Positions 1 to 64,000 of a DNA stretch of 64,000 nucleotides are shown here, piece after piece. Each line of letters begins with the position of its first letter. Within the stretch, counting starts at the first letter, position 1. Location: NCBI RefSeq assembly GCF_008271695.1, contig NZ_VKKY01000002.1:558001-622000 (forward strand), read 5' to 3'. Position numbers and translations under genes: made by a program. The stretch comes from Rufibacter hautae. GTDB lineage: Bacteria > Bacteroidota > Bacteroidia > Cytophagales > Hymenobacteraceae. Under the pieces are notes generated by a model. The model worked only from the letters and a program-made list of their open reading frames with translations, was not told the origin of the DNA and made no database searches.

Positions 1-842
1 GCGAAGCCGCGGATTTTGGCGATTGGTTTCACGCCCAGTTCCTCGGCCTTCTCTTTGCTCATCAGCAGCAACGCCGCGGCGCCATCATTGAGGGTTGAGG
101 CGTTAGCGGCAGTAACGGTACCCTCTTTATCAAATACAGGGCGCAGGCCTGGGATCTTGTCAAAGTTCACCTTGCTGTATTCTTCATCCTCGGTGATGAA
201 GATTGAGTCTTTCCCGCGCTGCGGGATCTCAATAGGCACAATCTCGTCTTTAAGGAAACCGGCTTTGGCCGCGGCCGCGGATTTGCGGTAAGAGTTGATG
301 GCGTATTCGTCCTGCATCTCGCGGGTGATGCCCAACTCACGGGCGGTGTTTTCGGCGGCGCTGCCCATGTGGTAGTCGTTGTAGACATCCCAGAGGCCGT
401 CTTTCACCAAGCCGTCAATCATCTGACCGTGACCCATCTTGGCCCCGAAACGGGCTTTGTCTAGGTAATACGGCACGTTGGACATGCTCTCCATACCGCC
501 TGCCACGATGATGTCTTTGTGGCCCAGCATGATGGCTTGCGAGGCGAACATAATGGCCTTGGAACCCGAGGCGCACACTTTATTGATGGTGGTACATTCC
601 ACTTCGTATCCTAAACCGGCGCCAATGGCTGCCTGCCGGGCGGGTGCCTGTCCCACGTTCGCCGACAACACATTGCCCATGATCACTTCCTGTACCAGGC
701 TTTTGTCTACCCCGGCTTTCTCCAACGCGCCTTTGATGGCGATGGCACCCAACTGAGGAGCCGTCAGGCTGGCCAAAGCTCCGCCAAAACTCCCGATTGG
801 CGTACGAACCGCCGAGATAACATATACTTCTTTCACTTGCAT
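1..842 (-). CDS. acetyl-CoA C-acyltransferase (thiolase), 3' part beyond window
   Basis: Degradative or biosynthetic thiolase, which condenses or cleaves acyl-CoA (acetoacetyl-CoA or 3-ketoacyl-CoA). The frame is open from the ATG at 842-840 to the left window edge, giving about 280 of the usual ~392 residues. It begins MQVKEVYVISAVRTPIGSFG, the normal thiolase N-terminus, and has the nucleophilic cysteine loop NKVCASGSKA (Cys90), then GGMESMSNVPY and NASTLNDGAAAL further on. The C-terminal catalytic His and Cys motifs lie outside the window. The start is chosen because the thiolase fold begins there and a stop lies shortly upstream. Substrate chain length cannot be read from this part. Confidence 0.93.
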   Translation of the reverse strand, partial: MQVKEVYVISAVRTPIGSFGGALASLTAPQLGAIAIKGALEKAGVDKSLVQEVIMGNVLSANVGQAPARQAAIGAGLGYEVECTTINKVCASGSKAIMFASQAIMLGHKDIIVAGGMESMSNVPYYLDKARFGAKMGHGQMIDGLVKDGLWDVYNDYHMGSAAENTARELGITREMQDEYAINSYRKSAAAAKAGFLKDEIVPIEIPQRGKDSIFITEDEEYSKVNFDKIPGLRPVFDKEGTVTAANASTLNDGAAALLLMSKEKAEELGVKPIAKIRGF

Positions 843-1245
843 AGCAGTAGTTTTTCTGGATTATCGGTTTGAAATTAGGAGTTCTCTCAATAAAAACCAA
901 ACGCTTGTTAGGTTGAAAGGGTTCTCACTTGTAAAACAAAAGTCTGCAGCAAGAAGGTAGAAGACCAATGTTGAAGGTTGTTGAGCAGAACAATAAAAAT
1001 CAGCAAATCCATTTTAGGTCTGTTTTCAGAAATTCAGGACTAAACTGAAAGTTTATTTCATCAATAATCAGCCTAAATTAAATCTTGGGTATCAATAGTC
1101 TTTCTTGCTGTAGTTGTCACCATAATGGTAAGTATTGCTTCATTCCCCAGACCGTTGGTTCTTTTGACTAGTCTCTTTTAGCTTATATAAGCTGCAACTG
1201 CTTTAAGCCTTTTTTCCTGAAAACGGCCAATAATCAGCTTCGTAT
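843..1245. other. intergenic region with two hairpin-core copies
   Basis: No gene is visible. It holds two degenerate members of the window's intergenic hairpin family, at 1013-1044 (TTTTAGGTCTG with CAGGACTAAA) and at 1202-1233 (GCC and GGC flanking a T-run and A-run). The second lies just downstream of batC and could end its transcript. Confidence 0.5.
1202..1233 (-). repeat. hairpin-core copy downstream of batC
   Basis: Degenerate copy of the family described at 49642-49701. On the minus strand it reads GCCGTTTTC, a short loop, then GAAAAAAGGC. It begins 13 bases after the batC stop codon, so it may act as a terminator or 3' end stabiliser. The stem is short and imperfect. Confidence 0.4.
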
Positions 1246-2154
1246 TTACCAATCTGGGGTGTTTTTGTCAGTTGTTTTGGTTTTTCTGCGAGGCAGTTGC
1301 TGCAGGTATTGGGCTTCTTCCTGACGCATAGCATCCAGTAACTGGCGGGCTTTTTCGGGGGAGAGCTGCAGTTTCTTTAGGCGTTCAAAGCGGGTTTGCA
1401 GCAAGGCATCTTCTTCGCGGGCGGCTTGGCTGCTTCTTCTGTTGCCGCCAGTGGCATTGCTATCCGGTCGTCCCTGGTTGCTGTAGCCTTTGTTCAATCC
1501 CTCATTCCTTCCGAAGTTTTCTTGCTTGTTCTCGGTTCCTGTGCCGTTCTGCGGAGTTGAAGCGCCTCCATTGGCGGTATTTCCTGGGCCTGTGCTTTGG
1601 TAACTGTTGGGGGCACCTGCTGCTGAACTGCCGTTTGCATTTGGTTGCCTAGAACCGCCCGGCCCATTCTGGTTCGTTCTCTTTTGGGGTGGTTTGGGTC
1701 CCTGGCGTTTTTCGGGGTGCAGCAACAAGTATTTCTGGAGCAGTTCAAAATTATAGCGGGCGGTGGCGTTCGTCTCCCTAGCTTTTAGGGCTTGTTTGCA
1801 GAAATCAATGGCTTTGGGGTAGTTTCCTTCCTCGGCTTCAATGACGGCTAACTGGGTAGCCACCGTGGAGAGCAGTTCTTTGTCCTGCGTTTTCAGCAGG
1901 GATCGGTAAAGCGGGGAGGCCTGGCTATACTCGTGCAGGTGAAAATAGGAGTGGGCCAGGTTCAGGGTGACAGTGGCGGGGGCTTGGCCGTCTTCGGCGT
2001 CGCGCACTTTTTCATACAACGCCGCAGCCTGCAGGTACTCCTTTTGTTTGTAGGCAGCCTCGGCTTGCTGACTGAACAGGTTCCGCTGCGCAATGCGTTG
2101 GAAACCATCAAACGGCAGGGAGACAAGTAAAATGATAAACCACCAGTAATTCAT
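1246..2154 (-). CDS. batC: BatC-like TPR protein
   Basis: Tetratricopeptide protein of the Bacteroides aerotolerance (Bat) group, thought to act with VWA-domain Bat proteins at the membrane. It has an N-terminal hydrophobic segment (residues about 3-15), TPR-like helices at about 30-140 with the pattern AEAAYKQKEYLQAAALYEKV, then a Gln/Asn/Gly/Ser-rich low-complexity region (about 148-245) and a charged helical C-terminus. The start ATG overlaps the batB stop region by four bases, so the two are translationally coupled. The symbol rests on gene order and the TPR architecture. The biochemical function of the family is not established. Confidence 0.75.
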   Translation of the reverse strand: MNYWWFIILLVSLPFDGFQRIAQRNLFSQQAEAAYKQKEYLQAAALYEKVRDAEDGQAPATVTLNLAHSYFHLHEYSQASPLYRSLLKTQDKELLSTVATQLAVIEAEEGNYPKAIDFCKQALKARETNATARYNFELLQKYLLLHPEKRQGPKPPQKRTNQNGPGGSRQPNANGSSAAGAPNSYQSTGPGNTANGGASTPQNGTGTENKQENFGRNEGLNKGYSNQGRPDSNATGGNRRSSQAAREEDALLQTRFERLKKLQLSPEKARQLLDAMRQEEAQYLQQLPRRKTKTTDKNTPDW

Positions 2155-3119
2155 ATCTTAAGCACCTGTATTGTCCATAAAACATCCAGCGCAATGAGCA
2201 GCAGGGCGGCCAGCAGGGGGTAAAGGTATTTATTTGCCGCTACCTCCACCACTTTGGCCTGGCGCAGCTCACTTTTAACGGTATTCACTGCGCTCAGCAA
2301 ACGCGACATCTCACTTATGTTCTGATTTATCTCAAAGTAGTTGCCTTTGGTACGTTGGGCCACCTCTTTTAAAACATTGGCTTCTAGTTTGGTGAGCACA
2401 GTTTGGCCATTGCCGTCTTTCTTAAAGGTACGTCCCTCGGGAATCTTACCGCCGGCGTAAGTTCCGATGCCCACGCAGTACACCCGCACGCCTTGGTACA
2501 CCAAAGTCGCCAAAGCGTCCTGCATATTTTCCCCGAATGTCTCGCCATCAGAGAAAATCACCAGTATTTTGGAGCGTTCCACCTCTCGGCTTGTTTCGGT
2601 TTCCCTGAACTTCTGGCTAGCCAACTGCAAAACCGGACCCAATTGGGCAGCCTCTGCGGGAGCCAAGGAAGTGCGCATGGATTGCACGAAGAGGTCCAAC
2701 GCGCCGTGGTCGTAGGTAAGCGGACTGAGCACGAAAGCCTCGGAGGAAAAGCCGATGAGCCCAATGCGGTCGGCGTTGGAGTTTTGGATAAACTCTTGCA
2801 GTTCCAGCTTTACCTTCTCCAGCCGCGAAGGAGGCACGTCCTGGGCTTTCATGGACTGGGACAGGTCCACCGCCAGGTACACATCTTTGCCGTTGGTCCT
2901 TATTTCTTTGGTCATGGCCCCGAAAGATGGTCCTAGTAAGGCCACCACCAACAGCCCCATGTAACTACTCCTGATAATGGCTTTGACGTAGATGGCGTTC
3001 GCCTTTTGAGAAAACTGCCGGGCCAGCCGCTTTATCCTGAACAGGTAACCGCCATAGAGCACCCCAAAAAGGAGGAAGAAGAAAAACTCCATGGAAGTAA
3101 AAGGCAAATACCAAGTCAT
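2151..3119 (-). CDS. batB: BatB-like VWA-domain membrane protein
   Basis: Inner-membrane protein with a von Willebrand A domain exposed to the periplasm. Two hydrophobic segments occur near the N-terminus (about 10-25 and 50-68), then the VWA domain starts with VYLAVDLSQSM, which contains the metal-binding DxSxS motif, and continues with IGLIGFSSEAFVLSPLT and ILVIFSDGETFG. A last hydrophobic segment (about 298-318) anchors the C-terminus. The length of 322 residues fits BatA/BatB. It is followed directly by batC. No BatA, MoxR or DUF58 gene lies upstream, where tRNAs on the other strand begin, so the operon is partial here. Confidence 0.82.
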   Translation of the reverse strand: MTWYLPFTSMEFFFFLLFGVLYGGYLFRIKRLARQFSQKANAIYVKAIIRSSYMGLLVVALLGPSFGAMTKEIRTNGKDVYLAVDLSQSMKAQDVPPSRLEKVKLELQEFIQNSNADRIGLIGFSSEAFVLSPLTYDHGALDLFVQSMRTSLAPAEAAQLGPVLQLASQKFRETETSREVERSKILVIFSDGETFGENMQDALATLVYQGVRVYCVGIGTYAGGKIPEGRTFKKDGNGQTVLTKLEANVLKEVAQRTKGNYFEINQNISEMSRLLSAVNTVKSELRQAKVVEVAANKYLYPLLAALLLIALDVLWTIQVLKI

Positions 3120-3340
3120 AGAAAAAGGCCAGTGCTTTATAGTGCGGCGGCAAGTTATAAAGAAAGAAACAAACGCCCGTTGCCCTTCTTTAGGCTACAA
3201 GACCGCTAGGGCAGGTGGTAAACACAGATGAAACGTCTGCCGCGAAAATAAATTTCAAAATTTCTCCTGGGCTAAGCCATTGTCATAGAAGCGGATGGTG
3301 GCCGAGGGAGCGGCAAAGGGGAAATTTTTTTAGGCGGGGC

Positions 3341-3373
3341 TTTGGTAATCTCATTTTAGTTCGGCTATATTTG
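3341..3373 (+). promoter_or_regulatory. promoter of tRNA-Ser, Bacteroidota type
   Basis: TTTG at 3341-3344 and TATATTTG at 3366-3373, separated by 21 bases, fit the -33/-7 consensus of the Bacteroidota primary sigma factor (TTTG, TAnnTTTG). The tRNA starts 28 bases after the -7 box. Confidence 0.75.
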
Positions 3374-3400
3374 CACACTCTTTAACAGAAAGGGATGCCC

Positions 3401-3489
<89 letters not shown>

Positions 3490-3511
3490 GAAGTTTTTTT
3501 TGAAATTAAAT

Positions 3512-3542
3512 TTTGAAAAGAAAACTTCATTTAATATCTTTG
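3512..3542 (+). promoter_or_regulatory. promoter of tRNA-Pro/tRNA-Arg
   Basis: TTTG at 3512-3515 and TATCTTTG at 3535-3542 with a 19-base spacer match the Bacteroidota sigma consensus exactly. The next transcribed feature is tRNA-Pro at 3602. Confidence 0.78.
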
Positions 3543-3601
3543 CACCGCAATTACGGAGAACAGAAGGTTTGAGAAGTTGGTCACTTTGTAATTGCAGGAC
3601 T

Positions 3602-3675
3602 CGGGGTGTAGCGTAGCCCGGTATCGCGCCACATTTGGGATGTGGAGGTCGTAGGTTCGAATCCTGCCACCCCGA
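3602..3675 (+). tRNA. tRNA-Pro(TGG)
   Basis: A 74-nt tRNA. The acceptor CGGGGTG pairs with CACCCCG (3668-3674), discriminator A3675. The anticodon stem CCACA/TGTGG encloses loop TTTGGGA, giving anticodon TGG at 3636-3638. The T-arm GGTTCGAATCC is present and CCA is not encoded. Confidence 0.97.
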
Positions 3676-3740
3676 CGAAAAAGGATGAGTAATGTTGGAT
3701 GACTACAAAGACATTCTCCATTACTCATTTTTGTTTCGAT

Positions 3741-3814
3741 GGTCTCGTAGCTCAGCTGGATAGAGCAACTGCCTTCTAAGCAGTAGGTCTTTGGTTCGAA
3801 TCCAAACGGGATCA
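3741..3814 (+). tRNA. tRNA-Arg(TCT)
   Basis: A 74-nt tRNA. The acceptor GGTCTCG pairs with CGGGATC (3807-3813) through two G-U pairs, discriminator A3814. The anticodon stem ACTGC/GCAGT encloses CTTCTAA, giving anticodon TCT at 3775-3777, which reads AGA/AGG. T-arm and D-arm are normal. It is probably co-transcribed with tRNA-Pro. Confidence 0.96.
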
Positions 3815-3824
3815 CTTAGAAATC

Positions 3825-3864
3825 AGCCACTTATAAGGTAAAACTTGTAAGTGGCTTTTTTGTT
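3825..3864 (+). terminator. rho-independent terminator of the tRNA unit
   Basis: The stem AGCCACTTATAAG pairs with CTTGTAAGTGGCT (3844-3856, one wobble) and is followed by a run of T. It sits 10 bases after tRNA-Arg. Confidence 0.85.
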
Positions 3865-3984
3865 TGTACACATTTAGCATCAATTTGCCCTATCACTTTC
3901 CCTCTAAGCTCACATTTAAGCTTTTCATAAATTTCCAAACAAAGAACCTCTCCTTGACATAAGGTCTCATTATGTGCCGCAGGC

Positions 3985-4019
3985 CACAAACAAAAAGGCC
4001 CCTCAATCAGAAGGGCCTT
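3985..4019 (-). terminator. terminator of the GlcG-like gene
   Basis: AAGGCCC (3995-4001) and GGGCCTT (4013-4019) form a hairpin. Reading the minus strand it is followed by TTTTTGTTTGT. It lies about 30 bases after the stop of the gene at 4050-4451. Confidence 0.78.
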
Positions 4020-4049
4020 GATGGGGGAGGTTAGAGAGGTTTTAACCTG

Positions 4050-4451
4050 CTATGCAAGGGCTCTCACTCCGGCCTCCGCCACCGCATGGTCATTCTCCAC
4101 CGTGCTTCCCGACACCCCAATGGCCCCGATGACCTCACCGTTGCCCCCCATGATCGGGAGCCCGCCCGGGAAGGTAATGAGCCCGCCGTTAGAATGCTCT
4201 ATGTTGTAGAGAGGGCCGCCTGGTTGGGAGGCCTGTCCCAGGTTGCCGGTGGGCATGTCGAAGAAGCGCACCGTCCTTGCCTTACGGATCGCGATGTCAA
4301 TAGAGCCCAGCCAGGCCCCGTCCATACGGGCGAAGGACGTCAGGTTGGCCCCGGCATCCACCACGGCGATGTTCATTTTCAGGTTCAGCTCCCTGGCCTT
4401 CTCCAGGGCTGCTCTGACTGCTTGGTCGGCCTTTTCCAGTGTTATTCCCAT
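4050..4451 (-). CDS. GlcG/HbpS family protein (DUF336)
   Basis: Small protein of the GlcG/HbpS family, a fold used for haem or cofactor sensing and found near glycolate and diol genes. From the ATG at 4451-4449 it has 133 residues and starts [19 protein letters not shown], followed by the family signatures [24 protein letters not shown]-like [28 protein letters not shown] and a C-terminal [12 protein letters not shown]. The frame is open 38 codons further upstream, but that extension has no family similarity and lacks the normal N-terminal helix, so the internal start is preferred. It stands alone with its own terminator. Ligand unknown. Confidence 0.85.
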
Positions 4452-4785
4452 TTTGCTTGCGTATGTTCGGTTAGATGAATGATATGGTGCTTGATCCAGT
4501 ATCTGATACTCTAGGCAACGGGAAAGGTTGGTGCAACCAGTACTTTGGGTGCAGATGGAATCCAATCGTTATAAGGGCACACCCGAAAGCACCTTCTTAG
4601 CGGACGTTACTTAGCTTTACATGACTATCGATTATATACCAAGAAGTAAGGCCCTGCTTATTACTAAGGTTGGATGAATAACGTTCCAGCAAAAAATGCA
4701 TTAACCTATTTCTTGCGTAGAAAGGCTGATAAGCCAATTTATTTTATGCAGGAGTGACGGTTGGGCTGAACGGTTTTAATGCTTT
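4452..4785. other. intergenic, nothing recognised
   Basis: AT-rich stretch between the GlcG-like gene and the DUF4269 gene, both on the minus strand. No ORF with coding character, no strong inverted repeat and no consensus promoter were seen. Confidence 0.4.
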
Positions 4786-5337
4786 TTAGCCCTTACTTGG
4801 CAGATAGGGTTTTAATTTTTCTTCATATTTTAAAAGTTCAAGATATGGATCTCCCTTCAATCCTAAAGCATGGGCAAAAGCCGGTTCCGTTTTAAATCCT
4901 TGCTCCTTAAGTTCCCTAATGGTTTGCCTGAACTGATTCCCCTTGGAAAGTAGAAAATAGTACTCTACTACCATGTGCCTGTAAGCATACTGCTCTTTCG
5001 AAGGTTTATTCTGCCCGAATATTTCAATTTCAAAGCCTTCAACCATAAAATTGGCAATTACGGTACGTTGATCCTGAACCATTGTATCAACTATCTGAAA
5101 GCCTTTACAACCGGAGAAATATTTTAACAGAATAAGCTTGAATTGATTGATATGTTCCCAGTAACAGACAATGTCCAGATCACTATTTGCTATATCAATG
5201 TCTATCGGAACTGTCCCTACCAATAGGGGGGAATAAGGTTGCAGACATTCCATTATTGAATATTGAGTAAGCACAGTATATGCGTCCTGTTGCTTTGGAG
5301 TACCTTTCTTCAGATATTCAATGATAGTGAAATCCAT
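4786..5337 (-). CDS. DUF4269 protein, nucleotidyltransferase-like
   Basis: 183-residue cytoplasmic protein of the DUF4269 family. The segment GTVPIDIDIANSDLDIVCYW (about 42-61) has the glycine and spaced aspartates of a minimal nucleotidyltransferase fold (G..PI..D...SDLDI), and further conserved parts are FEIEIFGQNKPSKEQYAYRHM and a C-terminal FAHALGLKGDPYLELL. No signal peptide or membrane segment. A TAnnTTTG box lies on the minus strand at 5365-5358, 20 bases upstream of the start. Whether it transfers nucleotides is not known. The gene is in an AT-rich patch, which suggests acquisition by transfer (inference). Confidence 0.8.
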   Translation of the reverse strand: MDFTIIEYLKKGTPKQQDAYTVLTQYSIMECLQPYSPLLVGTVPIDIDIANSDLDIVCYWEHINQFKLILLKYFSGCKGFQIVDTMVQDQRTVIANFMVEGFEIEIFGQNKPSKEQYAYRHMVVEYYFLLSKGNQFRQTIRELKEQGFKTEPAFAHALGLKGDPYLELLKYEEKLKPYLPSKG

Positions 5338-5433
5338 TCTTTTAGTAAACCTTTCTGCAAACGTATTTTTGTAAAAGACGGCAAGGCCTTCGGCCGAAGA
5401 TGGCGTTTACACATTGTTAGCTTTAGTTCAATA

Positions 5434-5982
5434 TCAATCTCTGCTAAAAGCCAATGCGAAATATTCATCTGGAAGCATTTTGAGTTCTTTAATCAATTTC
5501 ACCTTTTTATTTTCAGTATTGCACTCAAGCTGGTCTTCAGCGACTGTTAGGCAGCTTTCCTGTCCGTTTATGTGGAGGTAGAGAAGGTGATAAGGCATAG
5601 GTGCTACAAATCCACCACAATCCTTGAGTACGACAACTGATTGTAATGTACTGATATTCAGCAACCTAAATTGTTTCCTGCTTCCCGAGATTTGTATTTC
5701 GCCAGTCTTCTTTTTTATACCATGCTCTTGCATCTTTTCCACTATCAGGATTTGGTAAACCGCATTTCCTGAATTCCAGAGAATTTTGCTGTACCCGATT
5801 CTACTGTAATGGTTGTATATGATTATAGAATCAATTCCTGAATTTCTAAGACTATCAGTAATCTGTTTAGACGTTTTCAATAAATTGGTGACGTGTTGGC
5901 TACCACAAATGGCGATACTTCCCTGTCCGTGAGATTTTATCCCGATTAGGAGTAAGCAAGATATAACAAGTATGAATTTCAT
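5434..5982 (-). CDS. hypothetical secreted protein
   Basis: Not recognised. 182 residues from the ATG at 5982-5980, chosen because the signal peptide MKFILVISCLLLIGIKSHGQ begins there, with likely cleavage after SHG. The frame extends six codons upstream. The mature part is mixed alpha/beta with a few Cys residues and no transmembrane helix, so it is exported, probably periplasmic. Codon use is AT-rich, like the neighbouring DUF4269 gene and unlike the flanking regions. No operon partner is evident. Confidence 0.6.
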   Translation of the reverse strand: MKFILVISCLLLIGIKSHGQGSIAICGSQHVTNLLKTSKQITDSLRNSGIDSIIIYNHYSRIGYSKILWNSGNAVYQILIVEKMQEHGIKKKTGEIQISGSRKQFRLLNISTLQSVVVLKDCGGFVAPMPYHLLYLHINGQESCLTVAEDQLECNTENKKVKLIKELKMLPDEYFALAFSRD

Positions 5983-6267
5983 TATATGAATTAAAGCCAA
6001 CTAATAGATTAGCAGAACAACTCCGGTTATTGAACCTATGTGCGGAGTTAACATCCGTTTATCCATCTACCGTTGGTCGAATAAACGGAACTAGACTGCC
6101 GAATATAACATATATGGCTTAATAGACGCATTAGCAGGTTAAGTTTTCGCTTCAAAATAAAACGTGCTTAATATTTCTTGTTTGCAGCTAGTCTGCGAAG
6201 GTTCTGGCGCTTAGTTTTCCTTCAATTCAAGCAAATGGTAGGATCGTAGTAAGAAAATCGCACATAC

Positions 6268-6324
6268 GGGTGTAAAAAAATAGATCGCTCACCTCGTACG
6301 GTGTGCGATCTATTTTTTACACCC
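6268..6324. repeat. 57-nt near-perfect hairpin, terminator-like
   Basis: The left arm (6268-6288, GGGTGTA, A-run, TAGATCGC) pairs with the right arm (6305-6324, GCGATC, TAT-run, ACACCC) with one bulged A. After a T-T mismatch the stem resumes with CACC/GGTG around a 6-nt loop. T-rich arms make it terminator-like on either strand, yet the nearest genes point away on the left and are absent or tiny on the right. Confidence 0.7.
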
Positions 6325-6371
6325 CGATCACCCCTTGTTTGATAGAATCCTTTATAGATTTAGCTACACCC

Positions 6372-6401
6372 TTGCATAAAAGGCAATAAAATTTACATTT
6401 G
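6372..6401 (+). promoter_or_regulatory. consensus promoter before a 33-codon ORF
   Basis: TTG at 6372-6374 and TACATTTG at 6394-6401, spacer 19, match the Bacteroidota consensus at every defined position. An ATG lies five bases downstream, so the transcript would be nearly leaderless. Confidence 0.6.
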
Positions 6402-6406
6402 TAGAT

Positions 6407-6508
6407 ATGTCTGAACATATAGGCAGAACCATTGAAGAGGCCATGGCTTTTTGGTTGTTCACCGCCTTTTGCCTGTGTGCGTTTTGGATGGTTTTGAGAG
6501 TGGTTTAG
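6407..6508 (+). CDS. predicted 33-residue single-span membrane protein
   Basis: A short ORF from ATG 6407 to TAG 6506-6508. It has a polar N-terminus (MSEHIGRTIEE) followed by one hydrophobic, aromatic-rich segment (AMAFWLFTAFCLCAFWMVLR) that would span the membrane once. Support comes from the consensus promoter immediately upstream and from the protein's membrane-like composition. Against it are the very short leader and the absence of any recognised family. An alternative start is the internal ATG at residue 13. Nothing nearby suggests a function. The preceding long hairpin would isolate it from upstream transcription. Confidence 0.4.
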   Translation: MSEHIGRTIEEAMAFWLFTAFCLCAFWMVLRVV

Positions 6509-6801
6509 AAGGCCAAAGGTAAATTTTTGCAAGAGATACAGGATATGTGGGTTGCACATTAGGTATATCCTTGGGACTATAGCCAGACGCTTTGTTGTTT
6601 ACAAGCGCCTATCCCGTATTTCCAGCAACAAGCCTGGGAATAAACAGGGGTAAACCCTTCATATTTAAATGCAGAGGATCTGCTTGCCAGAGGCTTAGGC
6701 AAAGGTCGGCTTGTCAGAAGAGAAGAAGTTGCTCAAGCCTGAATCCAGCCAGTTCAGTTGCTTTTTTTAAAATATAAGCAAAATACCAATCTGACGATCA
6801 C

Positions 6802-9180
6802 ATGAAAATACGAAACCTCCCTCTACCATCCTCTCTGCTTATCCTGTTCCTTGTTTTAGGCTCCTGCGCCGTTACCAAGAACGGGGAAGATGTACTCCGT
6901 TACGTGGATCCCAACATAGGTACGGCCCATAGCCGGTGGTTCTTCTACACCCCGGCCGCGGTGCCCTATGGCATGGCCAAGTTGGCTCCCTCCACCAACG
7001 GGCATTACGGAAATAAGGACGGGTGGGAGGCCGTAGGCTACGATACCCGCCACAACTCCATAGAAGGGTTTGTGCATTTCCATGAATGGCAGGTGGGCGG
7101 GGTAAGCTTTATGCCTACGGCCGGAGAGCTCCAAGTAAAACCCGGCGAACTGGAAAACAGCAGAAGCGGCTATCGGTCAGATTTTGACCGGAGAAACGAA
7201 GTGGCGCAGCCAGGCTATTACAAGGTTCTACTGGATGAGTTCAAGATCACCGCCGAGCTGACTGCCACCAAGCACGTAGGGTTTCACCGGTATACTTTTC
7301 CCCAAAACCAGCAATCAAGGATTATCCTGGACATAGGGAACGTGCAGGGCGAGAGCGGTTGGGTGACGGATGCTTCCATTGAAATGGTCGATGATACGCA
7401 TTTCGAGGGTTTTGTCCATACCTACCCGAAATATGTAAAGAAATACGACCCAAAAGGGAAGGTTTCCATGTATTTTTATGGAGAGATAAGCAATAAGCCT
7501 TTGCGCGTGGGCTCATTTACGGAAAAAGGAGTAGAGGCTTCTTCCTCCGTAGCCACGGGCAAAGGAGCCGGGCTCTTCCTGGAATACAATACCCAAAACC
7601 AGGAGGCTATTGAAATCAAAGTAGGGCAATCGTACACGTCCACCCAGAATGCCAAATTGAACCTGTCCGCCGAAGCCGAGAAGCTGTCGTTTGACAAAGC
7701 AAAGGAACAGGCCCAAAGCGCTTGGCGGGAAGAGCTAAACAAGCTGCGGGTAGAAGGCCCTGATGAAAAGAACAAGGTTAAATTCTATACCGGTTTATTC
7801 CATGCTTTACTGGGTCGGGGCGTGGCCAGCGACGTGAATGGCTCCTTCCCCCGGCATGACGGCACGATCGGGCAGCTACCCCGCGACGCGAAAGGAAACT
7901 TTAGCTATAATTTCATGAACACGGACGCCATCTGGGGAGGTTATTGGAACCTGACGCAATTGTGGACCTTGGCCTATCCGCAGCATTACAATGACTTCGT
8001 ACACACCCAGCTACAGGTCTATAAAGAAAGAGGATGGTTCGGTGACGGGATCGCCAACAGTAATTTTGTTTCAGGAGTAGGTACAAACATGGTAGGGTTG
8101 GCCATTGCGGCAGCTTACAATGCTGGAATCAGAGATTATGATACGGAGCTGGCCTATAAAGCAGTGTATGAAAATGAAATGGGCTGGAAAAACAGGGCAG
8201 AGGGTTCCGGTAAAATGGATGTGAAAGCCTTTGTGGAGCGTGGGTACAGTCCTTTTATAGGAGGTGGCAATGAATTCATTACTGATTCCACGGGGTCCAC
8301 GTTTTCGGCGTCCCATACCATGGAGTACGCCTTCAGTGCCTACGCTGCCGCCCAAATGGCAAAATCCATGGGCAAAACAGAAGACTACCAGAAGTTAATA
8401 AAGTATTCAGACGGTTGGAAGCACCTGTTTAACCCACAGTCTAAATTGATACACCCTAAAGACCTCCGGGGCAATTTCATAACCTCGTTTGACCCAAATC
8501 AGGCTTGGAGAGGATTCCAGGAAGGGAATGCCATCCAATATACCTTTTTTGTCCCCCAGAACCCGGAAGCCTTGATCTCTGCAGTCGGCAAAGAGGAATT
8601 TAACACTAGGTTGGATGATATCTTTACCAAATCCCAGAAAAACGCTTTCGGGGGTGGTAAGACCATTGATGCCTTCGCGGGCATCAACTCCCTCTACAAC
8701 CACGGGAATCAGCCTAACCTGCACATAAGCTGGCTCTTTAACTTTTCTGGCAAGCCATGGCTAACCCAAAAATGGACAAGGGCTATCTGCAATGAATTCT
8801 ACGGTACAGAGGGCGTGCATGGCTACGGCTACGGGCAGGACGAAGACCAGGGCCAATTGGGGTCCTGGTATGTCATGGCAGCACTTGGCCTGTTTGACGT
8901 GAAAGGCTTCACTGATGCCAGACCTATCATCCAGATCGGGAGCCCTTTGTTTGACAAGGCCACGATAACCTTAGGGAACCAAAAGAAGCTTGTCATTGAG
9001 ACCAAGAACAACCTGGCAGATAACGTGTATATACAGTCTGCCTCTTTCAATGGGAAGCCTTTGACCAATAACTGGTTGTATCTGGATGAATTAAAGAGAG
9101 GCGGTAAGCTAGAATTTGTCATGGGGAACCAGCCGAATGAAGCCTGGTGCGCTACGGTTCCCCCTTCGGCAGCACAATAG
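6802..9180 (+). CDS. GH92 family alpha-mannosidase-like lipoprotein
   Basis: Glycoside hydrolase family 92, calcium-dependent exo-alpha-mannosidases with an N-terminal beta-sandwich and an (alpha/alpha)6 barrel. 792 residues is typical. The N-terminus has a lipoprotein signal (LFLVLGSC), so it is probably periplasmic or surface-attached. Seen in order: YVDPNIGTAHSRWFFYTPAA, PYGMAKLAPST, a barrel segment with NTDAIWGGYWNLTQLW, and near the C-terminus the catalytic-site loop GQDEDQGQLGSWYVMAALG with Asp680 and Asp682. Most GH92 members read GNDDxGQMSxWYV there, so this is a divergent branch and the linkage or sugar could differ. No SusCD is adjacent. Confidence in family is high, in substrate low. 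Confidence 0.88.
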   Translation: MKIRNLPLPSSLLILFLVLGSCAVTKNGEDVLRYVDPNIGTAHSRWFFYTPAAVPYGMAKLAPSTNGHYGNKDGWEAVGYDTRHNSIEGFVHFHEWQVGGVSFMPTAGELQVKPGELENSRSGYRSDFDRRNEVAQPGYYKVLLDEFKITAELTATKHVGFHRYTFPQNQQSRIILDIGNVQGESGWVTDASIEMVDDTHFEGFVHTYPKYVKKYDPKGKVSMYFYGEISNKPLRVGSFTEKGVEASSSVATGKGAGLFLEYNTQNQEAIEIKVGQSYTSTQNAKLNLSAEAEKLSFDKAKEQAQSAWREELNKLRVEGPDEKNKVKFYTGLFHALLGRGVASDVNGSFPRHDGTIGQLPRDAKGNFSYNFMNTDAIWGGYWNLTQLWTLAYPQHYNDFVHTQLQVYKERGWFGDGIANSNFVSGVGTNMVGLAIAAAYNAGIRDYDTELAYKAVYENEMGWKNRAEGSGKMDVKAFVERGYSPFIGGGNEFITDSTGSTFSASHTMEYAFSAYAAAQMAKSMGKTEDYQKLIKYSDGWKHLFNPQSKLIHPKDLRGNFITSFDPNQAWRGFQEGNAIQYTFFVPQNPEALISAVGKEEFNTRLDDIFTKSQKNAFGGGKTIDAFAGINSLYNHGNQPNLHISWLFNFSGKPWLTQKWTRAICNEFYGTEGVHGYGYGQDEDQGQLGSWYVMAALGLFDVKGFTDARPIIQIGSPLFDKATITLGNQKKLVIETKNNLADNVYIQSASFNGKPLTNNWLYLDELKRGGKLEFVMGNQPNEAWCATVPPSAAQ

Positions 9181-9585
9181 CGGCATCAGCGCCAGGCAAT
9201 GGATCCTGAACGCTTAGCGCATTCCCCTAGATGGCCTACGATCGGTTTTTAGGGAACATTCCATGTACAGGGTGAATTTTTAAATACACAAAGAACCTTT
9301 ATTACTTAGACTGGGAAAGACAATTCCTTGGTGGGATGTATAACCACCAAGGAAAACCCTGGGTAGTGCAGGGACTTTGGTGGCATTACCTTTACTCCGG
9401 TAATGTGGCTTTCCATCCAAACAGAGCGTTAGAGCCCCTGAAAGCCGCCGCCGAGATTCTCCTTTACATTAAGATATAGCAGTGCTAATGCGTGTAGAAG
9501 GTATGTTCTTTCTACTGGAATGGTTTCCCATTTAAGCGCGAACTTTGGAATTTTGAAGAGTATAAAACCCCTAAATCGTTATCCT
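9181..9585. other. intergenic region with a possible gene remnant and hairpin
   Basis: A hairpin TTCCTTGGTGG (9324-9334) with CCACCAAGGAA (9344-9354) lies inside an open frame at 9276-9479 that has coding character but no start codon before 9336. See the pseudogene entry. Confidence 0.4.
9276..9479 (+). pseudogene. possible remnant of an unidentified gene
   Basis: The frame runs from just after the TGA at 9273-9275 to the TAG at 9477-9479 (about 67 codons). It reads YYLDWERQFLGGMYNHQGKP, then WVVQGLWWHYLYSGN and ALEPLKAAAEILLYIKI, which has the composition of a folded protein and Trp/Tyr-rich clusters. The first ATG is at 9336. I cannot assign a family. It may be the tail of a decayed gene or chance. 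Confidence 0.25.
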
Positions 9586-9915
9586 ATGCCTAGGCTGTGT
9601 TTCACCCTTGATCTGAAAGATGACGTCACCCTGATCGCTGAGTACGAGGCCTACCATGAAAAAGTGTGGCCAGAAGTAAAGGAAAGCATTACCCAAGCAG
9701 GTATTGAGCAGATGGAGATTTACCGGTGGGGCAACCGCTTATTCATGATCATGGAAGTAAGTAAGGATTTTAGTCCGGAGCGAAAGAGGGAAGCAGATGC
9801 GGCAAATCCCAAAGTGCAAGCGTGGGAGGAACTGATGTGGAAATACCAGCAGGCTTTGCCCGGCGCAAAGGAAGGGGAGAAGTGGCAGTCAATGAAAAAG
9901 ATCTTCACCCTGTGA
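9586..9915 (+). CDS. L-rhamnose mutarotase-like protein (RhaM/DUF718)
   Basis: Small dimeric alpha/beta barrel protein of the RhaM family, which interconverts sugar anomers. 109 residues from the ATG at 9586, which matches the family length; the longer frame from 9520 adds 22 residues without similarity. Conserved features are the N-terminal RLCFTLDLKDDVTLIAEYEA, the YHEKVWPEV motif with Tyr and the catalytic-type His, MEIYRWGNRLFMIMEV and a Trp-rich C-terminus (VQAWEELMWKYQQ). No rhamnose catabolic genes are adjacent, so the sugar may be fucose or another hexose. It might serve the upstream GH92 enzyme, but the intervening gap makes this weak. Confidence 0.8.
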   Translation: MPRLCFTLDLKDDVTLIAEYEAYHEKVWPEVKESITQAGIEQMEIYRWGNRLFMIMEVSKDFSPERKREADAANPKVQAWEELMWKYQQALPGAKEGEKWQSMKKIFTL

Positions 9916-9978
9916 AACCAACTAAAGGAGAATGCCAACCTTCTACGCTTGGTCTTTTCAAATTGACGGAGGAATAGG

Positions 9979-9986
9979 TACCTTTG
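9979..9986 (+). promoter_or_regulatory. possible -7 box of the next gene
   Basis: TACCTTTG matches the TAnnTTTG consensus 33 bases before the ATG at 10020. No well-spaced TTG -33 box was found, so the call is tentative. Confidence 0.35.
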
Positions 9987-10019
9987 TTTCTTTCTCGCCT
10001 GACCTAAGATTCACGTAAA

Positions 10020-10433
10020 ATGCGCCTATACAGCAGCCACCTGCTCACCTTAGACTATGACCCAAGCACGGATATTCTTTTCACAGAATGGCCCAGTGCT
10101 CACCCCTATAATCTAAACGAAGTAGACAAGGCCCTGCAAATTCTGGTGGAAACCATCCGGAATTACGATGTGAAAAGACTCCTTATTGACGCGAGCCAGA
10201 CAAAGGTTGATCCCGATTTGGACGAGGAGCGCTATAAAGAAATCATCCTGAGGTTCGCCTACGACCTGATGAAGACACGCCTGCAGAAGTCCGCAAGGGT
10301 TTTAACCGCGGACAAAGCCCGTGAAGCAAGGTCCCAAGAGATTGCCCAAGAAGTCTCGCAGAAAACCCATTTATCCGTGCAGAGCCAGTCCTTCGCTACC
10401 AGGTCAGAAGCCCAGGCTTGGCTGCTGGAATAA
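10020..10433 (+). CDS. conserved hypothetical, STAS/SpoIIAA-like fold
   Basis: 137-residue soluble protein without signal peptide. The pattern LDYDPSTDILFTEWPSAHPY followed by a helix, VKRLLIDASQT and a long helical part resembles the SpoIIAA-like small proteins common in Hymenobacteraceae, where a central strand carries LLID(A/T). No catalytic residues are evident. It stands as a single gene between the mutarotase and the fructan locus, with a TAnnTTTG box upstream. Role unknown. Confidence 0.6.
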   Translation: MRLYSSHLLTLDYDPSTDILFTEWPSAHPYNLNEVDKALQILVETIRNYDVKRLLIDASQTKVDPDLDEERYKEIILRFAYDLMKTRLQKSARVLTADKAREARSQEIAQEVSQKTHLSVQSQSFATRSEAQAWLLE

Positions 10434-11042
10434 GGTTTCTTTCCTCTGGGCCAGCTTGCAAGGTTATCAAAAAAAGAGGAATGTTCATCCAAACCTCTAT
10501 TAACCTGATTATCCTTGTTCTCTTTTAGAGTCAGAATTAATGTCTCTTGATATTGTATTATCCCTTCTCCGGATTGATGGAAATAAACGACAAAGCAGAC
10601 CAATAGAATAGGGGAAGTAAGTAGTAGTAATTTGGTATTTGCTTAATTGACTTGCTGTGAGTCGTTATTTAGAATTGTTTGTTTACCTCTGGTCCGGGTA
10701 ACAAGTTGAGAAAAAAGGAGATTTTGTTGCCCCTGGCATAAAGAGATAAAGAGCCGAGGTCTCCGACTTTCGGCTCTTTGTATTTAGGTAGATAGTTGGC
10801 CCTACTGAAAATTTCCCCGTCTACCAGATACCTTAGCCGCTGTGCCTCTGCTCCTGAAGCTCTTGATGTAAATTTTCTAAACAATTCCTTTAGCCGCGCC
10901 GGCTGTCCTCGCTATCCCATTTGAAGATTCTTTAAAAAAGCGTAATTTAGGAGTTGGGAAATTGAGTTTTCCTCAGGAGGATGGATGGTTTTATTGAGTT
11001 TTCAAAAAAACACCGCAAAAACAGGCAGGCAAACACCGGTAG
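10434..11042. other. intergenic region upstream of the fructan sensor
   Basis: About 600 bases without a convincing gene. A hairpin AAAGAGCCGA (10748-10757) with TCGGCTCTTT (10770-10779) is the only clear structure. Antisense frames in this region look random. No TAnnTTTG box was found close to the sensor start. Confidence 0.45.
10748..10779. terminator. bidirectional terminator-like hairpin
   Basis: A 10-bp perfect stem AAAGAGCCGA/TCGGCTCTTT with a 12-nt loop. T-tracts flank it on both strands. It lies 315 bases after the upstream gene, so its target is unclear. Confidence 0.5.
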
Positions 11043-13841
11043 ATGAGAAAGTTGATTTTTGAAATGAGGATGGCGTTACTCTTTCTGCTCCTGGTGTCCT
11101 TTTTGGCTTCTTGCAGAGAGGCCCAGGAAACGAAAGAGTTTACCATAGGTTTTTCCCAATGCACAGAGGGAGATGCCTGGCGGAAAGCTATGCACAAAGA
11201 AATGGCCCGTGAAGCATCTTTCCACCCAGAACTCAGCCTGCAAATCAAAGACGCCAAGAATAGCAACGCTACCCAAATAAAGCAGATCAGGGAGTTTATA
11301 AACCAAAAGGTTGATTTGCTGATTGTGTCGCCTAATGAATCTGAACCTATCTCAGGGGTAGTGGAAGAAGCCTTTGAGAAAGGAATCCCAGTCATACTGG
11401 TAGACCGCAAAATCAACTCCTCTTCTTACAGTGCCTACGTGGGTGCCGATAATTTCCAGATTGGTAAGTTGGCCGGAGATTATGTGGTGAATCTACTGAA
11501 AGGCAAAGGCAAGGTGATTGAAGTGTGGGGTTTGGAAGGATCCTCGCCGGCCATTGAGCGTCACAAGGGATTTCTGGAAGCCGTCCATAAGTTTCCGCAG
11601 GTCCAGGTAGTGGCACAGGTGAAAGGCGAGTGGGAAAAGGAAATCGCGAAAGACCGTTTCCCGGCTGTTTTTAAAGAGCACCAAGACGCGGATCTGGTGT
11701 TTGCGCACAATGACGTCATGGCGCTTGGCTCTTTTGAGAGCTTGAACGGCTTTGAGGCCCAGAGCAAGTTGAAGTTCATCGGGTTCGATGCGTTGGGTGG
11801 TCCTAACGGGGGTCTGCAGTTGGTAGAAGACGGTATACTGGATGCCACTTTCCTGTACCCTACGGGCGGGGAGGAGATCATCCAACTGGCCTACAACATT
11901 CTGCATAACCGCCCCTTTAAAAAGGAGAACATCCTCAACACCACCGTTATTGACGAGCGCAACGTCCATATTCTTAAACAGCAGACCAATAAGATTATCA
12001 GTCAGGAAGAGAATATTAACCGGCAGCAAAACAAGATCAACGAGCAGATCAAGATCTACAACAACCAGCGGACCCTGCTGTACATCCTGGTGTTTAGCTT
12101 GACGGTGATTATTGTGCTGGGGGCTTATGCGCTGTACTCGCTGAAAGTTCGGCACGAAACCAACCGGGCCTTGATTGCCAAAAACCGTGAAATTTTGCAG
12201 CAGCGGAATGAGATAGCCGAGATGGCCAAAAAGGCCGAGAAAGCCAATGAGGCAAAACTCAAGTTCTTCACTAACGTGTCACATGAATTCCGGACGCCGC
12301 TTACCTTGATTCTGGGTCCGGTAGAGGACGCGCTGCAAAGCAATATTTCCCTCGGGTTAAAGAAAGACATGCTGCTGGTGCGGCAGAATGCCCTGCGCTT
12401 GCTCAAACTAGTAAACCAGCTCATGGATTTCAGGAAGGTGGAGCGTAAGAAAATGCGCCTGCAGGCCACCGAGAACGAGTTAGTGAAGTTTGTGGAGGAC
12501 GTAGTGCAGTCTTTCGAGCGGTTGGCCAAGAAGCGGCACATCCAATTAAAAGTCATTTCTCGGCTGAAGGAAATCAACGTGTACTTTGACAAAGATAAGG
12601 TAGACAAGATCCTGTTCAATCTGCTGTCCAACTCCTTCAAGTTCACCAAAGAGAATGGCCGCGTCACGCTGCTGATTGAATTGTCTGATGACCGAAACCA
12701 TGTGCTGGTCACCGTAGAGGATAACGGCAAAGGCATGACCCCCGTTCAGGTAGCCAATGCCTTTGACCGGTTTTACACCGCCGAGGACAATGCCAGCCTG
12801 GGGACCGGTTTGGGCTTGGCGCTTTCCAAGGAATTCATCAAACTGCATCACGGCGAGATTTCGGTGGTGAGCAAAGAGCGCGAAGGCACCCGTTTCACTT
12901 TTAGCCTTCCTTTGGGAAAAGAGCACCTAAAAGAAGAGGAAATCGTTCAGGAAACCACCAAAGCTGGGCAGAATGCGCCATTGATGGCCGGTGTCCTGGA
13001 TGCGGACTTGGAGTTGCATACGGGCAGTCTGGCACAGGAAGATTCACCTACTGTAAAGGAGCACACCATTCTAGTGATTGAGGATAACAAAGAACTCCGG
13101 GAGTTCCTGGTTTCCAGGCTTACCGCCGATTTCAACGTGGTAGACGCGCCGCAGGGGAGCTTTGGTTTGCAGCAGGCCTTTGACATCATCCCAGACCTGA
13201 TTATCTGCGATGTGAACCTGCCGCAGAAAAACGGTTTGGAAATTACTTCTGCCCTGAAGAACGATGTCCGGACATCCCATATCCCGGTGATTCTGCTGAC
13301 CGCCAAAGATAGTTTGGAGCATAAGATTGATGGTATCCAGGCCGGGGCCGATTTGTATGTGACCAAACCGTTCAGTTTCCTTTACCTGCTGGAGCGGGTA
13401 AAAGGCCTTATCAGAAACCGGGACCTGCTCAAAGTCTATTATAATAGCGCCATCTCGGTAGACACTAAAACGCAGACGGCCCAACCAAAGCAATTGGATA
13501 AGAAGTTCATCAACGAGGTGGCCGCGCTGGTGGATAAAAACCTGCAGAACCCAGACCTGAGTGCGAATGACATCGCCGCTGGGTTGGGCATGTCCAGGGT
13601 GCATGTGTACAGGAAAATGAAGGCCTTGCTGGGTTACTCTTTGAACGACTACATCGTGAATACCCGGCTCAAGAAAGCCCGCCATCTGCTCTTGAACAGC
13701 CAGATGAATATCTCAGAGATCGCGTACGAAGTGGGCTTCTCTTCGCCGGCCTACTTCTCTACCGCCTTCAAGAATCACTTCAACATGAGTCCCTCAGAAT
13801 TCAAGGCCTCCAGACCAGGTAAAGAAAAGACTCAGGTTTAG
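11043..13841 (+). CDS. hybrid two-component sensor/regulator with LacI-type periplasmic domain (fructan HTCS)
   Basis: One-protein phosphorelay that senses a sugar outside the inner membrane and activates transcription. Residues 1-24 form a signal/anchor segment ending LLLVSFLASC. Residues about 30-310 are a periplasmic sugar-binding domain of the LacI/ribose-binding type (FTIGFSQCTEGDAWRKAMHK, IKQIREFINQKVDLLIVSPN, IPVILVDRKI, VFAHNDVMALG). A transmembrane helix lies at about 343-368, then a coiled coil. The histidine kinase has NVSHEFRTPLT with His414 and an ATP-binding domain (DNGKGM, GTGLGLALSKEF). The receiver has Asp723 in IICDVNLPQ, and an AraC HTH occupies about 830-925. The same architecture is known for BT1754 of Bacteroides thetaiotaomicron, which binds fructose. 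With the adjacent fructan genes this strongly suggests fructose or a short fructoside as ligand. Confidence 0.93.
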   Translation: MRKLIFEMRMALLFLLLVSFLASCREAQETKEFTIGFSQCTEGDAWRKAMHKEMAREASFHPELSLQIKDAKNSNATQIKQIREFINQKVDLLIVSPNESEPISGVVEEAFEKGIPVILVDRKINSSSYSAYVGADNFQIGKLAGDYVVNLLKGKGKVIEVWGLEGSSPAIERHKGFLEAVHKFPQVQVVAQVKGEWEKEIAKDRFPAVFKEHQDADLVFAHNDVMALGSFESLNGFEAQSKLKFIGFDALGGPNGGLQLVEDGILDATFLYPTGGEEIIQLAYNILHNRPFKKENILNTTVIDERNVHILKQQTNKIISQEENINRQQNKINEQIKIYNNQRTLLYILVFSLTVIIVLGAYALYSLKVRHETNRALIAKNREILQQRNEIAEMAKKAEKANEAKLKFFTNVSHEFRTPLTLILGPVEDALQSNISLGLKKDMLLVRQNALRLLKLVNQLMDFRKVERKKMRLQATENELVKFVEDVVQSFERLAKKRHIQLKVISRLKEINVYFDKDKVDKILFNLLSNSFKFTKENGRVTLLIELSDDRNHVLVTVEDNGKGMTPVQVANAFDRFYTAEDNASLGTGLGLALSKEFIKLHHGEISVVSKEREGTRFTFSLPLGKEHLKEEEIVQETTKAGQNAPLMAGVLDADLELHTGSLAQEDSPTVKEHTILVIEDNKELREFLVSRLTADFNVVDAPQGSFGLQQAFDIIPDLIICDVNLPQKNGLEITSALKNDVRTSHIPVILLTAKDSLEHKIDGIQAGADLYVTKPFSFLYLLERVKGLIRNRDLLKVYYNSAISVDTKTQTAQPKQLDKKFINEVAALVDKNLQNPDLSANDIAAGLGMSRVHVYRKMKALLGYSLNDYIVNTRLKKARHLLLNSQMNISEIAYEVGFSSPAYFSTAFKNHFNMSPSEFKASRPGKEKTQV

Positions 13842-13874
13842 GAGTTCTGTTTTAAAGGACCTCACTTCCATTAG

Positions 13875-13928
13875 GCACATCCCGTTTAGGAGCCGTTTTT
13901 ATGAAATCGGCCCCTAAACGGGATGTGC
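13875..13928 (+). terminator. terminator hairpin of the sensor gene, conserved-apex family
   Basis: Perfect 16-bp arms GCACATCCCGTTTAGG (13875-13890) and CCTAAACGGGATGTGC (13913-13928), followed by TTTTCG. The apex GCCGTTTTTATGAAATCGGC belongs to the shared hairpin-core family. It lies 33 bases after the stop codon. Confidence 0.85.
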
Positions 13929-14403
13929 TTTTCGCCTTAGAAGCATTCCTCTAATCACTTTACTTACAACCATCGGATAAATGGAATCTCGCTATTTTAC
14001 TTTCCTAAGGCTTTCTGCTTGTTAGAGATGATATAGGATTACAGGCTTCTGTGCGTCAAGATATTTCAAGGCAAATCCAAAATGCAAAGAACCATAAAGT
14101 TACAGGAGGCTTTGGTACTCAAGAGGAGGATTTTAGCAAAGTCTTAAAATGCCTTACAGTTGGGTTCTCCTTTCTGCATGATTTTCAAAAAACGGGCTAT
14201 AAATAGATAAACCTCATTTTGGATCTGGGCAGTAACCTTGGAATATGTATCATTTTTGGAACACTGGTTACAAATACGAAAGAGGGTATAAAATTGTAAT
14301 AGGTTAATTAACTGATAATCAGTTAATTGTAAATAAAAACCTTTAAGTATCAAAATGAATGCTTTTTGAGATTCTAATGAAATAGGAGAGTACTTCAGGC
14401 GTC

Positions 14404-14411
14404 TACCTTTG
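14404..14411 (+). promoter_or_regulatory. possible -7 box of the fructan operon
   Basis: TACCTTTG fits TAnnTTTG. No TTG is found at the expected spacing, as may be expected for a promoter that needs its HTCS activator. It argues for translation from ATG 14430 rather than the TTG at 14409, which would lie inside the box. Confidence 0.4.
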
Positions 14412-14429
14412 AGAAAAACATTTAAGTTC

Positions 14430-15767
14430 ATGGTAGGCAAAAAAGTATTCTTCTGGTCCATTGTGGTTGCATTGGGCGGATTCCTGTTCGGGTTTGATAC
14501 CGCGGTTATTTCGGGGGCTGAAAAGGCAATTCAGCAGTTGTGGAACCTGAATGTGTTTGAGCACGGCCTAACGGTGGCCATTGCTTTAGTAGGAACGGTG
14601 CTGGGTTCTTTAACCGGCGGTATTCCCTCAGACAAGTTCGGGCGCAAGAACACCTTATTTGGGATTGCAGTCCTTTATCTATTAGCCTCGGTGGGCACGG
14701 CACTGGCCCCTGACTGGTATACCTTTCTCATCTTCCGCTTCTTAGGCGGAATTGGGGTAGGGGTCTCATCGGTAACAGCTCCACTTTATATCTCAGAAAT
14801 TGCTCCTGCCAAATCAAGGGGCAAACTGGTGGCCTTGTTCCAGTTTAATATCGTGTTCGGGATTCTGATGGCCTATGTGTCCAACTATGCCTTTGCTGGG
14901 CTAGGGGAGCACGACTGGCGCTGGATGCTGGGTATCCAGGCGGTTCCTTCCATTATCTTCCTAGTAACGGTGCTCATGGTGCCTGAAAGCCCAAGATGGT
15001 TGTTGCTCAAGCGCGCTGATAAAGTGGAGGAAGCCAAAAGAACCCTGCAGATTGCCAATCCCGGGGCCAACGTGAACCAGATCGTGGCCGACATCCTCAT
15101 CTCGGCGCAGGAGCGCGACGACCATGGCAACAAGCCGGCTTTGTTCTCTAAAAAATATTCCCTACCCATTACCCTAGCGGTGCTGTTCGCCTTCTTCAAC
15201 CAGGTATCGGGCATCAACGCCATCATTTATTACGCGCCGCGCATTTTTGAAATGGTAGGTTTGGGGCAGGAATCGGCGTTGCTTTCCTCGGCGGGCATTG
15301 GGTTGGTGAACTTCCTTTTCACGCTTTTGGCCATGAACGTGATTGACCGGTTCGGTCGGCGCTCGCTCATGCTCATTGGGTCTGTGGGGCTAATCCTTAC
15401 TTTGGCTTTGGTAGCGAAGGCTTTCTACCTGGAGGAATTCAACGGCATAGCAGTTCCCATCTACCTGTTTGTATACATTGCCTTCTTCGCCTTCTCCCAA
15501 GGAGCGGTGATCTGGGTGTTCATCTCTGAGATTTTCCCTAACCAGGTGCGCGCCTCGGGTCAGGCCTTGGGCAGCTTCACTCACTGGATCATGGCTGCCA
15601 TTATCGCCTTCAGTTTCCCTTATATCTCAGAGACCCTGGGCGGCGGCAATACCTTCCTCATCTTCACCGGCATGATGGTGCTGCAACTCCTGTTTGTATG
15701 GCGCCTGATGCCGGAGACCAAAGGTACCTCCCTGGAGAAAATTGAAAAAAGCGTTGTATTCCATTAA
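14430..15767 (+). CDS. MFS sugar porter, probable fructose importer
   Basis: Inner-membrane 12-helix transporter of the sugar porter (GLUT/XylE) subfamily, likely proton-coupled. 445 residues from ATG 14430. Diagnostic motifs: GGFLFGFDTAVISGA in helix 1, the DKFGRK loop between helices 2 and 3, a PLYISEIAPAKSRGKL segment, PESPRWLLLK after helix 6, QVSGINAIIYYAP in helix 7, DRFGRRSLM and the C-terminal PETKGTSLE. It is the first gene of the fructan operon, 12 bases before fructokinase, which mirrors BT1757/BT1758 in B. thetaiotaomicron. Substrate fructose is inferred from context. Confidence 0.92.
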   Translation: MVGKKVFFWSIVVALGGFLFGFDTAVISGAEKAIQQLWNLNVFEHGLTVAIALVGTVLGSLTGGIPSDKFGRKNTLFGIAVLYLLASVGTALAPDWYTFLIFRFLGGIGVGVSSVTAPLYISEIAPAKSRGKLVALFQFNIVFGILMAYVSNYAFAGLGEHDWRWMLGIQAVPSIIFLVTVLMVPESPRWLLLKRADKVEEAKRTLQIANPGANVNQIVADILISAQERDDHGNKPALFSKKYSLPITLAVLFAFFNQVSGINAIIYYAPRIFEMVGLGQESALLSSAGIGLVNFLFTLLAMNVIDRFGRRSLMLIGSVGLILTLALVAKAFYLEEFNGIAVPIYLFVYIAFFAFSQGAVIWVFISEIFPNQVRASGQALGSFTHWIMAAIIAFSFPYISETLGGGNTFLIFTGMMVLQLLFVWRLMPETKGTSLEKIEKSVVFH

Positions 15768-15779
15768 TCCTTAGCCTGT

Positions 15780-16691
15780 ATGAACCAGAAGATAGTTTGT
15801 TTCGGAGAAACCTTATGGGATATCCTGCCCAGCGGAAGAATGCCAGGCGGCGCCCCCATGAACGTGGCCATCCACTTGCACCACAACGGTTTTGATCCGG
15901 TGGTGGTGAGCCGGGTAGGCAGCGATGACCTGGGAAAAGAACTCGTGGCTTTTCTGCAGGAGCAGAAGATTAACACAGATTACCTGCAGACCGGGCAGAC
16001 CCACCTCACCGGCATTGTAAAAGCCAATATCTCAGACCGCAACGAGGTCACTTACAAAATTGTGGAACCCGTGGCCTGGGACTACATCCAATTAGAGGAG
16101 CGCACCGCGCAATTGGTTTCTGAGAGCGACCTTTTCATTTATGGAAGCCTGGTAGCCCGCGGCGCCACCTCCCAGGATGCCTTGCTGCAATACCTGTCCT
16201 TGGCCCAGAAGAAAGTTTTTGACGTGAACCTTCGGCCGCCGCATTACACTACTGAGCGGGTATTGGCTCTGTTAGGCCTAGCCGATATCGTGAAAATGAA
16301 CCACCAGGAACTGGCCGAGATCTGCACCTGGCTGGGAACCGAGGGCGACATGGTGCAGCAGATGCAGTTCATCAAAGAGCATTTCGGGCTGGAGCTAGTC
16401 ATTGTGACCCGCGGCGATGAAGGAGCCGCGGCTTTCTCCCAAGATGGGTTCTTTGAGCATGAAGGCTTCCAGGTAGAGGTAGAAGACACCATTGGCAGCG
16501 GCGATGCATTCTTGGCCACGTTTCTAACCAACCATCTCCAAGGCAAGCCCATGAACCAAATCCTGGAGAGAGCCTGCCTTATTGGGGCGTATGTAGCCAC
16601 CCAACGGGGAGCCACGCCCACCTATGACCCTGCCAGCATCACCCCAGATTCTCTGAAGAAAGACACGCAACCTTATAAGCTTCACATCTAA
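15780..16691 (+). CDS. fructokinase, PfkB family
   Basis: Cytoplasmic ribokinase-family enzyme, predicted to phosphorylate fructose to fructose-6-phosphate with ATP. 303 residues. Seen: N-terminal IVCFGETLWDILPSGRMPGG, GAPMNVAIHLHHNG for sugar binding, VSRVGSDDLGKELVAFL, FDVNLRPPHY in the middle, and the ATP/anion-hole motif DTIGSGDAFLATF with catalytic Asp242. The GE.LWD.LP.G start is typical of fructokinases rather than ribokinases. It lies 12 bases after the transporter and 13 before susC, so it is co-transcribed with both. Confidence 0.92.
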   Translation: MNQKIVCFGETLWDILPSGRMPGGAPMNVAIHLHHNGFDPVVVSRVGSDDLGKELVAFLQEQKINTDYLQTGQTHLTGIVKANISDRNEVTYKIVEPVAWDYIQLEERTAQLVSESDLFIYGSLVARGATSQDALLQYLSLAQKKVFDVNLRPPHYTTERVLALLGLADIVKMNHQELAEICTWLGTEGDMVQQMQFIKEHFGLELVIVTRGDEGAAAFSQDGFFEHEGFQVEVEDTIGSGDAFLATFLTNHLQGKPMNQILERACLIGAYVATQRGATPTYDPASITPDSLKKDTQPYKLHI

Positions 16692-16704
16692 AAACCTTAC
16701 CTAT

Positions 16705-19700
16705 ATGAAAAGATTCCTACACCTAGTCCTCATTTTGTTCTGCATGGCTCAGGCCGTGAAAGGACAAGATGTAGGGGAGATAACCGGGCAGGTTGTTTCA
16801 GCTGATAAGAATGAGCCATTGATAGGAGTATCTGTGGTAGTAAAAGGAACCACCACGGGTGCGGCGACAGATGCCGACGGCAGATTCACGGTAAGAGCAG
16901 CCAGCAACTCCATATTAGTGGTGACCTACATCGGTTTCCTCTCGCAGGAAGTACCCGTGAACGGCAGAAGTAATGTACAGATCAGCTTGCAGACTGACGC
17001 CAAAGCCCTGGAAGAAGTAGTAGTGACCGGTTATACCAGTGAGAAAAAAGCTGACATCACCGGCGCAGTATCTGTGGTGAAGATGAAAGATATCACCAGC
17101 ATTCCAACTGGTAACGTAATGTCTTCTCTGCAAGGTCGCCTACCTGGCGTAACCGTAGTGAACGACGGAACACCAGGCGGGGTAGGAACAGGGGTTTCTA
17201 TCAGAGGTATTACCACCATCAATAACAGTACTCCTTTGTATGTAGTGGATGGCGTGCAAACGAGGGCCAATGTGGCCACGCTGTTGAACGCGAATGATGT
17301 GGAGTCCATTCAGGTATTGAAAGATGCCGCTTCGGCTTCCATTTACGGTACCCAGGCGGCTAACGGGGTAATCATCATCACCACCAAGAAAGCCAAGCAA
17401 GGCGAAATCAAGGTCGATTTTGACGCGCAGCTAAGCGCTCAGTACTTCCACACCGGCATAAAAATGCTCAATGCCCAGCAATGGGGAGATGTTTACTGGA
17501 AAGCATACCAGAATGACGGAGTCCAGCCCCGCCATGATCAATATGGTAGCGGACCTACCCCGGTGATCCCTGAGTTCATTGATCTGAACAAAACCATCAG
17601 AGCTGGCAATACCAACTGGGCAGATGAGGTGTATAAAACCGCGCTTCTCCAGAACTACAACGTGTCAGTTTCCAAAGGATCAGAAAACGGATCTGCCTCG
17701 CTCTCCTTCAATTACTTTGACCAGGATGGTTTGATCAAGTACACCAATTTCAACCGGTACAATGTGCGCTTGAACTCAGACTATGGCTTTTTCAAAAACA
17801 GGCTTAGAATAGGAGAGAATGTAAATGTGAGCAGATGGACTGAGAAGTTCAAGCCCGGCGGAGTTGAAGAATTAGTGATAGCCCAACACCCCTTAATTCC
17901 GGTGTATGATATCAATGGGGGCTATGCCGGACCCACGCAGGGTCTTGGTGACAAGCCCAATCCCATCCGGTTGTTGAATCAGCAAAGAGAGAACCGATCC
18001 AACCAATGGCGGATCTTCGGTAACCTGTTCGCTGAATTGGAGCCGATAAAAAACCTTCGGTTGAGAACAAACTTGGGTCTGAATTACAACAATAGCTTCG
18101 CCTCTAATTTTGAGCCCAGATGGAGAGAAGGGGACCGCACCGTTGACCTAAATATACTGAATGTCACCAACGGCAATAACCTGGAATACATTTTCACCAA
18201 CACGGCTAACTACACAGCTCAATTAGGCGAACATTCCTTTTCTGCCTTGGCGGGCATGGAGGCCAAAGAATATACCAGCGAAGAGCTTTTCGGCCGCCGG
18301 GTTAATTTCCTGATTGAAGACATAGATTATCGGTACCTGAACGGGGGAAGTGGCGCGCAACTGAATGGGAACTCAGCTTCCCGCACTGCCATGGTTTCCT
18401 ACTTCGGGAAAGTGAACTATGCCTTCATGGATCGTTATCTGCTATCCGGAACCGTGCGGCAGGATGCTTCCTCTAGGTTCGGGAAGAACAATAATGAGGC
18501 CGTGTTCCCGGCTGTCTCCGCTGGTTGGAGAATCAGTGAGGAAAGTTTCCTGAAAGATGTTTCTATCCTAACAGACCTTAAACTGAGAGCAAGCTGGGGT
18601 AAGACCGGGAATGACCTGATGGATAATGAGGCTACGTATACCAAGTACGGCATTAACCTTAACACCGCCGGCTATGACTTGGGCGGCGTGAACCAGGGGG
18701 TGATCCCAACCGGCATTGTGAAAATCAGGTCCGGAAACCAGAATATCAAATGGGAGGTAACCACCCAAACCAATTTTGGGGTTGACCTAGCCATGCTGAA
18801 CAACCGGTTGAATGTGACCCTAGACTACTTCAATAAGGACACCGAAGACATGTTGATTGATCGGCCTTATATAGCCATCATTGGCGAAGGTGGGTACATG
18901 GCCTACAATGGTGCCTCCATGAATAACAAAGGGTTTGAAAGCATCATTAACTGGCGCAGCAGCATTGGTAGCGATTTCAACTATGACATTACCCTCACCG
19001 GTTCTGTCTACAAAAACAGGATCACCTCTTTGCCAGAAGACATCTTGTATACCTGGGGTGGCGGTAACGGGCTTGATCAAAGCATTGTAGGCCAACCAAT
19101 AGGATCCTGGATGGGATATAAAACCAATGGCCTATACCGCACCGAGGCAGACTTGAACGATGAAATAGACCAGCCAGGCAAGGGCTTGGGCCGGATCCGC
19201 TATGTAGACATCAACGGAGACAAGGTGATTGACAACAAGGATAGAACCTGGTTGGGTACTGACCTTCCTAAGTTCACCGGCGGCTTGAATCTGGGCATGA
19301 ACTACAAATCTTTTGATGCCTCCATCTTCTTTACCGGCATGGTAAGAGATGCCTGGAACAACGCCAGGTTCTACACAGATTTCTTCCAGCTTTGGACCGG
19401 AAACCATGGCACCAGATTGCTTGATGCCTGGAACCCAGAAGAGAACTTTGACTCAGACATTCCAGCCTTGACTGCGGTGAACCTGAATGATGAAGGGCGT
19501 GGGTCAGAATACTTCATTGAAAACGGCTCCTACCTTAAATTGAAGAACCTGGTGGTAGGATATACTTTACCTGCCACAATTTCAGGGAAAATTCGGGTGA
19601 AAACGCTAAGAGCTTATCTACAGGCCCAAGACTTGTTCACCCTGACGAAATACACCGGCGCAGATCCTGAGACCCTGGGGTATCCTTACCCAATTCCGCG

Positions 19701-19734
19701 CACGGTCACTTTTGGGGTAAATGTTGGTTTCTAA
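16705..19734 (+). CDS. SusC-like TonB-dependent outer-membrane transporter
   Basis: 1009-residue SusC family receptor that imports oligosaccharides through the outer membrane, working as a pair with the lipoprotein downstream. A signal peptide (about 1-20) is followed by a carboxypeptidase-regulatory-like domain (EITGQVVSADKNEPLIGVSV, about 25-95), a plug with the SusC signature SIRGITTINNSTPLYVVDGV and a 22-strand beta-barrel ending in an aromatic residue (TFGVNVGF). The TonB box region lies around EEVVVTGY. Position after fructokinase and before susD and the GH32 genes indicates fructan oligosaccharides as cargo (inference). Confidence 0.95.
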   Translation: MKRFLHLVLILFCMAQAVKGQDVGEITGQVVSADKNEPLIGVSVVVKGTTTGAATDADGRFTVRAASNSILVVTYIGFLSQEVPVNGRSNVQISLQTDAKALEEVVVTGYTSEKKADITGAVSVVKMKDITSIPTGNVMSSLQGRLPGVTVVNDGTPGGVGTGVSIRGITTINNSTPLYVVDGVQTRANVATLLNANDVESIQVLKDAASASIYGTQAANGVIIITTKKAKQGEIKVDFDAQLSAQYFHTGIKMLNAQQWGDVYWKAYQNDGVQPRHDQYGSGPTPVIPEFIDLNKTIRAGNTNWADEVYKTALLQNYNVSVSKGSENGSASLSFNYFDQDGLIKYTNFNRYNVRLNSDYGFFKNRLRIGENVNVSRWTEKFKPGGVEELVIAQHPLIPVYDINGGYAGPTQGLGDKPNPIRLLNQQRENRSNQWRIFGNLFAELEPIKNLRLRTNLGLNYNNSFASNFEPRWREGDRTVDLNILNVTNGNNLEYIFTNTANYTAQLGEHSFSALAGMEAKEYTSEELFGRRVNFLIEDIDYRYLNGGSGAQLNGNSASRTAMVSYFGKVNYAFMDRYLLSGTVRQDASSRFGKNNNEAVFPAVSAGWRISEESFLKDVSILTDLKLRASWGKTGNDLMDNEATYTKYGINLNTAGYDLGGVNQGVIPTGIVKIRSGNQNIKWEVTTQTNFGVDLAMLNNRLNVTLDYFNKDTEDMLIDRPYIAIIGEGGYMAYNGASMNNKGFESIINWRSSIGSDFNYDITLTGSVYKNRITSLPEDILYTWGGGNGLDQSIVGQPIGSWMGYKTNGLYRTEADLNDEIDQPGKGLGRIRYVDINGDKVIDNKDRTWLGTDLPKFTGGLNLGMNYKSFDASIFFTGMVRDAWNNARFYTDFFQLWTGNHGTRLLDAWNPEENFDSDIPALTAVNLNDEGRGSEYFIENGSYLKLKNLVVGYTLPATISGKIRVKTLRAYLQAQDLFTLTKYTGADPETLGYPYPIPRTVTFGVNVGF

Positions 19735-19763
19735 GCATTTCAAACAATCCAAAGACTACTATC

Positions 19764-21503
19764 ATGAAATATAACTGCATAATCATAGCATTACTTCTTG
19801 TCTTCACTTCCTGCTCAGATGATTTCCTGGAGTCAAAGCCCAAGGGAACGCTAAGTGAGGACATCCTGAAGTCACCCAATGGGGTAGAAGCGCTTTGTAC
19901 GGCTGCCTACTCGGCTTTGGCCGGCCCAGAAGGGTCAGATGCTGCTTTCTTATCGCCTACCTCTAACTGGATTTATGGCGAGGTACGGGCCGAGACCGCA
20001 TATAAAGGGGGAGGCGGGATTGGGGATATAGGGGAATACCATGCCTTTGAGACTTTTACCGGTGTTTTCGCCAACAACGGGTTATTAGACCGGAAATGGT
20101 ACCACCTATACATCAGCGTGCAACGCGCCAACAGCGCCATCAGGGTGCTGAATGCCATGACTGATGAGCAGTTTCCTTTGAGAAATGTAAGGCTGGGCGA
20201 GATGAGATTTCTCCGGGCCCATTATTACTTTGAGCTGAGCCGCCTGTTCAACAAGATCCCTTACTTTGATGAAAATGTTCCCACTGAAGAACACATCAAC
20301 ATCAAGAATGATGAGTTCACCCGCGACCAGATCTTGGAAAAGATTGCAAGTGAATTTGCCGCGGCCGCAGCGGTCTTGCCACTTACCCAAACTGAAAAAG
20401 GAAGAGCCAATAAGTATGCTGCCCTGGCTTACCAGGCCAAAGCAACCTTATACCGCGCCTATAAGCAGGACGAAAACCACAACGTCATCAGTGTAGACCA
20501 AGGTTTGATGAGCCAGGTGGTGAGTCTTTGCGACCAGGTTGCCCAAGGCGGATATGATTTATTGCCCGATTTTCAGCAGTTATCTATGGTGGAGCACGAA
20601 AACGGAATCGAGTCAATTTTCTCTATTCAGTACTCCATCGGCGACGGAACCACCAACGGACGCATTAACTGGAGCAACCTGTTGAATGCCCCTAAAGGTC
20701 CTGCCTATAACGGGGATGGTTTTTACCAACCTAGCCAAAATCTGGTGAACTCTTATAAGACAGATGCTAATGGTTTGCCACAACTGCAAACCTACAACAA
20801 CACCGATCTGGTGACGGTACAGGATGCCTTCCAGACTTCAGTTGATCCCCGCCTGGACTTTACCGTGGGCCGCTTGGGAATCCGCTGGAAAAACTTTACC
20901 GGTGGCCCATACAATGAATCCTGGGTGCGTGAACCAGCAACTTATGGCTACTACAGCACCAAGAAGTTCCTAGTGTCGCCGGAGTCGCCTTACATGGTGA
21001 AAGGCTGGCCTTGGGGAGGATCGGCGCTTAACCATCAGATCATCCGCTACGCCGATGTTTTGCTTTGGAAAGCCGAGGCGCTGATTGAACTAGGACGGGA
21101 AATGGAAGCAGTGCCTTTGATTAACCGAGTGCGGGAAAGAGCCAAGAACAGCAAGTATGTTCTCGCCTGGAATAATGCTGGCCCAACAGATTACGCTGCC
21201 AACTACAAAATTGAGCCTTATCAGCCCGGCACCAACGTGAACTGGACACAGGATTTCGCCCGCCAAGCCCTCCGGTTTGAGCGCAAGTTGGAGCTGGCCA
21301 TGGAAGGGGAGCGCTTCTTTGACCTGGTACGGTGGGGAATCGCGGAGCAGGTGCTGAACACTGAATACTTTGCGCAGGAAAAAGATGTGAGAACTTACCT
21401 GCAAAACGCCCGCTTTGTGAAAGGCCGTGATGAGTACTTCCCAATCCCGCAGGCCCAGATCAACTTCTCTGCCGGCCTCTACACCCAGAATCCCGGGTAT
21501 TAA
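19764..21503 (+). CDS. SusD-like surface glycan-binding lipoprotein
   Basis: 579-residue SusD/RagB family lipoprotein that forms the lid of the SusC channel and binds glycan at the surface. The lipobox VFTSC is followed by SDDFLESKPKGTLSED, the standard SusD start. Then come the TPR-like helices (RAHYYFELSRLFNKIPYFDE), and at the C-terminus RFERKLELAMEGERFFDLVR and FPIPQAQINFS, both typical. The start is 29 bases after the susC stop. No third surface protein of the SusE/F type is encoded nearby. Confidence 0.95.
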   Translation: MKYNCIIIALLLVFTSCSDDFLESKPKGTLSEDILKSPNGVEALCTAAYSALAGPEGSDAAFLSPTSNWIYGEVRAETAYKGGGGIGDIGEYHAFETFTGVFANNGLLDRKWYHLYISVQRANSAIRVLNAMTDEQFPLRNVRLGEMRFLRAHYYFELSRLFNKIPYFDENVPTEEHINIKNDEFTRDQILEKIASEFAAAAAVLPLTQTEKGRANKYAALAYQAKATLYRAYKQDENHNVISVDQGLMSQVVSLCDQVAQGGYDLLPDFQQLSMVEHENGIESIFSIQYSIGDGTTNGRINWSNLLNAPKGPAYNGDGFYQPSQNLVNSYKTDANGLPQLQTYNNTDLVTVQDAFQTSVDPRLDFTVGRLGIRWKNFTGGPYNESWVREPATYGYYSTKKFLVSPESPYMVKGWPWGGSALNHQIIRYADVLLWKAEALIELGREMEAVPLINRVRERAKNSKYVLAWNNAGPTDYAANYKIEPYQPGTNVNWTQDFARQALRFERKLELAMEGERFFDLVRWGIAEQVLNTEYFAQEKDVRTYLQNARFVKGRDEYFPIPQAQINFSAGLYTQNPGY

Positions 21504-21516
21504 TCAGCCATCTTTG

Positions 21517-21548
21517 AAATCGGGCAGAAGACGTTTTCTGCCCGATTT
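21517..21548 (+). terminator. hairpin after susD, possible attenuator or mRNA stabiliser
   Basis: Perfect 13-bp arms AAATCGGGCAGAA (21517-21529) and TTCTGCCCGATTT (21536-21548). No long T-run follows, so termination may be partial. It lies 13 bases after the susD stop, within the operon. Confidence 0.65.
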
Positions 21549-21736
21549 ATCAAAAAGACCCTTACATCAGCTTGATATCCTTTTCACAGGAAATACTGCA
21601 AAAATGGGAGTTTAGCTTTTGAGGGGTAACCAAAGCAGCCGTCTCTTTAGGGGCTTGGTTCCTCTCAGGGGCAAAGCACTTACTGATTTGCGTTTTGAGA
21701 ATTTTTATTCAGAAATGCTTTAAAACCAAGATATAA

Positions 21737-23224
21737 ATGGGCAATCTCAAAGGATTAGTTGCTACGTGCCTTTTAGGGATCAGTGCCACTGTTGGCTTCG
21801 GGCAGAAAGCGGCTCCTGAGGTGTATAAGGAGCCTTACCGGCCCCAGTACCATTTCAGCCCGGCCAAAGGATGGATTGGCGACCCCTGCGGTTTTATGTA
21901 CTACCAAAACAAATACCACATGTTTTGGTGGGGCAAGGTCACCTCAGAAGATCTGGTGCACTACAAAGAGGAATCGCCCAAAGTAATGAAAGGCGACAGC
22001 GGAGGGATTGCCTACTTCACCGGCTCGGCCTTGGTAGACAAAGATAACACCGCCGGCTTCGGACCTAACACCCAGATAGCGGTCTACACCCTCTTCAATG
22101 AAAAGACGAAGAACCAATCACAGGGTATTTCCTTCAGCAAGGACGGCAAAACCTTCCAATACTATGAGGGGAACCCGGTGCTGGATATCGGCAGTACCGA
22201 GTTCCGCGACCCCACGGTGTTCTGGCATGCGCCTACCTCCAAGTGGGTGATGGTGGTGGCGAAAGCCCTGGAAAAGAAAATAAAGTTTTACTCCTCTCCT
22301 GACTTGAAGAAGTGGACCTGGCTTAGTGATTTCGGGCCGAAAGGAGCCCAGGAAAAAGCTTGGGAATGCCCGGATATTTTCCAGCTTTCGGTAGACGGAA
22401 ATCCGGATAAAAAGAAATGGGTGATGGTGGTGTCCATTGACTGGGCCAGAGAGCAATACTTCATGGGCGATTTTGACGGGACCAACTTCACCCTGGACAA
22501 AGACCATCCGGAACATCCGCTTTATGTAGACCAGGGACTTGATTTTTACGCCTCCCGCACCTTCATGGATTTTGACAATACCCTCAAGACCACAACTTCT
22601 TTGGGGTGGGTAGCCACCTGGGATTACGCGCCCTTGGCTCCCACCAGTTGGGGGAAAGGCTTTTGGTCCATCCCCCGAGACCTGGAATTGAAAACTTTCC
22701 CGGAAGGAGTGCGCCTGGTGCAGAAGCCCATCAAAAACTTGGAGACGCTCAGAGAATCGCAGGTTTCTTTCAAGCAGAAACTGAGCAAAGGAACCGAAGC
22801 CCTGAAGAAATTTGCCCCCACGGAGAATGTGTATGAACTGGACGCTACCTTCTCCACGGAGGTAGAGAATACGGTTGGGTTCAACCTTTGCGTGGGCAGC
22901 GGCAGGAAAGTGGCCGTGAGGTATGACACCAGAACGCAGCTTTTGACCATTGACCGCACCAACTGTTCTGATGTTCCCATTGAGAAATTTGCCCGGACCA
23001 CTTCCGCCAAAGTAACGCCAGTCAAGGGCAAAGTCAGGATGCATTTTTACGTGGATAAATCCAGTATTGAGCTTTTTACCAACGAAGGGAAAGAAGTCTT
23101 CACCCTGCTTACTTACCCCGCAGACACGCAGACCGGAATAGAAACTTTTGCAGAAAAGGACGGAACCAAACTTGAGTTGACGGCTTACAAACTAAAATCC
23201 ATTTGGAACAACAGCAAGCTATGA
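21737..23224 (+). CDS. divergent GH32 enzyme with WIGDPCG motif
   Basis: Secreted GH32 five-bladed beta-propeller protein (fructosidase or fructosyltransferase class), 495 residues. The signal peptide (MGNLKGLVATCLLGISATVG, likely cut after FG) has no lipobox. The nucleophile motif, normally WMNDPNG, here reads GWIGDPCGFMYY with Asp49 kept but both Asn residues and Met changed. The transition-state stabiliser is present as EFRDPTVFW (Asp158), and the acid/base as AWECPDIF (Glu210). A C-terminal beta-sandwich (about 350-490) ends with VDKSSIELFTNEG. All three catalytic acids are present, so it should be active, but altered -1 subsite residues point to a product or linkage different from ordinary exo-fructosidases. 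Confidence 0.88.
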   Translation: MGNLKGLVATCLLGISATVGFGQKAAPEVYKEPYRPQYHFSPAKGWIGDPCGFMYYQNKYHMFWWGKVTSEDLVHYKEESPKVMKGDSGGIAYFTGSALVDKDNTAGFGPNTQIAVYTLFNEKTKNQSQGISFSKDGKTFQYYEGNPVLDIGSTEFRDPTVFWHAPTSKWVMVVAKALEKKIKFYSSPDLKKWTWLSDFGPKGAQEKAWECPDIFQLSVDGNPDKKKWVMVVSIDWAREQYFMGDFDGTNFTLDKDHPEHPLYVDQGLDFYASRTFMDFDNTLKTTTSLGWVATWDYAPLAPTSWGKGFWSIPRDLELKTFPEGVRLVQKPIKNLETLRESQVSFKQKLSKGTEALKKFAPTENVYELDATFSTEVENTVGFNLCVGSGRKVAVRYDTRTQLLTIDRTNCSDVPIEKFARTTSAKVTPVKGKVRMHFYVDKSSIELFTNEGKEVFTLLTYPADTQTGIETFAEKDGTKLELTAYKLKSIWNNSKL

Positions 23225-23329
23225 GGCCATGCTCTCCTGCTAAATAGCGAACTCAAAATTCCAGAATCAAAGCCTAAAATGCATCGGTAGTTCGTTTCTA
23301 CCCTCTTTCAACAAAAACAGCCTAAAAAC

Positions 23330-25693
23330 ATGAGTAATAGAAGCATTACATCCTTGACCTTACGAGTGCTGCCGCTGGTTTCCGTTTTAGGCCTCTTTTC
23401 GGCAAATTTGGTTCAAAACAGCGAGAAGGACCTCACCGCTTTTTGGGCCTTTGATGAAGGAAAAGGCAAAGTAACCCAGGACGCCAAGGCACCACAGAAA
23501 GATAGCATCCATTACATTTTCAACCAGGCCAAATTCAAGCCCAGCAGTGATCCTTTGTGGCGGAAAAGCGGGATAGCAGGAGGGGCGCTCTTATTTGATG
23601 GGTACTCTACCTGGATAGAAAGACCGGAAACCTCCTTCAAAACTCCCACCAATGCCATTACGGTTAGTGTGTGGGTGGCCCCGCGCTTCTTTGAACATGG
23701 TCAGGAGGAAAAACTATCGGCCATCGTAAACCAGCAAAACAAAGAGAAGAAGGAAGGTTTTGCCTTGGGCATGTACCGCCACGGACGCATTTCCTTTCAG
23801 GTAGGCACGGGCCAGGATTGGTTGGAAGTGTGGGAGGAGAAAAACCTGCTGCCCAGAAATACTTGGTCTCATGTGGTAGGTACCTATGACGCCAAAACCG
23901 GCCTTGCCGCTTTATACCTGAACGGGAAGAAAGTAGCCGAAAAAAGCTTGGCGAAGGACGCTGGGGAGAAGTTGATTAAACCTTCTTCCGAGAAGCTGCT
24001 AATTGGCAAACACAACCAGAATGTGAAACTCGCCCGGTACTTTGACCTGAATATGTTCAATGGGCTCATGGATGAGCTAAAGATTTATGGCAGAGCTTTG
24101 TCTCCGGCAGATGTCCAGAAATCTTACCTAGCGTACCTAAAGCCGCATGGCATGAAAGTTCCTATGATAAAGCCTCAGGATATCAACCTGAATTCCGAGG
24201 AACTTGCCGGGGATAGGCACCGGCCGCAGTTTCATGCCATGCCGCCGGCCCATTGGATGAATGAGCCCCATGCCCCTTTTTATTATAAAGGCAATTACCA
24301 TCTGTTTTATCAACAAAATCCTTTGGGTCCTTACTGGGGGCAAATTCACTGGGGGCATTGGGTAAGCCCGGACCTGGTGCACTGGAAAGCCTTGCCTCCC
24401 GCCTTGTACGCCGAGAACGACACCTTGTCGCCGGACGGTATTTGGTCCGGGAGCGCCAGCTATGACGAGAAGGGGGACCCGGTTTTGTTCTTCACGGCCG
24501 CCAATGACAAAGCCTCGCCCAACCAGCGGGTAGCCATGGCCAAGCCCAAAGATATCAAAGACCCTTTGCTGGTGGAATGGCAGAAATACCCCAAACCCCT
24601 GATCACCCAGAAGAAAGGCATAGGCCTATTCGGGGAATTCAGAGATCCGTTTGTATGGCGTGATGAAACTGATAAAAAATGGTATTTGCTCAATGGCTCC
24701 GGCTTGCCCGGCAACGGAGGCACTGCTTTGCTATACAGTTCCAAAGACCAGGTAAACTGGGAATACCACGGACCTTTCTACAGCTTTAACTATCAGCAGA
24801 ATCCACACCTGGGACCCATCTGGGAGTTGCCCGTTTTCCTGCCCATCGGGAAGTATCCGAACGGAGAGAAGAAGTACATCTTCCTGGTGAGCCCCGTTGG
24901 CAAGGGAGCCGATGTAGAGGTGTATTACTGGCTGGGCCGATTTGATAAAGCCCAGTTCAGATTTGTGCCGGACCAGGAGGCGCCGCAGCTAGTAGATTTA
25001 GGAGATTTCCATTTCACCGGCCCCAGCGGCATGGTTGACCCTAAAACCGGACGGGCGATAGTCTTCACCATCGCCCAGGGCAACCGGAATTCGCAGGACG
25101 AACATGCCGCCGGTTGGGCACATAACGCGGGCTTACCCGCCCATTTGTCTTTGCATGATAATGGAAGGTTAAGAGTAGAACCCATTGAGGAGTTAAAGTC
25201 CCTACGGAAGAAAGAACTCGTAAACTTCACCGGCAAAAAATTATCTGAGGCGAATCAGTTGCTCGCTAATGTGAAAGGCCCCATGATGGAAATTGAGGTG
25301 GAGATCAATCCGCTGCAGGCCCAGAAATTCGGGATGAAAGTAGGCTGCTCTCCTAACGGGGAAGAAGAGACCCTGATCTACTATGATAAAACAACGGGTA
25401 AACTCATGGCTGATCGGACCAAAACCAGCAAGACCAGAAAACAGGGATTGGAAGGCGGAAAGCTGGACATCGGGAAGGAGAATCTGAAGCTCCGCATCTA
25501 CCTGGATCATTCCATGGTGGAAACCTACGCTAACTCCTACAACAGCCTCACCACCCGCATGTATCCTTCCCTGGAGGATGCTTTAGGCCTGAAAGTGTGG
25601 GCCGACCAAGATGTGATGATTGAGAAAATGCGGGTGTGGGAGTTGATGCCCATGACCGAGAACCCGGAACCTGACAAAGCTAAAGGCTTCTGA
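23330..25693 (+). CDS. LamG-GH32 fusion with Glu in the nucleophile position
   Basis: 787-residue exported protein. An N-terminal hydrophobic signal (about 1-27) precedes a LamG/concanavalin-like domain (about 35-270: LTAFWAFDEGKGKV, AITVSVWVAP, WSHVVGTYDAKTG, LMDELKIYGRALSP), then a GH32 catalytic domain (about 300-620) and a C-terminal beta-sandwich. The nucleophile motif reads HWMNEPHAPFYY, with Glu312 where most GH32 enzymes have Asp. The stabiliser FRDPFVWRD has Asp439, and the acid/base loop is WELPVF (Glu499) with Leu replacing the usual Cys. Fungal endo-inulinases also use a WMNEPNG form, so an endo-type cleavage is possible. The LamG domain probably binds polymer. Confidence 0.9.
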   Translation: MSNRSITSLTLRVLPLVSVLGLFSANLVQNSEKDLTAFWAFDEGKGKVTQDAKAPQKDSIHYIFNQAKFKPSSDPLWRKSGIAGGALLFDGYSTWIERPETSFKTPTNAITVSVWVAPRFFEHGQEEKLSAIVNQQNKEKKEGFALGMYRHGRISFQVGTGQDWLEVWEEKNLLPRNTWSHVVGTYDAKTGLAALYLNGKKVAEKSLAKDAGEKLIKPSSEKLLIGKHNQNVKLARYFDLNMFNGLMDELKIYGRALSPADVQKSYLAYLKPHGMKVPMIKPQDINLNSEELAGDRHRPQFHAMPPAHWMNEPHAPFYYKGNYHLFYQQNPLGPYWGQIHWGHWVSPDLVHWKALPPALYAENDTLSPDGIWSGSASYDEKGDPVLFFTAANDKASPNQRVAMAKPKDIKDPLLVEWQKYPKPLITQKKGIGLFGEFRDPFVWRDETDKKWYLLNGSGLPGNGGTALLYSSKDQVNWEYHGPFYSFNYQQNPHLGPIWELPVFLPIGKYPNGEKKYIFLVSPVGKGADVEVYYWLGRFDKAQFRFVPDQEAPQLVDLGDFHFTGPSGMVDPKTGRAIVFTIAQGNRNSQDEHAAGWAHNAGLPAHLSLHDNGRLRVEPIEELKSLRKKELVNFTGKKLSEANQLLANVKGPMMEIEVEINPLQAQKFGMKVGCSPNGEEETLIYYDKTTGKLMADRTKTSKTRKQGLEGGKLDIGKENLKLRIYLDHSMVETYANSYNSLTTRMYPSLEDALGLKVWADQDVMIEKMRVWELMPMTENPEPDKAKGF

Positions 25694-25737
25694 TTTTTGC
25701 CTGCAACTTGCCATCTGAATCCATAGAACTAACGCAC

Positions 25738-27831
25738 ATGAAAACCAGTGTCTGGATAAGGTTCATTCTTGCTACATTCTTGCTGCAATGGCTGGCCTTA
25801 TCGGCTTTTTCGCAGGGAGCCCTGAGTTATGTAGATCTGGTGAACCGCCTGCATGATTTGGAGTATCTGGCAACTCCTCCCCATAAAGACGAGAAATCGG
25901 GTAGTTTTTCCAGTTATGACCGAAGATCAAGGTATGATGCTGTCACCAACACCTATGAAGCCTGGGGGGCTAACGGCGATGGCTCAGGGTATATCAGAAA
26001 AGAAGGCAAGGACATAGTGGTGTTTGAGCAGGAAGGACCTGGGGTAATCTGGCGTTTTTGGAGCGCTTTGGCAAAAGAAGGCCATATCAAAATCTATATT
26101 GATAACCAGCCCGTACCCGTGGTGGACAAACCCTTCCGTGATCTTTTTGAAACTGTAGGGAATGAGGTTCCGCCTATGAACTACCCCAACCTTGTTATGA
26201 CCTTGTCCAGGGGTAGAAATCATTACTTGCCTATTTCTTACAGTAAGCACTGCAAAATAGTGCTGTCAGAAAATTGGGGTGCCTATTATCATATAACTTA
26301 TACATCTTTGCCTAAATCCACTACGATTCCCTCTTTTACAGGTACTTACACCAAGCAGGAGAACTTCGCCTTAGCACAGACAGACAGAACCTTAGGGTCG
26401 CGGGGGTATGAACGAAAACATTATGACAAGGAAGTAGTAGAGACCCGCCAGGTAAAGGCCACTCCCAACGCTGAAGTGCTCTTGAGGGAGGTGCAGGGAA
26501 ATAAAGCGATATCCTATTTTAAGGTCAATTTTGATAATTTCCTCACAAAACAGGAAAAACAAAGTTTAATCAAAAACCTGTGGCTTAGCATCACCTGGGA
26601 CAATGACAAGACGCCCTCCGTGTTAACTCCCTTAGGAGTTTTCTTTGGCACAGCACCAGAAGTATATTCTTATCGGTCCCTTCCGGTGGGCGTCATCAAT
26701 ACTTCTTTCTATTCCAACTGGTGGATGCCTTTTTCAAAATCCGCCAAGATCAAATTGATTAACAAAGGTAGTGTGCCTTATGATATAGGCTTCACCTTAG
26801 TCACGGTACCACTATCAGAATCCGCGGATAGCTTGATGCGCTTCCACGCAATCTGGCACCAGGGCCTGAACAGACAGGAACAGATCAGCACAATAAAACC
26901 GCAGGACGTTTTACTGGCAGATTTTGAAAAAGGCAACTATTCTGGCTGGGAAGTGTCTGGAAACGCCTTCGGGAAGAATCCTGTCAAAGGCACGCTGCCT
27001 AACCAAAGCCCGGTAAGTGATTTCAAAGGCTCTTACCTGGTGAACTCCTACCTGAATGGGGACTCTTCTATCGGCACCCTGACCTCCAGGAAATTCTCCA
27101 TTAACAAACGATACATTAATTTCCTGATCGGCGGAGGCAGCCATTTGAATAAGACGGGCCTGCAATTGCTAGTGGATGGGAAGGTGGTACGCACCGCTAC
27201 CGGAATGGAGTCAGAGCAGCTCTTTCCTGTCTCTTGGGATGTAGCGGAGTTCAAAGGGAAACAAGCCGTGCTTAAAATCATGGATCTTGAAACAGGAGGG
27301 TACGGGCATATCCTAGTAGATCAAATTACCTTAAGTGACCAGAACATCGCCCGCACCGATGGCCGCGCATTGGATTGGACTTTTCTGGATGTAAAAGGAA
27401 AAGGTCGGTTCTGCGGATTGACCTTGCATGTAGAGAACACTTGGGAAGAACCCAGGCAGGAAAGCGAAACCTGGTGGTACGGAAAATGGGATAAGAAAAC
27501 CATTGACTGGTGGTGGGGCGAAGGGGATGAGAAATTTTTTGTGGACGGGGAAAAGTTTCCTTCCACCTACGGGACCGGGAGCGAGGATTACATTGGATAT
27601 GCCTGGTCTGCAGAACCGCCGTTCCCCGTATTTGACAGCCCTTTTGCCAGCCAACCATTTACCGCCCTTACCGGAAACGGCCACACCATTGTGAACCGGT
27701 TCCACATAGCCGATAACGTTCCTTTCCAGAACTCCTTTGAAGGAAATCTGGAGAAGTATAAACTGAATAACTGGGGCAAAAACAATCGCTGCCTATTTGA
27801 TGCGGTGGTGTACTGGTACCAGATGCCCTGA
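25738..27831 (+). CDS. GH172 (DUF2961) enzyme with inserted fructanase-type beta-sandwich
   Basis: Secreted protein, 697 residues from ATG 25738, chosen because the signal peptide MKTSVWIRFILATFLLQWLA begins there. DUF2961 defines family GH172, whose known members act on alpha-fructofuranosides (difructose dianhydride I synthase/hydrolase) or D-arabinofuranosides. The first part (about 30-390) has SSYDRRSRYD, GPGVIWRFWSA and YPNLVMTLSRG; the last part (about 540-697) has the family signature YGTGSEDYIGYAW (Glu616). Between them, about 393-535, sits a module reading ADFEKGNYSGWEVSGNAFGK, FLIGGG, LLVDGKVVRTATG and GYGHILVDQI. That pattern is the beta-sandwich found in SacC-type levanases of GH32. 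A GH172 split by this module, within a fructan operon, ties it to fructan breakdown. Confidence 0.85.
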   Translation: MKTSVWIRFILATFLLQWLALSAFSQGALSYVDLVNRLHDLEYLATPPHKDEKSGSFSSYDRRSRYDAVTNTYEAWGANGDGSGYIRKEGKDIVVFEQEGPGVIWRFWSALAKEGHIKIYIDNQPVPVVDKPFRDLFETVGNEVPPMNYPNLVMTLSRGRNHYLPISYSKHCKIVLSENWGAYYHITYTSLPKSTTIPSFTGTYTKQENFALAQTDRTLGSRGYERKHYDKEVVETRQVKATPNAEVLLREVQGNKAISYFKVNFDNFLTKQEKQSLIKNLWLSITWDNDKTPSVLTPLGVFFGTAPEVYSYRSLPVGVINTSFYSNWWMPFSKSAKIKLINKGSVPYDIGFTLVTVPLSESADSLMRFHAIWHQGLNRQEQISTIKPQDVLLADFEKGNYSGWEVSGNAFGKNPVKGTLPNQSPVSDFKGSYLVNSYLNGDSSIGTLTSRKFSINKRYINFLIGGGSHLNKTGLQLLVDGKVVRTATGMESEQLFPVSWDVAEFKGKQAVLKIMDLETGGYGHILVDQITLSDQNIARTDGRALDWTFLDVKGKGRFCGLTLHVENTWEEPRQESETWWYGKWDKKTIDWWWGEGDEKFFVDGEKFPSTYGTGSEDYIGYAWSAEPPFPVFDSPFASQPFTALTGNGHTIVNRFHIADNVPFQNSFEGNLEKYKLNNWGKNNRCLFDAVVYWYQMP

Positions 27832-27935
27832 GAAAAAAGATGTATGACAAGTTCACAGCATCGGTTTTAAAGGCCGGTTTTGCCAAAACAGATCAAAAAC
27901 ACGCAATCAACAATAAACTAAACAAACCAAATGAT

Positions 27936-29552
27936 ATGAATCGCAAGCCCGCCTTTTACCTTTTAAGTGCGCTCCTCCTGGCCGGAGGAGCGAGTTGTAA
28001 CCTCGGCAAGGAAGCAGAAACCAGAACAACCCAGGCGCAAGTTAATAAGGTGACGACCGAACAGCACCGGCCGCAGTTTCATTTCACGCCTCCTTCCAAA
28101 TGGATGAACGATCCCAACGGCATGGTGTACCACAAAGGCGAATACCACCTGTTCTACCAGCACCACCCCGGCAGCACTACCTGGGGACCTATGCATTGGG
28201 GCCACGCCGTGAGCAAGGACATGGTAAATTGGGAGCACCTGCCCATCGCGCTCTACCCCGATGAACTGGGCACCATTTTTTCGGGCAGCGCCGTGGTGGA
28301 CGTGAACAATACTTCTGGTTTAGGCACTAAGGAGAACCCGGCTATGGTGGCCATTTACACGTACCACAGCGAGAAACTGGAGAAGGCTGGCAGAAATGAT
28401 TTCCAAACCCAAGGCATGGCTTACAGCCTGGACAACGGCCGCACTTGGAAGAAATACGAGCAGAACCCCGTGGTCAAGAACCCCGGCATCCGCGATTTTC
28501 GGGACCCGAAAGTCTCTTGGAACGAGAAAGCTGGCCAGTGGGTCATGACCCTGGCGGTTTTGGACCACATTGAATTTTACGGCTCTAAAAACCTGAAGGA
28601 TTGGACCAAATTGAGCGAGTTCGGGAAGACGGCGGCGGCGCACGGCGGGGTGTGGGAGTGCCCGGATTTGTTTCCGCTTACGGTGAACGGTCAGCTGAAA
28701 TATGTGTTGCTCGTGAGCCTGAACCCGGGCGGACCCAACAAAGGCTCGGCTACCCAATACTTCATCGGGGACTTTGACGGCAAGACCTTCAAAAGCGACA
28801 ATCCGCTGGAAACCACATTCTGGCTGGATTACGGTACTGATAACTACGCCGGGGTTACCTGGGACAACGTACCTAAATCTGATGGCCGACGCCTGTTCCT
28901 GGGTTGGATGAGCAACTGGCTGTACGCGAACGAGGTGCCCACCGCTTCCTGGCGCAGCGCCACCACGGTACCCCGTGAACTCACCCTTCGGCAGACGAGC
29001 GAAGGCGTGAGATTGTTCAGTGCCCCGGTGAAAGAACTGCAGAAACTACGCGCCGGCACTACGTTTGTCAAAGCACAGGAAGTGAGCGGCACCCTGGACC
29101 TAAGCAATCGCTATAACCTGAATTCTCCTTTGCTGGAACTTGACCTGAATTTGGATGTAGCCCAAGCGCAGAACGTGGTCCTCCGGTTCTCCAACAACAA
29201 AGGCGAACACCTGGAGGTAGGCTACAACCCGGCGCAAAAAGAACTGTTCATTGATCGCACAAAGGCGGGCAAAACCGATTTCAAAGACACGTTCCCGGGC
29301 CGGCACACCGCGCCTTTGACGCTGGAGAACGGCAAATTGCGACTGCACCTGCTGCTGGATGTGGCTTCCATAGAGGTGTTCGCGAACGAGGGGAAAACCG
29401 TCATGACCGATATCTTCTTCCCCAACGAGGACTTCACCAAAGTGGAACTGGTGTCTACCGGAACCACCCGGTTACTAGATAGCAAGGTCTACAAACTCAA
29501 GCCCGCGAGCGGGAGCGAAACAGCCTCCACCAAGGTTTCTGACATCCGCTAA
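27936..29552 (+). CDS. GH32 exo-fructanase (levanase/inulinase/invertase type)
   Basis: 538-residue GH32 protein from ATG 27936, where a signal peptide ending LLLAGGASC begins; this suggests a lipoprotein although the lipobox is not ideal. The catalytic sites are canonical: WMNDPNGMVYHKG (Asp59), DFRDPKVSW (Asp190) and VWECPDLF (Glu241). Other family blocks: LFYQHHPGSTTWGPMHWGHA, IFSGSAVVD, FLGWMSNW, TTVPRELTL and the C-terminal sandwich with DVASIEVFANEG. It is expected to release fructose from beta-fructans or sucrose in the periplasm or at the surface. Last gene of the fructan operon, followed by a strong terminator. Confidence 0.94.
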   Translation: MNRKPAFYLLSALLLAGGASCNLGKEAETRTTQAQVNKVTTEQHRPQFHFTPPSKWMNDPNGMVYHKGEYHLFYQHHPGSTTWGPMHWGHAVSKDMVNWEHLPIALYPDELGTIFSGSAVVDVNNTSGLGTKENPAMVAIYTYHSEKLEKAGRNDFQTQGMAYSLDNGRTWKKYEQNPVVKNPGIRDFRDPKVSWNEKAGQWVMTLAVLDHIEFYGSKNLKDWTKLSEFGKTAAAHGGVWECPDLFPLTVNGQLKYVLLVSLNPGGPNKGSATQYFIGDFDGKTFKSDNPLETTFWLDYGTDNYAGVTWDNVPKSDGRRLFLGWMSNWLYANEVPTASWRSATTVPRELTLRQTSEGVRLFSAPVKELQKLRAGTTFVKAQEVSGTLDLSNRYNLNSPLLELDLNLDVAQAQNVVLRFSNNKGEHLEVGYNPAQKELFIDRTKAGKTDFKDTFPGRHTAPLTLENGKLRLHLLLDVASIEVFANEGKTVMTDIFFPNEDFTKVELVSTGTTRLLDSKVYKLKPASGSETASTKVSDIR

Positions 29553-29572
29553 GCACCTACTTGGTAAATAAT

Positions 29573-29613
29573 AGCCCCATCCAAAGCGCAAACTTTGGGT
29601 GGGGCTTTTTTTA
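29573..29613 (+). terminator. terminator of the fructan operon
   Basis: The stem AGCCCCATCCAAAG (29573-29586) pairs with CTTTGGGTGGGGCT (29593-29606, one G-U pair) and is followed by a run of seven T. It lies 20 bases after the last GH32 stop. Confidence 0.9.
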
Positions 29614-29702
29614 TTATACAAGACCAAATACGCAAGCTAAGCCTTTTGAATGGAAGAGCCGTAGCAGTAGAAACAAGTTAAGGCGCAGGGTGCCTGAAGT
29701 GG

Positions 29703-29735
29703 TTTAAGGCTGTTTTTGCAAAAAGGCCGCAGAAA
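29703..29735 (+). repeat. hairpin-core copy with decayed base
   Basis: TTTAAGGCTGTTTTT, then GC, then AAAAAGGCC and GCAGAAA. It fits the apex consensus of the intergenic hairpin family, but without a paired basal stem. Confidence 0.45.
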
Positions 29736-29851
29736 CAAACTGCCTTTGCGTTTCCCTTGAATTGAAGGCAGACCTTGTAAAAGATAACGCTCCCTTGCGT
29801 AAGTTTGCCTAAGGAGCCGTAAAGCGCTCTTATCCCTTTTACCGCCGATGT

Positions 29852-32440
29852 ATGAAAAACAGATATAAAACGCTGACCCTGGCAACGCTCCTGTCCTGCA
29901 GCCTGCTTGGGCCCGCTTCGGTTACCGCCCAGACCAAAACTGATAAAGGAACCGACCTGGTGTATGTAGACAAGCAGGGAATTCTCCGCTGGAAAAAGAA
30001 CAACCAGGAGGCCACCTTTTTCGGGGTGAATTACACGGTGCCGTTCGCGTACGGGTACCGCTCCGTGAAGGCCAGAAACGTTTCTCCCGAGCAAGCCATT
30101 GACCAGGATGTGTATCACCTGGCCCGCTTGGGTCTAGACGCCTTCAGGGTACACGTGTGGGATACCGAGATTACCGATACCTTGGGCAACCTGCAGAACA
30201 ATGAGCACCTGCGTCTCTTTGATTACCTGGTGTTTAAGCTGAAAGAGCGCAACATCAGAATCATGCTCACGCCCATCGCTTTTTGGGGCAACGGCTACCC
30301 CGAGAAAGATGAGAACACGCCCGGCTTCTCCCGCCTGTACGGCAAGCAGAAAGCCCTGGTGAACGAGCATGCCTTCAAGGCGCAGGAGAACTACCTGAAA
30401 CAGTTCCTGAACCACGTGAACCCCTACACCAAGCAGACGTACGGCGCAGACCCCAACATCATCGGGGCCGAGGTGAACAATGAGCCGCACCACTCCAGCC
30501 CCAAAGCCCGAACCACCGAGTACGTGAACCGCATGACGGCCGCTATCCGGGCCACGGGCTGGAACAAGCCGGTGTTTTACAACATCAGCGAATCGCCCAC
30601 TTATGCAGACGCAGTGGCCAAGGCCCAGGTGGACGGCTTCAGCTTTCAGTGGTACCCCACCGGCTTGGTGGCTAACCGCACCTTGCAGGGCAATTACCTG
30701 CCCAACGTAGACCGCTACCACATCCCGTTTGACACCATCCCCGAGTTCAAGAACAAGGCCCTGATGGTTTATGAGTTCGATGCCGGCGACGTGTTGGGCT
30801 CTTACATGTACCCGGCCATGGCGCGGAGTTTCCGGGGTGCCGGGTTCCAGTGGGCGACCCAGTTCGCCTATGATCCGTTGGCCACCGCCTACGGCAATAC
30901 CGAGTACCAGACGCATTACCTGAACCTGGCCTACACGCCTTCTAAAGCCATCAGTTTGATGATTGCGTCCAAGGTGTTTCACCAGGTGCCCTTGCGCAAG
31001 AACTACGGCTCTTACCCCGCCGACAGCGTTTTTGATGCCTTTCGGGTGAGTTACAAAGAGTCCTTGAGCGAGATGAATACCCCGCAGGCGTTCCTGTATT
31101 CCAACACCACGCGCACCAAACCCGTGAATGCCGCCAAACTGACGCAGGTGGCCGGCGTAGGAAGCTCACCGGTGGTGCAGTACAGCGGCTCCGGCGCGTA
31201 TTTCCTGGACAAACTGGAAAAGGGCGTTTGGCGCCTGGAGGTAATGCCCGATGCCCTCCACATCCGCGACCCCTTCGCAAAAGCCTCGCCTAACAAAGAG
31301 GTGACGCGCATCCAGTGGCAAAACCAGTCTATGCAAATTACACTGCCGGAACTGGGCGAGACTTTCACCATTACCGCCGTGAACGAAGGAAACTCGTACA
31401 GCGCCACGGCCAAAGATGCTAGTTTTCAGGTGCAGCCCGGCGCCTATTTATTGACCAAAAAAGCAAAAAGCGGCGTAAAACGGGAAGCTGCCTTTGGGAA
31501 CCTGTTGGTGAAGGAATTTGTGGCGCCGCAGCCGTTTGACACCAAGCTTTTTGTTAGCCATCAGCCTTTGAAGGAGGTATCGGCGGGCAGATCTTTCCCC
31601 ATCACTGCGCAGGTGGTGGGCATATCACCCAACGCCAAAGTACAGGTGCAGCTCAACAACCAGGCCGCCGGATACAAAACCGTCCCGATGGAGAAATCAG
31701 GCGCGAACCAGTATAAGGCCGAGGTACCGGTAGAGTTGCTTTCTCCGGGTTTGGTCAATTACCGCATCATGGTACAAGACGGAAATCAGCACGTGACCTA
31801 CCCGGGCGAATATGAGGGGGATCCCTGGGCCTGGGACTATTACCAGAACGAGGCTTACCAGACCTTTGTAGCCGCCGAGAACGGGGCGCTGTCGCTGTTC
31901 AACGCCACCACCGACCGGTCCATCTTCGTTTTCCCCAACCTCTGGAAAGCCGATGAGCGCCAACTGATCGCCGCCTCTGAGCCTGGGCAACTGATCCTGA
32001 AATTGTCTGCCAAGGACCTTCCGACAGAGAAGACCTTTGGCTTCCAGCAATTCATCGGGGACAAACTGAAGGGGAGGGAAACCGAGCTGGCAGACTTTAA
32101 GAAACTGGTCATCAGGATCAGAAGTGGCAACGCAACGCCGGCGCCCGTGAAAGTGAGCTTGATCACCGCCAATGCTTCGGCGTTTGCAACTACGGTCAAC
32201 GTGGGCAATACTTTCAAGGACATCGAGATTCCGCTGAACGCATTGAAACCGGCTGCCATGATTCTGCTGCCGCGGCCTTACCCGGGTTTCCAGCCGTTCT
32301 CGTTCCAATCGGCCAAACCAGAGGCTTTCAGCCTTCAGCAGGCGGAGAAACTGGAGATTTCTCTGAGCCAGGACGCGAAAGCCGCAGCCGGTCAGGTCAG
32401 CAGTTTTGAGGTAGAGGCAGTGTGGTTGGAGAAGAAGTAG
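29852..32440 (+). CDS. secreted clan-A glycoside hydrolase-like protein
   Basis: 862-residue exported protein; signal peptide about 1-26 (LLGPASVTAQ). Residues about 30-400 form a GH5/GH2-like (beta/alpha)8 barrel. The acid/base candidate is Glu in IIGAEVNNEPHHS at the end of strand 4, and the nucleophile candidate is Glu in ALMVYEFDAGDV after strand 7, with FSFQWYPTG between them. The rest (about 450-862) is made of beta-sandwich domains with no recognised function. I cannot name the CAZy family. Similar proteins in this group are often annotated only as secreted proteins. It lies after the fructan terminator, so it is probably a separate transcription unit. Confidence 0.7.
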   Translation: MKNRYKTLTLATLLSCSLLGPASVTAQTKTDKGTDLVYVDKQGILRWKKNNQEATFFGVNYTVPFAYGYRSVKARNVSPEQAIDQDVYHLARLGLDAFRVHVWDTEITDTLGNLQNNEHLRLFDYLVFKLKERNIRIMLTPIAFWGNGYPEKDENTPGFSRLYGKQKALVNEHAFKAQENYLKQFLNHVNPYTKQTYGADPNIIGAEVNNEPHHSSPKARTTEYVNRMTAAIRATGWNKPVFYNISESPTYADAVAKAQVDGFSFQWYPTGLVANRTLQGNYLPNVDRYHIPFDTIPEFKNKALMVYEFDAGDVLGSYMYPAMARSFRGAGFQWATQFAYDPLATAYGNTEYQTHYLNLAYTPSKAISLMIASKVFHQVPLRKNYGSYPADSVFDAFRVSYKESLSEMNTPQAFLYSNTTRTKPVNAAKLTQVAGVGSSPVVQYSGSGAYFLDKLEKGVWRLEVMPDALHIRDPFAKASPNKEVTRIQWQNQSMQITLPELGETFTITAVNEGNSYSATAKDASFQVQPGAYLLTKKAKSGVKREAAFGNLLVKEFVAPQPFDTKLFVSHQPLKEVSAGRSFPITAQVVGISPNAKVQVQLNNQAAGYKTVPMEKSGANQYKAEVPVELLSPGLVNYRIMVQDGNQHVTYPGEYEGDPWAWDYYQNEAYQTFVAAENGALSLFNATTDRSIFVFPNLWKADERQLIAASEPGQLILKLSAKDLPTEKTFGFQQFIGDKLKGRETELADFKKLVIRIRSGNATPAPVKVSLITANASAFATTVNVGNTFKDIEIPLNALKPAAMILLPRPYPGFQPFSFQSAKPEAFSLQQAEKLEISLSQDAKAAAGQVSSFEVEAVWLEKK

Positions 32441-32473
32441 GCTCCGGAATTTAATTCAAACCAGATTATAGGC

Positions 32474-32525
32474 GCGCTTCTGATTTCGGCTTACTTTTAC
32501 CAAAGTAGCTTGAAATCAGAAGCGC
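32474..32525. terminator. long hairpin between clan-A glycosidase and M1 peptidase
   Basis: Perfect 14-bp arms GCGCTTCTGATTTC (32474-32487) and GAAATCAGAAGCGC (32512-32525), with a second inner pairing ACTTT/AAAGT. TTTTC follows on the plus strand. It starts 33 bases after the upstream stop. Confidence 0.75.
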
Positions 32526-32576
32526 TTTTCTGTGCGCCTGATCAGGCTTAACCCTCACTTTGAAAGCGAACGAACC

Positions 32577-34232
32577 ATGCACCATCGGCTTCCCTTGATT
32601 ACCGCGGTGGCCTGCTTCCTGGGACTTCTGAGTCCGCAGGATACCCAGGCCCAAACTACCCCCACCTTCACCCGGCAAGACACCTTGCGCGGCTCCATCA
32701 CCCCGGAGCGGGCCTGGTGGGATTTGGTTCATTATGACCTGCGCATGAACGTGAATCCGCAGGACAGCACCCTAAAAGGCGTGAACCTGGTGCGCTACAA
32801 AGTGCTGAAGGCGCAGCAAACCATGCAGATAGATTTGCAGCCGCCCATGCGCATTGAACAGGTGGTGCAGAACGGCCAGAAATTAGCGGTGAAACAAGAG
32901 GGCAACGCTTGGTTTATCCAGTTGGCGGCGAAGCAGGTGCCCGGTACTATGCAGACCGTGGAGGTTTCTTACAGCGGCAAACCCCAGGTGAGCACCAACC
33001 CGCCGTGGAGTGGGGGCGTGACCTGGAAGAAAGACGCGGCCGGCAAACCGTTCATCGCTACTTCCTGCCAGGGCGATGGCGCCAGCCTGTGGTGGCCCTG
33101 CAAAGACCACATGTACGATGAACCAGACAGCATGATGATCAGGGTAGCGGTGCCGCAGAACCTGATGGATGTCTCCAACGGGCGCCTCCGGAAGGTGGAC
33201 CAGAACCAGGACGGGACCAAGACTTTCCATTGGGCCGTGACCAACCCCATCAACAACTACGGCGTGAATGTGAACATCGCCGACTATGTGCACTTCTCAG
33301 AAACCTACGCCGGCGAGAAAGGCCAACTGGACTGCACCTACTATGTCTTGCGCGAAAACCTGGACAAAGCCAAAGCGCAGTTCAAGCAAGTGCCCCAAAT
33401 GCTGAAAGCCTTTGAGCATTGGTTCGGGCCGTACCCGTTCTATGAAGATGGCTTTAAACTAGTGGAAGTGCCGTATCTGGGCATGGAGCACCAAAGCTCG
33501 GTGACTTACGGGAACAAGTACCAGAACGGCTACCTGGGCCGCGACCTGAGCGGCACCGGCTGGGGCTTGAAGTTCGATTTCATCATTGTGCACGAAAGCG
33601 GCCATGAGTGGTTCGCGAACAACATCACCTACAAAGACATCGCGGATATGTGGATCCACGAGAGCTTCACCAATTACTCCGAGAACCTTTTTGTGGAGTA
33701 CTTCCACGGCAAGAAAGCGGGGAGTGAATACGTGATCGGTACCCGGAAGGGAATCAGGAATGACCGGCCCATCATCGGGAAATATGATGTGAATTTCGGC
33801 GGCTCCGGGGATATGTACCCCAAGGGTGGCAACATGCTGCACACCCTGCGGCAGGTGGTGAACGATGACGCTAAATGGCGGAACATCCTGCGCGGCCTCA
33901 ATAAGGAATTCTACCACCAAACTGTGACCACCCAGCAGATAGAAAATTACCTGAGCAAGCAAACCGGCAAAGACCTGAAAGCCTTTTTCAACCAGTACCT
34001 GCGTGATGTGCGCATCCCTGAACTGGAGTACCGGATGGAAGGGAGCACCCTGGCTTACCGCTGGAACAATGCCGTGCCGGGTTTCAACCTGCCCCTGAAA
34101 GTGACGGTAGCCGGAAAAGAAACCTGGCTGCAGCCCGTGGCTTCTACCTGGAAAAAAACGAAGCTCGCTGCCGGTGCCTCAGACATTACCGTGGACCCTA
34201 ATTTCTACGTGACCCAGAAAAAGGCACAGTAA
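32577..34232 (+). CDS. M1 family zinc metallopeptidase
   Basis: Exported aminopeptidase-like enzyme of the gluzincin M1 family, 551 residues from ATG 32577, where the signal peptide (about 1-25, ending DTQAQ) begins. An N-terminal beta-sandwich precedes the catalytic domain. The exopeptidase loop, GAMEN in classical members, is YLGMEHQSSV here. The zinc site is HESGHEW with His339, Glu340 and His343, completed by Glu362 in WIHESF, the correct 18-residue spacing. It lacks the long C-terminal helical domain of aminopeptidase N, as is usual for the short Bacteroidota members. It probably trims peptides in the periplasm or outside. Confidence 0.92.
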   Translation: MHHRLPLITAVACFLGLLSPQDTQAQTTPTFTRQDTLRGSITPERAWWDLVHYDLRMNVNPQDSTLKGVNLVRYKVLKAQQTMQIDLQPPMRIEQVVQNGQKLAVKQEGNAWFIQLAAKQVPGTMQTVEVSYSGKPQVSTNPPWSGGVTWKKDAAGKPFIATSCQGDGASLWWPCKDHMYDEPDSMMIRVAVPQNLMDVSNGRLRKVDQNQDGTKTFHWAVTNPINNYGVNVNIADYVHFSETYAGEKGQLDCTYYVLRENLDKAKAQFKQVPQMLKAFEHWFGPYPFYEDGFKLVEVPYLGMEHQSSVTYGNKYQNGYLGRDLSGTGWGLKFDFIIVHESGHEWFANNITYKDIADMWIHESFTNYSENLFVEYFHGKKAGSEYVIGTRKGIRNDRPIIGKYDVNFGGSGDMYPKGGNMLHTLRQVVNDDAKWRNILRGLNKEFYHQTVTTQQIENYLSKQTGKDLKAFFNQYLRDVRIPELEYRMEGSTLAYRWNNAVPGFNLPLKVTVAGKETWLQPVASTWKKTKLAAGASDITVDPNFYVTQKKAQ

Positions 34233-34280
34233 ACGCTCTCCGCTCGCTAGAGAGGAAGCTCACCTAAGAACCTATTCCCA

Positions 34281-34330
34281 AAGCCCCGCCTTAAGGCCGT
34301 TTTCATAAAATCGGCCTTAAGGCGGGGCTT
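34281..34330 (+). terminator. terminator hairpin of the M1 gene, conserved-apex family
   Basis: Perfect 19-bp arms AAGCCCCGCCTTAAGGCCG (34281-34299) and its complement (34312-34330), with loop TTTTCATAAAAT, followed by CCTTTG. The apex shares the family consensus. Confidence 0.85.
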
Positions 34331-34445
34331 CCTTTGTAAACAAGAGAAAGAAGCTGGGCAGGAAGTCAAAAGATTGAACATGAGGCTTTGTAACCCGTAC
34401 CTCTATGCAGCCTCATCACTCTATGAGCTTTTAACCTGATTTCTA

Positions 34446-35372
34446 ATGGACATGCATTATATCCGCCGCGGCGAGGGAAAACCTTTGTTACTCATCCATG
34501 GCGTAGGCGGCAGTTCCCGCTCCTGGGATCTGATGATAGACGGCCTGGCCGATGCTGGTCGGGAGGTGATTGCGGTGGATTTGCCGGGCCATGGCGCCAC
34601 GCCGCCCTTGCCGGGCGAAGTGTCCATCAGCACCTTAGCCGATGCGGTTACGTCGTTTTTGGAAAGCCAAAACTTGCTGGGGATTGATGCCGTGGGTAGT
34701 TCTATGGGTGCCCGCCTGGTGCTGGAACTGGCCCGACGCGGCGGAGTGCTGGGAGCGGTGGTGTCGCTGAACCCTGGCGGATTCTGGAGAGGCTGGGAAA
34801 AGCCGGTCTTCTATTACTCGGTGGCTTCCTCAAAGCGGTTGCTGCAACTCTTGCAACCGGTGTTACCCGCTTTGGCGGGAAGTTCTGTGGGGAGAACGCT
34901 GCTGCTGTCCCAGTTTTCGGCCCATCCCTGGAATTTGCCCTCAAAACTGGTGCTGGAAGAACTGCGTACGATGGCCACTTCGCCCTCTTTTGACGAGTTG
35001 CTGTACAACCTGGCCTACGGCGAAGCCCAAAAGGGAGCGCCGCGCGGCACCATTTCATCCCCGCTAGTGATTGGGTGGGGACGCCAGGACCGGGTGTGCT
35101 TTCCACAGCAGGCTTCCCGGGCGCTGGCCCTTTTCCCTGATGCCAGCCTTCATTGGTTTTCTAGATGCGGGCATTTCCCCCAGTGGGATTCACCGGAAGA
35201 AGCCGTTCAACTGGTCCTCACCGTCACCAGCGGCATCAACTATGAACCATTGCTCTCCGCGGAGATGAATACACCAATCACAACCACATCTACAAATTGG
35301 GCGGCTATTCTGGGCATTGGCTTGGCGGCAGCGGTAGGTACCTATTTGCTGGCTCGTCCTAAAATGAATTAA
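34446..35372 (+). CDS. alpha/beta hydrolase with C-terminal membrane anchor
   Basis: 308-residue alpha/beta hydrolase. The oxyanion loop is LLLIHGVGGSSRSWD, the nucleophile elbow GSSMGAR (Ser86), and the late His lies in WFSRCGHFPQWDSPEE; an Asp in GWGRQDRVCFP completes the triad. No signal peptide. Unusually, residues about 283-303 (TNWAAILGIGLAAAVGTYLL) form a hydrophobic helix that would anchor the protein in the inner membrane with the enzyme in the cytoplasm (tail-anchored layout). Substrate unknown: esterase, lipase or C-C hydrolase are possible. Confidence 0.82.
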   Translation: MDMHYIRRGEGKPLLLIHGVGGSSRSWDLMIDGLADAGREVIAVDLPGHGATPPLPGEVSISTLADAVTSFLESQNLLGIDAVGSSMGARLVLELARRGGVLGAVVSLNPGGFWRGWEKPVFYYSVASSKRLLQLLQPVLPALAGSSVGRTLLLSQFSAHPWNLPSKLVLEELRTMATSPSFDELLYNLAYGEAQKGAPRGTISSPLVIGWGRQDRVCFPQQASRALALFPDASLHWFSRCGHFPQWDSPEEAVQLVLTVTSGINYEPLLSAEMNTPITTTSTNWAAILGIGLAAAVGTYLLARPKMN

Positions 35373-35396
35373 GGCTTCTGAATAGATTTCCAATAA

Positions 35397-35447
35397 AAAA
35401 GTCCTCTGAAAAGGCAGGGTAGTTCCCAGCATCTTCAGAGGACTTTT
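35397..35447. terminator. bidirectional terminator between convergent genes
   Basis: 14-bp perfect arms AAAAGTCCTCTGAA (35397-35410) and TTCAGAGGACTTTT (35434-35447). It lies between the hydrolase (plus) and the M28 peptidase (minus) with T-tracts on both strands. Confidence 0.88.
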
Positions 35448-35497
35448 GCTTTCTGCCTCACCCAAACCCGGTTACAGGCTTGGATGATACCTCACTA

Positions 35498-37090
35498 TTA
35501 CTCAACTCCGCCTTTACGAGTGGGTTTGGTTTGGGGAGGCCAGATGCCGGGCTGACCGGTTCTCTGGTTTGCTGGCAATATACTTCTCTCGCGGGAGGTG
35601 GTGGTGGGATCTTCGCTGGCCATGTAGGCTAAAATAGCGGTAAGAATGGCGTTGCTACGCACATCGTCAAACACGATCTTGTCATAGGTGTCGCGGTTGG
35701 TGTGCCAGGTGTAGGTGCCGTACGACCAGCTCAGAGAACTCAGGGAGAAGGCAGGGGCACCGGCGGCCACAAACGAGGAGTGGTCAGAGCCGCCTCCGGC
35801 TGGGGAGCCCGGGAAGTTTGTTTGAATGTGCGTCCGGATGTTTTCGGGCACAGGCGCAAGCCAGCGGTTGAGGTACTCATACGAGTGCAGGAACCCTGAG
35901 CCCGCTAAGTTAGCCACACGGCCGGTGCCGTTGTCCTGGTTGAATACCGCCTGTATTTTGCTTATAATTTCGGGATGGTCTTCCACAAAGGCGCGGGAGC
36001 CGTTCAGGCCTTGTTCTTCACTTCCCCAATGACCCACCAAAATGGTTCTTTTAGGGTTGGGGTAGATCTTCTTGAGGATGCGCATGGCCTCCATCATCAC
36101 CAGGGTGCCGGTACCGTTATCCGTGGCGCCGGTGCCGCCGTCCCAGGAGTCAAAGTGCGCCGAGAGGATCACGTACTCATCTGGTTTTTGGGTGCCTTTC
36201 ATCTCCGCGATGGTGTTGAACGTAGGCACCATGCCGCGCTCTTTTGACTCGGCCTGCACCTGTATTTTAGGCTTCTGCCCAGAGGCGGTCAGGCGGTACA
36301 GCATTCCATAGTCTTCCAGCGCGATGTCTACCGTAGGGATTTTCTTCGTATAGGCACTGAAGATCTTGTTCACGCCAAATCCGCTGGACCAGTTAGACAT
36401 CACCACACCTGCGGCGCCGGCTTTTTCCAAAGCAACGGGCAAAGTGCGGGTGGTATAGCCCATCTTGGTCATCTTCGAGCGCCAAGCTTCGGTCTGGGCG
36501 GTGCGCTCGGCTTTCATTTTCTCAAAGCTTTCCTTTGTGGCGAATTCCTGCCAGTTGTAGTCGGGGCGGCCGGTGGGTTGCGGCATGGAGATGAGCACGA
36601 ATTTGCCTTTCACGTTGGGCAGCCATTTCTGGAAAGCCACAGAATCAGTCACGGTCTCGGGGAGGGTGATGGTCTCGGCGGTTACGCCTTTGCCTTTGGT
36701 GGTGGGGCTCCAGGCCAGTTGCATGCCTTCCAGCGACTTCACCCGCGGGTACACCATGTCAAGGTGGGAAACGCCTCTTTGCCAGCCGCGCCACTCGCCC
36801 CATTTCTCGTTTCGTGCCTCAATGCCCCAGCCTTTGTACTTGGCCACGGCCCAGTCGTTGGCCTGCTGCATCTGCGGCGTGCCTACCAGGCGCGGACCTA
36901 TCTGGTCCATCAACTCGTGGGCCAGGGTTTCCAGTTGGGAGTTTTGGGTGGCTTCTTTTACAATGCTTTCTACCACCGGGTTCTGGGTCTGGGCAAAGCC
37001 AACCTGGGCCGTAAAGAGGAAAGATAGGAAAAGAAGCTTGGGCGTACTTCGTTTGTAGCCCGAGCGGGGAGGGGTAAGGAGTTGTATCAT
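35498..37090 (-). CDS. M28 family peptidase (Zn-dependent exopeptidase)
   Basis: 530-residue exported metallopeptidase of the M28 family, which uses two zinc ions and often acts as aminopeptidase or carboxypeptidase. The N-terminal signal sequence is about 1-33 (LLFLSFLFTAQVGFAQ). A PA-type domain is inserted at about 130-260 (GAAGVVMSNWSSG). The catalytic domain has VILSAHFDSWDGGTGATDNG with the first zinc His and bridging Asp, GHWGSEEQGLNGSRAF with the catalytic Glu pair, and GGGSDHSSFVAAGAPAF with the last zinc ligand. The metal site is complete, so it should be active. Confidence 0.92.
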   Translation of the reverse strand: MIQLLTPPRSGYKRSTPKLLFLSFLFTAQVGFAQTQNPVVESIVKEATQNSQLETLAHELMDQIGPRLVGTPQMQQANDWAVAKYKGWGIEARNEKWGEWRGWQRGVSHLDMVYPRVKSLEGMQLAWSPTTKGKGVTAETITLPETVTDSVAFQKWLPNVKGKFVLISMPQPTGRPDYNWQEFATKESFEKMKAERTAQTEAWRSKMTKMGYTTRTLPVALEKAGAAGVVMSNWSSGFGVNKIFSAYTKKIPTVDIALEDYGMLYRLTASGQKPKIQVQAESKERGMVPTFNTIAEMKGTQKPDEYVILSAHFDSWDGGTGATDNGTGTLVMMEAMRILKKIYPNPKRTILVGHWGSEEQGLNGSRAFVEDHPEIISKIQAVFNQDNGTGRVANLAGSGFLHSYEYLNRWLAPVPENIRTHIQTNFPGSPAGGGSDHSSFVAAGAPAFSLSSLSWSYGTYTWHTNRDTYDKIVFDDVRSNAILTAILAYMASEDPTTTSRERSILPANQRTGQPGIWPPQTKPTRKGGVE

Positions 37091-37153
37091 GCCCCTAATT
37101 TAACCACGCAGAGAACAACTGAAAGGGATGAAAATAAAATAACCCGTCGGTTT

Positions 37154-37195
37154 TCTGTTTAGGGGCTGTTTTCAGTAAATCAGCCCCTAAACAGA
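37154..37195. terminator. hairpin downstream of thioesterase gene, conserved-apex family
   Basis: Perfect 15-bp arms TCTGTTTAGGGGCTG (37154-37168) and CAGCCCCTAAACAGA (37181-37195), loop TTTTCAGTAAAT. It lies just after the stop of the minus-strand thioesterase gene. Confidence 0.8.
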
Positions 37196-37200
37196 GAGGC

Positions 37201-37632
37201 TTATTCCAGTACGAAATCCTCAGACTGAGGAAGGCTCATGAACTTTTGGGCCAGGTCCTCGGGCAGGGCAGCCAGTTTGCGTTTGGCCAGATCCATCCAG
37301 GCACCTTCCACGTTGATGATGGCCGCCTTCACACCATCGCCGCGGTACAATTCATGGCGGATGCTCCAGCGAGACCCATCGGCGCGGGACTTGGTCAGAA
37401 CCGTTTCAATCTTGATGTGGTCATTCATGCCTACCTCGCGCAGGTACTGCAACTCCTCCCGGAATAAGATGGGACCCAGTTTCAGGTGCTGGAAAACCTT
37501 GAAATCCAATCCCAGGCTGTCTAACATAGAGATGCGGGCCTGGGCGGCGAAATCGGCGTAGGCCGAGTGGCGAAGGTGCATGTTGGCGTCTACCTGCGCC
37601 CAGATCACGTGCCCTTCATATACAATGCTCAT
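37201..37632 (-). CDS. acyl-CoA thioesterase, hotdog fold (4HBT)
   Basis: 143-residue YbgC/FadM-type thioesterase that hydrolyses acyl-CoA or acyl-ACP. The start EGHVIWAQVDANMHLRHSAY has the hotdog signature with Asp in place D..H...Y, followed by the central helix (FAAQARISMLDSLGLD) and strands PILFREELQYLRE, HIKIETVLTKSR and AIINVEGAWMDLAKRK. Cytoplasmic. It stands alone with its own hairpin terminator. Confidence 0.88.
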   Translation of the reverse strand: MSIVYEGHVIWAQVDANMHLRHSAYADFAAQARISMLDSLGLDFKVFQHLKLGPILFREELQYLREVGMNDHIKIETVLTKSRADGSRWSIRHELYRGDGVKAAIINVEGAWMDLAKRKLAALPEDLAQKFMSLPQSEDFVLE

Positions 37633-38183
37633 AGTTTTTATTTTTGGTGGTGTGCGATAATCGGATAATTACGCTATGGCCTTTTCATCGGCTGGAATTG
37701 ACGTATAGGGCAAATTAAATTTTTTGTTTTATCCCGATGGGAAAAGATACTTGATTAAGGAAATATCCAGCCTTGTTTGAAGAAGGAAGCGCCCATTCAT
37801 CCTGCCGGATGACGACGTTACAGGGTAACGTCGCTACATATCTGGTCCTGTAGCGACGTTACCCTGTAACGTCGTACGCATTCCTGAAGCAAGCCCTAAA
37901 CAAGTTCAATGAAAAGGATTAGGCAGTCCATAGGCCGGTCATAAAATCGTTCCCAAACTTTATTTCTCAAAATGCGGCAGGCTATTCTGGTGCTGGGATA
38001 TGAAATCTGCAAATAATCTCTAGCTTTGAATATCATGCAATTTACATCTGGTCTGACACTGAAGGGGTTATCATGGGGAAGGGAAAAAAGCTGCCAGAGA
38101 GATGTAGCAGAATGTAAATAATTTCATTTTTATATATCCCTTTGACCCTAATTTGAGTAAAATAGCTCTAAAATGACCCTTCC
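37633..38183. other. intergenic region with palindromic repeat
   Basis: About 550 bases between divergent genes. The main feature is the nested palindrome at 37812-37875. A TAGCTTTG box at 38021-38028 could belong to a promoter for the glycogen synthase gene, but it has no spaced -33 element. Confidence 0.5.
37812..37875. repeat. REP-like nested palindrome
   Basis: 27-bp perfect inverted repeat (37812-37838 with 37849-37875) and a 10-nt spacer. Each arm contains its own palindrome, GACGTTAC and GTAACGTC around a 3-nt centre. No T-tract, so it is not a normal terminator. The structure fits a repetitive extragenic palindrome pair. Confidence 0.75.
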
Positions 38184-39980
38184 ATGCAACAATCGTCTTC
38201 TGCATCTCCGCATCTTCTGGAAATAGCCTGGGAAGCGTGTAACCAAGTAGGTGGTATCTACACGGTGATCCGCTCCAAAGTACCCGCCATGATTGAGTAT
38301 TGGGGTGATCAGTATTGCCTTATTGGTCCCTTTTTTCCGCAACAGGCCGCCCACGAGTTTGAACCCTCTGATGATTACTCAGATGTGTACGGGCAGGCGG
38401 TGCTGGAACTGCGGGCACAAGGCGTGGAATGTTACTATGGCAATTGGCTGGTAACCGGCCGACCAAGGATTGTCCTGATTAATCCGTTCAGCGCCTTTGG
38501 GCAATTGGGGGAGATCAAACACCTGCTGTGGGAAGACCATAAAATACCCACCTCCAACGAGGATCTCCTGAACCAGGTACTGGCTTTCGGGCAATTGGTG
38601 AAGCGCTTTATCTCTTTGCTGTCTGGCAAGACCCAGGTGGTAGCTCACTTCCACGAGTGGATGGTAGGCTCGGCCATTCCGGATCTGCGCCGCGAGCAGG
38701 TTCCGGTGAAGATTGTGTTCACCACGCACGCCACGCTGCTGGGCCGCTACCTGGCCATGAACGACCCTAACTTCTATGACCAGCTCACCTCCGTTGATTG
38801 GCAGCATGAGGCAAGGCATTTCAACATAGAACCGGCGGTTTCCATAGAAAGGGCCGCAGCCCACGGGGCGCACGTGTTCACTACGGTAAGCGAGGTGACG
38901 GTGCGGGAGTGTATCTACCTCCTGGACCGGATTCCGGATACCGTGTTGCCCAACGGTTTGAACATCAGGCGTTTTACGGCCATGCACGAGTTCCAGAACC
39001 TGCATTTGACCTATAAGAAACGCATTCACCGGTTTGTGATGGGGCACTTCTTCCAGAGTTTCCCCTTTGACTTGGATAAGACCATCTACCTGTTTACCTC
39101 TGGCCGGTTTGAATATAGAAACAAAGGCTTTGACCTCACCCTGGAGGCTTTGGCGCGGCTGAACTACCGCATGAAACAGGCCAAAAGTGACATGACCGTG
39201 GTGATGTTCTTTGTGACTAAGCAGCCGTTCTACTCCATCAATCCGGGCGTGCTTCATTCCAAGGCCTTGATGGAAGAGATCCAGGAAACCTGCGAGGCCA
39301 TCAAAGACCAGATTGGGGAGCGCCTCTTCTACGATGCCGCCGCCAGCTCAGACCATAAATTGCCGGAGCTCAACAACTACGTAGACGATTACTGGAAACT
39401 GCGTTACCGCCGTACCATCCAGTCCTGGAAAACGCACCAGTTGCCGCCGGTGGTTACCCATAACCTGGTCAATGACCAGTCTGACGAGATCCTGCATTTC
39501 CTGCGCAGCTCCAACCTGGTGAACAACGCCGATGACCGCGTGAAAATAGTGTACCACCCAGATTTCATTTCGCCTACGAACCCGCTGTTCGGGATGGAGT
39601 ACGGGCAGTTTGTGCGCGGCTGTCACCTGGGTATCTTCCCCAGCTACTACGAGCCGTGGGGTTATACCCCGCTGGAGTGCGTAGCCAGCGGAATTCCGGC
39701 TGTGACAAGTGACTTGTCAGGCTTCGGGGATTACGTGAAGAAGAACGTGAAAAAGCACACCGACAAGGGTATTTACGTGGTAGACCGGCATGAGCGCAGC
39801 TTTGATGATTCTGCCGAGCAACTCACCCGTGACCTTTTCGATTTTGTGGAGATGAGCCGCCGAGAGCGTATCACCCAACGGAACAAAGTGGAAGGCTTGT
39901 CTGAGATGTTTGACTGGAAGAAACTGCTGGTGCATTATGAGCGCGCCTACCAACTTGCCCTGAGCACAAGCCAGGAATAG
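38184..39980 (+). CDS. glycogen synthase, eukaryotic type (GT3)
   Basis: 598-residue glycosyltransferase family 3 enzyme that extends alpha-1,4-glucan from a nucleotide glucose, probably UDP-glucose as in yeast and animals. It starts with the family's nucleotide-sugar loop EAxNQVGGIYTVIRSK. Later blocks: HFHEWMVGSAIPDLR, FTTHATLLGRYLA, TTVSEVTVRECIYLLDR, VLPNGLNIRRF, FTSGRFEYRNKGFDLTLEAL and the active-site segment FPSYYEPWGYTPLECVASG. The regulatory arginine cluster and phosphorylated tails of eukaryotic enzymes are absent. Bacteroidota commonly carry this form. It is the first gene of the alpha-glucan cluster. Confidence 0.93.
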   Translation: MQQSSSASPHLLEIAWEACNQVGGIYTVIRSKVPAMIEYWGDQYCLIGPFFPQQAAHEFEPSDDYSDVYGQAVLELRAQGVECYYGNWLVTGRPRIVLINPFSAFGQLGEIKHLLWEDHKIPTSNEDLLNQVLAFGQLVKRFISLLSGKTQVVAHFHEWMVGSAIPDLRREQVPVKIVFTTHATLLGRYLAMNDPNFYDQLTSVDWQHEARHFNIEPAVSIERAAAHGAHVFTTVSEVTVRECIYLLDRIPDTVLPNGLNIRRFTAMHEFQNLHLTYKKRIHRFVMGHFFQSFPFDLDKTIYLFTSGRFEYRNKGFDLTLEALARLNYRMKQAKSDMTVVMFFVTKQPFYSINPGVLHSKALMEEIQETCEAIKDQIGERLFYDAAASSDHKLPELNNYVDDYWKLRYRRTIQSWKTHQLPPVVTHNLVNDQSDEILHFLRSSNLVNNADDRVKIVYHPDFISPTNPLFGMEYGQFVRGCHLGIFPSYYEPWGYTPLECVASGIPAVTSDLSGFGDYVKKNVKKHTDKGIYVVDRHERSFDDSAEQLTRDLFDFVEMSRRERITQRNKVEGLSEMFDWKKLLVHYERAYQLALSTSQE

Positions 39981-40016
39981 GTTTAGGTTCTTGCTGTATC
40001 ACAGCATAAATTGCAA

Positions 40017-40082
40017 AAAAAGGAAGAGTCTGTTTTGAGGGTGTTTACTTAAAAACGCCCTCAAAACAGTCTCTTCCTTTTT
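40017..40082. terminator. bidirectional terminator, conserved-apex family
   Basis: Arms of 25 bp with one mismatch (AAAAAGGAAGAG, TCTGTTTTGAGGG with complements at 40058-40082). The apex GTGTTTACTTAAAAACGC fits the hairpin-core consensus. It separates convergent genes and has A/T-tracts at both sides. Confidence 0.88.
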
Positions 40083-40194
40083 GATTAGCTTTTATTGTTT
40101 TGTATTTGTAAAAGCCTAGTGAACATCAGAATAAGTATCAAAACTTACCCAAAAGCTGACTCAACTTATTAGTAGAGCAGATTAATTTACACCC

Positions 40195-42630
40195 TTATTT
40201 CTTTCCCGTTGCTGTGCCTTGCAGTTGCAATGTTTTGAAGTCTGATGGTACTTTCAACGACAGCAGGTTAGTGTCTGCGGTTACTTCCCACTCAATTTCC
40301 TGTCCGTCCACCAAAACGCTGGAAGTTGGAGCCGGTAACCCGTGGATGATGACGTTATAGTTTTGGTACCCATCTGTCCCTGCGCCAGTCCGTTCTTGGG
40401 CTACCGTGAAGACGCCATTTTCGGCGCTAGTTTGGAAGGTTTTGTTCAGGAAATTTCCTTCGGCGTAGCCGTACCCTTCGCCACCGTCTTCGTAGAGCTC
40501 ACTCACGCAGGTTTGTTGGCTGTAGTACACATGCAAGGTCACTTCCGGAACTGCCAATTCGCCCACGTATTGCTGTACGGGATAGAGTGGAAGCACCGCC
40601 CCGGCTTTCACAAACATGGGTACTTTGGTTAAAGGCGCATCAACCCAGATCTCTCTTTTGCCAAGGGCCAATTCATCGGTCCAGAAGTTGTACCAGTGGC
40701 CTTGTGGCAGGTACATGATCCTGCCTTCTACGCCCGGTTGGGTGATGGGGCATACTACCAGATTATCGCCTAAGGAGAACTCGGCCATGCGGTGGTAGCA
40801 CTCAGGGTCGTTTTGATCCAACAGGGCCAAGGGGCGCAGCATCGGGGTTCCGCGCGAGGTGTACTGCCAGAAGGTGGTATAGAGATAGGGGAGGAGTTGG
40901 TAGCGCAATTCAATGAACTTACGCGCCAGGGAGGTGTACGGCTCGCCAAACGACCAAGGCTCCTGATCGCCGTGGTCACCGGAGGAGTGGGTGCGGCAGA
41001 ACGGATGGAAAATGCCCAGCTGAAGCCATCGGATGTAGAGTTCCCCGTCTGGCGTCTCAATAAACCCTCCGATATCGGAACCCACGAAGGACATACCTGA
41101 GATACTCAGGCGCTGGCATTGAATGTTGGCGAGCCACAGGTGATCCCAGGAGGCGATGTTGTCGCCGGTCCAGGCGGAGGCGTAGCGCTGCACCCCGGCG
41201 TAGCCCGAGCGGGTGATGGTGAAAGGCCGGTCTGGGTAAGAAAACTGTTTCACCCCGTGGTAGGTGGCGCGGGCCATCTGCATGCCGTAGATGTTGTGCG
41301 CTTTGCGATGACTGCCGGGTTCCCCGTCAAAGTCATGGCGCACGTCATTGGGGAAGGTGCCGATCTCAAAAACGGCCGGTTCGTTCATGTCATTCCAAAC
41401 GCCTTTTACGCCCGTTTCTGCAATAAGGCCCTTAAACAGCCCGGCCCACCAGGTGCGCACCTCCTCGCGGGTAAAATCCGGGAAGTGGCATAGCCCAGGC
41501 CAGACGGTTCCTTTGTACAACGGGCCATCGGCGCGGCGGCAGAAATAGTCGTTCTCCACGCCTTCCTGGTACACGGGGTACTCATGGTCTACCTTAATGC
41601 CGGGGTCAATGATCACCACCATCTTGAAACCGTCTTCCTTCAGTTCCTGCACCAGGCGCTTGGGGTCAGGGAAGTGGGTAGGGCTCCAAGTGAAGCACCG
41701 GAAACCGTCCATGTAGTCAATGTCCAGGTACAGGGCATCGCAGGGAATCTTTCGGTCCCGGAAACCTTTGGCCAGGTTCTTCACCACCGATTCTGGGTAG
41801 TAGCTCCATTTGCACTGGTGGTACCCAAGGGCCCAAAGCGGCGGCAACTCGGGTGGACCGGTAAGCGTGGTGTACTTCTCCACTACCTGGGTAAGGGAAG
41901 GACCATAGATGAAGTAATATTCCATGGTTCCGCCCTGGGCCCAGAAACTGCTTACCGTCGAGCGCTCTTTCCCAAAGTCAAACGAGGTCCGGAAGGTGTT
42001 GTCAAAGAAGATGCCATAGGCCTGCTTGCGGTGCAAACCCATGAAAAAGTTGATGTTCTTGTAGAGCGGATCGGTGCCTTTCTTGTACCCGTACGTGTCT
42101 GACCCCCAGTTCTGGAAGCGCTTGTCGCGCAGGTTCATGTTATCGGGTTTGTCGCCCAGGCCATAGAAGAACTCGTTGGGCTGAATGACCTTGCTCATCT
42201 TTACAATGTCGCCGCCGTACTTTTTGTGTTCTTCCCAGTGGAAGCCTTTCTCGTCCTCGTTCAGCACGGTACCCGACTTGTCCAGGATACGGGTGGTAAG
42301 GCCCTGGTTGGAGACGGTGCAGATGAGGTCTTTGGTTGTGATCCGGAAATGGTCTGGCAGGGCCTTCACCTTCAGCTTTACCCCCGCGGGTTGGCGGTCT
42401 GGGTTGAGCGCATAGGAAAAATCACGGGAGAACTTCCCATCTGTTGTATATTTGAACCGTAGGATGTGGTTTGAGATGGCCTCCACCTTAAGTCCCACGC
42501 GATTGTCGCACATGAAAACCGCCGAGTTTTCAGTCGTTTCAACGTGCCGGATGGTCCCCGCGAAGTATTCTTCGCGCTTGGCCCCCAGATCGTTGACCAT
42601 GTAATTTGTGTCTTGAATTGTACTATCCAT
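40195..42630 (-). CDS. GH31 alpha-glucosidase
   Basis: Retaining alpha-glucosidase or related GH31 enzyme, predicted to act on alpha-1,4/1,6-glucosides released from glycogen or maltodextrin. 811 residues from ATG 42630; the frame extends to 42804, but the first 58 codons look non-coding. No signal peptide, so it is cytoplasmic. N-terminal beta-sandwich, then GYHQCKWSYYPESVVKNLAK, DIDYMDGFRCFTW, the nucleophile loop GVWNDMNEPAVF (Asp414), WTGDNIASWDHLW with the acid/base Asp, and SDIGGF. A C-terminal DUF5110-type domain ends the protein. It lies between the two synthase-like genes, facing the GT3 gene. Confidence 0.93.
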   Translation of the reverse strand: MDSTIQDTNYMVNDLGAKREEYFAGTIRHVETTENSAVFMCDNRVGLKVEAISNHILRFKYTTDGKFSRDFSYALNPDRQPAGVKLKVKALPDHFRITTKDLICTVSNQGLTTRILDKSGTVLNEDEKGFHWEEHKKYGGDIVKMSKVIQPNEFFYGLGDKPDNMNLRDKRFQNWGSDTYGYKKGTDPLYKNINFFMGLHRKQAYGIFFDNTFRTSFDFGKERSTVSSFWAQGGTMEYYFIYGPSLTQVVEKYTTLTGPPELPPLWALGYHQCKWSYYPESVVKNLAKGFRDRKIPCDALYLDIDYMDGFRCFTWSPTHFPDPKRLVQELKEDGFKMVVIIDPGIKVDHEYPVYQEGVENDYFCRRADGPLYKGTVWPGLCHFPDFTREEVRTWWAGLFKGLIAETGVKGVWNDMNEPAVFEIGTFPNDVRHDFDGEPGSHRKAHNIYGMQMARATYHGVKQFSYPDRPFTITRSGYAGVQRYASAWTGDNIASWDHLWLANIQCQRLSISGMSFVGSDIGGFIETPDGELYIRWLQLGIFHPFCRTHSSGDHGDQEPWSFGEPYTSLARKFIELRYQLLPYLYTTFWQYTSRGTPMLRPLALLDQNDPECYHRMAEFSLGDNLVVCPITQPGVEGRIMYLPQGHWYNFWTDELALGKREIWVDAPLTKVPMFVKAGAVLPLYPVQQYVGELAVPEVTLHVYYSQQTCVSELYEDGGEGYGYAEGNFLNKTFQTSAENGVFTVAQERTGAGTDGYQNYNVIIHGLPAPTSSVLVDGQEIEWEVTADTNLLSLKVPSDFKTLQLQGTATGKK

Positions 42631-42766
42631 GATGTGGATCAATGGCAAAAGAGTAAGTAAAAAAGGGTAATCCGTATAAATTCCGAAATCGGACCGCATA
42701 ATTACGGAATGTTTCAGATTAATCGCGTTTTTTGAACAAACAGGGGCAAATAATTGTGGCCTTGTC

Positions 42767-42796
42767 TTGGTCTTGATGGTTGGTTGCTTATCTTTA
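42767..42796 (+). promoter_or_regulatory. promoter of the GT4 glycosyltransferase gene
   Basis: TTG at 42767-42769 and TATCTTTA at 42789-42796, spacer 19, one mismatch to TAnnTTTG. The ATG is 48 bases downstream. Confidence 0.5.
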
Positions 42797-42843
42797 CAAG
42801 ACACCTCCCCCCTGATTCTTAAATGAATTGAATAAAAATAATA

Positions 42844-44214
42844 ATGAGAAAACTGCGTGTATTAATGTTAGGTTGGGAAGACCAGCCAATATTGAATGGA
42901 GGAGTGGGCAAAGCCTGTTTTCATTTGGCAGAGGCGTTAGCAAAACAAGTTGAGCTTACCATGATTGTTCCCCAGGCAGACCATTCGGCCCTGGACCATC
43001 ATGCTGAGGTGGTTGGGCTTGATGAACTGAACCTGGCCGAAGTAAAGCAAGCCCCGGTAGCGAAGACTTTTGAAAGATTTGCTACTACTCACCGGGTTCC
43101 TGCCGCGCTTTTCCCTTATGAAGAGCCCGCCGGGCAAATAGAGCCCTCCATGGATGATGAAGACGCGGTAATCAACGCTTCCTCCGCTGATGTGGCGGCT
43201 CCTACTGTCGCAGAAGAGCCAGCCAAACCTGCTGTGGTTAATTTCCCCAATGGAAAACCCCAGATAAACGTTACCCAGGGTGCCCGCGGTACCCTAAACT
43301 TTGAGGTGATCCAGTTTGCGCGCTATGCCGCCAGATTGGCGTCCCATAAAGAGTTTGACGTAGTGTACGCCCATGATTGGATGACGTTCCTGGCCGGCAT
43401 GGAGATCAAGATTCAGCGGAAAGTGCCTTTGATTGTGCATGTGCACAGCCTCTCTTTTGACCGTCAGGTGGGTGAGCCCCTTGGCTGGATCTATGAGCTG
43501 GAAACCAAAGCCATGAACGAGGCCGACATGATCTTGACGGTAAGCGAAAGAACCGCCAGAATGATCACCAAACGCTACGGTATCTCTGCCAAGAAAGTGC
43601 AGGTAGTGTACAACGGTGCCGATGTGGTGATTCCCGAGCCGGTGACGCCACTGGAGCGCAAGCAGGTGACGTTCCTGGGACGTCTGGTGGCACAAAAAGG
43701 CCCTCTTCAATTCCTGAAAGTAGCCAAACAGGTATTGAAGCAAGATCCCGAGGTAACGTTTGTGGTAGCTGGCCACGGTCCGCAACTGGAGGAAGCCAAG
43801 CAGATGGTGCGCCGGTTGGGCATTGAGGATTCTGTCACCTTCACCGGCTTCCTGGCTCCGGCCAAAGCCTCGGAACTGCTGAAGAATTCCACCGTGTTCC
43901 TGTTGCCTGCGTTGTCAGAGCCCTTCGGGTTGGCCGCTATTGAAGCAACCCTGGCCGGATTGCCGGTAGTAATCACGCACCAGACCGGTGCCGCCGAAGT
44001 GCTGCCGCAAGCCAGTGTAGCCGACTGCAACGATACCGCCGGCTTAGCCGAACTCGTCCTGAATCTGCTGCAGGATACAGAGCTGCGCAAAAAGCAGGTA
44101 GAAGCAAACCAAAAGGCTGTAAAACAACTTACCTGGGGTGTTACCGCCGATCAGGTAATGGAGAACCTGCACAGCGTTCTGGAACTTCAAGACGAAAGAA
44201 GAAGCATCGTTTAG
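42844..44214 (+). CDS. GT4 family glycosyltransferase, glycogen-synthase-like
   Basis: 456-residue cytoplasmic GT-B enzyme. N-terminal domain: VLMLGWEDQPILNGGVGKAC, the loop that in starch/glycogen synthases binds ADP/UDP-glucose, then an acidic Ala/Pro-rich insertion (about 95-135) and VVYAHDWMTFLAGM. C-terminal domain: VYNGADVV, VTFLGRLVAQKGPLQFL, the E..x7..E motif in LSEPFGLAAIEATLAG, and a final helix. Similar to GT4 proteins next to glycogen genes in Bacteroidota, possibly making maltooligosaccharide primers, but this role is inferred from context. It starts 213 bases from the GH31 start, transcribed divergently. Confidence 0.85.
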   Translation: MRKLRVLMLGWEDQPILNGGVGKACFHLAEALAKQVELTMIVPQADHSALDHHAEVVGLDELNLAEVKQAPVAKTFERFATTHRVPAALFPYEEPAGQIEPSMDDEDAVINASSADVAAPTVAEEPAKPAVVNFPNGKPQINVTQGARGTLNFEVIQFARYAARLASHKEFDVVYAHDWMTFLAGMEIKIQRKVPLIVHVHSLSFDRQVGEPLGWIYELETKAMNEADMILTVSERTARMITKRYGISAKKVQVVYNGADVVIPEPVTPLERKQVTFLGRLVAQKGPLQFLKVAKQVLKQDPEVTFVVAGHGPQLEEAKQMVRRLGIEDSVTFTGFLAPAKASELLKNSTVFLLPALSEPFGLAAIEATLAGLPVVITHQTGAAEVLPQASVADCNDTAGLAELVLNLLQDTELRKKQVEANQKAVKQLTWGVTADQVMENLHSVLELQDERRSIV

Positions 44215-44243
44215 GCGACGTTTTCTTCAAAACACACCTAAAA
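44210..44243 (+). repeat. hairpin-core copy overlapping a stop codon
   Basis: TTTAGGCGACGTTTT, loop CTTC, AAAACACACCTAAA. The TAG in its left arm is the stop codon of the GT4 gene (44212-44214). Confidence 0.55.
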
Positions 44244-44276
44244 CTGAAGATTTGAGAAGGACTCTTCTATAAAAGC

Positions 44277-44321
44277 AAAAAGGAAGGCCGGTACGATATG
44301 TCGTACCGGCCTTTCTTTTTT
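44277..44321. terminator. bidirectional rho-independent terminator
   Basis: A 20-bp stem with one mismatch, AAGGCCGGTACGA with TCGTACCGGCCTT at its core, tetraloop TATG, flanked by A-run and T-run. Confidence 0.92.
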
Positions 44322-44380
44322 TAACGACGTTTACAGCCAAATTTTGGCTTTGGTTTTACATCTGCTTTTAGGCAAAAGAA

Positions 44381-44444
44381 AAAGCCCGGTGTAGTTTCAA
44401 GCCTGTTTTTATAAAATCAGCTTTAAACAACATCGGGCTTTTGT
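44381..44444. repeat. imperfect hairpin of the conserved-apex family
   Basis: AAAGCCCG (44381-44388) pairs with CGGGCTTT (about 44434-44442), and the apex reads TTTCAAGCCTGTTTTT, ATA, AAATCAGCTTTAAA. Several mismatches in the mid-stem. Confidence 0.6.
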
Positions 44445-44565
44445 ATTTCAAAAGGCTTTCTAAAGGGTGGTATTTTTTGGATAACGCTTTCTGCCTGCTT
44501 TCGCAAAAACAAGATTAAAACAATTCACCACACCTCAACTAGATTTACATGCCAGCTTCTATAAT

Positions 44566-46587
44566 TTAATCTTCTCTTCTCATCACCAACGCAGTTCTGT
44601 TGGGGAGATAGATGCTCAGTCTTGGTCCGTATTTAGTTGGTTGAGTAAAATACCTAATGGTGGTGTCTACCCGGTCATGGCCGCCGGTTTCCGGGGTGTC
44701 GGAAGACAAGACTAGGCTGTAGCTGCCGCCTTCCGTTACCGGGAATCGGTAGTCTGGGATTGAGTTTTGGGTGTGGAAGTTGAACAGGAAAATCAAATCC
44801 CCCCGCTGAAAGATAATCACGTTGTTGTGGTTGTCTTGGTGCAGTTTCACAGGGGCGCCGTGCTCCATGAGCCTGTATTGTTGAGCCAGCGCCAGCATGT
44901 CTTTCTCAAACTGCCACATATGACGGTACCGAAGCTCAGTATTGTCAACCAAAGACCATTGCCGGCGGGCGTACTGGTAACTCCAGTTGTTGCCCAGCCT
45001 CGGGAAGTCCACCCATTCCGGGTGCCCAAACTCGTTGCCCATAAAGGTCAGGAACGCCTCGCCGCCCAAGGCCATGGTCAATAACCTGATCATTTTGTGC
45101 AAGGCTACGCCTCGGTCAATGACTGGGTTCTTGTCTATGGTACGCATGCTGAAATACATGTCTTTGTCCATAAGCCAGAAGGCCAGGGTCTTGTCACCCA
45201 CCAAAGACTGGTCATGAGATTCTGCATAGGCTACCGTCTTCTCGCCCACGCGGCGGTTAGTGAGCTCGTGCCAGATCTCGTCCAGGTTCCATTCCTCGTC
45301 GCGTTTGTGCTTGAGGGTTTTGATCCAGTAATCCGGAATGCCCATGCCCAGGCGATAATCAAACCCGATTCCTCCGTCTTCCAAGGGACGGCAAAGGCCT
45401 GGCATTCCGCTCATGTCTTCGGCAATCAGGATCGCGCCCGGCACAAAGGTATGGGTCAGCTCGGAGGCTAGTTGCAGGTACAGGATGGCGTCTTCGTCTA
45501 CGCTGCGGTCAAAATAGCGATCATAATGCCCAAAGGCCACGCCCTCCCCGTGGTGGTGGTAGAGCATAGAAGTGACGCCATCGTACCGGAAACCATCTAT
45601 GTGGAATTCCTCCAGCCAATACCGCACGTTGGACAGGAGGAAACGACGCACCTCGGGCACGCCGTAGTTGAACAGTTTGGAATCCCAGCCCGGATGGTGA
45701 CCGCGTGGACCGTGGTGAAAGTACTGCCCGCCGGAGCCGTCAAAATCGGCGAGGCCTTCAGCGATGTTCTTCACGGCGTGCGCGTGAATCAAATCCATCA
45801 CCACGGCGATGCCCAAACGGTGCGCCTCGTTCACCAGATATTTCAGGTCCTCGGGTGTCCCGAACCGGGAAGTAGGGGCGAAGAAGTTTGACACGTGGTA
45901 GCCAAAGGAGCCGTAGTACGGGTGCTCCGCGAGAGCCATCAACTGCAGACAATTATAGCCGGTTTCCTTTACGCGGGGCAGGATGAGGTCCGCGAACTCA
46001 CGATAGGTGCCTACGCCGTGCTTTTCCTGCGCCATGCCCACGTGGCACTCGTAAATGAGGGGCTGCGTGAGGTTGGTCACGTCAAAATCACCATCGGTCC
46101 AGGTGAAGGTTTCCTCGGGTGCCCAGTACTGGCCTGAGAAATCGTAGGTCTGCGGGTCCTGCACCGCCCTGAAAGTAAAGGGAGAAATTCGGTCCCGGGC
46201 CTGTCCGGTGGCACCCACCACATGTACTTTGAAGCGGTGGCCGTGCTGGACCTGTACTTTATCAGCCGGCAGGAAAACCTCCCAGATGCCATTTTCCAGT
46301 CGCTGCAGCGGATGCGCCGCACGGTCCCAAAAATTGAAGTCGCCAATAATAGAAAGGGCCTGTGCGGCCGGGGCCCACTCACGGTAGCGCCAGCCGTTGT
46401 TCTCCGGTTCATAGTGCAACCCCATCTGGTGGTGCCAGGTGCTGTACTCAATGAGAGACCCGTAGTATTTGTCTATGTTTTGCCGGTTAGTTTCATAACG
46501 GGCCATCCGCTGTTGGAGCTGCGGGGCGTAAGGTGTTAGCCAGCTATCTGATTGTACGAGAGGGAGTGTTGGGGTGACCTTAGGCAT
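44566..46587 (-). CDS. glgB: 1,4-alpha-glucan branching enzyme, eukaryotic type (GH13_8)
   Basis: 673-residue branching enzyme that cuts alpha-1,4-glucan and reattaches it by alpha-1,6 bonds during glycogen synthesis. CBM48 domain at about 55-150 (WRYREWAPAAQALSIIGDFN), then the GH13 barrel: YECHVGMAQEKHGVGTYREF, VVMDLIHAHAVKN, DGFRYDGVTSMLYHHHG (nucleophile Asp336), ILIAEDMSGMPG (acid/base Glu390), AYAESHDQSLVGDKT (stabiliser Asp). These blocks match GBE1/SBE-type enzymes rather than E. coli GlgB, which pairs with the eukaryotic-type GT3 synthase in this cluster. Cytoplasmic. Confidence 0.93.
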   Translation of the reverse strand: MPKVTPTLPLVQSDSWLTPYAPQLQQRMARYETNRQNIDKYYGSLIEYSTWHHQMGLHYEPENNGWRYREWAPAAQALSIIGDFNFWDRAAHPLQRLENGIWEVFLPADKVQVQHGHRFKVHVVGATGQARDRISPFTFRAVQDPQTYDFSGQYWAPEETFTWTDGDFDVTNLTQPLIYECHVGMAQEKHGVGTYREFADLILPRVKETGYNCLQLMALAEHPYYGSFGYHVSNFFAPTSRFGTPEDLKYLVNEAHRLGIAVVMDLIHAHAVKNIAEGLADFDGSGGQYFHHGPRGHHPGWDSKLFNYGVPEVRRFLLSNVRYWLEEFHIDGFRYDGVTSMLYHHHGEGVAFGHYDRYFDRSVDEDAILYLQLASELTHTFVPGAILIAEDMSGMPGLCRPLEDGGIGFDYRLGMGIPDYWIKTLKHKRDEEWNLDEIWHELTNRRVGEKTVAYAESHDQSLVGDKTLAFWLMDKDMYFSMRTIDKNPVIDRGVALHKMIRLLTMALGGEAFLTFMGNEFGHPEWVDFPRLGNNWSYQYARRQWSLVDNTELRYRHMWQFEKDMLALAQQYRLMEHGAPVKLHQDNHNNVIIFQRGDLIFLFNFHTQNSIPDYRFPVTEGGSYSLVLSSDTPETGGHDRVDTTIRYFTQPTKYGPRLSIYLPNRTALVMRRED

Positions 46588-46778
46588 AGGAGCGGTTTTG
46601 GGAATGGGTTAAGTTACAATTCCTTAGGGTAAGGTGCAACTGTGGTGGTTGGTTAGTTCAGGTTGATGGAAAGTTGTTAAAAAATAAATAAGGTTCCGGT
46701 TAAAAATTGATAAATTCGCAAGGAAATCGATTTCGTAAGGCTGTGGCTTTACCTCACAAATTTTAAACTGCCTATCGC

Positions 46779-49601
46779 ATGAAGACTACGTTTCGTTTGC
46801 TTGGCTTGTTGCTGGCGTTGCTGCTGGTACAAGTAGCCCAAGCGCAGGTGGTGACCGTGGCACCCGCCTTTCCGGTACACAATGAACCAGTCACCATCAC
46901 CTTTGATGCTACAAAAGGTACCGGCGGGCTGGCCAATGTCACTGAGCCCATTTACGCCCATACGGGGGTGCTCACCAACCTGAGTACCTCTGACTCTGAC
47001 TGGAAGTACGTGAAAGCGCCTTGGACCACCAATACCCCGGCCGCGCTCATGACGTCCATAGGGAACAACAAGTACCAGATCACCATCACCCCCAGAACCT
47101 ACTACAACGTACCGGCCACCGAGGAGATCAAAGCCCTGGTGTTTGTCTTCCGGAACGGGAACGGCACCAAAGAAGGCAAAGACACTGGTGGCAAAGACAT
47201 CAAAGTAGCCATCTACCAGGCTGGGTCCATCAACGTTTCGTTTACCCAACCCGCGGTAGGCCTGAACGGCTTGTTCGTGAATCAGAATGACTACATACAG
47301 GTTACCGGAGGCGCCTCTTCGGCGGCCAAGCTCTCGCTGTTTGTGAACGGGGTGAAAGTGAAAGAGGAAGCCTCGGCCACCACACTTTCCACGCAATTGA
47401 CTGCGGCCACTCCCGGCGCAAACAAAGTGAAATTGGTGGCGGAGAGTGGTACCACCATGGCCGCTGATTCCTTTACTTTTGTGGTGCGCCAGGCCGCCCA
47501 GGCCCAGGCCTTACCCCCTAACGCCAAAGACGGGGTTACTTACCTAAGCTCTACCAGCGTGCTGTTGAACCTGTACGCACCTAATAAGCAGACCGTGTAT
47601 GTAGTGGGTGATTTCAACAACTGGACAGTGGGTGCCACCCCCATGAAGCGCACGCCAGACGGAACCCGTTATTGGGTGCAGATTGACAACCTGGTGGCGG
47701 GCCGTGAGTACGCCTACCAGTACCTTATTGACGAAAGCATCAGGGTAGGGGACCCTTACACCCAGAAAACCCTAGACCCTAACGAGGACCGGTTTATCCC
47801 CGCAGAGACCTATCCCAACCTGAAGGCTTACCCTACCGGTAAAGCCACCGGTATGGTATCGGTTTTCCAGACAAACCAGACGGCGTATGCCTGGAAAGTA
47901 ACCAACTTTGCCAAGCCCAAGAAAACGGACCTGGTGGTGTACGAGCTGCTGGTGCGGGACTTTATCCAAAAGCACGACTACAAAACCCTAGCTGATACCC
48001 TGAACTACCTGAAAAGGCTGGGCGTGAACGCCATTGAGTTGATGCCTATCCACGAGTATGAAGGCAACCTGAGCTGGGGCTATAACTCGGTGTACTACTT
48101 CGCGCCGGACAAGTATTACGGCCCTAAGGAGATGCTTAAGCGCTTCATTGACGAGGCCCACGCCCGCGGGATGGCCGTGATCCTGGACATCGCCCTGAAC
48201 CACTCTTTCGGGCAGTCGCCTATGGTGCAGATGTACTACAACAGCGCCACCGGCAAGACCACGCCTGACAATCCCTGGTTTAACCCAGATCCGAAACACG
48301 AATTCAACGTGGGCCATGATTTCAACCACGAGAGTGAGGCCACGAAGTATTTTGTGGACCGGGTGACCGAGTTCTGGCTTCAGGAATACAAGGTAGACGG
48401 TTACCGGTTTGATTTATCCAAGGGTTTCACCCAGAAAAACACCTTGGGCAGCGTAAGCAACTGGGGACAGTTTGACCAAACCCGCATTGACCTGCTCAAA
48501 CGCATGGCCAACCACATCTGGAGCGTAGACAACAGCACCTATGTGATTTTGGAGCATTTTGCCGATAATAGCGAAGAAACGATCCTGGCCAACGCCGGCA
48601 TGATGCTGTGGGGTAACCTGCACGGGAACTACAAGCAGGCGATCTTGGGCTACACAGATAATTCAAACTTCAACTGGATCTCCTACAAGCAGCGCGGCTG
48701 GACCAGCCCTCACGTGGTGGGATACATGGAGAGCCACGATGAGGAGCGCCAGATGGTGGAAGCCCTGGCATTCGGCAATAGTTCCGGCTCCTACAGCGTG
48801 AAGAACCTGACCACCGCCTTGCAGCGGATGCAGTTGGCCGCGGCCTTCTTCTTCACCATTCCCGGACCTAAAATGATCTGGCAGTTCGGGGAGCTGGGCT
48901 ACGATATTTCTATTAACCAGAACGGCCGAACCGGCGATAAACCCATCCTGTGGAATTACTACCAGGAGGCGGAGCGCAAAAAACTCTACAACGTGTACGC
49001 GGCCCTGATCAAGCTTAAGATCAGTGAACCGGCCTTTGAGTCTGGAAACTACACCCTGAACCTGGAAGGGGCCATGAAGACCATCCATATCCAGGACCAG
49101 GACATGAACGTGGCGGTGTTGGGTAACTTCGGGGTGACCTCCGGCACCATTGATCCTAGGTTCCAGAACACCGGTACCTGGTACGATTTTGTGACCGGCG
49201 AGGCTTTGACGGTTACCAACGTAAACCAGGCCCTCACGCTGCAACCCGGCGAGTACCGCGTCTACACCACCAAGCGGATTACCAGTTCCAGCATTCTCCT
49301 GGCATCCAAAGAAGACAAAGACTTTCTGGCCAAGCAGGTGGTGGCATACCCTAACCCCAACAGAACCGGTGAATTGAATGTACGGTACCACTTGGTTTCT
49401 GCTGCCGAGGTGTCTTTGCAGGTGTATGACCAAATGGGCCGTCTGATTTCCAGCCGATCCCTAGGCAAGCAAGCCGCAGGAAACCAGGCCATCAGCCAGA
49501 AACTGACCACCAGCACCGGAAACAAACTGGCCCCAGGTATCTACCACTTCAAACTCCTGACGGGTACTTCAGCGAAGACCATCCAGGTAGTGGTGCAGTA
49601 A
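46779..49601 (+). CDS. secreted GH13 alpha-amylase-like enzyme with T9SS sorting domain
   Basis: 940-residue exported enzyme. The signal peptide (about 1-22, ending QVAQAQ) is followed by an N-terminal carbohydrate-binding-type sandwich (about 25-140), another Ig-like domain, a CBM48-like domain (VYVVGDFNNWTVGATPMKRT) and the GH13 barrel: IELMPIHEYEGNLSWGYN, VILDIALNHSFGQSP, KVDGYRFDLSKGF (nucleophile Asp), VILEHFADNSEE (acid/base Glu), YMESHDEERQM (stabiliser Asp). The C-terminal about 80 residues, VVAYPNPNRTGELNV to IYHFKLLTG, are a Por secretion-system type A sorting domain, so it is sent outside by the type IX system. Likely degrades external starch, glycogen or pullulan. Confidence 0.93.
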   Translation: MKTTFRLLGLLLALLLVQVAQAQVVTVAPAFPVHNEPVTITFDATKGTGGLANVTEPIYAHTGVLTNLSTSDSDWKYVKAPWTTNTPAALMTSIGNNKYQITITPRTYYNVPATEEIKALVFVFRNGNGTKEGKDTGGKDIKVAIYQAGSINVSFTQPAVGLNGLFVNQNDYIQVTGGASSAAKLSLFVNGVKVKEEASATTLSTQLTAATPGANKVKLVAESGTTMAADSFTFVVRQAAQAQALPPNAKDGVTYLSSTSVLLNLYAPNKQTVYVVGDFNNWTVGATPMKRTPDGTRYWVQIDNLVAGREYAYQYLIDESIRVGDPYTQKTLDPNEDRFIPAETYPNLKAYPTGKATGMVSVFQTNQTAYAWKVTNFAKPKKTDLVVYELLVRDFIQKHDYKTLADTLNYLKRLGVNAIELMPIHEYEGNLSWGYNSVYYFAPDKYYGPKEMLKRFIDEAHARGMAVILDIALNHSFGQSPMVQMYYNSATGKTTPDNPWFNPDPKHEFNVGHDFNHESEATKYFVDRVTEFWLQEYKVDGYRFDLSKGFTQKNTLGSVSNWGQFDQTRIDLLKRMANHIWSVDNSTYVILEHFADNSEETILANAGMMLWGNLHGNYKQAILGYTDNSNFNWISYKQRGWTSPHVVGYMESHDEERQMVEALAFGNSSGSYSVKNLTTALQRMQLAAAFFFTIPGPKMIWQFGELGYDISINQNGRTGDKPILWNYYQEAERKKLYNVYAALIKLKISEPAFESGNYTLNLEGAMKTIHIQDQDMNVAVLGNFGVTSGTIDPRFQNTGTWYDFVTGEALTVTNVNQALTLQPGEYRVYTTKRITSSSILLASKEDKDFLAKQVVAYPNPNRTGELNVRYHLVSAAEVSLQVYDQMGRLISSRSLGKQAAGNQAISQKLTTSTGNKLAPGIYHFKLLTGTSAKTIQVVVQ

Positions 49602-49641
49602 CCGATCATCCCTTGGGTTAAGTTATTATCCTAAAGCCATT

Positions 49642-49701
49642 AAGCCTCGGGGTGTTTCAAGGCTGTTTTACCCAAAACAGCCTTGAAACACCCCGAGGCT
49701 T
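49642..49701. terminator. perfect 28-bp hairpin, best member of the conserved-apex family
   Basis: The left arm 49642-49669 and right arm 49674-49701 are exact complements with loop ACCC. The core TTTCAAGGCTGTTTT/AAAACAGCCTTGAAA is the family consensus; the basal part is unique to this site. TTTTAC follows. It lies 40 bases after the amylase stop. Confidence 0.9.
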
Positions 49702-49821
49702 TTACTTGAGAATCCAAAAGAAAAGGGCTGGCTCTGCTTTGTACAGCAGGGACAGCCCTTTTATGATTGTAAAATTTTTGAATCGAATATAAGGCTGATC
49801 TTATAGAAGCAGCATAGCCGG

Positions 49822-49892
49822 TTTGAGGCTTTCGCCTCACGGAAGCTGTAAACTTCCGACCATTTGAGGCCCAAGTTGAAAACTTGTACCAG
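49822..49892. repeat. three-hairpin repeat element, copy 1
   Basis: Three short hairpins in a row: GAGGC/GCCTC, CGGAAG/CTTCCG and CAAGTT/AACTTG. It is homologous over about 72 bases to the reverse complement of 61134-61205, with paired changes that keep the second stem. Confidence 0.75.
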
Positions 49893-49941
49893 GTTTGAAT
49901 GTAGCTGAATCAGCCTTTGAATATAGATAGGTAAGCAACGC

Positions 49942-50676
49942 TTACTTTAGCACGTATTGAATGCCGCCCAGGAGATGCCGGAGGAAAAGCGGTTCCTGGT
50001 AGCTCTCATCGGTGTGGCCGCCGGCGGTGTAGAAAACCTTGCCGCCGTCAAAAGTGTGGTACCAGGCAATGGGATGGTTCGCTCCGTTTTTGCCTCCCTT
50101 GTAGGTGGTCTCGTCTAAGGTGGCCAGTACCTTGACATTTGGGTTGATGTTCTTGAAGTTGTACCACTCATCTCTTCTTTCCCATTTGTCTGGCAGAAAA
50201 GAGGTAGAGAGATGCGATTTATCCAGAACGTTGATCGTGGCTTTCTGGATCTCTGGGTGGCTGTCAAAATACGCACCTACCAACTGGTTGTACCAGGGCC
50301 ACTGGTACTCGGTATCCGTCGCGGCGTGAACCCCAACAAAACCGCCGCCGGCTTTAATGAACTGTTCAAAGGCGGTTTGCTGGGCATCGTTCATCACATC
50401 CTGGGTGGTGCTCAGGAAAACCACTGCTTTGTACTTCTTCAGTGAATCTGCCGTGAAAATAGCGGCGTTCTTGGTGGTGTCTACCCCGAACCCGTTCTCC
50501 CGGCCCAGCTTCTGGATGGCGGCTAAACCCGCTGGGATGGACGTGTGGTAAAAGCCCGCTGTCTTATAGAAAACCAACACCGACGGGAGAGTAGGGCTAC
50601 CGTTATGGCCGTTTTCAGATGAACAGTTGGTGAATAAAAAAGTGGACAAGAGGAGCAGCAGGTAAAGTTGTTTCAT
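49942..50676 (-). CDS. ThuA-domain lipoprotein
   Basis: 244-residue lipoprotein (signal LLLLLSTFLFTNC) with a ThuA domain, a class I glutamine-amidotransferase-like fold found in trehalose utilisation and other sugar pathways, without an established enzymatic role. Seen: VLVFYKTAGFYHTSIPAGLA, FTADSLKKYKAVVFLSTTQD, FIKAGGGFVGVHAATDTEYQ, WPWYNQLVGAYFDSHPEIQ and PIAWYHTFDGGKVFYTAGGH near the end. Several Bacteroidota versions are fused to DUF1080 or PQQ-dehydrogenase domains; this one is single. Anchored in the periplasm or outer membrane. Confidence 0.88.
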   Translation of the reverse strand: MKQLYLLLLLSTFLFTNCSSENGHNGSPTLPSVLVFYKTAGFYHTSIPAGLAAIQKLGRENGFGVDTTKNAAIFTADSLKKYKAVVFLSTTQDVMNDAQQTAFEQFIKAGGGFVGVHAATDTEYQWPWYNQLVGAYFDSHPEIQKATINVLDKSHLSTSFLPDKWERRDEWYNFKNINPNVKVLATLDETTYKGGKNGANHPIAWYHTFDGGKVFYTAGGHTDESYQEPLFLRHLLGGIQYVLK

Positions 50677-50743
50677 AGAGGGTTGGTTGTGTGTTCTTGG
50701 GTAGGAATGAACTACCTGATTTAGTTTTCTGATGAGCTATAAT

Positions 50744-50792
50744 GCTACGGTTTTTAGGCCTTATTTACAAAAACAGGCCTAAAAACCGTAGC
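50744..50792. terminator. hairpin downstream of NAT gene, conserved-apex family
   Basis: Perfect 17-bp arms GCTACGGTTTTTAGGCC (50744-50760) and complement (50776-50792). Apex in minus orientation. It lies between the ThuA start and the NAT stop, both minus strand. Confidence 0.78.
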
Positions 50793-50914
50793 TAAAGGAT
50801 TAAGGTGAAAAAGGATGAATTTACACCAAGCAGGACGCGCAAGAAGACCCAACCATAAGGATGATAATACTTAGGCTAGAAAGTGTTCTTGCTGAAAAAA
50901 TGGAGTGAGCGGGT

Positions 50915-51787
50915 TTAATCCAAAGGCTGCATGATTAGGTGCAGGGACTGGTCTAATTCCGGAGAATTGGGCAAAGGTAGTTTGAAAACTTCCTCTATGA
51001 CCGTTTTCACCTGGGCCGGATTGGCGAGCACCTGCTTCTCTGTGATTCCGTTCCGGTGATGGATGCTGAGTTCAGAATTCCGTAGCGCGTAACGGGAATC
51101 GGGAGTGGTTCTGGCAAACATCAGTCCATTCACAAACGGGGACCTGGGGTGGGTGGAAGTAAACCAATTGCTCACCTCATAATCGGGCGCAAACTGTTCC
51201 TGCAGACTGAAACGGTACATGGGTTTCCAGGTACCCTGCACCTTGGCCTGCAACACAAATTCATTTTCCTGAGGCACCAACTTGAAGGTCTCATGTGGGG
51301 TTTGCTGGTCTCCGGTCTCCAGGAGCCTTAACGGCGAAGTCAGGGTCAGTCCCCCGAAACCAACATCTGCGATGTAGTCTGCATCTTCCAGGTGCACCAG
51401 GAGCAGCATATGGGCGCGGGCGGTGGTAACGCCTACGGGTACGTTCCAGAGCACCCTGGCCGCCAGGCCTTTCACCTGAAAACCCAGCGCGCGCATGGCC
51501 TCGGCAAAGAGTTGGTTCTGCTCAAAGCAATAGCCTCCCCGGCCTTCCTCTACTATTTTGCGCTGCAGAGACTCAATATCCAGCGCTACAGGTTGCTTCA
51601 GGAAAGGGTTAAGGTTCTCAAAAGGTATAGAGATGGCGTGCTGAAAATGCAGTTGCTGCAACGTCTCTAAAGTCGGGGCGAGGGGTCCTGAATAGTTTAT
51701 CCTGGCCAGGTAACGTTCCAGGTCCAGTCCGTCTTTCTTTATCTTGAAGAATGTCTTTTCCGGCGATACAAGTGCATTTGCTTTCAT
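50915..51787 (-). CDS. arylamine N-acetyltransferase
   Basis: NAT family enzyme that moves an acetyl group from acetyl-CoA to arylamines or hydrazines through a catalytic cysteine. 290 residues from the ATG at 51787; the longer frame adds 21 residues with no family match. Triad: Cys87 in RGGYCFEQN, His in TTARAHMLLLV, Asp in YIADVGFGG. N-terminal blocks DLERYLARINYSG and FQHAISIPFENLNPFL are typical. Cytoplasmic, single gene. Confidence 0.92.
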   Translation of the reverse strand: MKANALVSPEKTFFKIKKDGLDLERYLARINYSGPLAPTLETLQQLHFQHAISIPFENLNPFLKQPVALDIESLQRKIVEEGRGGYCFEQNQLFAEAMRALGFQVKGLAARVLWNVPVGVTTARAHMLLLVHLEDADYIADVGFGGLTLTSPLRLLETGDQQTPHETFKLVPQENEFVLQAKVQGTWKPMYRFSLQEQFAPDYEVSNWFTSTHPRSPFVNGLMFARTTPDSRYALRNSELSIHHRNGITEKQVLANPAQVKTVIEEVFKLPLPNSPELDQSLHLIMQPLD

Positions 51788-52450
51788 CTTCTTAGGTAAT
51801 AAAGGGTTATAGGATAGGTTGGTAGGGCATGGGGCATAAGCCGCATACAAGTGATAGTTTTCAATCTAGGGAAGGTAGGGGATGATCTTTTTCTCCTTGG
51901 AGTGGCCAAGTAAATCAGGCCTGAGCGCGATAAATAATCTATAATGGAATAAGGGTATTTGACTATATGGATGTCTAAGATATAAATTAAATTGGAATAA
52001 TTTTAATAAAACCTAAAAAATTATAAATCAGCGTTACACCTTTATCTGAATTGATTCCCTTTTACTTTCCAACTAAACCTGAATGGAAGGAGATGGCTTT
52101 AAAATCCTTCTATTAAGAGATAGTAGACCTGCTTATCCAAGATGAAAATCAAATGGCACAAAAGCAGGACAGTAACCAAAGGGCGTTTATAGAACTACCT
52201 TGGGAGGATTGGATCAGGCTACAATTAGAAGCCAAACCAGAAAAGTTGAATAAACCAAGGAAAGCGTTTTGTCCTATTCAGGTAAGTAGGAAAACCCCGT
52301 GGGGCAGTACTTATATCATCTTTTGCAAAGTGCACGTTCTTTAAGCGTCTTTTCTTAAAAAGGGCCGTAAAACAGGTGCGGCCATTTTTAAAAGCCGTTT
52401 GGCCAAGACGCAAAATAGTAGCACACAAACCGTTCTAACTCTTACCAATT
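51788..52450. other. long intergenic region, no clear gene
   Basis: About 660 AT-rich bases between divergent genes. A 63-codon frame at 52153-52344 has no promoter, no family and ends in a degenerate hairpin-core copy (52341-52372, TTTAAGCGTCTTTT with AAAAAGGGCCGTAAA), so it is not called. Confidence 0.45.
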
Positions 52451-53053
52451 ATGAAAAAAGTATTTCTTTTCGTTGCCTTTCTTTCCTTCACCAGTTTGGC
52501 GGCACAGGCCCAGGGCTTTACACTAGGCCTGAAAGCGGGCATCAGTTCGTCAAATGTGGACCTTAAAAACCCAAGTGCCAATTTCACCCAGTTCAAGGAA
52601 GAAGGCAGCATCACCGGTTTCCATGCGGGCTTGTTCACCCGGTTCAATGTAGCGGGTTTCCTGCTGCAGCCCGAGGCAGTTTTGTCTTCCTCCGGCGGAA
52701 AATTCCAGGTGCCCAACCAAGATGGAACCGGTACCTCGGTGCAGGAAATAGGCTTCACCAACATAGACGTTCCCATTCTGGTAGGCTATAAACTGCTGTT
52801 TTTGCGGGCGTATGCGGGTCCGGTGGCCTCTGTGCTCATTAACAGTAAATCTGACGTACGGGACTACAAAGAATCTTTTGAGTCTGCCGATTGGGGCTAC
52901 CAGATAGGAGCCGGCGTAGACATTTCTCGCCTCACCGCCGATGTGCGCTACGAGCGCCTGAAACGGGCTTACACAGACCCAAACAACGGCAACGTAGACT
53001 TCCGGAACCGCCAGGTGATATTGAGCCTCGGATACAAACTCATCGGTAAATAA
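52451..53053 (+). CDS. outer-membrane beta-barrel protein (porin family, PorT-like)
   Basis: 200-residue exported protein with a signal peptide (about 1-20, SLAAQAQ). The mature part is a small barrel of alternating strands: FTLGLKAGISSSNVD, SITGFHAGLFTRFNVAGFLL, LQPEAVLSSSGGKFQV, DVPILVGYKLLFLRAYAGPV, WGYQIGAGVDISRLTADVRY and a last strand VILSLGYKLIGK. This is the common OMP_b-brl_2 type of Bacteroidota. Function unknown. Confidence 0.88.
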   Translation: MKKVFLFVAFLSFTSLAAQAQGFTLGLKAGISSSNVDLKNPSANFTQFKEEGSITGFHAGLFTRFNVAGFLLQPEAVLSSSGGKFQVPNQDGTGTSVQEIGFTNIDVPILVGYKLLFLRAYAGPVASVLINSKSDVRDYKESFESADWGYQIGAGVDISRLTADVRYERLKRAYTDPNNGNVDFRNRQVILSLGYKLIGK

Positions 53054-53078
53054 CCTTTGTGCTGATTTTACCCTAATG

Positions 53079-53137
53079 CAAAGTTCCTCCGTTTAGGACC
53101 CGTTTTTGGAAAACGGCCTCTAAACGGAGGAACTTTG
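53079..53137 (+). terminator. terminator hairpin of the barrel gene, conserved-apex family
   Basis: Perfect 18-bp arms CAAAGTTCCTCCGTTTAG (53079-53096) and complement (53120-53137), apex CCGTTTTTGGAAAACGG, followed by TTTTT. It also separates this gene from the convergent gene at 53227. Confidence 0.9.
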
Positions 53138-53226
53138 TTTTTAACGTCAAGTCTGTGCTTTACTTTAAGCCTGCCATAGGCGCAATCGAGTGACTTTGAT
53201 GTGAGGCAAACCCATCAACCAAATCG

Positions 53227-53460
53227 CTACTCCAGAACACAGCATTTTACGCCGTTTTTGGCCACCAGCTGCAGTACTTGGGAAGTGTTGAAAATAGGGC
53301 CTTCCACCCGCAGGATTCTGTCACAGTCCTCCAGGTCAAAGTTGATGCGGCAGCCGGGCAGGTGCCGCTCCAGAACCGCCACCAATCTGTTGGCCTTGGC
53401 AACCTCCTGCACATTGGTGGCAAACACCTCTACCATTCTGTTTTCCTGCTGAGTCATCAT
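53227..53460 (-). CDS. small HMA-like ferredoxin-fold protein without metal cysteines
   Basis: 77-residue cytoplasmic protein, start MMTQQENRMVEVFATNVQEV. The pattern beta (VEVFATNV), helix (VAKANRLVAVLERHL), beta (CRINFDLEDCDRILRVEG), helix and final strand fits a heavy-metal-associated-type fold, but the CxxC metal loop is replaced by TNVQEV. An alternative start is the Met at residue 9. Similar small proteins occur widely in Bacteroidota without known function. Convergent with the barrel gene. Confidence 0.65.
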   Translation of the reverse strand: MMTQQENRMVEVFATNVQEVAKANRLVAVLERHLPGCRINFDLEDCDRILRVEGPIFNTSQVLQLVAKNGVKCCVLE

Positions 53461-53536
53461 TTGGATGGGCTTTGATATTTGAAAGTATAAATAGTGATGG
53501 ACAATGACAGGTTAGCTCTGCAGGAAACCTAATTGG

Positions 53537-54100
53537 TTAAGAACGCAGATTTGCCAGGTAAAGAGCCAGGTTGTCCATAGTACCCCCGAAGCCCTGCTTA
53601 ATGGCTTCAAGGCTGGCTTCAAACGTCTGCACCTCTTCTGGGGTGGCATTCTGGGGCTTAGCCTGCAAGGTGAGAATGGTCTGGCCATTCTCCTCAGAAA
53701 AGGTCAAGATGTTGCGCAATTCCAGCGGCCAGGTTTGACTAAACGGAGCCCTGATGGTGTTCCCTTCCTCATCTGAAAAAGAGTTGACATACACCATGCG
53801 CTCCGGCGCCGATAACTCTTCGTAAACGAATTTACCCCACATTTTAGGACCATCGCCGGCTTGCATGCTGTAAAGGAACATTCCGCCGGGTTCAAGACTG
53901 AGTTCGGCCACTTCCAAATTCATACCTTTTGGTCCCCACCATTGGGTAAGGTGCTCTTGCTGCGTCCAGACTTGGTACACCAGTTCTTTAGGCGCCTCCA
54001 AGGTTTTGGTGATGACGAGGGTGGATTTTGCTGTCTGATCTGAGGTAGCTTCTGAGCTTGGGTTTTGCATGGTAAGGTCTGTAGGTTGCTGCGTTTCCAT
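53537..54100 (-). CDS. SRPBCC domain protein (AHSA1 family)
   Basis: 187-residue protein of the START/Bet v1 superfamily, Aha1 C-terminal-like type. The sequence LVITKTLEAPKELVYQVWTQ followed by EHLTQWWGPKGM is diagnostic, then GGMFLYSMQAGDG and the long C-terminal helix (FEASLEAIKQGFGGTMDNLA). An extra 20 residues at the N-terminus are polar and may not be translated; Met11 is an alternative start. It is the last of four minus-strand genes of related type, which probably form one operon. Such proteins bind hydrophobic ligands; the ligand is unknown. Confidence 0.88.
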   Translation of the reverse strand: METQQPTDLTMQNPSSEATSDQTAKSTLVITKTLEAPKELVYQVWTQQEHLTQWWGPKGMNLEVAELSLEPGGMFLYSMQAGDGPKMWGKFVYEELSAPERMVYVNSFSDEEGNTIRAPFSQTWPLELRNILTFSEENGQTILTLQAKPQNATPEEVQTFEASLEAIKQGFGGTMDNLALYLANLRS

Positions 54101-54126
54101 AGGTTAAACTGACTGAGGTAATTGGG

Positions 54127-54600
54127 CTATAAGGTAGTGGTTTCTGCTTCCTTCTTGAGGACTTGTTCCTGTTCCTCTTTTTTAAGGTCATGGTTCACCA
54201 TCCACTTGATGTTGAATTGGTCGGTCAACATCCCGAAGTAAGCGCCCCAAAATGCCTTCTCAAAAGGTACCTCCACTTTCCCACCTTGGGCGAGAGCGTT
54301 GAATAGGGTGGTCGCTTCTTCCACGCTGGAAGTATCAAGGGAAAGGTGGAAGTTGTTGCCCATGGTCACAGAATGGCCCATTGACTCCAAGGCATCGGTG
54401 CCCATGAGAAGGGTTCCCTCGCCAATGGACAAGGCGATGTGCATGATCTTGTTTAGTTCATGAGCCGGGACTCTGCCCGCATCCGGTATGTCTCCAAATC
54501 GTTGCAGGGCTAGGAACTCGCCCCCGAAAACAGATTTGTAAAAGTTGAAGGCTTCTTCGGTGTTGCCGTTGAAGTTGAGGTAAGGGTGTAAAGTGACCAT
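54127..54600 (-). CDS. VOC family protein, PhnB-like
   Basis: 157-residue vicinal-oxygen-chelate fold protein of the PhnB/3-demethylubiquinone-like type. Seen: LHPYLNFNGNTEEAFNFYKS, FGDIPDAGRVPAHELNKIMH, GTLLMGTDALESMGH, EATTLFNALAQGGKVEVPFE and the end motif WGAYFGMLTDQFNIKWMVNH. Metal-binding His and Glu are only partly present, so catalysis is uncertain. It lies between SRPBCC genes, an association common in Bacteroidota and probably co-regulated. Confidence 0.88.
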   Translation of the reverse strand: MVTLHPYLNFNGNTEEAFNFYKSVFGGEFLALQRFGDIPDAGRVPAHELNKIMHIALSIGEGTLLMGTDALESMGHSVTMGNNFHLSLDTSSVEEATTLFNALAQGGKVEVPFEKAFWGAYFGMLTDQFNIKWMVNHDLKKEEQEQVLKKEAETTTL

Positions 54601-54607
54601 GTTGCTA

Positions 54608-55156
54608 TTAGTTTGAGGTGAGTTGATCTTTTTCGAGTATTCCTTTGAGGCTGGTAAGGCTCGTTTCCAGGTCTTTGCCCAGCAAGGGGTCCATGACTAC
54701 ATGCATCAGGTTAAAAGGGTAGGCGTGGCCGCCCACCATGGCCCAGGTTACTTTGGTCTGATTCTGGGAGATCGCGGTGGTGGTGAAAGGCGTGCGGGCA
54801 ATGTCCTCCATTGGTTTCTGGAACCTGATCTCAATGTCCACGCTTTCTCCGGGCACCAGGCCTTTAATTTCCTGTTCGCCTTTGCCTGCCTTCTCGTTTC
54901 CTTCCCAGGCATAGATAAACCCCACTGCTCCGTCTGTACCTCGGTAGCTTTTCTTCATCTGCGGGTCTTGCATGGCCCATTTGTTAAAGTGATCCTGGTT
55001 TTTGAGGTGACTTAAATAGCTGAAAACATGGTCTTTAGGCTGATTTATGACAATCTCGCGTTCAACGCGGTATTCGCGGGAAACGAACAGGGCGCACACC
55101 AGCAAAGCAGCAATAAATAGGGCTATACCTAGCAAAAGTTTCTTCAGGATATTCAT
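54608..55156 (-). CDS. membrane-anchored SRPBCC protein
   Basis: 182 residues. An N-terminal transmembrane helix (about 6-27, LLLGIALFIAALLVCALFVS) is followed by an SRPBCC domain (YRVEREIVINQPKDHVFSYL, HFNKWAMQDPQMKKSYRGTD, FIYAWEGNEKAGKGEQEIKG). It is attached to the inner membrane, the domain probably outside. It is eight bases from the VOC gene and part of the same operon. Confidence 0.86.
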   Translation of the reverse strand: MNILKKLLLGIALFIAALLVCALFVSREYRVEREIVINQPKDHVFSYLSHLKNQDHFNKWAMQDPQMKKSYRGTDGAVGFIYAWEGNEKAGKGEQEIKGLVPGESVDIEIRFQKPMEDIARTPFTTTAISQNQTKVTWAMVGGHAYPFNLMHVVMDPLLGKDLETSLTSLKGILEKDQLTSN

Positions 55157-55172
55157 AGGAAAGCGCTAAGGG

Positions 55173-55625
55173 TTAGTTAACCTGATTTTCTGATAGTTCC
55201 TTGATCTTGAGCAGCGCCACGTCCCAGGCCGCCGACATCATATCAAAATACTCTGGGGTCATGTCGCCCTCAATGGCGATTTGGGTGCCGCCGGCTTTCT
55301 CCAGTAATTTATAGGTCTCCAGGCCGCCCTGCACCGCTTTAGCATCCTCGCTTTGGGTATCTTCCTTCCCGTTCACCAAAAGGCCTTCGTACCTCACCGA
55401 GAGCACCTCATGGGGCGTATGCTGTACCACTTTCCCAATCATTCCGTTCTCAGAAGGGTCTTTGAACAGGACTTTGCTGCCCAGTTGCCAATCTGTCTCG
55501 GCGTAGGCTCCTTCACTGAAAGCCGCGTACCATTGCCTGATGTACTGGTCCTGCACCAATACATTCCATACTTTCTCTTTAGGGGCTTTGATGTCAATCT
55601 CTTTTTTGATGGTGGTCTTTTCCAT
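55173..55625 (-). CDS. SRPBCC domain protein
   Basis: 150-residue soluble SRPBCC/AHSA1 protein: TIKKEIDIKAPKEKVWNVLV, QYIRQWYAAFSEGAYAETDW, GSKVLFKDPSENGMIGKVVQ and a C-terminal helix (MMSAAWDVALLKIKELSEN). First gene of the four-gene minus-strand unit. It faces the GlxA-type regulator over a 215-base gap, which suggests control by it. Confidence 0.88.
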   Translation of the reverse strand: MEKTTIKKEIDIKAPKEKVWNVLVQDQYIRQWYAAFSEGAYAETDWQLGSKVLFKDPSENGMIGKVVQHTPHEVLSVRYEGLLVNGKEDTQSEDAKAVQGGLETYKLLEKAGGTQIAIEGDMTPEYFDMMSAAWDVALLKIKELSENQVN

Positions 55626-55675
55626 GGCTTTTATCTGGTTAGGTATATAATCTATATAAGAGGAAGGAATCCTGA

Positions 55676-55707
55676 TTTAGGTCTGCTTTCTAAAAAACTG
55701 ATCTAAA
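55676..55707. repeat. degenerate hairpin-core copy
   Basis: TTTAGGTCTGCTTT, loop, AAAAAACTGATCTAAA. Located in the promoter region between the SRPBCC operon and the GlxA-type regulator, not at a 3' end. Confidence 0.4.
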
Positions 55708-55840
55708 GCGAGTTGCTAATATCATTTGTGTTAGCCAATTCCTTTAGCACAAACATACACACTACTGCTCTTTTTGCAGGTGGGCGAATGCGACATAAAG
55801 GGGGGTTGATTACGACAATAAAGCTTCTTACTTTAAGGCT

Positions 55841-56827
55841 ATGAAGCACATCTCTATTCTTATTCCCGAAGGTGATATTAGCTTTAGCAATATCGAGGCG
55901 ACCTATAAGATGTTCACCAAGGTCAATGAGGCTTTGGAGCGGACTGGCCAGGCTCCAATGTTCAGGGTGCAGCTGGTAGGGCTCACCCAGGATACCAGGG
56001 TCACGAACGGGTTATTCAGCATAAAACCAGAGTTGGTGGTGGAGGATACCGTGAAGACAGACCTGATCATCATCCCGGCGGTGCACGGCGACATGAAGGA
56101 AGTCATTGAGGAGAACAAGGACTTTGTACCCTGGATCATTAAACAGCACAAGAACGGCGCCGAGGTGGTGTCTCTCTGCATCGGGGCTTTCCTGCTGGCC
56201 TCTACCGGGCTATTGAAAGGGCGCAGTTGCACCACGCATTGGCTGGCCGTGGAGGAGTTCAAGCAGATGTTCCCGGATGTGAACCTGCTGCCCTACAAGA
56301 TCATCACCGACGAAGGCGGCATTTACACCAGCGGCGGAGCCTATTCTTCGCTTAACCTCATTCTGTACCTGGTAGAGAAATTCGCGGGGCGCAACATGGC
56401 CGTACGCTCCTCCAAGATCTTTGAGATCGACATTGACCGCAACAGCCAATCTCCGTTCATCATCTTCCACGGGCAGAAAGAACACCACGACGAGCAAATC
56501 AGGAAAGTGCAGGAGTTTATTGAGCATAATTTCCAAAACAAGATCACTGTGGAGGAACTGGCTGAGATGTGTTTCCTGGGCCGCCGGAACTTTGAGCGCC
56601 GCTTCAAAAAAGCCACTTCCAACACGGTGGTGGAGTACATCCAGCGGGTGAAAGTAGAGGCCGCCAAGATGTGCCTAGAGACATCCCGTGAGAACGTGAA
56701 CGAGGTCATGTACTCGGTGGGTTACTCCGATACCAAAGCCTTCAGAACCACCTTCAAAAAGATTACGGGCATCTCACCGCTGGAATACCGCAACAAGTAC
56801 AACAAAGAAGCCGTGGAACTGGCCTGA
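55841..56827 (+). CDS. GlxA-type AraC regulator (DJ-1/PfpI + AraC HTH)
   Basis: 328-residue transcription factor. The N-terminal DJ-1/PfpI-like domain (about 1-190) has ISILIPEGDISFSNIEATYK and the nucleophile-elbow position VVSLCIGAFLLASTG with Cys113 kept. The C-terminal double AraC helix-turn-helix (about 215-320) reads KITVEELAEMCFLGRRNFER and EVMYSVGYSDTKAFRTTFKK. It is transcribed away from the SRPBCC/VOC operon, so that operon is its likely target. A small molecule bound in the DJ-1 domain is the probable signal; catalysis is unlikely. Confidence 0.92.
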   Translation: MKHISILIPEGDISFSNIEATYKMFTKVNEALERTGQAPMFRVQLVGLTQDTRVTNGLFSIKPELVVEDTVKTDLIIIPAVHGDMKEVIEENKDFVPWIIKQHKNGAEVVSLCIGAFLLASTGLLKGRSCTTHWLAVEEFKQMFPDVNLLPYKIITDEGGIYTSGGAYSSLNLILYLVEKFAGRNMAVRSSKIFEIDIDRNSQSPFIIFHGQKEHHDEQIRKVQEFIEHNFQNKITVEELAEMCFLGRRNFERRFKKATSNTVVEYIQRVKVEAAKMCLETSRENVNEVMYSVGYSDTKAFRTTFKKITGISPLEYRNKYNKEAVELA

Positions 56828-56882
56828 TCCATTTCCTGGAAGCTAAAGATCTAAACATGGGGTGAAATTCTACAATTACAAC

Positions 56883-56943
56883 AAAAGCCTGATGGGTAAA
56901 TAAACCGGAGGTTTGCTTCCGTTTTACCGCCCATCAGGCTTTC
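56883..56943 (+). terminator. terminator hairpin of the regulator gene
   Basis: AAAGCCTGATGGG and CCCATCAGGCTTT form a 13-bp stem; a second stem CCGGAGG/CTTCCG sits in the loop. Located 56 bases after the stop. Confidence 0.82.
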
Positions 56944-57015
56944 GCATTTGTTATAAGAAATAGTTTACTTGATCACGTCAGTCTGAGGTTTATCTAATTG
57001 AAAACCATGCTAAAA

Positions 57016-57185
57016 TCAAGCAGGAGGTAAACCTTCTTTGTAGTACATATTGGCTCCCTTGGAGATTTTCGGCCCAGGAATAGCGCACCGTCTTCAAGGC
57101 AGGTACTTCGTCGCTCCATACGGTGACCTCATTGACTATAACCTGTGGAATGTAGGGCCGGATTTTGGGCCGGATTTCTAGAAAG
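57016..57185 (-). pseudogene. remnant of a sialate O-acetylesterase C-terminus
   Basis: Reading the minus strand gives NEVTVWSDEVPALKTVRYSW, AENLQG in one frame and, shifted by one base, GANMYYKEGLPPA followed by TGA (57018-57016). Sialate O-acetylesterases end in a pattern of the type V.VWSDEV..P.AVRYAWADNP.GANLYNKEGLPA, so both halves fit the same gene end with a frameshift between them. No start or catalytic part is present, and a TAG interrupts further upstream. A decayed, truncated gene. Confidence 0.6.
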
Positions 57186-57207
57186 TAGGCTCCAAATAGA
57201 AGCCTTT

Positions 57208-57996
57208 CTACCTAGGTAATCTGAAACTTACACCCGCGCTGAGGTAATAATTAGGGGCTTCTTCGTTCAGGGCCAGACCTGCGGAAACATCAAACTGAAC
57301 ATTATAGCGGGGAGAAAAAGTGACACCAGCATCGGTTGAGTGGCTCCATTTGCCTTTCTCTGGCTTCTCCCCAAAAAGTTCTGCGTACGTGCCCCACTTG
57401 TCTCCCAGGCCTGCCGCCAGAGAAAGGGTGTAAATTCCGGCCCCATGTGGCGTATCGCCGTCCCATTCATACCCTACATTGTAGCCCAAGGAAAAGGTGT
57501 TGGAAAGGGTATGCGCAAAAGACAGCCGGAAGTCTGGGGCCACGTAGGTGGGTTTAAACTCTGAGGATCCTGAAGGAAGGGTAAGGTGCCCAATGAAAGC
57601 GATCTCGGGAAGCAATCCTTTTTCCTCCGTGACAAAGATTTTGGTGCCAATGGAAAAAGCGTCCAAACCCCTGGCATCGCCGGCATCCGTCTCGTCTGGT
57701 CCGGTGCTCCGATGGTAACCGGCAATCAGCCTCAGTTCCAGTCGGTGCAGAATCCCGTACCGGAGAAGGGCAGTGGGGTACAGGTAATCCACGGATGTTT
57801 TTCCATTTTTGCGGTCTTTCTGGCGAAGTACCCCTAACTCAACCTGCAAGGTACCCAGAGGAACCACGTTGGAGGCCTCGGTTTGATCAGGCCGGTCTGT
57901 GCTAATGGGTCCCCCGTTAGAAAGGCTGTCCGGCGCCACTTGCGCAAAGCCATAGGTTGGAAGCAACACCAAAAGGCAACTGTAAAGGAGTTTCAT
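57208..57996 (-). CDS. outer-membrane protein of the MetA/phenol-degradation type (PF13557-like)
   Basis: 262-residue exported barrel protein; signal peptide about 1-18 (LLVLLPTYGFAQ). After it comes ISTDRPDQTEASNVVPLGTL, the hallmark start of this transporter-like family, then barrel strands such as LQVELGVLR, LLRYGILHRLELRLIAGY, IAFIGHLTLPSG, FSLGYNVGYEWDG and a final strand YLSAGVSFRLPR ending near the C-terminus. Members are thought to be porins for small molecules; function here unknown. Confidence 0.85.
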   Translation of the reverse strand: MKLLYSCLLVLLPTYGFAQVAPDSLSNGGPISTDRPDQTEASNVVPLGTLQVELGVLRQKDRKNGKTSVDYLYPTALLRYGILHRLELRLIAGYHRSTGPDETDAGDARGLDAFSIGTKIFVTEEKGLLPEIAFIGHLTLPSGSSEFKPTYVAPDFRLSFAHTLSNTFSLGYNVGYEWDGDTPHGAGIYTLSLAAGLGDKWGTYAELFGEKPEKGKWSHSTDAGVTFSPRYNVQFDVSAGLALNEEAPNYYLSAGVSFRLPR

Positions 57997-58122
57997 AGAA
58001 CCAAGATTTTTTCTCCCTAACTTACAGATAAACCTAATTAAATGTTTAGGTATGTCTAAAAATAAATGGAATAGGTGTTTTCCATCTTGGAGAACAAAAC
58101 AAATCTAGGGTGCAAAAAATAT

Positions 58123-58197
58123 AAAAGGCGCTTCCCCAGAGGTAGTCCCTACCAGGTTAAAGGAAGCCTGTCAAGCTTTGGGGTGAAAGCGCCTTTT
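58123..58197 (-). terminator. terminator hairpin of the TPR gene
   Basis: AAAAGGCGCTT (58123-58133) pairs with AAGCGCCTTTT, and CCCCA with TGGGG; GGTAG/CTACC forms a small inner hairpin. On the minus strand a T-rich tract follows. It lies about 70 bases after the TPR stop. Confidence 0.75.
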
Positions 58198-58268
58198 CTG
58201 CCGATTTTTAAATCAATTTGGGTAAATTGCGGCTAAAACGTAAAAATAGTATGCATGCAAACTATTTT

Positions 58269-58607
58269 TTAATCATCTTCGTAATCTAAACCCATCATCT
58301 TGTTGTAGGCCTGCTGCAACTCTGAGAAGGCGTGGAGTTGGCCCGACTGCCGGCTCACCTGCATGCCTTTCTGGTACGCCTGTTTGGCAAGCTCCGGCTC
58401 CTCTAGCTGCAGATAGAGACTGGCCGCGTGATAGTAGGTACCTACGTACTCTGGATGTTCGGCCAGCAGTTTTTCGTAGAAGAAGCGCGCCTTCGTGGGG
58501 TCTGTAGGGCGGTATTCCGTCGCGATGGCGTACATGGTGAACGGATCGTTCGGATCTTCTTCGTAGAAGGCCAGGAGTTGCGTCAATCTGCTGTTGGTCG
58601 TTTCCAT
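58269..58607 (-). CDS. small TPR-repeat protein
   Basis: 112-residue cytoplasmic protein with about two to three tetratricopeptide repeats (DPTKARFFYEKLLAEHPEYV, GTYYHAASLYLQLEEPELAK, QAYQKGMQVSRQSGQLHAFS). The acidic end LDYEDD is flexible. Probably a protein-binding adaptor. It is divergent from etfB with a 62-base gap, a pairing that may be conserved, but no functional link can be seen. Confidence 0.82.
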   Translation of the reverse strand: METTNSRLTQLLAFYEEDPNDPFTMYAIATEYRPTDPTKARFFYEKLLAEHPEYVGTYYHAASLYLQLEEPELAKQAYQKGMQVSRQSGQLHAFSELQQAYNKMMGLDYEDD

Positions 58608-58669
58608 TTGATGAATTATTCTTTTAAATTGCCCACAAAATTAACTTAATTAAGCTAACCCTAAGTTAA

Positions 58670-59407
58670 ATGAAGATCTTAGTTTGCATTAGCAACGTGC
58701 CTGATACCACCACCAAAATAACCTTTTCGCCTGACGGCAAAGCGTTTAACACGGCTGGTGTTCAGTTTGTCATAAACCCTTACGATGAATATGCCCTTAC
58801 CCGCGCCATTGAGCTGAAAGAAGCCCAGGGCGGAACCGTGACGGTACTGAACGTAGGGGAAGCCGATACGGAGCCAAATATCCGGAAAGCTTTGGCCATT
58901 GGGGCCGATGACGCCATCAGAGTTAATTTGAAACCCACCGATGCTTTCCTGGTGGCCCAGCAGATTGCCCACTACGCCAAAGAAGGCGGATATGACCTTA
59001 TCTTGATGGGCCGCGAGTCTATTGACTACAACGGTTTCCAGGTGCACGGCATGGTGGGCGAGCTGTTAGGCATCCCTACCATCGCGCCGGCCATTAAATT
59101 GGACGTGAACGGCTCTACCGCTACCTTGGAGCGTGAGATTGAAGGCGGTAAAGAGGTGATTGAAGCCGTGCTGCCTTTAGTGGTGACTGCCCAGCAGCCT
59201 ATGACGGAGCCCCGCATCCCTAACATGCGCGGCATCATGACGGCCCGCACCAAGCCTTTGAAAGTAGTGGAGCCGGTAGGCCAGGATGCTAAAACCAGCG
59301 TCCAGAACTATGAGTTGCCGCCTGCCAAGTCTGGGGTGAAGATGATTTCTGCAGACAGTGCCGGTGACCTCATTAAATTATTGCGTAACGAAGCTAAAGT
59401 TCTATAA
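58670..59407 (+). CDS. etfB: electron transfer flavoprotein beta subunit
   Basis: 245 residues. EtfB with EtfA forms an FAD/AMP heterodimer that carries electrons from acyl-CoA dehydrogenases to the quinone pool. Typical blocks: KILVCISNVPDTTTKITFSP at the start, NPYDEYALTRAIELKEAQGG, AIGADDAIRV, LILMGRESIDYNGFQVHGMV for AMP/FAD binding, and EPRIPNMRGIMTARTKPL. The alpha subunit follows after 2 bases. Confidence 0.95.
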   Translation: MKILVCISNVPDTTTKITFSPDGKAFNTAGVQFVINPYDEYALTRAIELKEAQGGTVTVLNVGEADTEPNIRKALAIGADDAIRVNLKPTDAFLVAQQIAHYAKEGGYDLILMGRESIDYNGFQVHGMVGELLGIPTIAPAIKLDVNGSTATLEREIEGGKEVIEAVLPLVVTAQQPMTEPRIPNMRGIMTARTKPLKVVEPVGQDAKTSVQNYELPPAKSGVKMISADSAGDLIKLLRNEAKVL

Positions 59408-59409
59408 GC

Positions 59410-60384
59410 ATGTCAGTATTAGTAGTGATTGAATGCGCGAACGGCGAAGTGAAGAAGTCTTCCCTGGAAGCAGCTTCGTACGGGAGCAAAGTAGCCTCCG
59501 CTTTGGGTACCTCGGCCACCGCCGTTGCCATTGGCGATGTGCAGGCAGATGCCCTTACCCGCCTGGGTGAGCAGGGAATCTCCAAAGTATTATTAGACAA
59601 TGACACCCGCCTGCATGATTTTGTAGCGGCTGCCTATGTGAAAGTAATTGCCAAAGCCGCAGAAAGCGAAAACTCCACCGTGATTGTGCTGTCCAACTCC
59701 AACATCGGGGCTGCGATTGGGTCGCGCCTGGCGGTGAAACTGGGTGCCTCTTTGGCCACCAACGTGGTGTCTTTACCGCAGATCAACGGTTCTTCGTTCA
59801 CGGTGCGCCGCGGCGTGTTCTCCGGAAAGGCATTCTCAGACGTGGAATTGATCTCAGATAAAAAAATTATCGCCGTTAAGAAAAATGCGCTGGACATTGA
59901 AACGGCATCAGGTGGCACCGCTACGGTAGAGAATTTCTCGGCTGACCTGGCCGATTCTGATTTCGCGACGGCTCCAAAAGAAACCATCCGCCAGTCAGGC
60001 GACATTCTTCTGACCGAGGCTGAGGTAGTGGTTTCGGGTGGAAGAGGCTTAAAAGGCCCTGAAAACTGGCATTTGGTAGAAGATCTGGCCAAAGCGCTGG
60101 GTGCCGCCACGGCCTGTTCCAAGCCCGTGGCCGATGTGGGTTGGAGACCTCACCATGAGCACGTGGGCCAGACCGGTATCACCGTAAGCCCTAACCTGTA
60201 CATAGCAGTGGGCATCTCTGGTGCCATCCAACACCTGGCAGGGGTTAACTCTTCTAAAGTAATTGTCGTTATCAATAAAGACCCGGAGGCACCTTTCTTT
60301 AAAGCCGCAGATTACGGTATTGTGGGAGACGCTACTGAGGTTGTACCTAAATTGATAGAAGCCGCCAAAGCTTTAGACAAATAG
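59410..60384 (+). CDS. etfA: electron transfer flavoprotein alpha subunit
   Basis: 324 residues, FAD-binding EtfA. The N-terminal domain starts [20 protein letters not shown]; the C-terminal FAD domain has [80 protein letters not shown] and [20 protein letters not shown], all diagnostic. Two bases from etfB and ten from the next gene, so one operon. Confidence 0.96.
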
Positions 60385-60394
60385 AAGAGAAACT

Positions 60395-61006
60395 GTGAAG
60401 AAAATTGAGCTAGAGATTCTTGGTTTGTCCTCAAGCCAGTCGCAATCTGGATCTTTTGCCCTGGTTCTGGGCGAAAAGGAGGGAAGTCGCCGTTTGCCTA
60501 TCATCATAGGCATGTTTGAGGCGCAGTCCATCGCCATCCAGATTGAAAAGATTAATCCTACCCGCCCGCTTACGCATGACTTGTTCAAGTCTTTTGCCCA
60601 GCAGATGGAAGTGAGCGTGCAGGAGATTATGATTTCGGATTTAAAGGAAGGGGTGTTCTTTTCCAAGATCGTGTGCACAGACGGCGAGAAGGAGTTTGAG
60701 CTGGACGCCCGCCCGTCAGACGCCATCGCCATTGGGCTGCGATTTGGGGTTCCTATCTACACCGTGGAATCTGTCCTTTCCGAGGCCGGTATCATTCTAA
60801 GTGATATGGAGGAAGACGAGGACGAAGAGGAAACCGATGAGATTCCAACTTCCGCTTCTACCACCGTATCCACGTCTGGTAGCGGGAAAAGTAACCTCAA
60901 GGAAGTATCGGTAGAAGAGCTGAACACCATGCTCAACGAGGCCCTTGAAAAAGAGGACTACGAACGCGCCGCTAAAATCCGCGATGAATTGAACAAAAGG
61001 AATTAA
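60395..61006 (+). CDS. BFN domain (DUF151) protein with C-terminal UVR motif
   Basis: 203 residues with a GTG start at 60395. The bifunctional nuclease (BFN/DUF151) domain covers about 1-140: KKIELEILGLSSSQSQSGSF, RRLPIIIGMFEAQSIAIQIE, RPLTHDLFKSFAQQMEVSV, ELDARPSDAIAIGLRFGVPI. An acidic linker (EEDEDEEETDE) leads to a C-terminal UvrB/UvrC-type helix pair (ELNTMLNEALEKEDYERAAK). BFN proteins have weak nuclease activity in some organisms; the role here is unknown. Ten bases after etfA, so co-transcribed. Confidence 0.9.
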   Translation: MKKIELEILGLSSSQSQSGSFALVLGEKEGSRRLPIIIGMFEAQSIAIQIEKINPTRPLTHDLFKSFAQQMEVSVQEIMISDLKEGVFFSKIVCTDGEKEFELDARPSDAIAIGLRFGVPIYTVESVLSEAGIILSDMEEDEDEEETDEIPTSASTTVSTSGSGKSNLKEVSVEELNTMLNEALEKEDYERAAKIRDELNKRN

Positions 61007-61019
61007 GCTTGTACCGCAT

Positions 61020-61062
61020 AAAAAGAGAGCGTCTTAGGTTTTACCTAAGACGCTCTCTTTTT
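61020..61062. terminator. terminator of the etf operon
   Basis: Perfect 20-bp stem AAAAAGAGAGCGTCTTAGGT and its complement (61043-61062) with loop TTT, ending in T-run. Fourteen bases after the stop. Confidence 0.95.
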
Positions 61063-61133
61063 ATAAATATATTATCCGGTTTATCGGCCTAAAAATTAAC
61101 TCAGTAGTATCCAGGTGGGCTTCTATTCTATCT

Positions 61134-61205
61134 CTGGTTCAAGTTTTCAACTTGGACCTAATAATGACCTGAAGTTTGCAACTTCAGTGAAGCGCTAGCC
61201 TCAAA
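61134..61205. repeat. three-hairpin repeat element, copy 2 (inverted)
   Basis: CAAGTT/AACTTG, CTGAAG/CTTCAG and a GC-rich GAAGCGCTAGCCTC. The reverse complement aligns over its length with 49822-49892. The middle stem reads CTGAAG/CTTCAG here and CGGAAG/CTTCCG there, a compensatory change. Confidence 0.75.
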
Positions 61206-61335
61206 AAAGGCCTTGAAGTTTTTTTAAATGGGCCTAATGATTTTATCATGATTTTCTAAAATCAGACAAGAATCGAACTTGTCTGATTCAACTGTTTTTC
61301 TGGTAAAACATAGGAATTTCCAGATAGAGGAAAGC

Positions 61336-61391
61336 TAATCTGAATTTTCGTTTTAGGCCCGATTTGTTGTAAACAAGCCTGAAACAGATTA
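61336..61391 (-). repeat. degenerate conserved-apex hairpin after mlaF-like gene
   Basis: TAATCTG (61336-61342) pairs with CAGATTA (61385-61391), and GTTTTAGGC with GCCTGAAAC. It lies 18 bases beyond the stop of the minus-strand ABC gene and could be its terminator. Confidence 0.55.
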
Positions 61392-61409
61392 CACTTGAAT
61401 AGGAAAATT

Positions 61410-62216
61410 CTAGCGTTTCTCCTCGCGGCTTTGCTCGTCTTCCAGGCGTTCTTCGGCCTCAATTTGGTCCACTTTCTTGGCATCGCGCATCAGGCGGTTA
61501 GAGAAGATGAAGTCATTGAGCTCCTTCACGTTGGTGTCCATGATGGTGCTGCTGTGGCCTTCCCACAGTTTATGGCCTTTGTACAGGAACATTACATTGT
61601 CGCCGTATTCCAGAACGGAGTTCATGTCATGGGTTACCACAATGGTGGTGATGTTGTACTCCTGGGTGATCTCCTTGATCAACTCATCAATGGTGATGGC
61701 GGTGAGGGGGTCCAAGCCTGAGTTAGGTTCATCACAGAAAAGGTAGGTGCAGTTAGGCGCAATGGCCCGGGCAATGCCCACGCGTTTCTTCATCCCACCG
61801 CTCAACTCAGAGGGCATCTTGTTGCCGGCCTTTTCCAGACCCACCCGCTTCAGGCAGAACTGCACCCGGTCCAGACGGTCGCTTTTGCTCATGTCTGAGA
61901 GCATCCGCAGCGGGAACTCCACGTTCTCATTCACGGTCATGGAGTCAAACAAGGCGCTGCCTTGAAAAAGCATCCCAATCTTGCGCCTAATCTCCTGTTT
62001 TATATCCAGTTTGTTGTTCGCGAAGATGCGTCCGTCATAGGTGATGCTGCCCAGGTCTGGTTTCACCAGTCCAACAATGCATTTCAGGAGCACACTTTTC
62101 CCGGTACCGCTGGCGCCCAGCAGCATGTTCATTTTGCCAGACTCAAAGTTTCCGCTGATGCCGTTGAGCACCTTAACGCCGTTGAAGGTTTTATGGATGT
62201 TGTGGATTTCTATCAT
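61410..62216 (-). CDS. ABC transporter ATP-binding protein, MlaF-like
   Basis: 268-residue ATPase of the Mla/Mce-type lipid transporter, which moves phospholipids between the membranes. Walker A GASGTGKS, Q-loop MLFQGSALFDSMTVNENVEF, signature ELSGGMKKRVGIARAI, Walker B TYLFCDEPNSGLDP and H-loop VVTHDMNSV. The pattern GSALFDSMTV.ENV is specific for MlaF relatives. A charged tail of about 25 residues follows. Co-transcribed with the permease upstream. Confidence 0.93.
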   Translation of the reverse strand: MIEIHNIHKTFNGVKVLNGISGNFESGKMNMLLGASGTGKSVLLKCIVGLVKPDLGSITYDGRIFANNKLDIKQEIRRKIGMLFQGSALFDSMTVNENVEFPLRMLSDMSKSDRLDRVQFCLKRVGLEKAGNKMPSELSGGMKKRVGIARAIAPNCTYLFCDEPNSGLDPLTAITIDELIKEITQEYNITTIVVTHDMNSVLEYGDNVMFLYKGHKLWEGHSSTIMDTNVKELNDFIFSNRLMRDAKKVDQIEAEERLEDEQSREEKR

Positions 62217-62257
62217 GTTGGTTCAACCTGAGGGGGTTGCCTTAAGTCAAAGTGTGC

Positions 62258-62986
62258 TTAGAGTAATAACTGCGCACAAACAAAATCGGCGATCAGAATG
62301 GCAATGACACTGTTGGTCACGGCTTTGGTACTGGCTCTTCCTACCTCCAAGGCGCCGCCTTCAGTAAAATATCCTTGGTAAGACGAGATGGCCGCCACCA
62401 GAAAGGCAAACACCACTGATTTGATCAACGCGAAGGTGATGTTGTACGCAATGAAATCTGACCGTAAACCAGTGATGTACTCCTGCCCAGACAAAGCGCC
62501 TGATAAACTTCCGGCCAGATACCCACCGAAAATGGAAAGGAACATGGCCGTGATCACCAACATAGGAAACACCAAAAACGCAGCCATAATCTTGGGCAAC
62601 ACCAGGTAAGAGGCGGAGTTGATGCCCATAACCTCCAAAGCGTCTACCTGTTCGGTGATGCGCATGGTGCCTAGACCGCCGGCAATACTGGAGCCTACTT
62701 TCCCGGCTAACACAATGGAGGTGATGGTAGGCGCCAGCTCCAGGATGGTCATCTCCCGTACCATGAACCCAATGGTGGACCTAGGGATCAAGGCATTGGT
62801 CAGGTTGTAGGAAATCTGCACGCAGGTCACCGCCCCAATAAAGGTAGAAACCACCGCCACAATGAAAACGGAGTCAATGCCAATCAAGATGGCTTCATCT
62901 ATGGTTCTGTTGAACAGAATCCGGGGAGACTCACCTCTTTTGACAAGGCTGGATAAGAAGAGTAAAAATGCACCAAACGTTTTCAT
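62258..62986 (-). CDS. MlaE-like ABC transporter permease
   Basis: 242-residue MlaE/DUF140 permease with five to six hydrophobic helices. Seen: ILIGIDSVFIVAVVSTFIGA, GFMVREMTILELAPTITSIV, LAGKVGSSIAGGLGTMRITE, QVDALEVMGINSASYLVLPK and a last helix (VTNSVIAILIADFVCAQLLL). First gene of the pair with the MlaF-like ATPase, 41 bases apart. The MlaD-type substrate protein is not in the pair and may be elsewhere. Confidence 0.94.
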   Translation of the reverse strand: MKTFGAFLLFLSSLVKRGESPRILFNRTIDEAILIGIDSVFIVAVVSTFIGAVTCVQISYNLTNALIPRSTIGFMVREMTILELAPTITSIVLAGKVGSSIAGGLGTMRITEQVDALEVMGINSASYLVLPKIMAAFLVFPMLVITAMFLSIFGGYLAGSLSGALSGQEYITGLRSDFIAYNITFALIKSVVFAFLVAAISSYQGYFTEGGALEVGRASTKAVTNSVIAILIADFVCAQLLL

Positions 62987-63095
62987 GCAGTTAGTTCAAA
63001 GAGGTCCATGCGGCACAACCGCATTAGGTGGTGTTTAGGCCAATCTTGGTTTCAAATGCCTATATTACGTTGAAAAAAGAAAAAACATCGTTCCC

Positions 63096-63803
63096 ATGAA
63101 AAAATATATAGTGGTTACGGGCGGTACCAAGGGCATTGGGCGAGCCATTGTAGACCGTTTCGCGGCCGAAGGCTTCCATATCATCACCTGCTCGCGGCAC
63201 CAGAGTGACTTGGAAAAACTCAAGTTGGAGATGGAGGAAAAGTACACCTTCTCCAAGGTATTCTTTGTGGCCGCCGATGTAAGCCAGCCAGGGGAGGTGC
63301 AGCGTTTCCTGGATTACATTCAGTCGCTGAAGGTGAAGGTAGATGTGCTGGTGAACAACGCCGGCTTCTTCATCCCGGGCAAGATCCATGAGGAGAGCGA
63401 TACCGTGCTGCGTGAGATGATCAACACCAACCTGTACAGCGCTTATGACCTTACCAAAGGCTTGGTGACAGACATGATCCGGCGCCGCGATGGCCATATT
63501 TTCACCCTTTGCTCCACGGCCAGCATCATGGCTTACCCTAACGGCGGATCTTACTGCATCGCCAAACACGCCTTATATGGCATGACCAGGGTTTTGCGCG
63601 AAGAACTGAAGGAGCACAACATCAGGGTGACGGCGGTACTGCCGGGTGCCACCTACACCGCCAGTTGGGAAGGCGTGGATTTGCCAAAAGACCGGTTCAT
63701 GAAACCAGAAGATGTGGCCAATGCCATCTGGAACGCCCACTATATCTCCAAACAGACCGTTATAGAGGAACTGCTGCTGCGGCCTCAGTTAGGCGATATC
63801 TAA
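63096..63803 (+). CDS. short-chain dehydrogenase/reductase (SDR)
   Basis: 235-residue classical SDR. Cofactor loop TGGTKGIGRAIVD; the residues SRHQSD after strand 2 favour NADP(H). VDVLVNNAGFF contains the NNAG motif. Catalytic Ser lies in LCSTASIMAYPNGG, Tyr153 and Lys157 in SYCIAKHALYG. PGATYTASWEG near the substrate loop. Substrate cannot be predicted. Divergent from the Mla genes. Confidence 0.92.
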   Translation: MKKYIVVTGGTKGIGRAIVDRFAAEGFHIITCSRHQSDLEKLKLEMEEKYTFSKVFFVAADVSQPGEVQRFLDYIQSLKVKVDVLVNNAGFFIPGKIHEESDTVLREMINTNLYSAYDLTKGLVTDMIRRRDGHIFTLCSTASIMAYPNGGSYCIAKHALYGMTRVLREELKEHNIRVTAVLPGATYTASWEGVDLPKDRFMKPEDVANAIWNAHYISKQTVIEELLLRPQLGDI

Positions 63804-63824
63804 GCCGTTACCTAAAAGAACATC

Positions 63825-64000
63825 ATGGAAGAAAATGAATATCAGCCGGATTGGGAGGTCTATTTATGTCAGATTGAATCCAGGCCCGCCTTCATCGGGC
63901 TGGACCTGAACCTGAGCTCGGTGGCACCATTAGAAGAGCAGGATAAAGTCGTTGAAGTCACGGTGCCATTGCTTTCTGTGCGGGAAGATGGTTTTCCGGA
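63825..64000 (+). CDS. DUF695-like protein, N-terminal part
   Basis: Partial gene starting at ATG 63825, 21 bases after the SDR stop; it runs off the window. The first residues, DWEVYLCQIESRPAFIGLDL, then PLEEQDKVVEVTVPLLSVRE and DGFP, resemble the start of DUF695 proteins (W.vYlc.i...pa.i.lDl, then P...DG.P). Small cytoplasmic family with unknown function. Confidence 0.6.
   Translation, partial: MEENEYQPDWEVYLCQIESRPAFIGLDLNLSSVAPLEEQDKVVEVTVPLLSVREDGFP

Follow-up and report, generated by a model that had tools for sequence, protein, structure and literature searches.

The GH172 (DUF2961) enzyme encoded at 25738..27831 of the window (the whole 64,000-nucleotide stretch of DNA analyzed here) is interrupted within its catalytic domain by an inserted module, predicted to fold as a CBM-like β-sandwich, and its gene lies among the parts of a fructan-type PUL. 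With roughly even confidence, we read this protein as a retaining α-D-furanosidase for fructan-derived sugars, carrying a wandering, uncatalogued CBM-like module that was gained after the split from a relative in the same genus. The anatomy of the protein, given below, is near certain.

25738..27831, + strand: GH172 (DUF2961) enzyme with inserted module, 697 aa
26083..26364, + strand: extra N-terminal DUF2961 half, profile positions 5-104, aa ~116-209 (Pfam profile)
26572..26871, + strand: complete DUF2961 domain, first part, aa ~279-378 (Pfam profile)
26872..27366, + strand: whole insert with linkers, aa ~379-543 (empty site in orthologues; AlphaFold2 model)
26902-27357, + strand: module core, aa 389-540 (same evidence as the whole insert)
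27367..27828, + strand: DUF2961 second part, with acid/base E595 and nucleophile E616 (alignment to 7v1v)
27439..27510, + strand: aromatic-rich loop, aa ~568-591, directly before WWGEGDEKF (alignments)

The gene is where the original prediction had placed it, with all four of the motifs quoted there present in the 697-aa open reading frame, the N-terminus of which, judged by eye, looks like a Sec signal peptide. DUF2961 is the sole Pfam family in the protein (E = 2.4e-66, three stretches), and the PF11175 score of 224 bits, against a cut-off of 27, places it in GH172. In the genome-level search, the DUF2961 stretches fell at about aa 116-209, 279-407 and 544-695; the complete domain consists of about aa 279-378 and 544-695, and the N-terminal stretch is an additional half domain. 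The earlier description of DUF2961 halves flanking a module was correct with respect to the insertion and its placement, whereas the domain boundaries had to be redrawn and the extra half added. The profile match between the window protein and αFFase1 (7v1v) is 5.9e-58, and in the alignment with this structure, E270 and E291 correspond to E595 and E616, with W267, D292 and W298 likewise conserved; E270 is the acid/base and E291 the nucleophile of αFFase1 according to the available part of PMC8605356. By hand-counted positions on the same alignment, Tyr187 of the −1 site of αFFase1 is replaced by a glycine within VPYDIGF, and Lys147 of the +1 site falls in a stretch absent from the window protein; the region around Glu85 (+1 site) is not alignable.

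Outside the module, the full-length AlphaFold2 model (pLDDT 81.5) resembles GH172 structures, and the protein is predicted to have the double jelly-roll fold. Foldseek ranks 1-7 for this model are GH172 chains of 8ah3, 4kq7, 7v1v and 8ic8 (E from 1.6e-20 to 5.3e-15), with TM scores of 0.50-0.63 by target and just 0.32-0.35 by query. In this model, built from a composite alignment with a few orthologue residues scattered over the module columns, pLDDT drops below 50 in the linkers (378-385 and 539-544), and confidence is likewise poor for some of the module and of the active-site region (572-592, 620-626).

Taken alone, the module was modelled by AlphaFold2 (40-row alignment) as a β-sandwich of ten strands with pLDDT 93.4, in agreement with the earlier expectation of an independent sandwich. 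No Pfam or NCBIfam match was found in the window segment (aa ~386-544), and none of the 40 module rows matched a Pfam family at E 0.01. This includes DUF4980 (PF16352), to which the module does not belong (0 of 40 rows, Pfam) and which in L068 is a separate region at 190-282, following the module at 31-171. No PDB sequence matched the window segment at E up to 1; the module profile gave four weak matches to PDB sequences (best E 0.055), none of them CBM61, CBM16 or the porphyran CBM. No module relative was detected in viral contigs, and no such insert was found in the open-licence PMC literature, which is weak evidence of absence.

The top Foldseek matches of the module are MAM, reelin, cyclase and CBM chains. 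VIA-align 2 ranked a porphyran-binding CBM (8XMZ) first (Z 12.8, 2.6 Å over 126 residues), followed by CBM61 (Z 11.4) and CBM16 (Z about 11); reelin and meprin MAM regions scored only slightly lower. The 8XMZ porphyran CBM, TmCBM61 (2XOM) and CBM16 have the same β-sandwich (VIA Z about 11-13 over 122-136 residues) at only 9-17% identity to the module, i.e. the likeness is one of fold alone. Because MAM and reelin domains score nearly as high as CBMs, these matches indicate a shared fold and not a ligand; by its predicted structure, the module is a CBM-like sandwich whose fold does not tell what it binds.

The insertion site is empty in the aligned orthologues. In all 12 aligned orthologues from outside the genus, which come from genomes sampled around one Kiritimatiellae and one Phycisphaerales centre, as well as in the same-genus relative L245 (genome G1311), a short loop joins FHAKW.. 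to ..DW..GRGRFCG; by tblastn, the GH172 halves are adjacent, with no space for the module, in all 18 outside loci that hold both. L245 is a 552-aa protein without the insert, 58.7% identical to the window protein over 535 aligned residues, in a locus that also encodes SusC, SusD and two GH32 enzymes. When the module columns were left out, the tree placed the window GH172 and L245 as sisters (100/100), within a group that otherwise consists of outside genomes and two distant Bacteroidota rows. Among the 16 genomes of this genus in a sample of 79 relatives, a close orthologue is present only in those of the window and G1311. Wider samples yielded no further one: neither 341 genomes from the order (E 1e-30), nor 140 from the class (E 1e-30; the second match there is module-only), nor 395 from the phylum (E 1e-15; the remaining matches are distant paralogues or module-only). 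The GC3 of the window GH172 gene (0.51-0.58) is slightly below that of most locus neighbours (0.58-0.69). The simplest reading would be that the GH172 gene was acquired by transfer and gained the module after the split from L245. Comparison of the flanks for target-site repeats at the insert edges found no common word of 7 or more bases.

Two other features differ among these orthologues. The aromatic loop at aa ~568-591 is common to the window GH172 and L245; the other 12 aligned orthologues either lack it or have a different one. MiXBM is a xanthan-binding module. An extra C-terminal region resembling it (7ehg, E 3.8e-11, profile) is present in 10 of the 12 outside orthologues (L199, L200, L201, L203, L204, L207-L210 and L212), the other two being a protein that ends early (L205) and one that was trimmed (L206); the window GH172 and L245 are without it.

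The genes around the window GH172 include the following:

6802-9180: GH92 enzyme, upstream of the fructan locus (Pfam)
11043..13841, + strand: hybrid two-component sensor with a periplasmic-binding-protein domain (Pfam)
14409..15767, + strand: MFS sugar transporter (Pfam Sugar_tr)
15780..16691, + strand: PfkB-family kinase, probable fructokinase (Pfam)
16705..19734, + strand: SusC-like TonB-dependent receptor (Pfam)
19764..21503, + strand: SusD-like protein (Pfam)
21737..23224, + strand: GH32 enzyme without module (Pfam; insertion site compared)
23330..25693, + strand: LamG + GH32 enzyme (Pfam)
27840..29552, + strand: GH32 enzyme without module (Pfam; orthologues in G1307, G1313 and G1310 carry the module)

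The hybrid sensor, MFS transporter, PfkB kinase, SusCD pair and three GH32 enzymes are parts of a fructan-type PUL, as the original prediction of a fructan operon held. The levan locus Bt1754-65 of B. theta has the same kinds of parts, and its sensor binds fructose (PMC7782687, available part); by this resemblance, a fructan role of the window GH172 is plausible. The earlier proposal of an α-linked, fructan-derived substrate likewise retains plausibility from locus and family, but cannot be derived from the module. Within the genus, the two close GH172s identified both sit in fructan loci, and L245, unlike the outside orthologues, has GH32 neighbours. Because ORF calling overlooked the L202 and L211 GH172 genes, the neighbour comparison was done by tblastn on all 20 outside loci, of which 19 hold GH172 sequence and one (L214) only a GH32 with the module. 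No clear GH32 neighbour was found in the 19 loci (4.7-19 kb, four of them shorter than 7 kb); there were weak GH32 matches in L218 (1e-8) and, marginally, L215 (5e-4). The L206 locus encodes a GH116 with the module.

The distribution of the module was analyzed in a main set comprising the best 80 of 159 relatives from a genome-contig scan, in which the share of GH32 is biased upward because one row of the two-row query came from a GH32. In this GH32-leaning sample, the hosts are GH32 enzymes in 60 of the 80 loci, GH116 in 16, HZS-alpha-like cytochromes in three and a GH172 with a C-terminal module in one, so that 77 of the 80 are glycoside hydrolases; host classes were assigned mostly by phmmer against window or locus sequences, with Pfam confirmation of GH32 on six of the 60 and on L003, while all 20 non-GH32 hosts were run against Pfam, which confirmed GH116 on 16. 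The window module and these 60 GH32 hosts thus have a sequence family in common, and the best matches did not prove unrelated to fructanases, the result that would have counted against the original prediction. Among the GH32 hosts in the best 80, phmmer placed the module N-terminal to the propeller in 41 and within the propeller in 14, or 19 with five nested cases included; among the 16 Bacteroidota-labelled GH32 hosts, it is inside the propeller in 10 and before it in six. GH116 sequence flanks the module on both sides in 15 of the 16 GH116 hosts, and only precedes it in L096, which is truncated by a contig end. The five nested cases (L025:4645-7386, L036, L050, L059 and L073), all from Actinomycetota, have within the GH32 propeller the first half of a module, a full copy and the second half of the same module, the break in each case being in one and the same loop, which follows the GGG-x-H motif.

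L213 encodes another GH172 whose module is C-terminal. L046 and L213, the two C-terminal cases, cluster together in both the module tree and the GH172 tree, apart from the window's, so that GH172 probably acquired the module on two or more occasions. A common origin of the window module with the C-terminal ones is not supported, given their own clade and different position.

In the second set (GH172 query, two phylum samples, best matches kept as loci), the module was seen in 42 of the 46 loci given, with GH32 as the host in 20, GH116 in nine, HZS in two, GH172 in one and other proteins in 10; the four of these ten that were examined are PSCyt/PSD1, GH81 (two) and DUF7133 proteins. In L178 and L196-L198, the module lies mid-protein in PSCyt/PSD1-type cytochrome proteins; in L178, the one of these four scanned with Pfam, it is between the PSCyt2 and PSD1 regions. 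The segment matched at E 0.001 in 20 of the 395 phylum-sample genomes, the window genome included, many of the matches being weak and in PKD-, RCC1- or dehydrogenase-like proteins (host names assigned by eye from the sequences). Three module copies occur in one 1728-aa frame of G025 (L005/L022/L023). The window genome contains a single clear module copy, the one in the GH172; the next match has E 0.7.

The CBM66 of B. subtilis SacC binds levan. The original assignment of the window module to SacC-type GH32 levanases captured the commonest host but was too narrow: because the module also occurs in GH116, GH81, cytochrome-like (including PSCyt/PSD1), GH172, DUF7133 and other proteins, it is not fructanase-specific and by itself does not predict fructan.

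Within the genus, the relatives of the neighbouring GH32 (27840-29552) are 67-82% identical, and the module is inside the propeller in G1307, G1313 and G1310 (loci L239-L241), and missing in G1308, G1306, G1311 and G1315 and in the window GH32 itself; the G576 copy has internal stops and no gap for the module. On the 31-row GH32 tree, in which two long branches (L100 and L076) are joined and call for caution, module presence changes four times, with at least three of these changes forced by well-supported branches. The identity of same-genus modules to the window's is 50-53% for four GH32-borne copies, 38-44% for a second type and 30-34% for two tandem copies, and the best identity elsewhere is 57-59%; neither the genus nor the best 80 of 159 relatives yielded a near-identical donor. 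In the module tree, the window module is a long unresolved branch without a starred grouping. A recent copy from a same-genus sibling GH32 is not supported, the modules there being 30-53% identical. In one GH32 of the genus (L239:6363-10091), the catalytic part is followed by a tandem pair of diverged module copies.

Since the module comes and goes between orthologous fructan enzymes of one genus, PUL enzymes may swap modules by internal insertion. The internal sites comprise the GH32 propeller, the N-terminal region of GH116, the GH172 jelly-roll loop and, in Actinomycetota, the module's own copy. Tentatively, and with somewhat less than even confidence, we suggest that these modules form an unnamed wandering CBM-like family, often located inside other folded domains rather than at their ends, through which PUL enzymes exchange binding modules.

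For the window GH172, we favour the following scenario. A gene for a secreted, anomer-retaining α-D-furanosidase of the 1.5-DUF2961 form would have joined a levan/fructan utilization locus, the retaining mechanism being that expected from the family. Later, a CBM-like sandwich of ~150 aa would have been inserted in a loop near the start of the second catalytic jelly roll, from a pool of wandering, uncatalogued modules riding mostly inside or beside GH32 enzymes. The role of the module is likely non-catalytic: it may hold glycan near the GH172 pocket with E595 as the acid/base and E616 as the nucleophile, perhaps to the advantage of the enzyme, and the pocket would then meet fructan-derived oligosaccharides released by the neighbouring GH32s and remove α-D-fructofuranosyl or α-D-arabinofuranosyl ends that GH32 cannot cut.

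With regard to the module, the idea that the segment belongs to the GH172 barrel has next to no probability and is rejected, as the original prediction had anticipated: the site is empty in all 13 aligned orthologues, the same module occurs in unrelated proteins and folds alone in prediction, and no point in favour was found. It is conceivable, although doubtful in our estimation, that the module binds no glycan and is a structural spacer or oligomerization element, spreading because it is easily inserted into loops, where it would be tolerated because its two ends are close together. Its presence in unrelated folds (GH32 propeller, GH116 N-terminal region, its own fold), its location next to or amid cytochrome-type domains, for which a sugar-binding role is not evident, its gain and loss between close GH32 orthologues and the variable oligomer state of GH172s (PMC10115798, available part) would fit such a role, whereas the best VIA-align 2 matches being CBMs and the predominance of glycoside hydrolases among the main-set hosts argue for carbohydrate binding.

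With regard to the substrate, the fructan reading has against it the outside-genus orthologues without a clear GH32 neighbour, the module in non-fructan hosts and the non-conservation of Tyr187 and Lys147 of αFFase1. The enzyme might instead be an α-D-arabinofuranosidase, or another α-furanoside enzyme, whose placement among fructan genes reflects a mixed substrate and not fructan itself. The characterized GH172s cut α-D-Araf (PMC10115798 and PMC8605356, each in the part available), the orthologues outside the genus are away from GH32, and residues of the difructose +1 site either lack a counterpart or do not align; yet both close GH172s of the genus are in fructan loci and have the aromatic loop beside the active-site motif, and we regard this alternative as rather unlikely. 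The version put forward originally, with DFA I or inulobiose as the substrate in cooperation with β-fructosidases, draws on the conserved catalytic pair and on αFFase1, which performs such chemistry and adjoins a GH32 in B. dentium (PMC8605356, available part), but finds no support in the sequence and appears improbable, weakened as it is because Tyr187 is a glycine and Lys147 has no counterpart, with Glu85 not alignable. The locus, moreover, resembles the levan type. DFA IV, the levan-derived difructose anhydride, is β,β-linked, which also speaks against this substrate.

The window gene ties a GH172 to a levan-type locus in Bacteroidota and widens the question of what α-fructofuranosidases are for. 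The module, which is defined by sequence and matched no Pfam family in any of the 40 rows scanned, is a marker of carbohydrate enzymes in several phyla, and its distribution indicates that modules of this kind can pass from one enzyme to an unrelated one. Natural pairs with and without the module exist within one genus for GH32 and GH172 alike, and thus the effect of an internally inserted CBM-like module on an enzyme can be tested directly, including whether the module carries fructan affinity from GH32 onto an unrelated fold.

Among known systems, B. thetaiotaomicron Bt1754-65 resembles the window locus in its PBP-type hybrid sensor, MFS transporter, fructokinase, SusCD and GH32s, but has no GH172 among the parts named in PMC7782687 (available part). 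αFFase1 (BBDE_2040, PDB 7V1V) is similar to the window GH172 in its DUF2961 jelly rolls, catalytic Glu pair, counterparts of W267, D292 and W298, and GH32 neighbour; it differs in having one DUF2961 domain, no inserted module and no signal peptide, and in Tyr187 and Lys147. DgGH172b, compared by description only, is, like the window GH172, a Bacteroidota PUL enzyme with an additional half DUF2961 domain (the '1.5 DUF2961 domains' form), whereas its locus is a D-arabinan PUL, and the GH172 enzymes characterized in the same paper act on α-D-arabinofuranosides (PMC10115798, available part). Fusions of DUF2961 to GH32 or to carbohydrate-binding domains have been reported (PMC8812541, available part). 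Closest in the module itself are GH32 enzymes with a propeller module (L041 from Nafulsella, L003 and L239-L241), where it is 43-57% identical to the window's and joined by short linkers; the host fold there is the propeller of the fructan-active GH32 family, in contrast to the jelly rolls that carry the module in the window.
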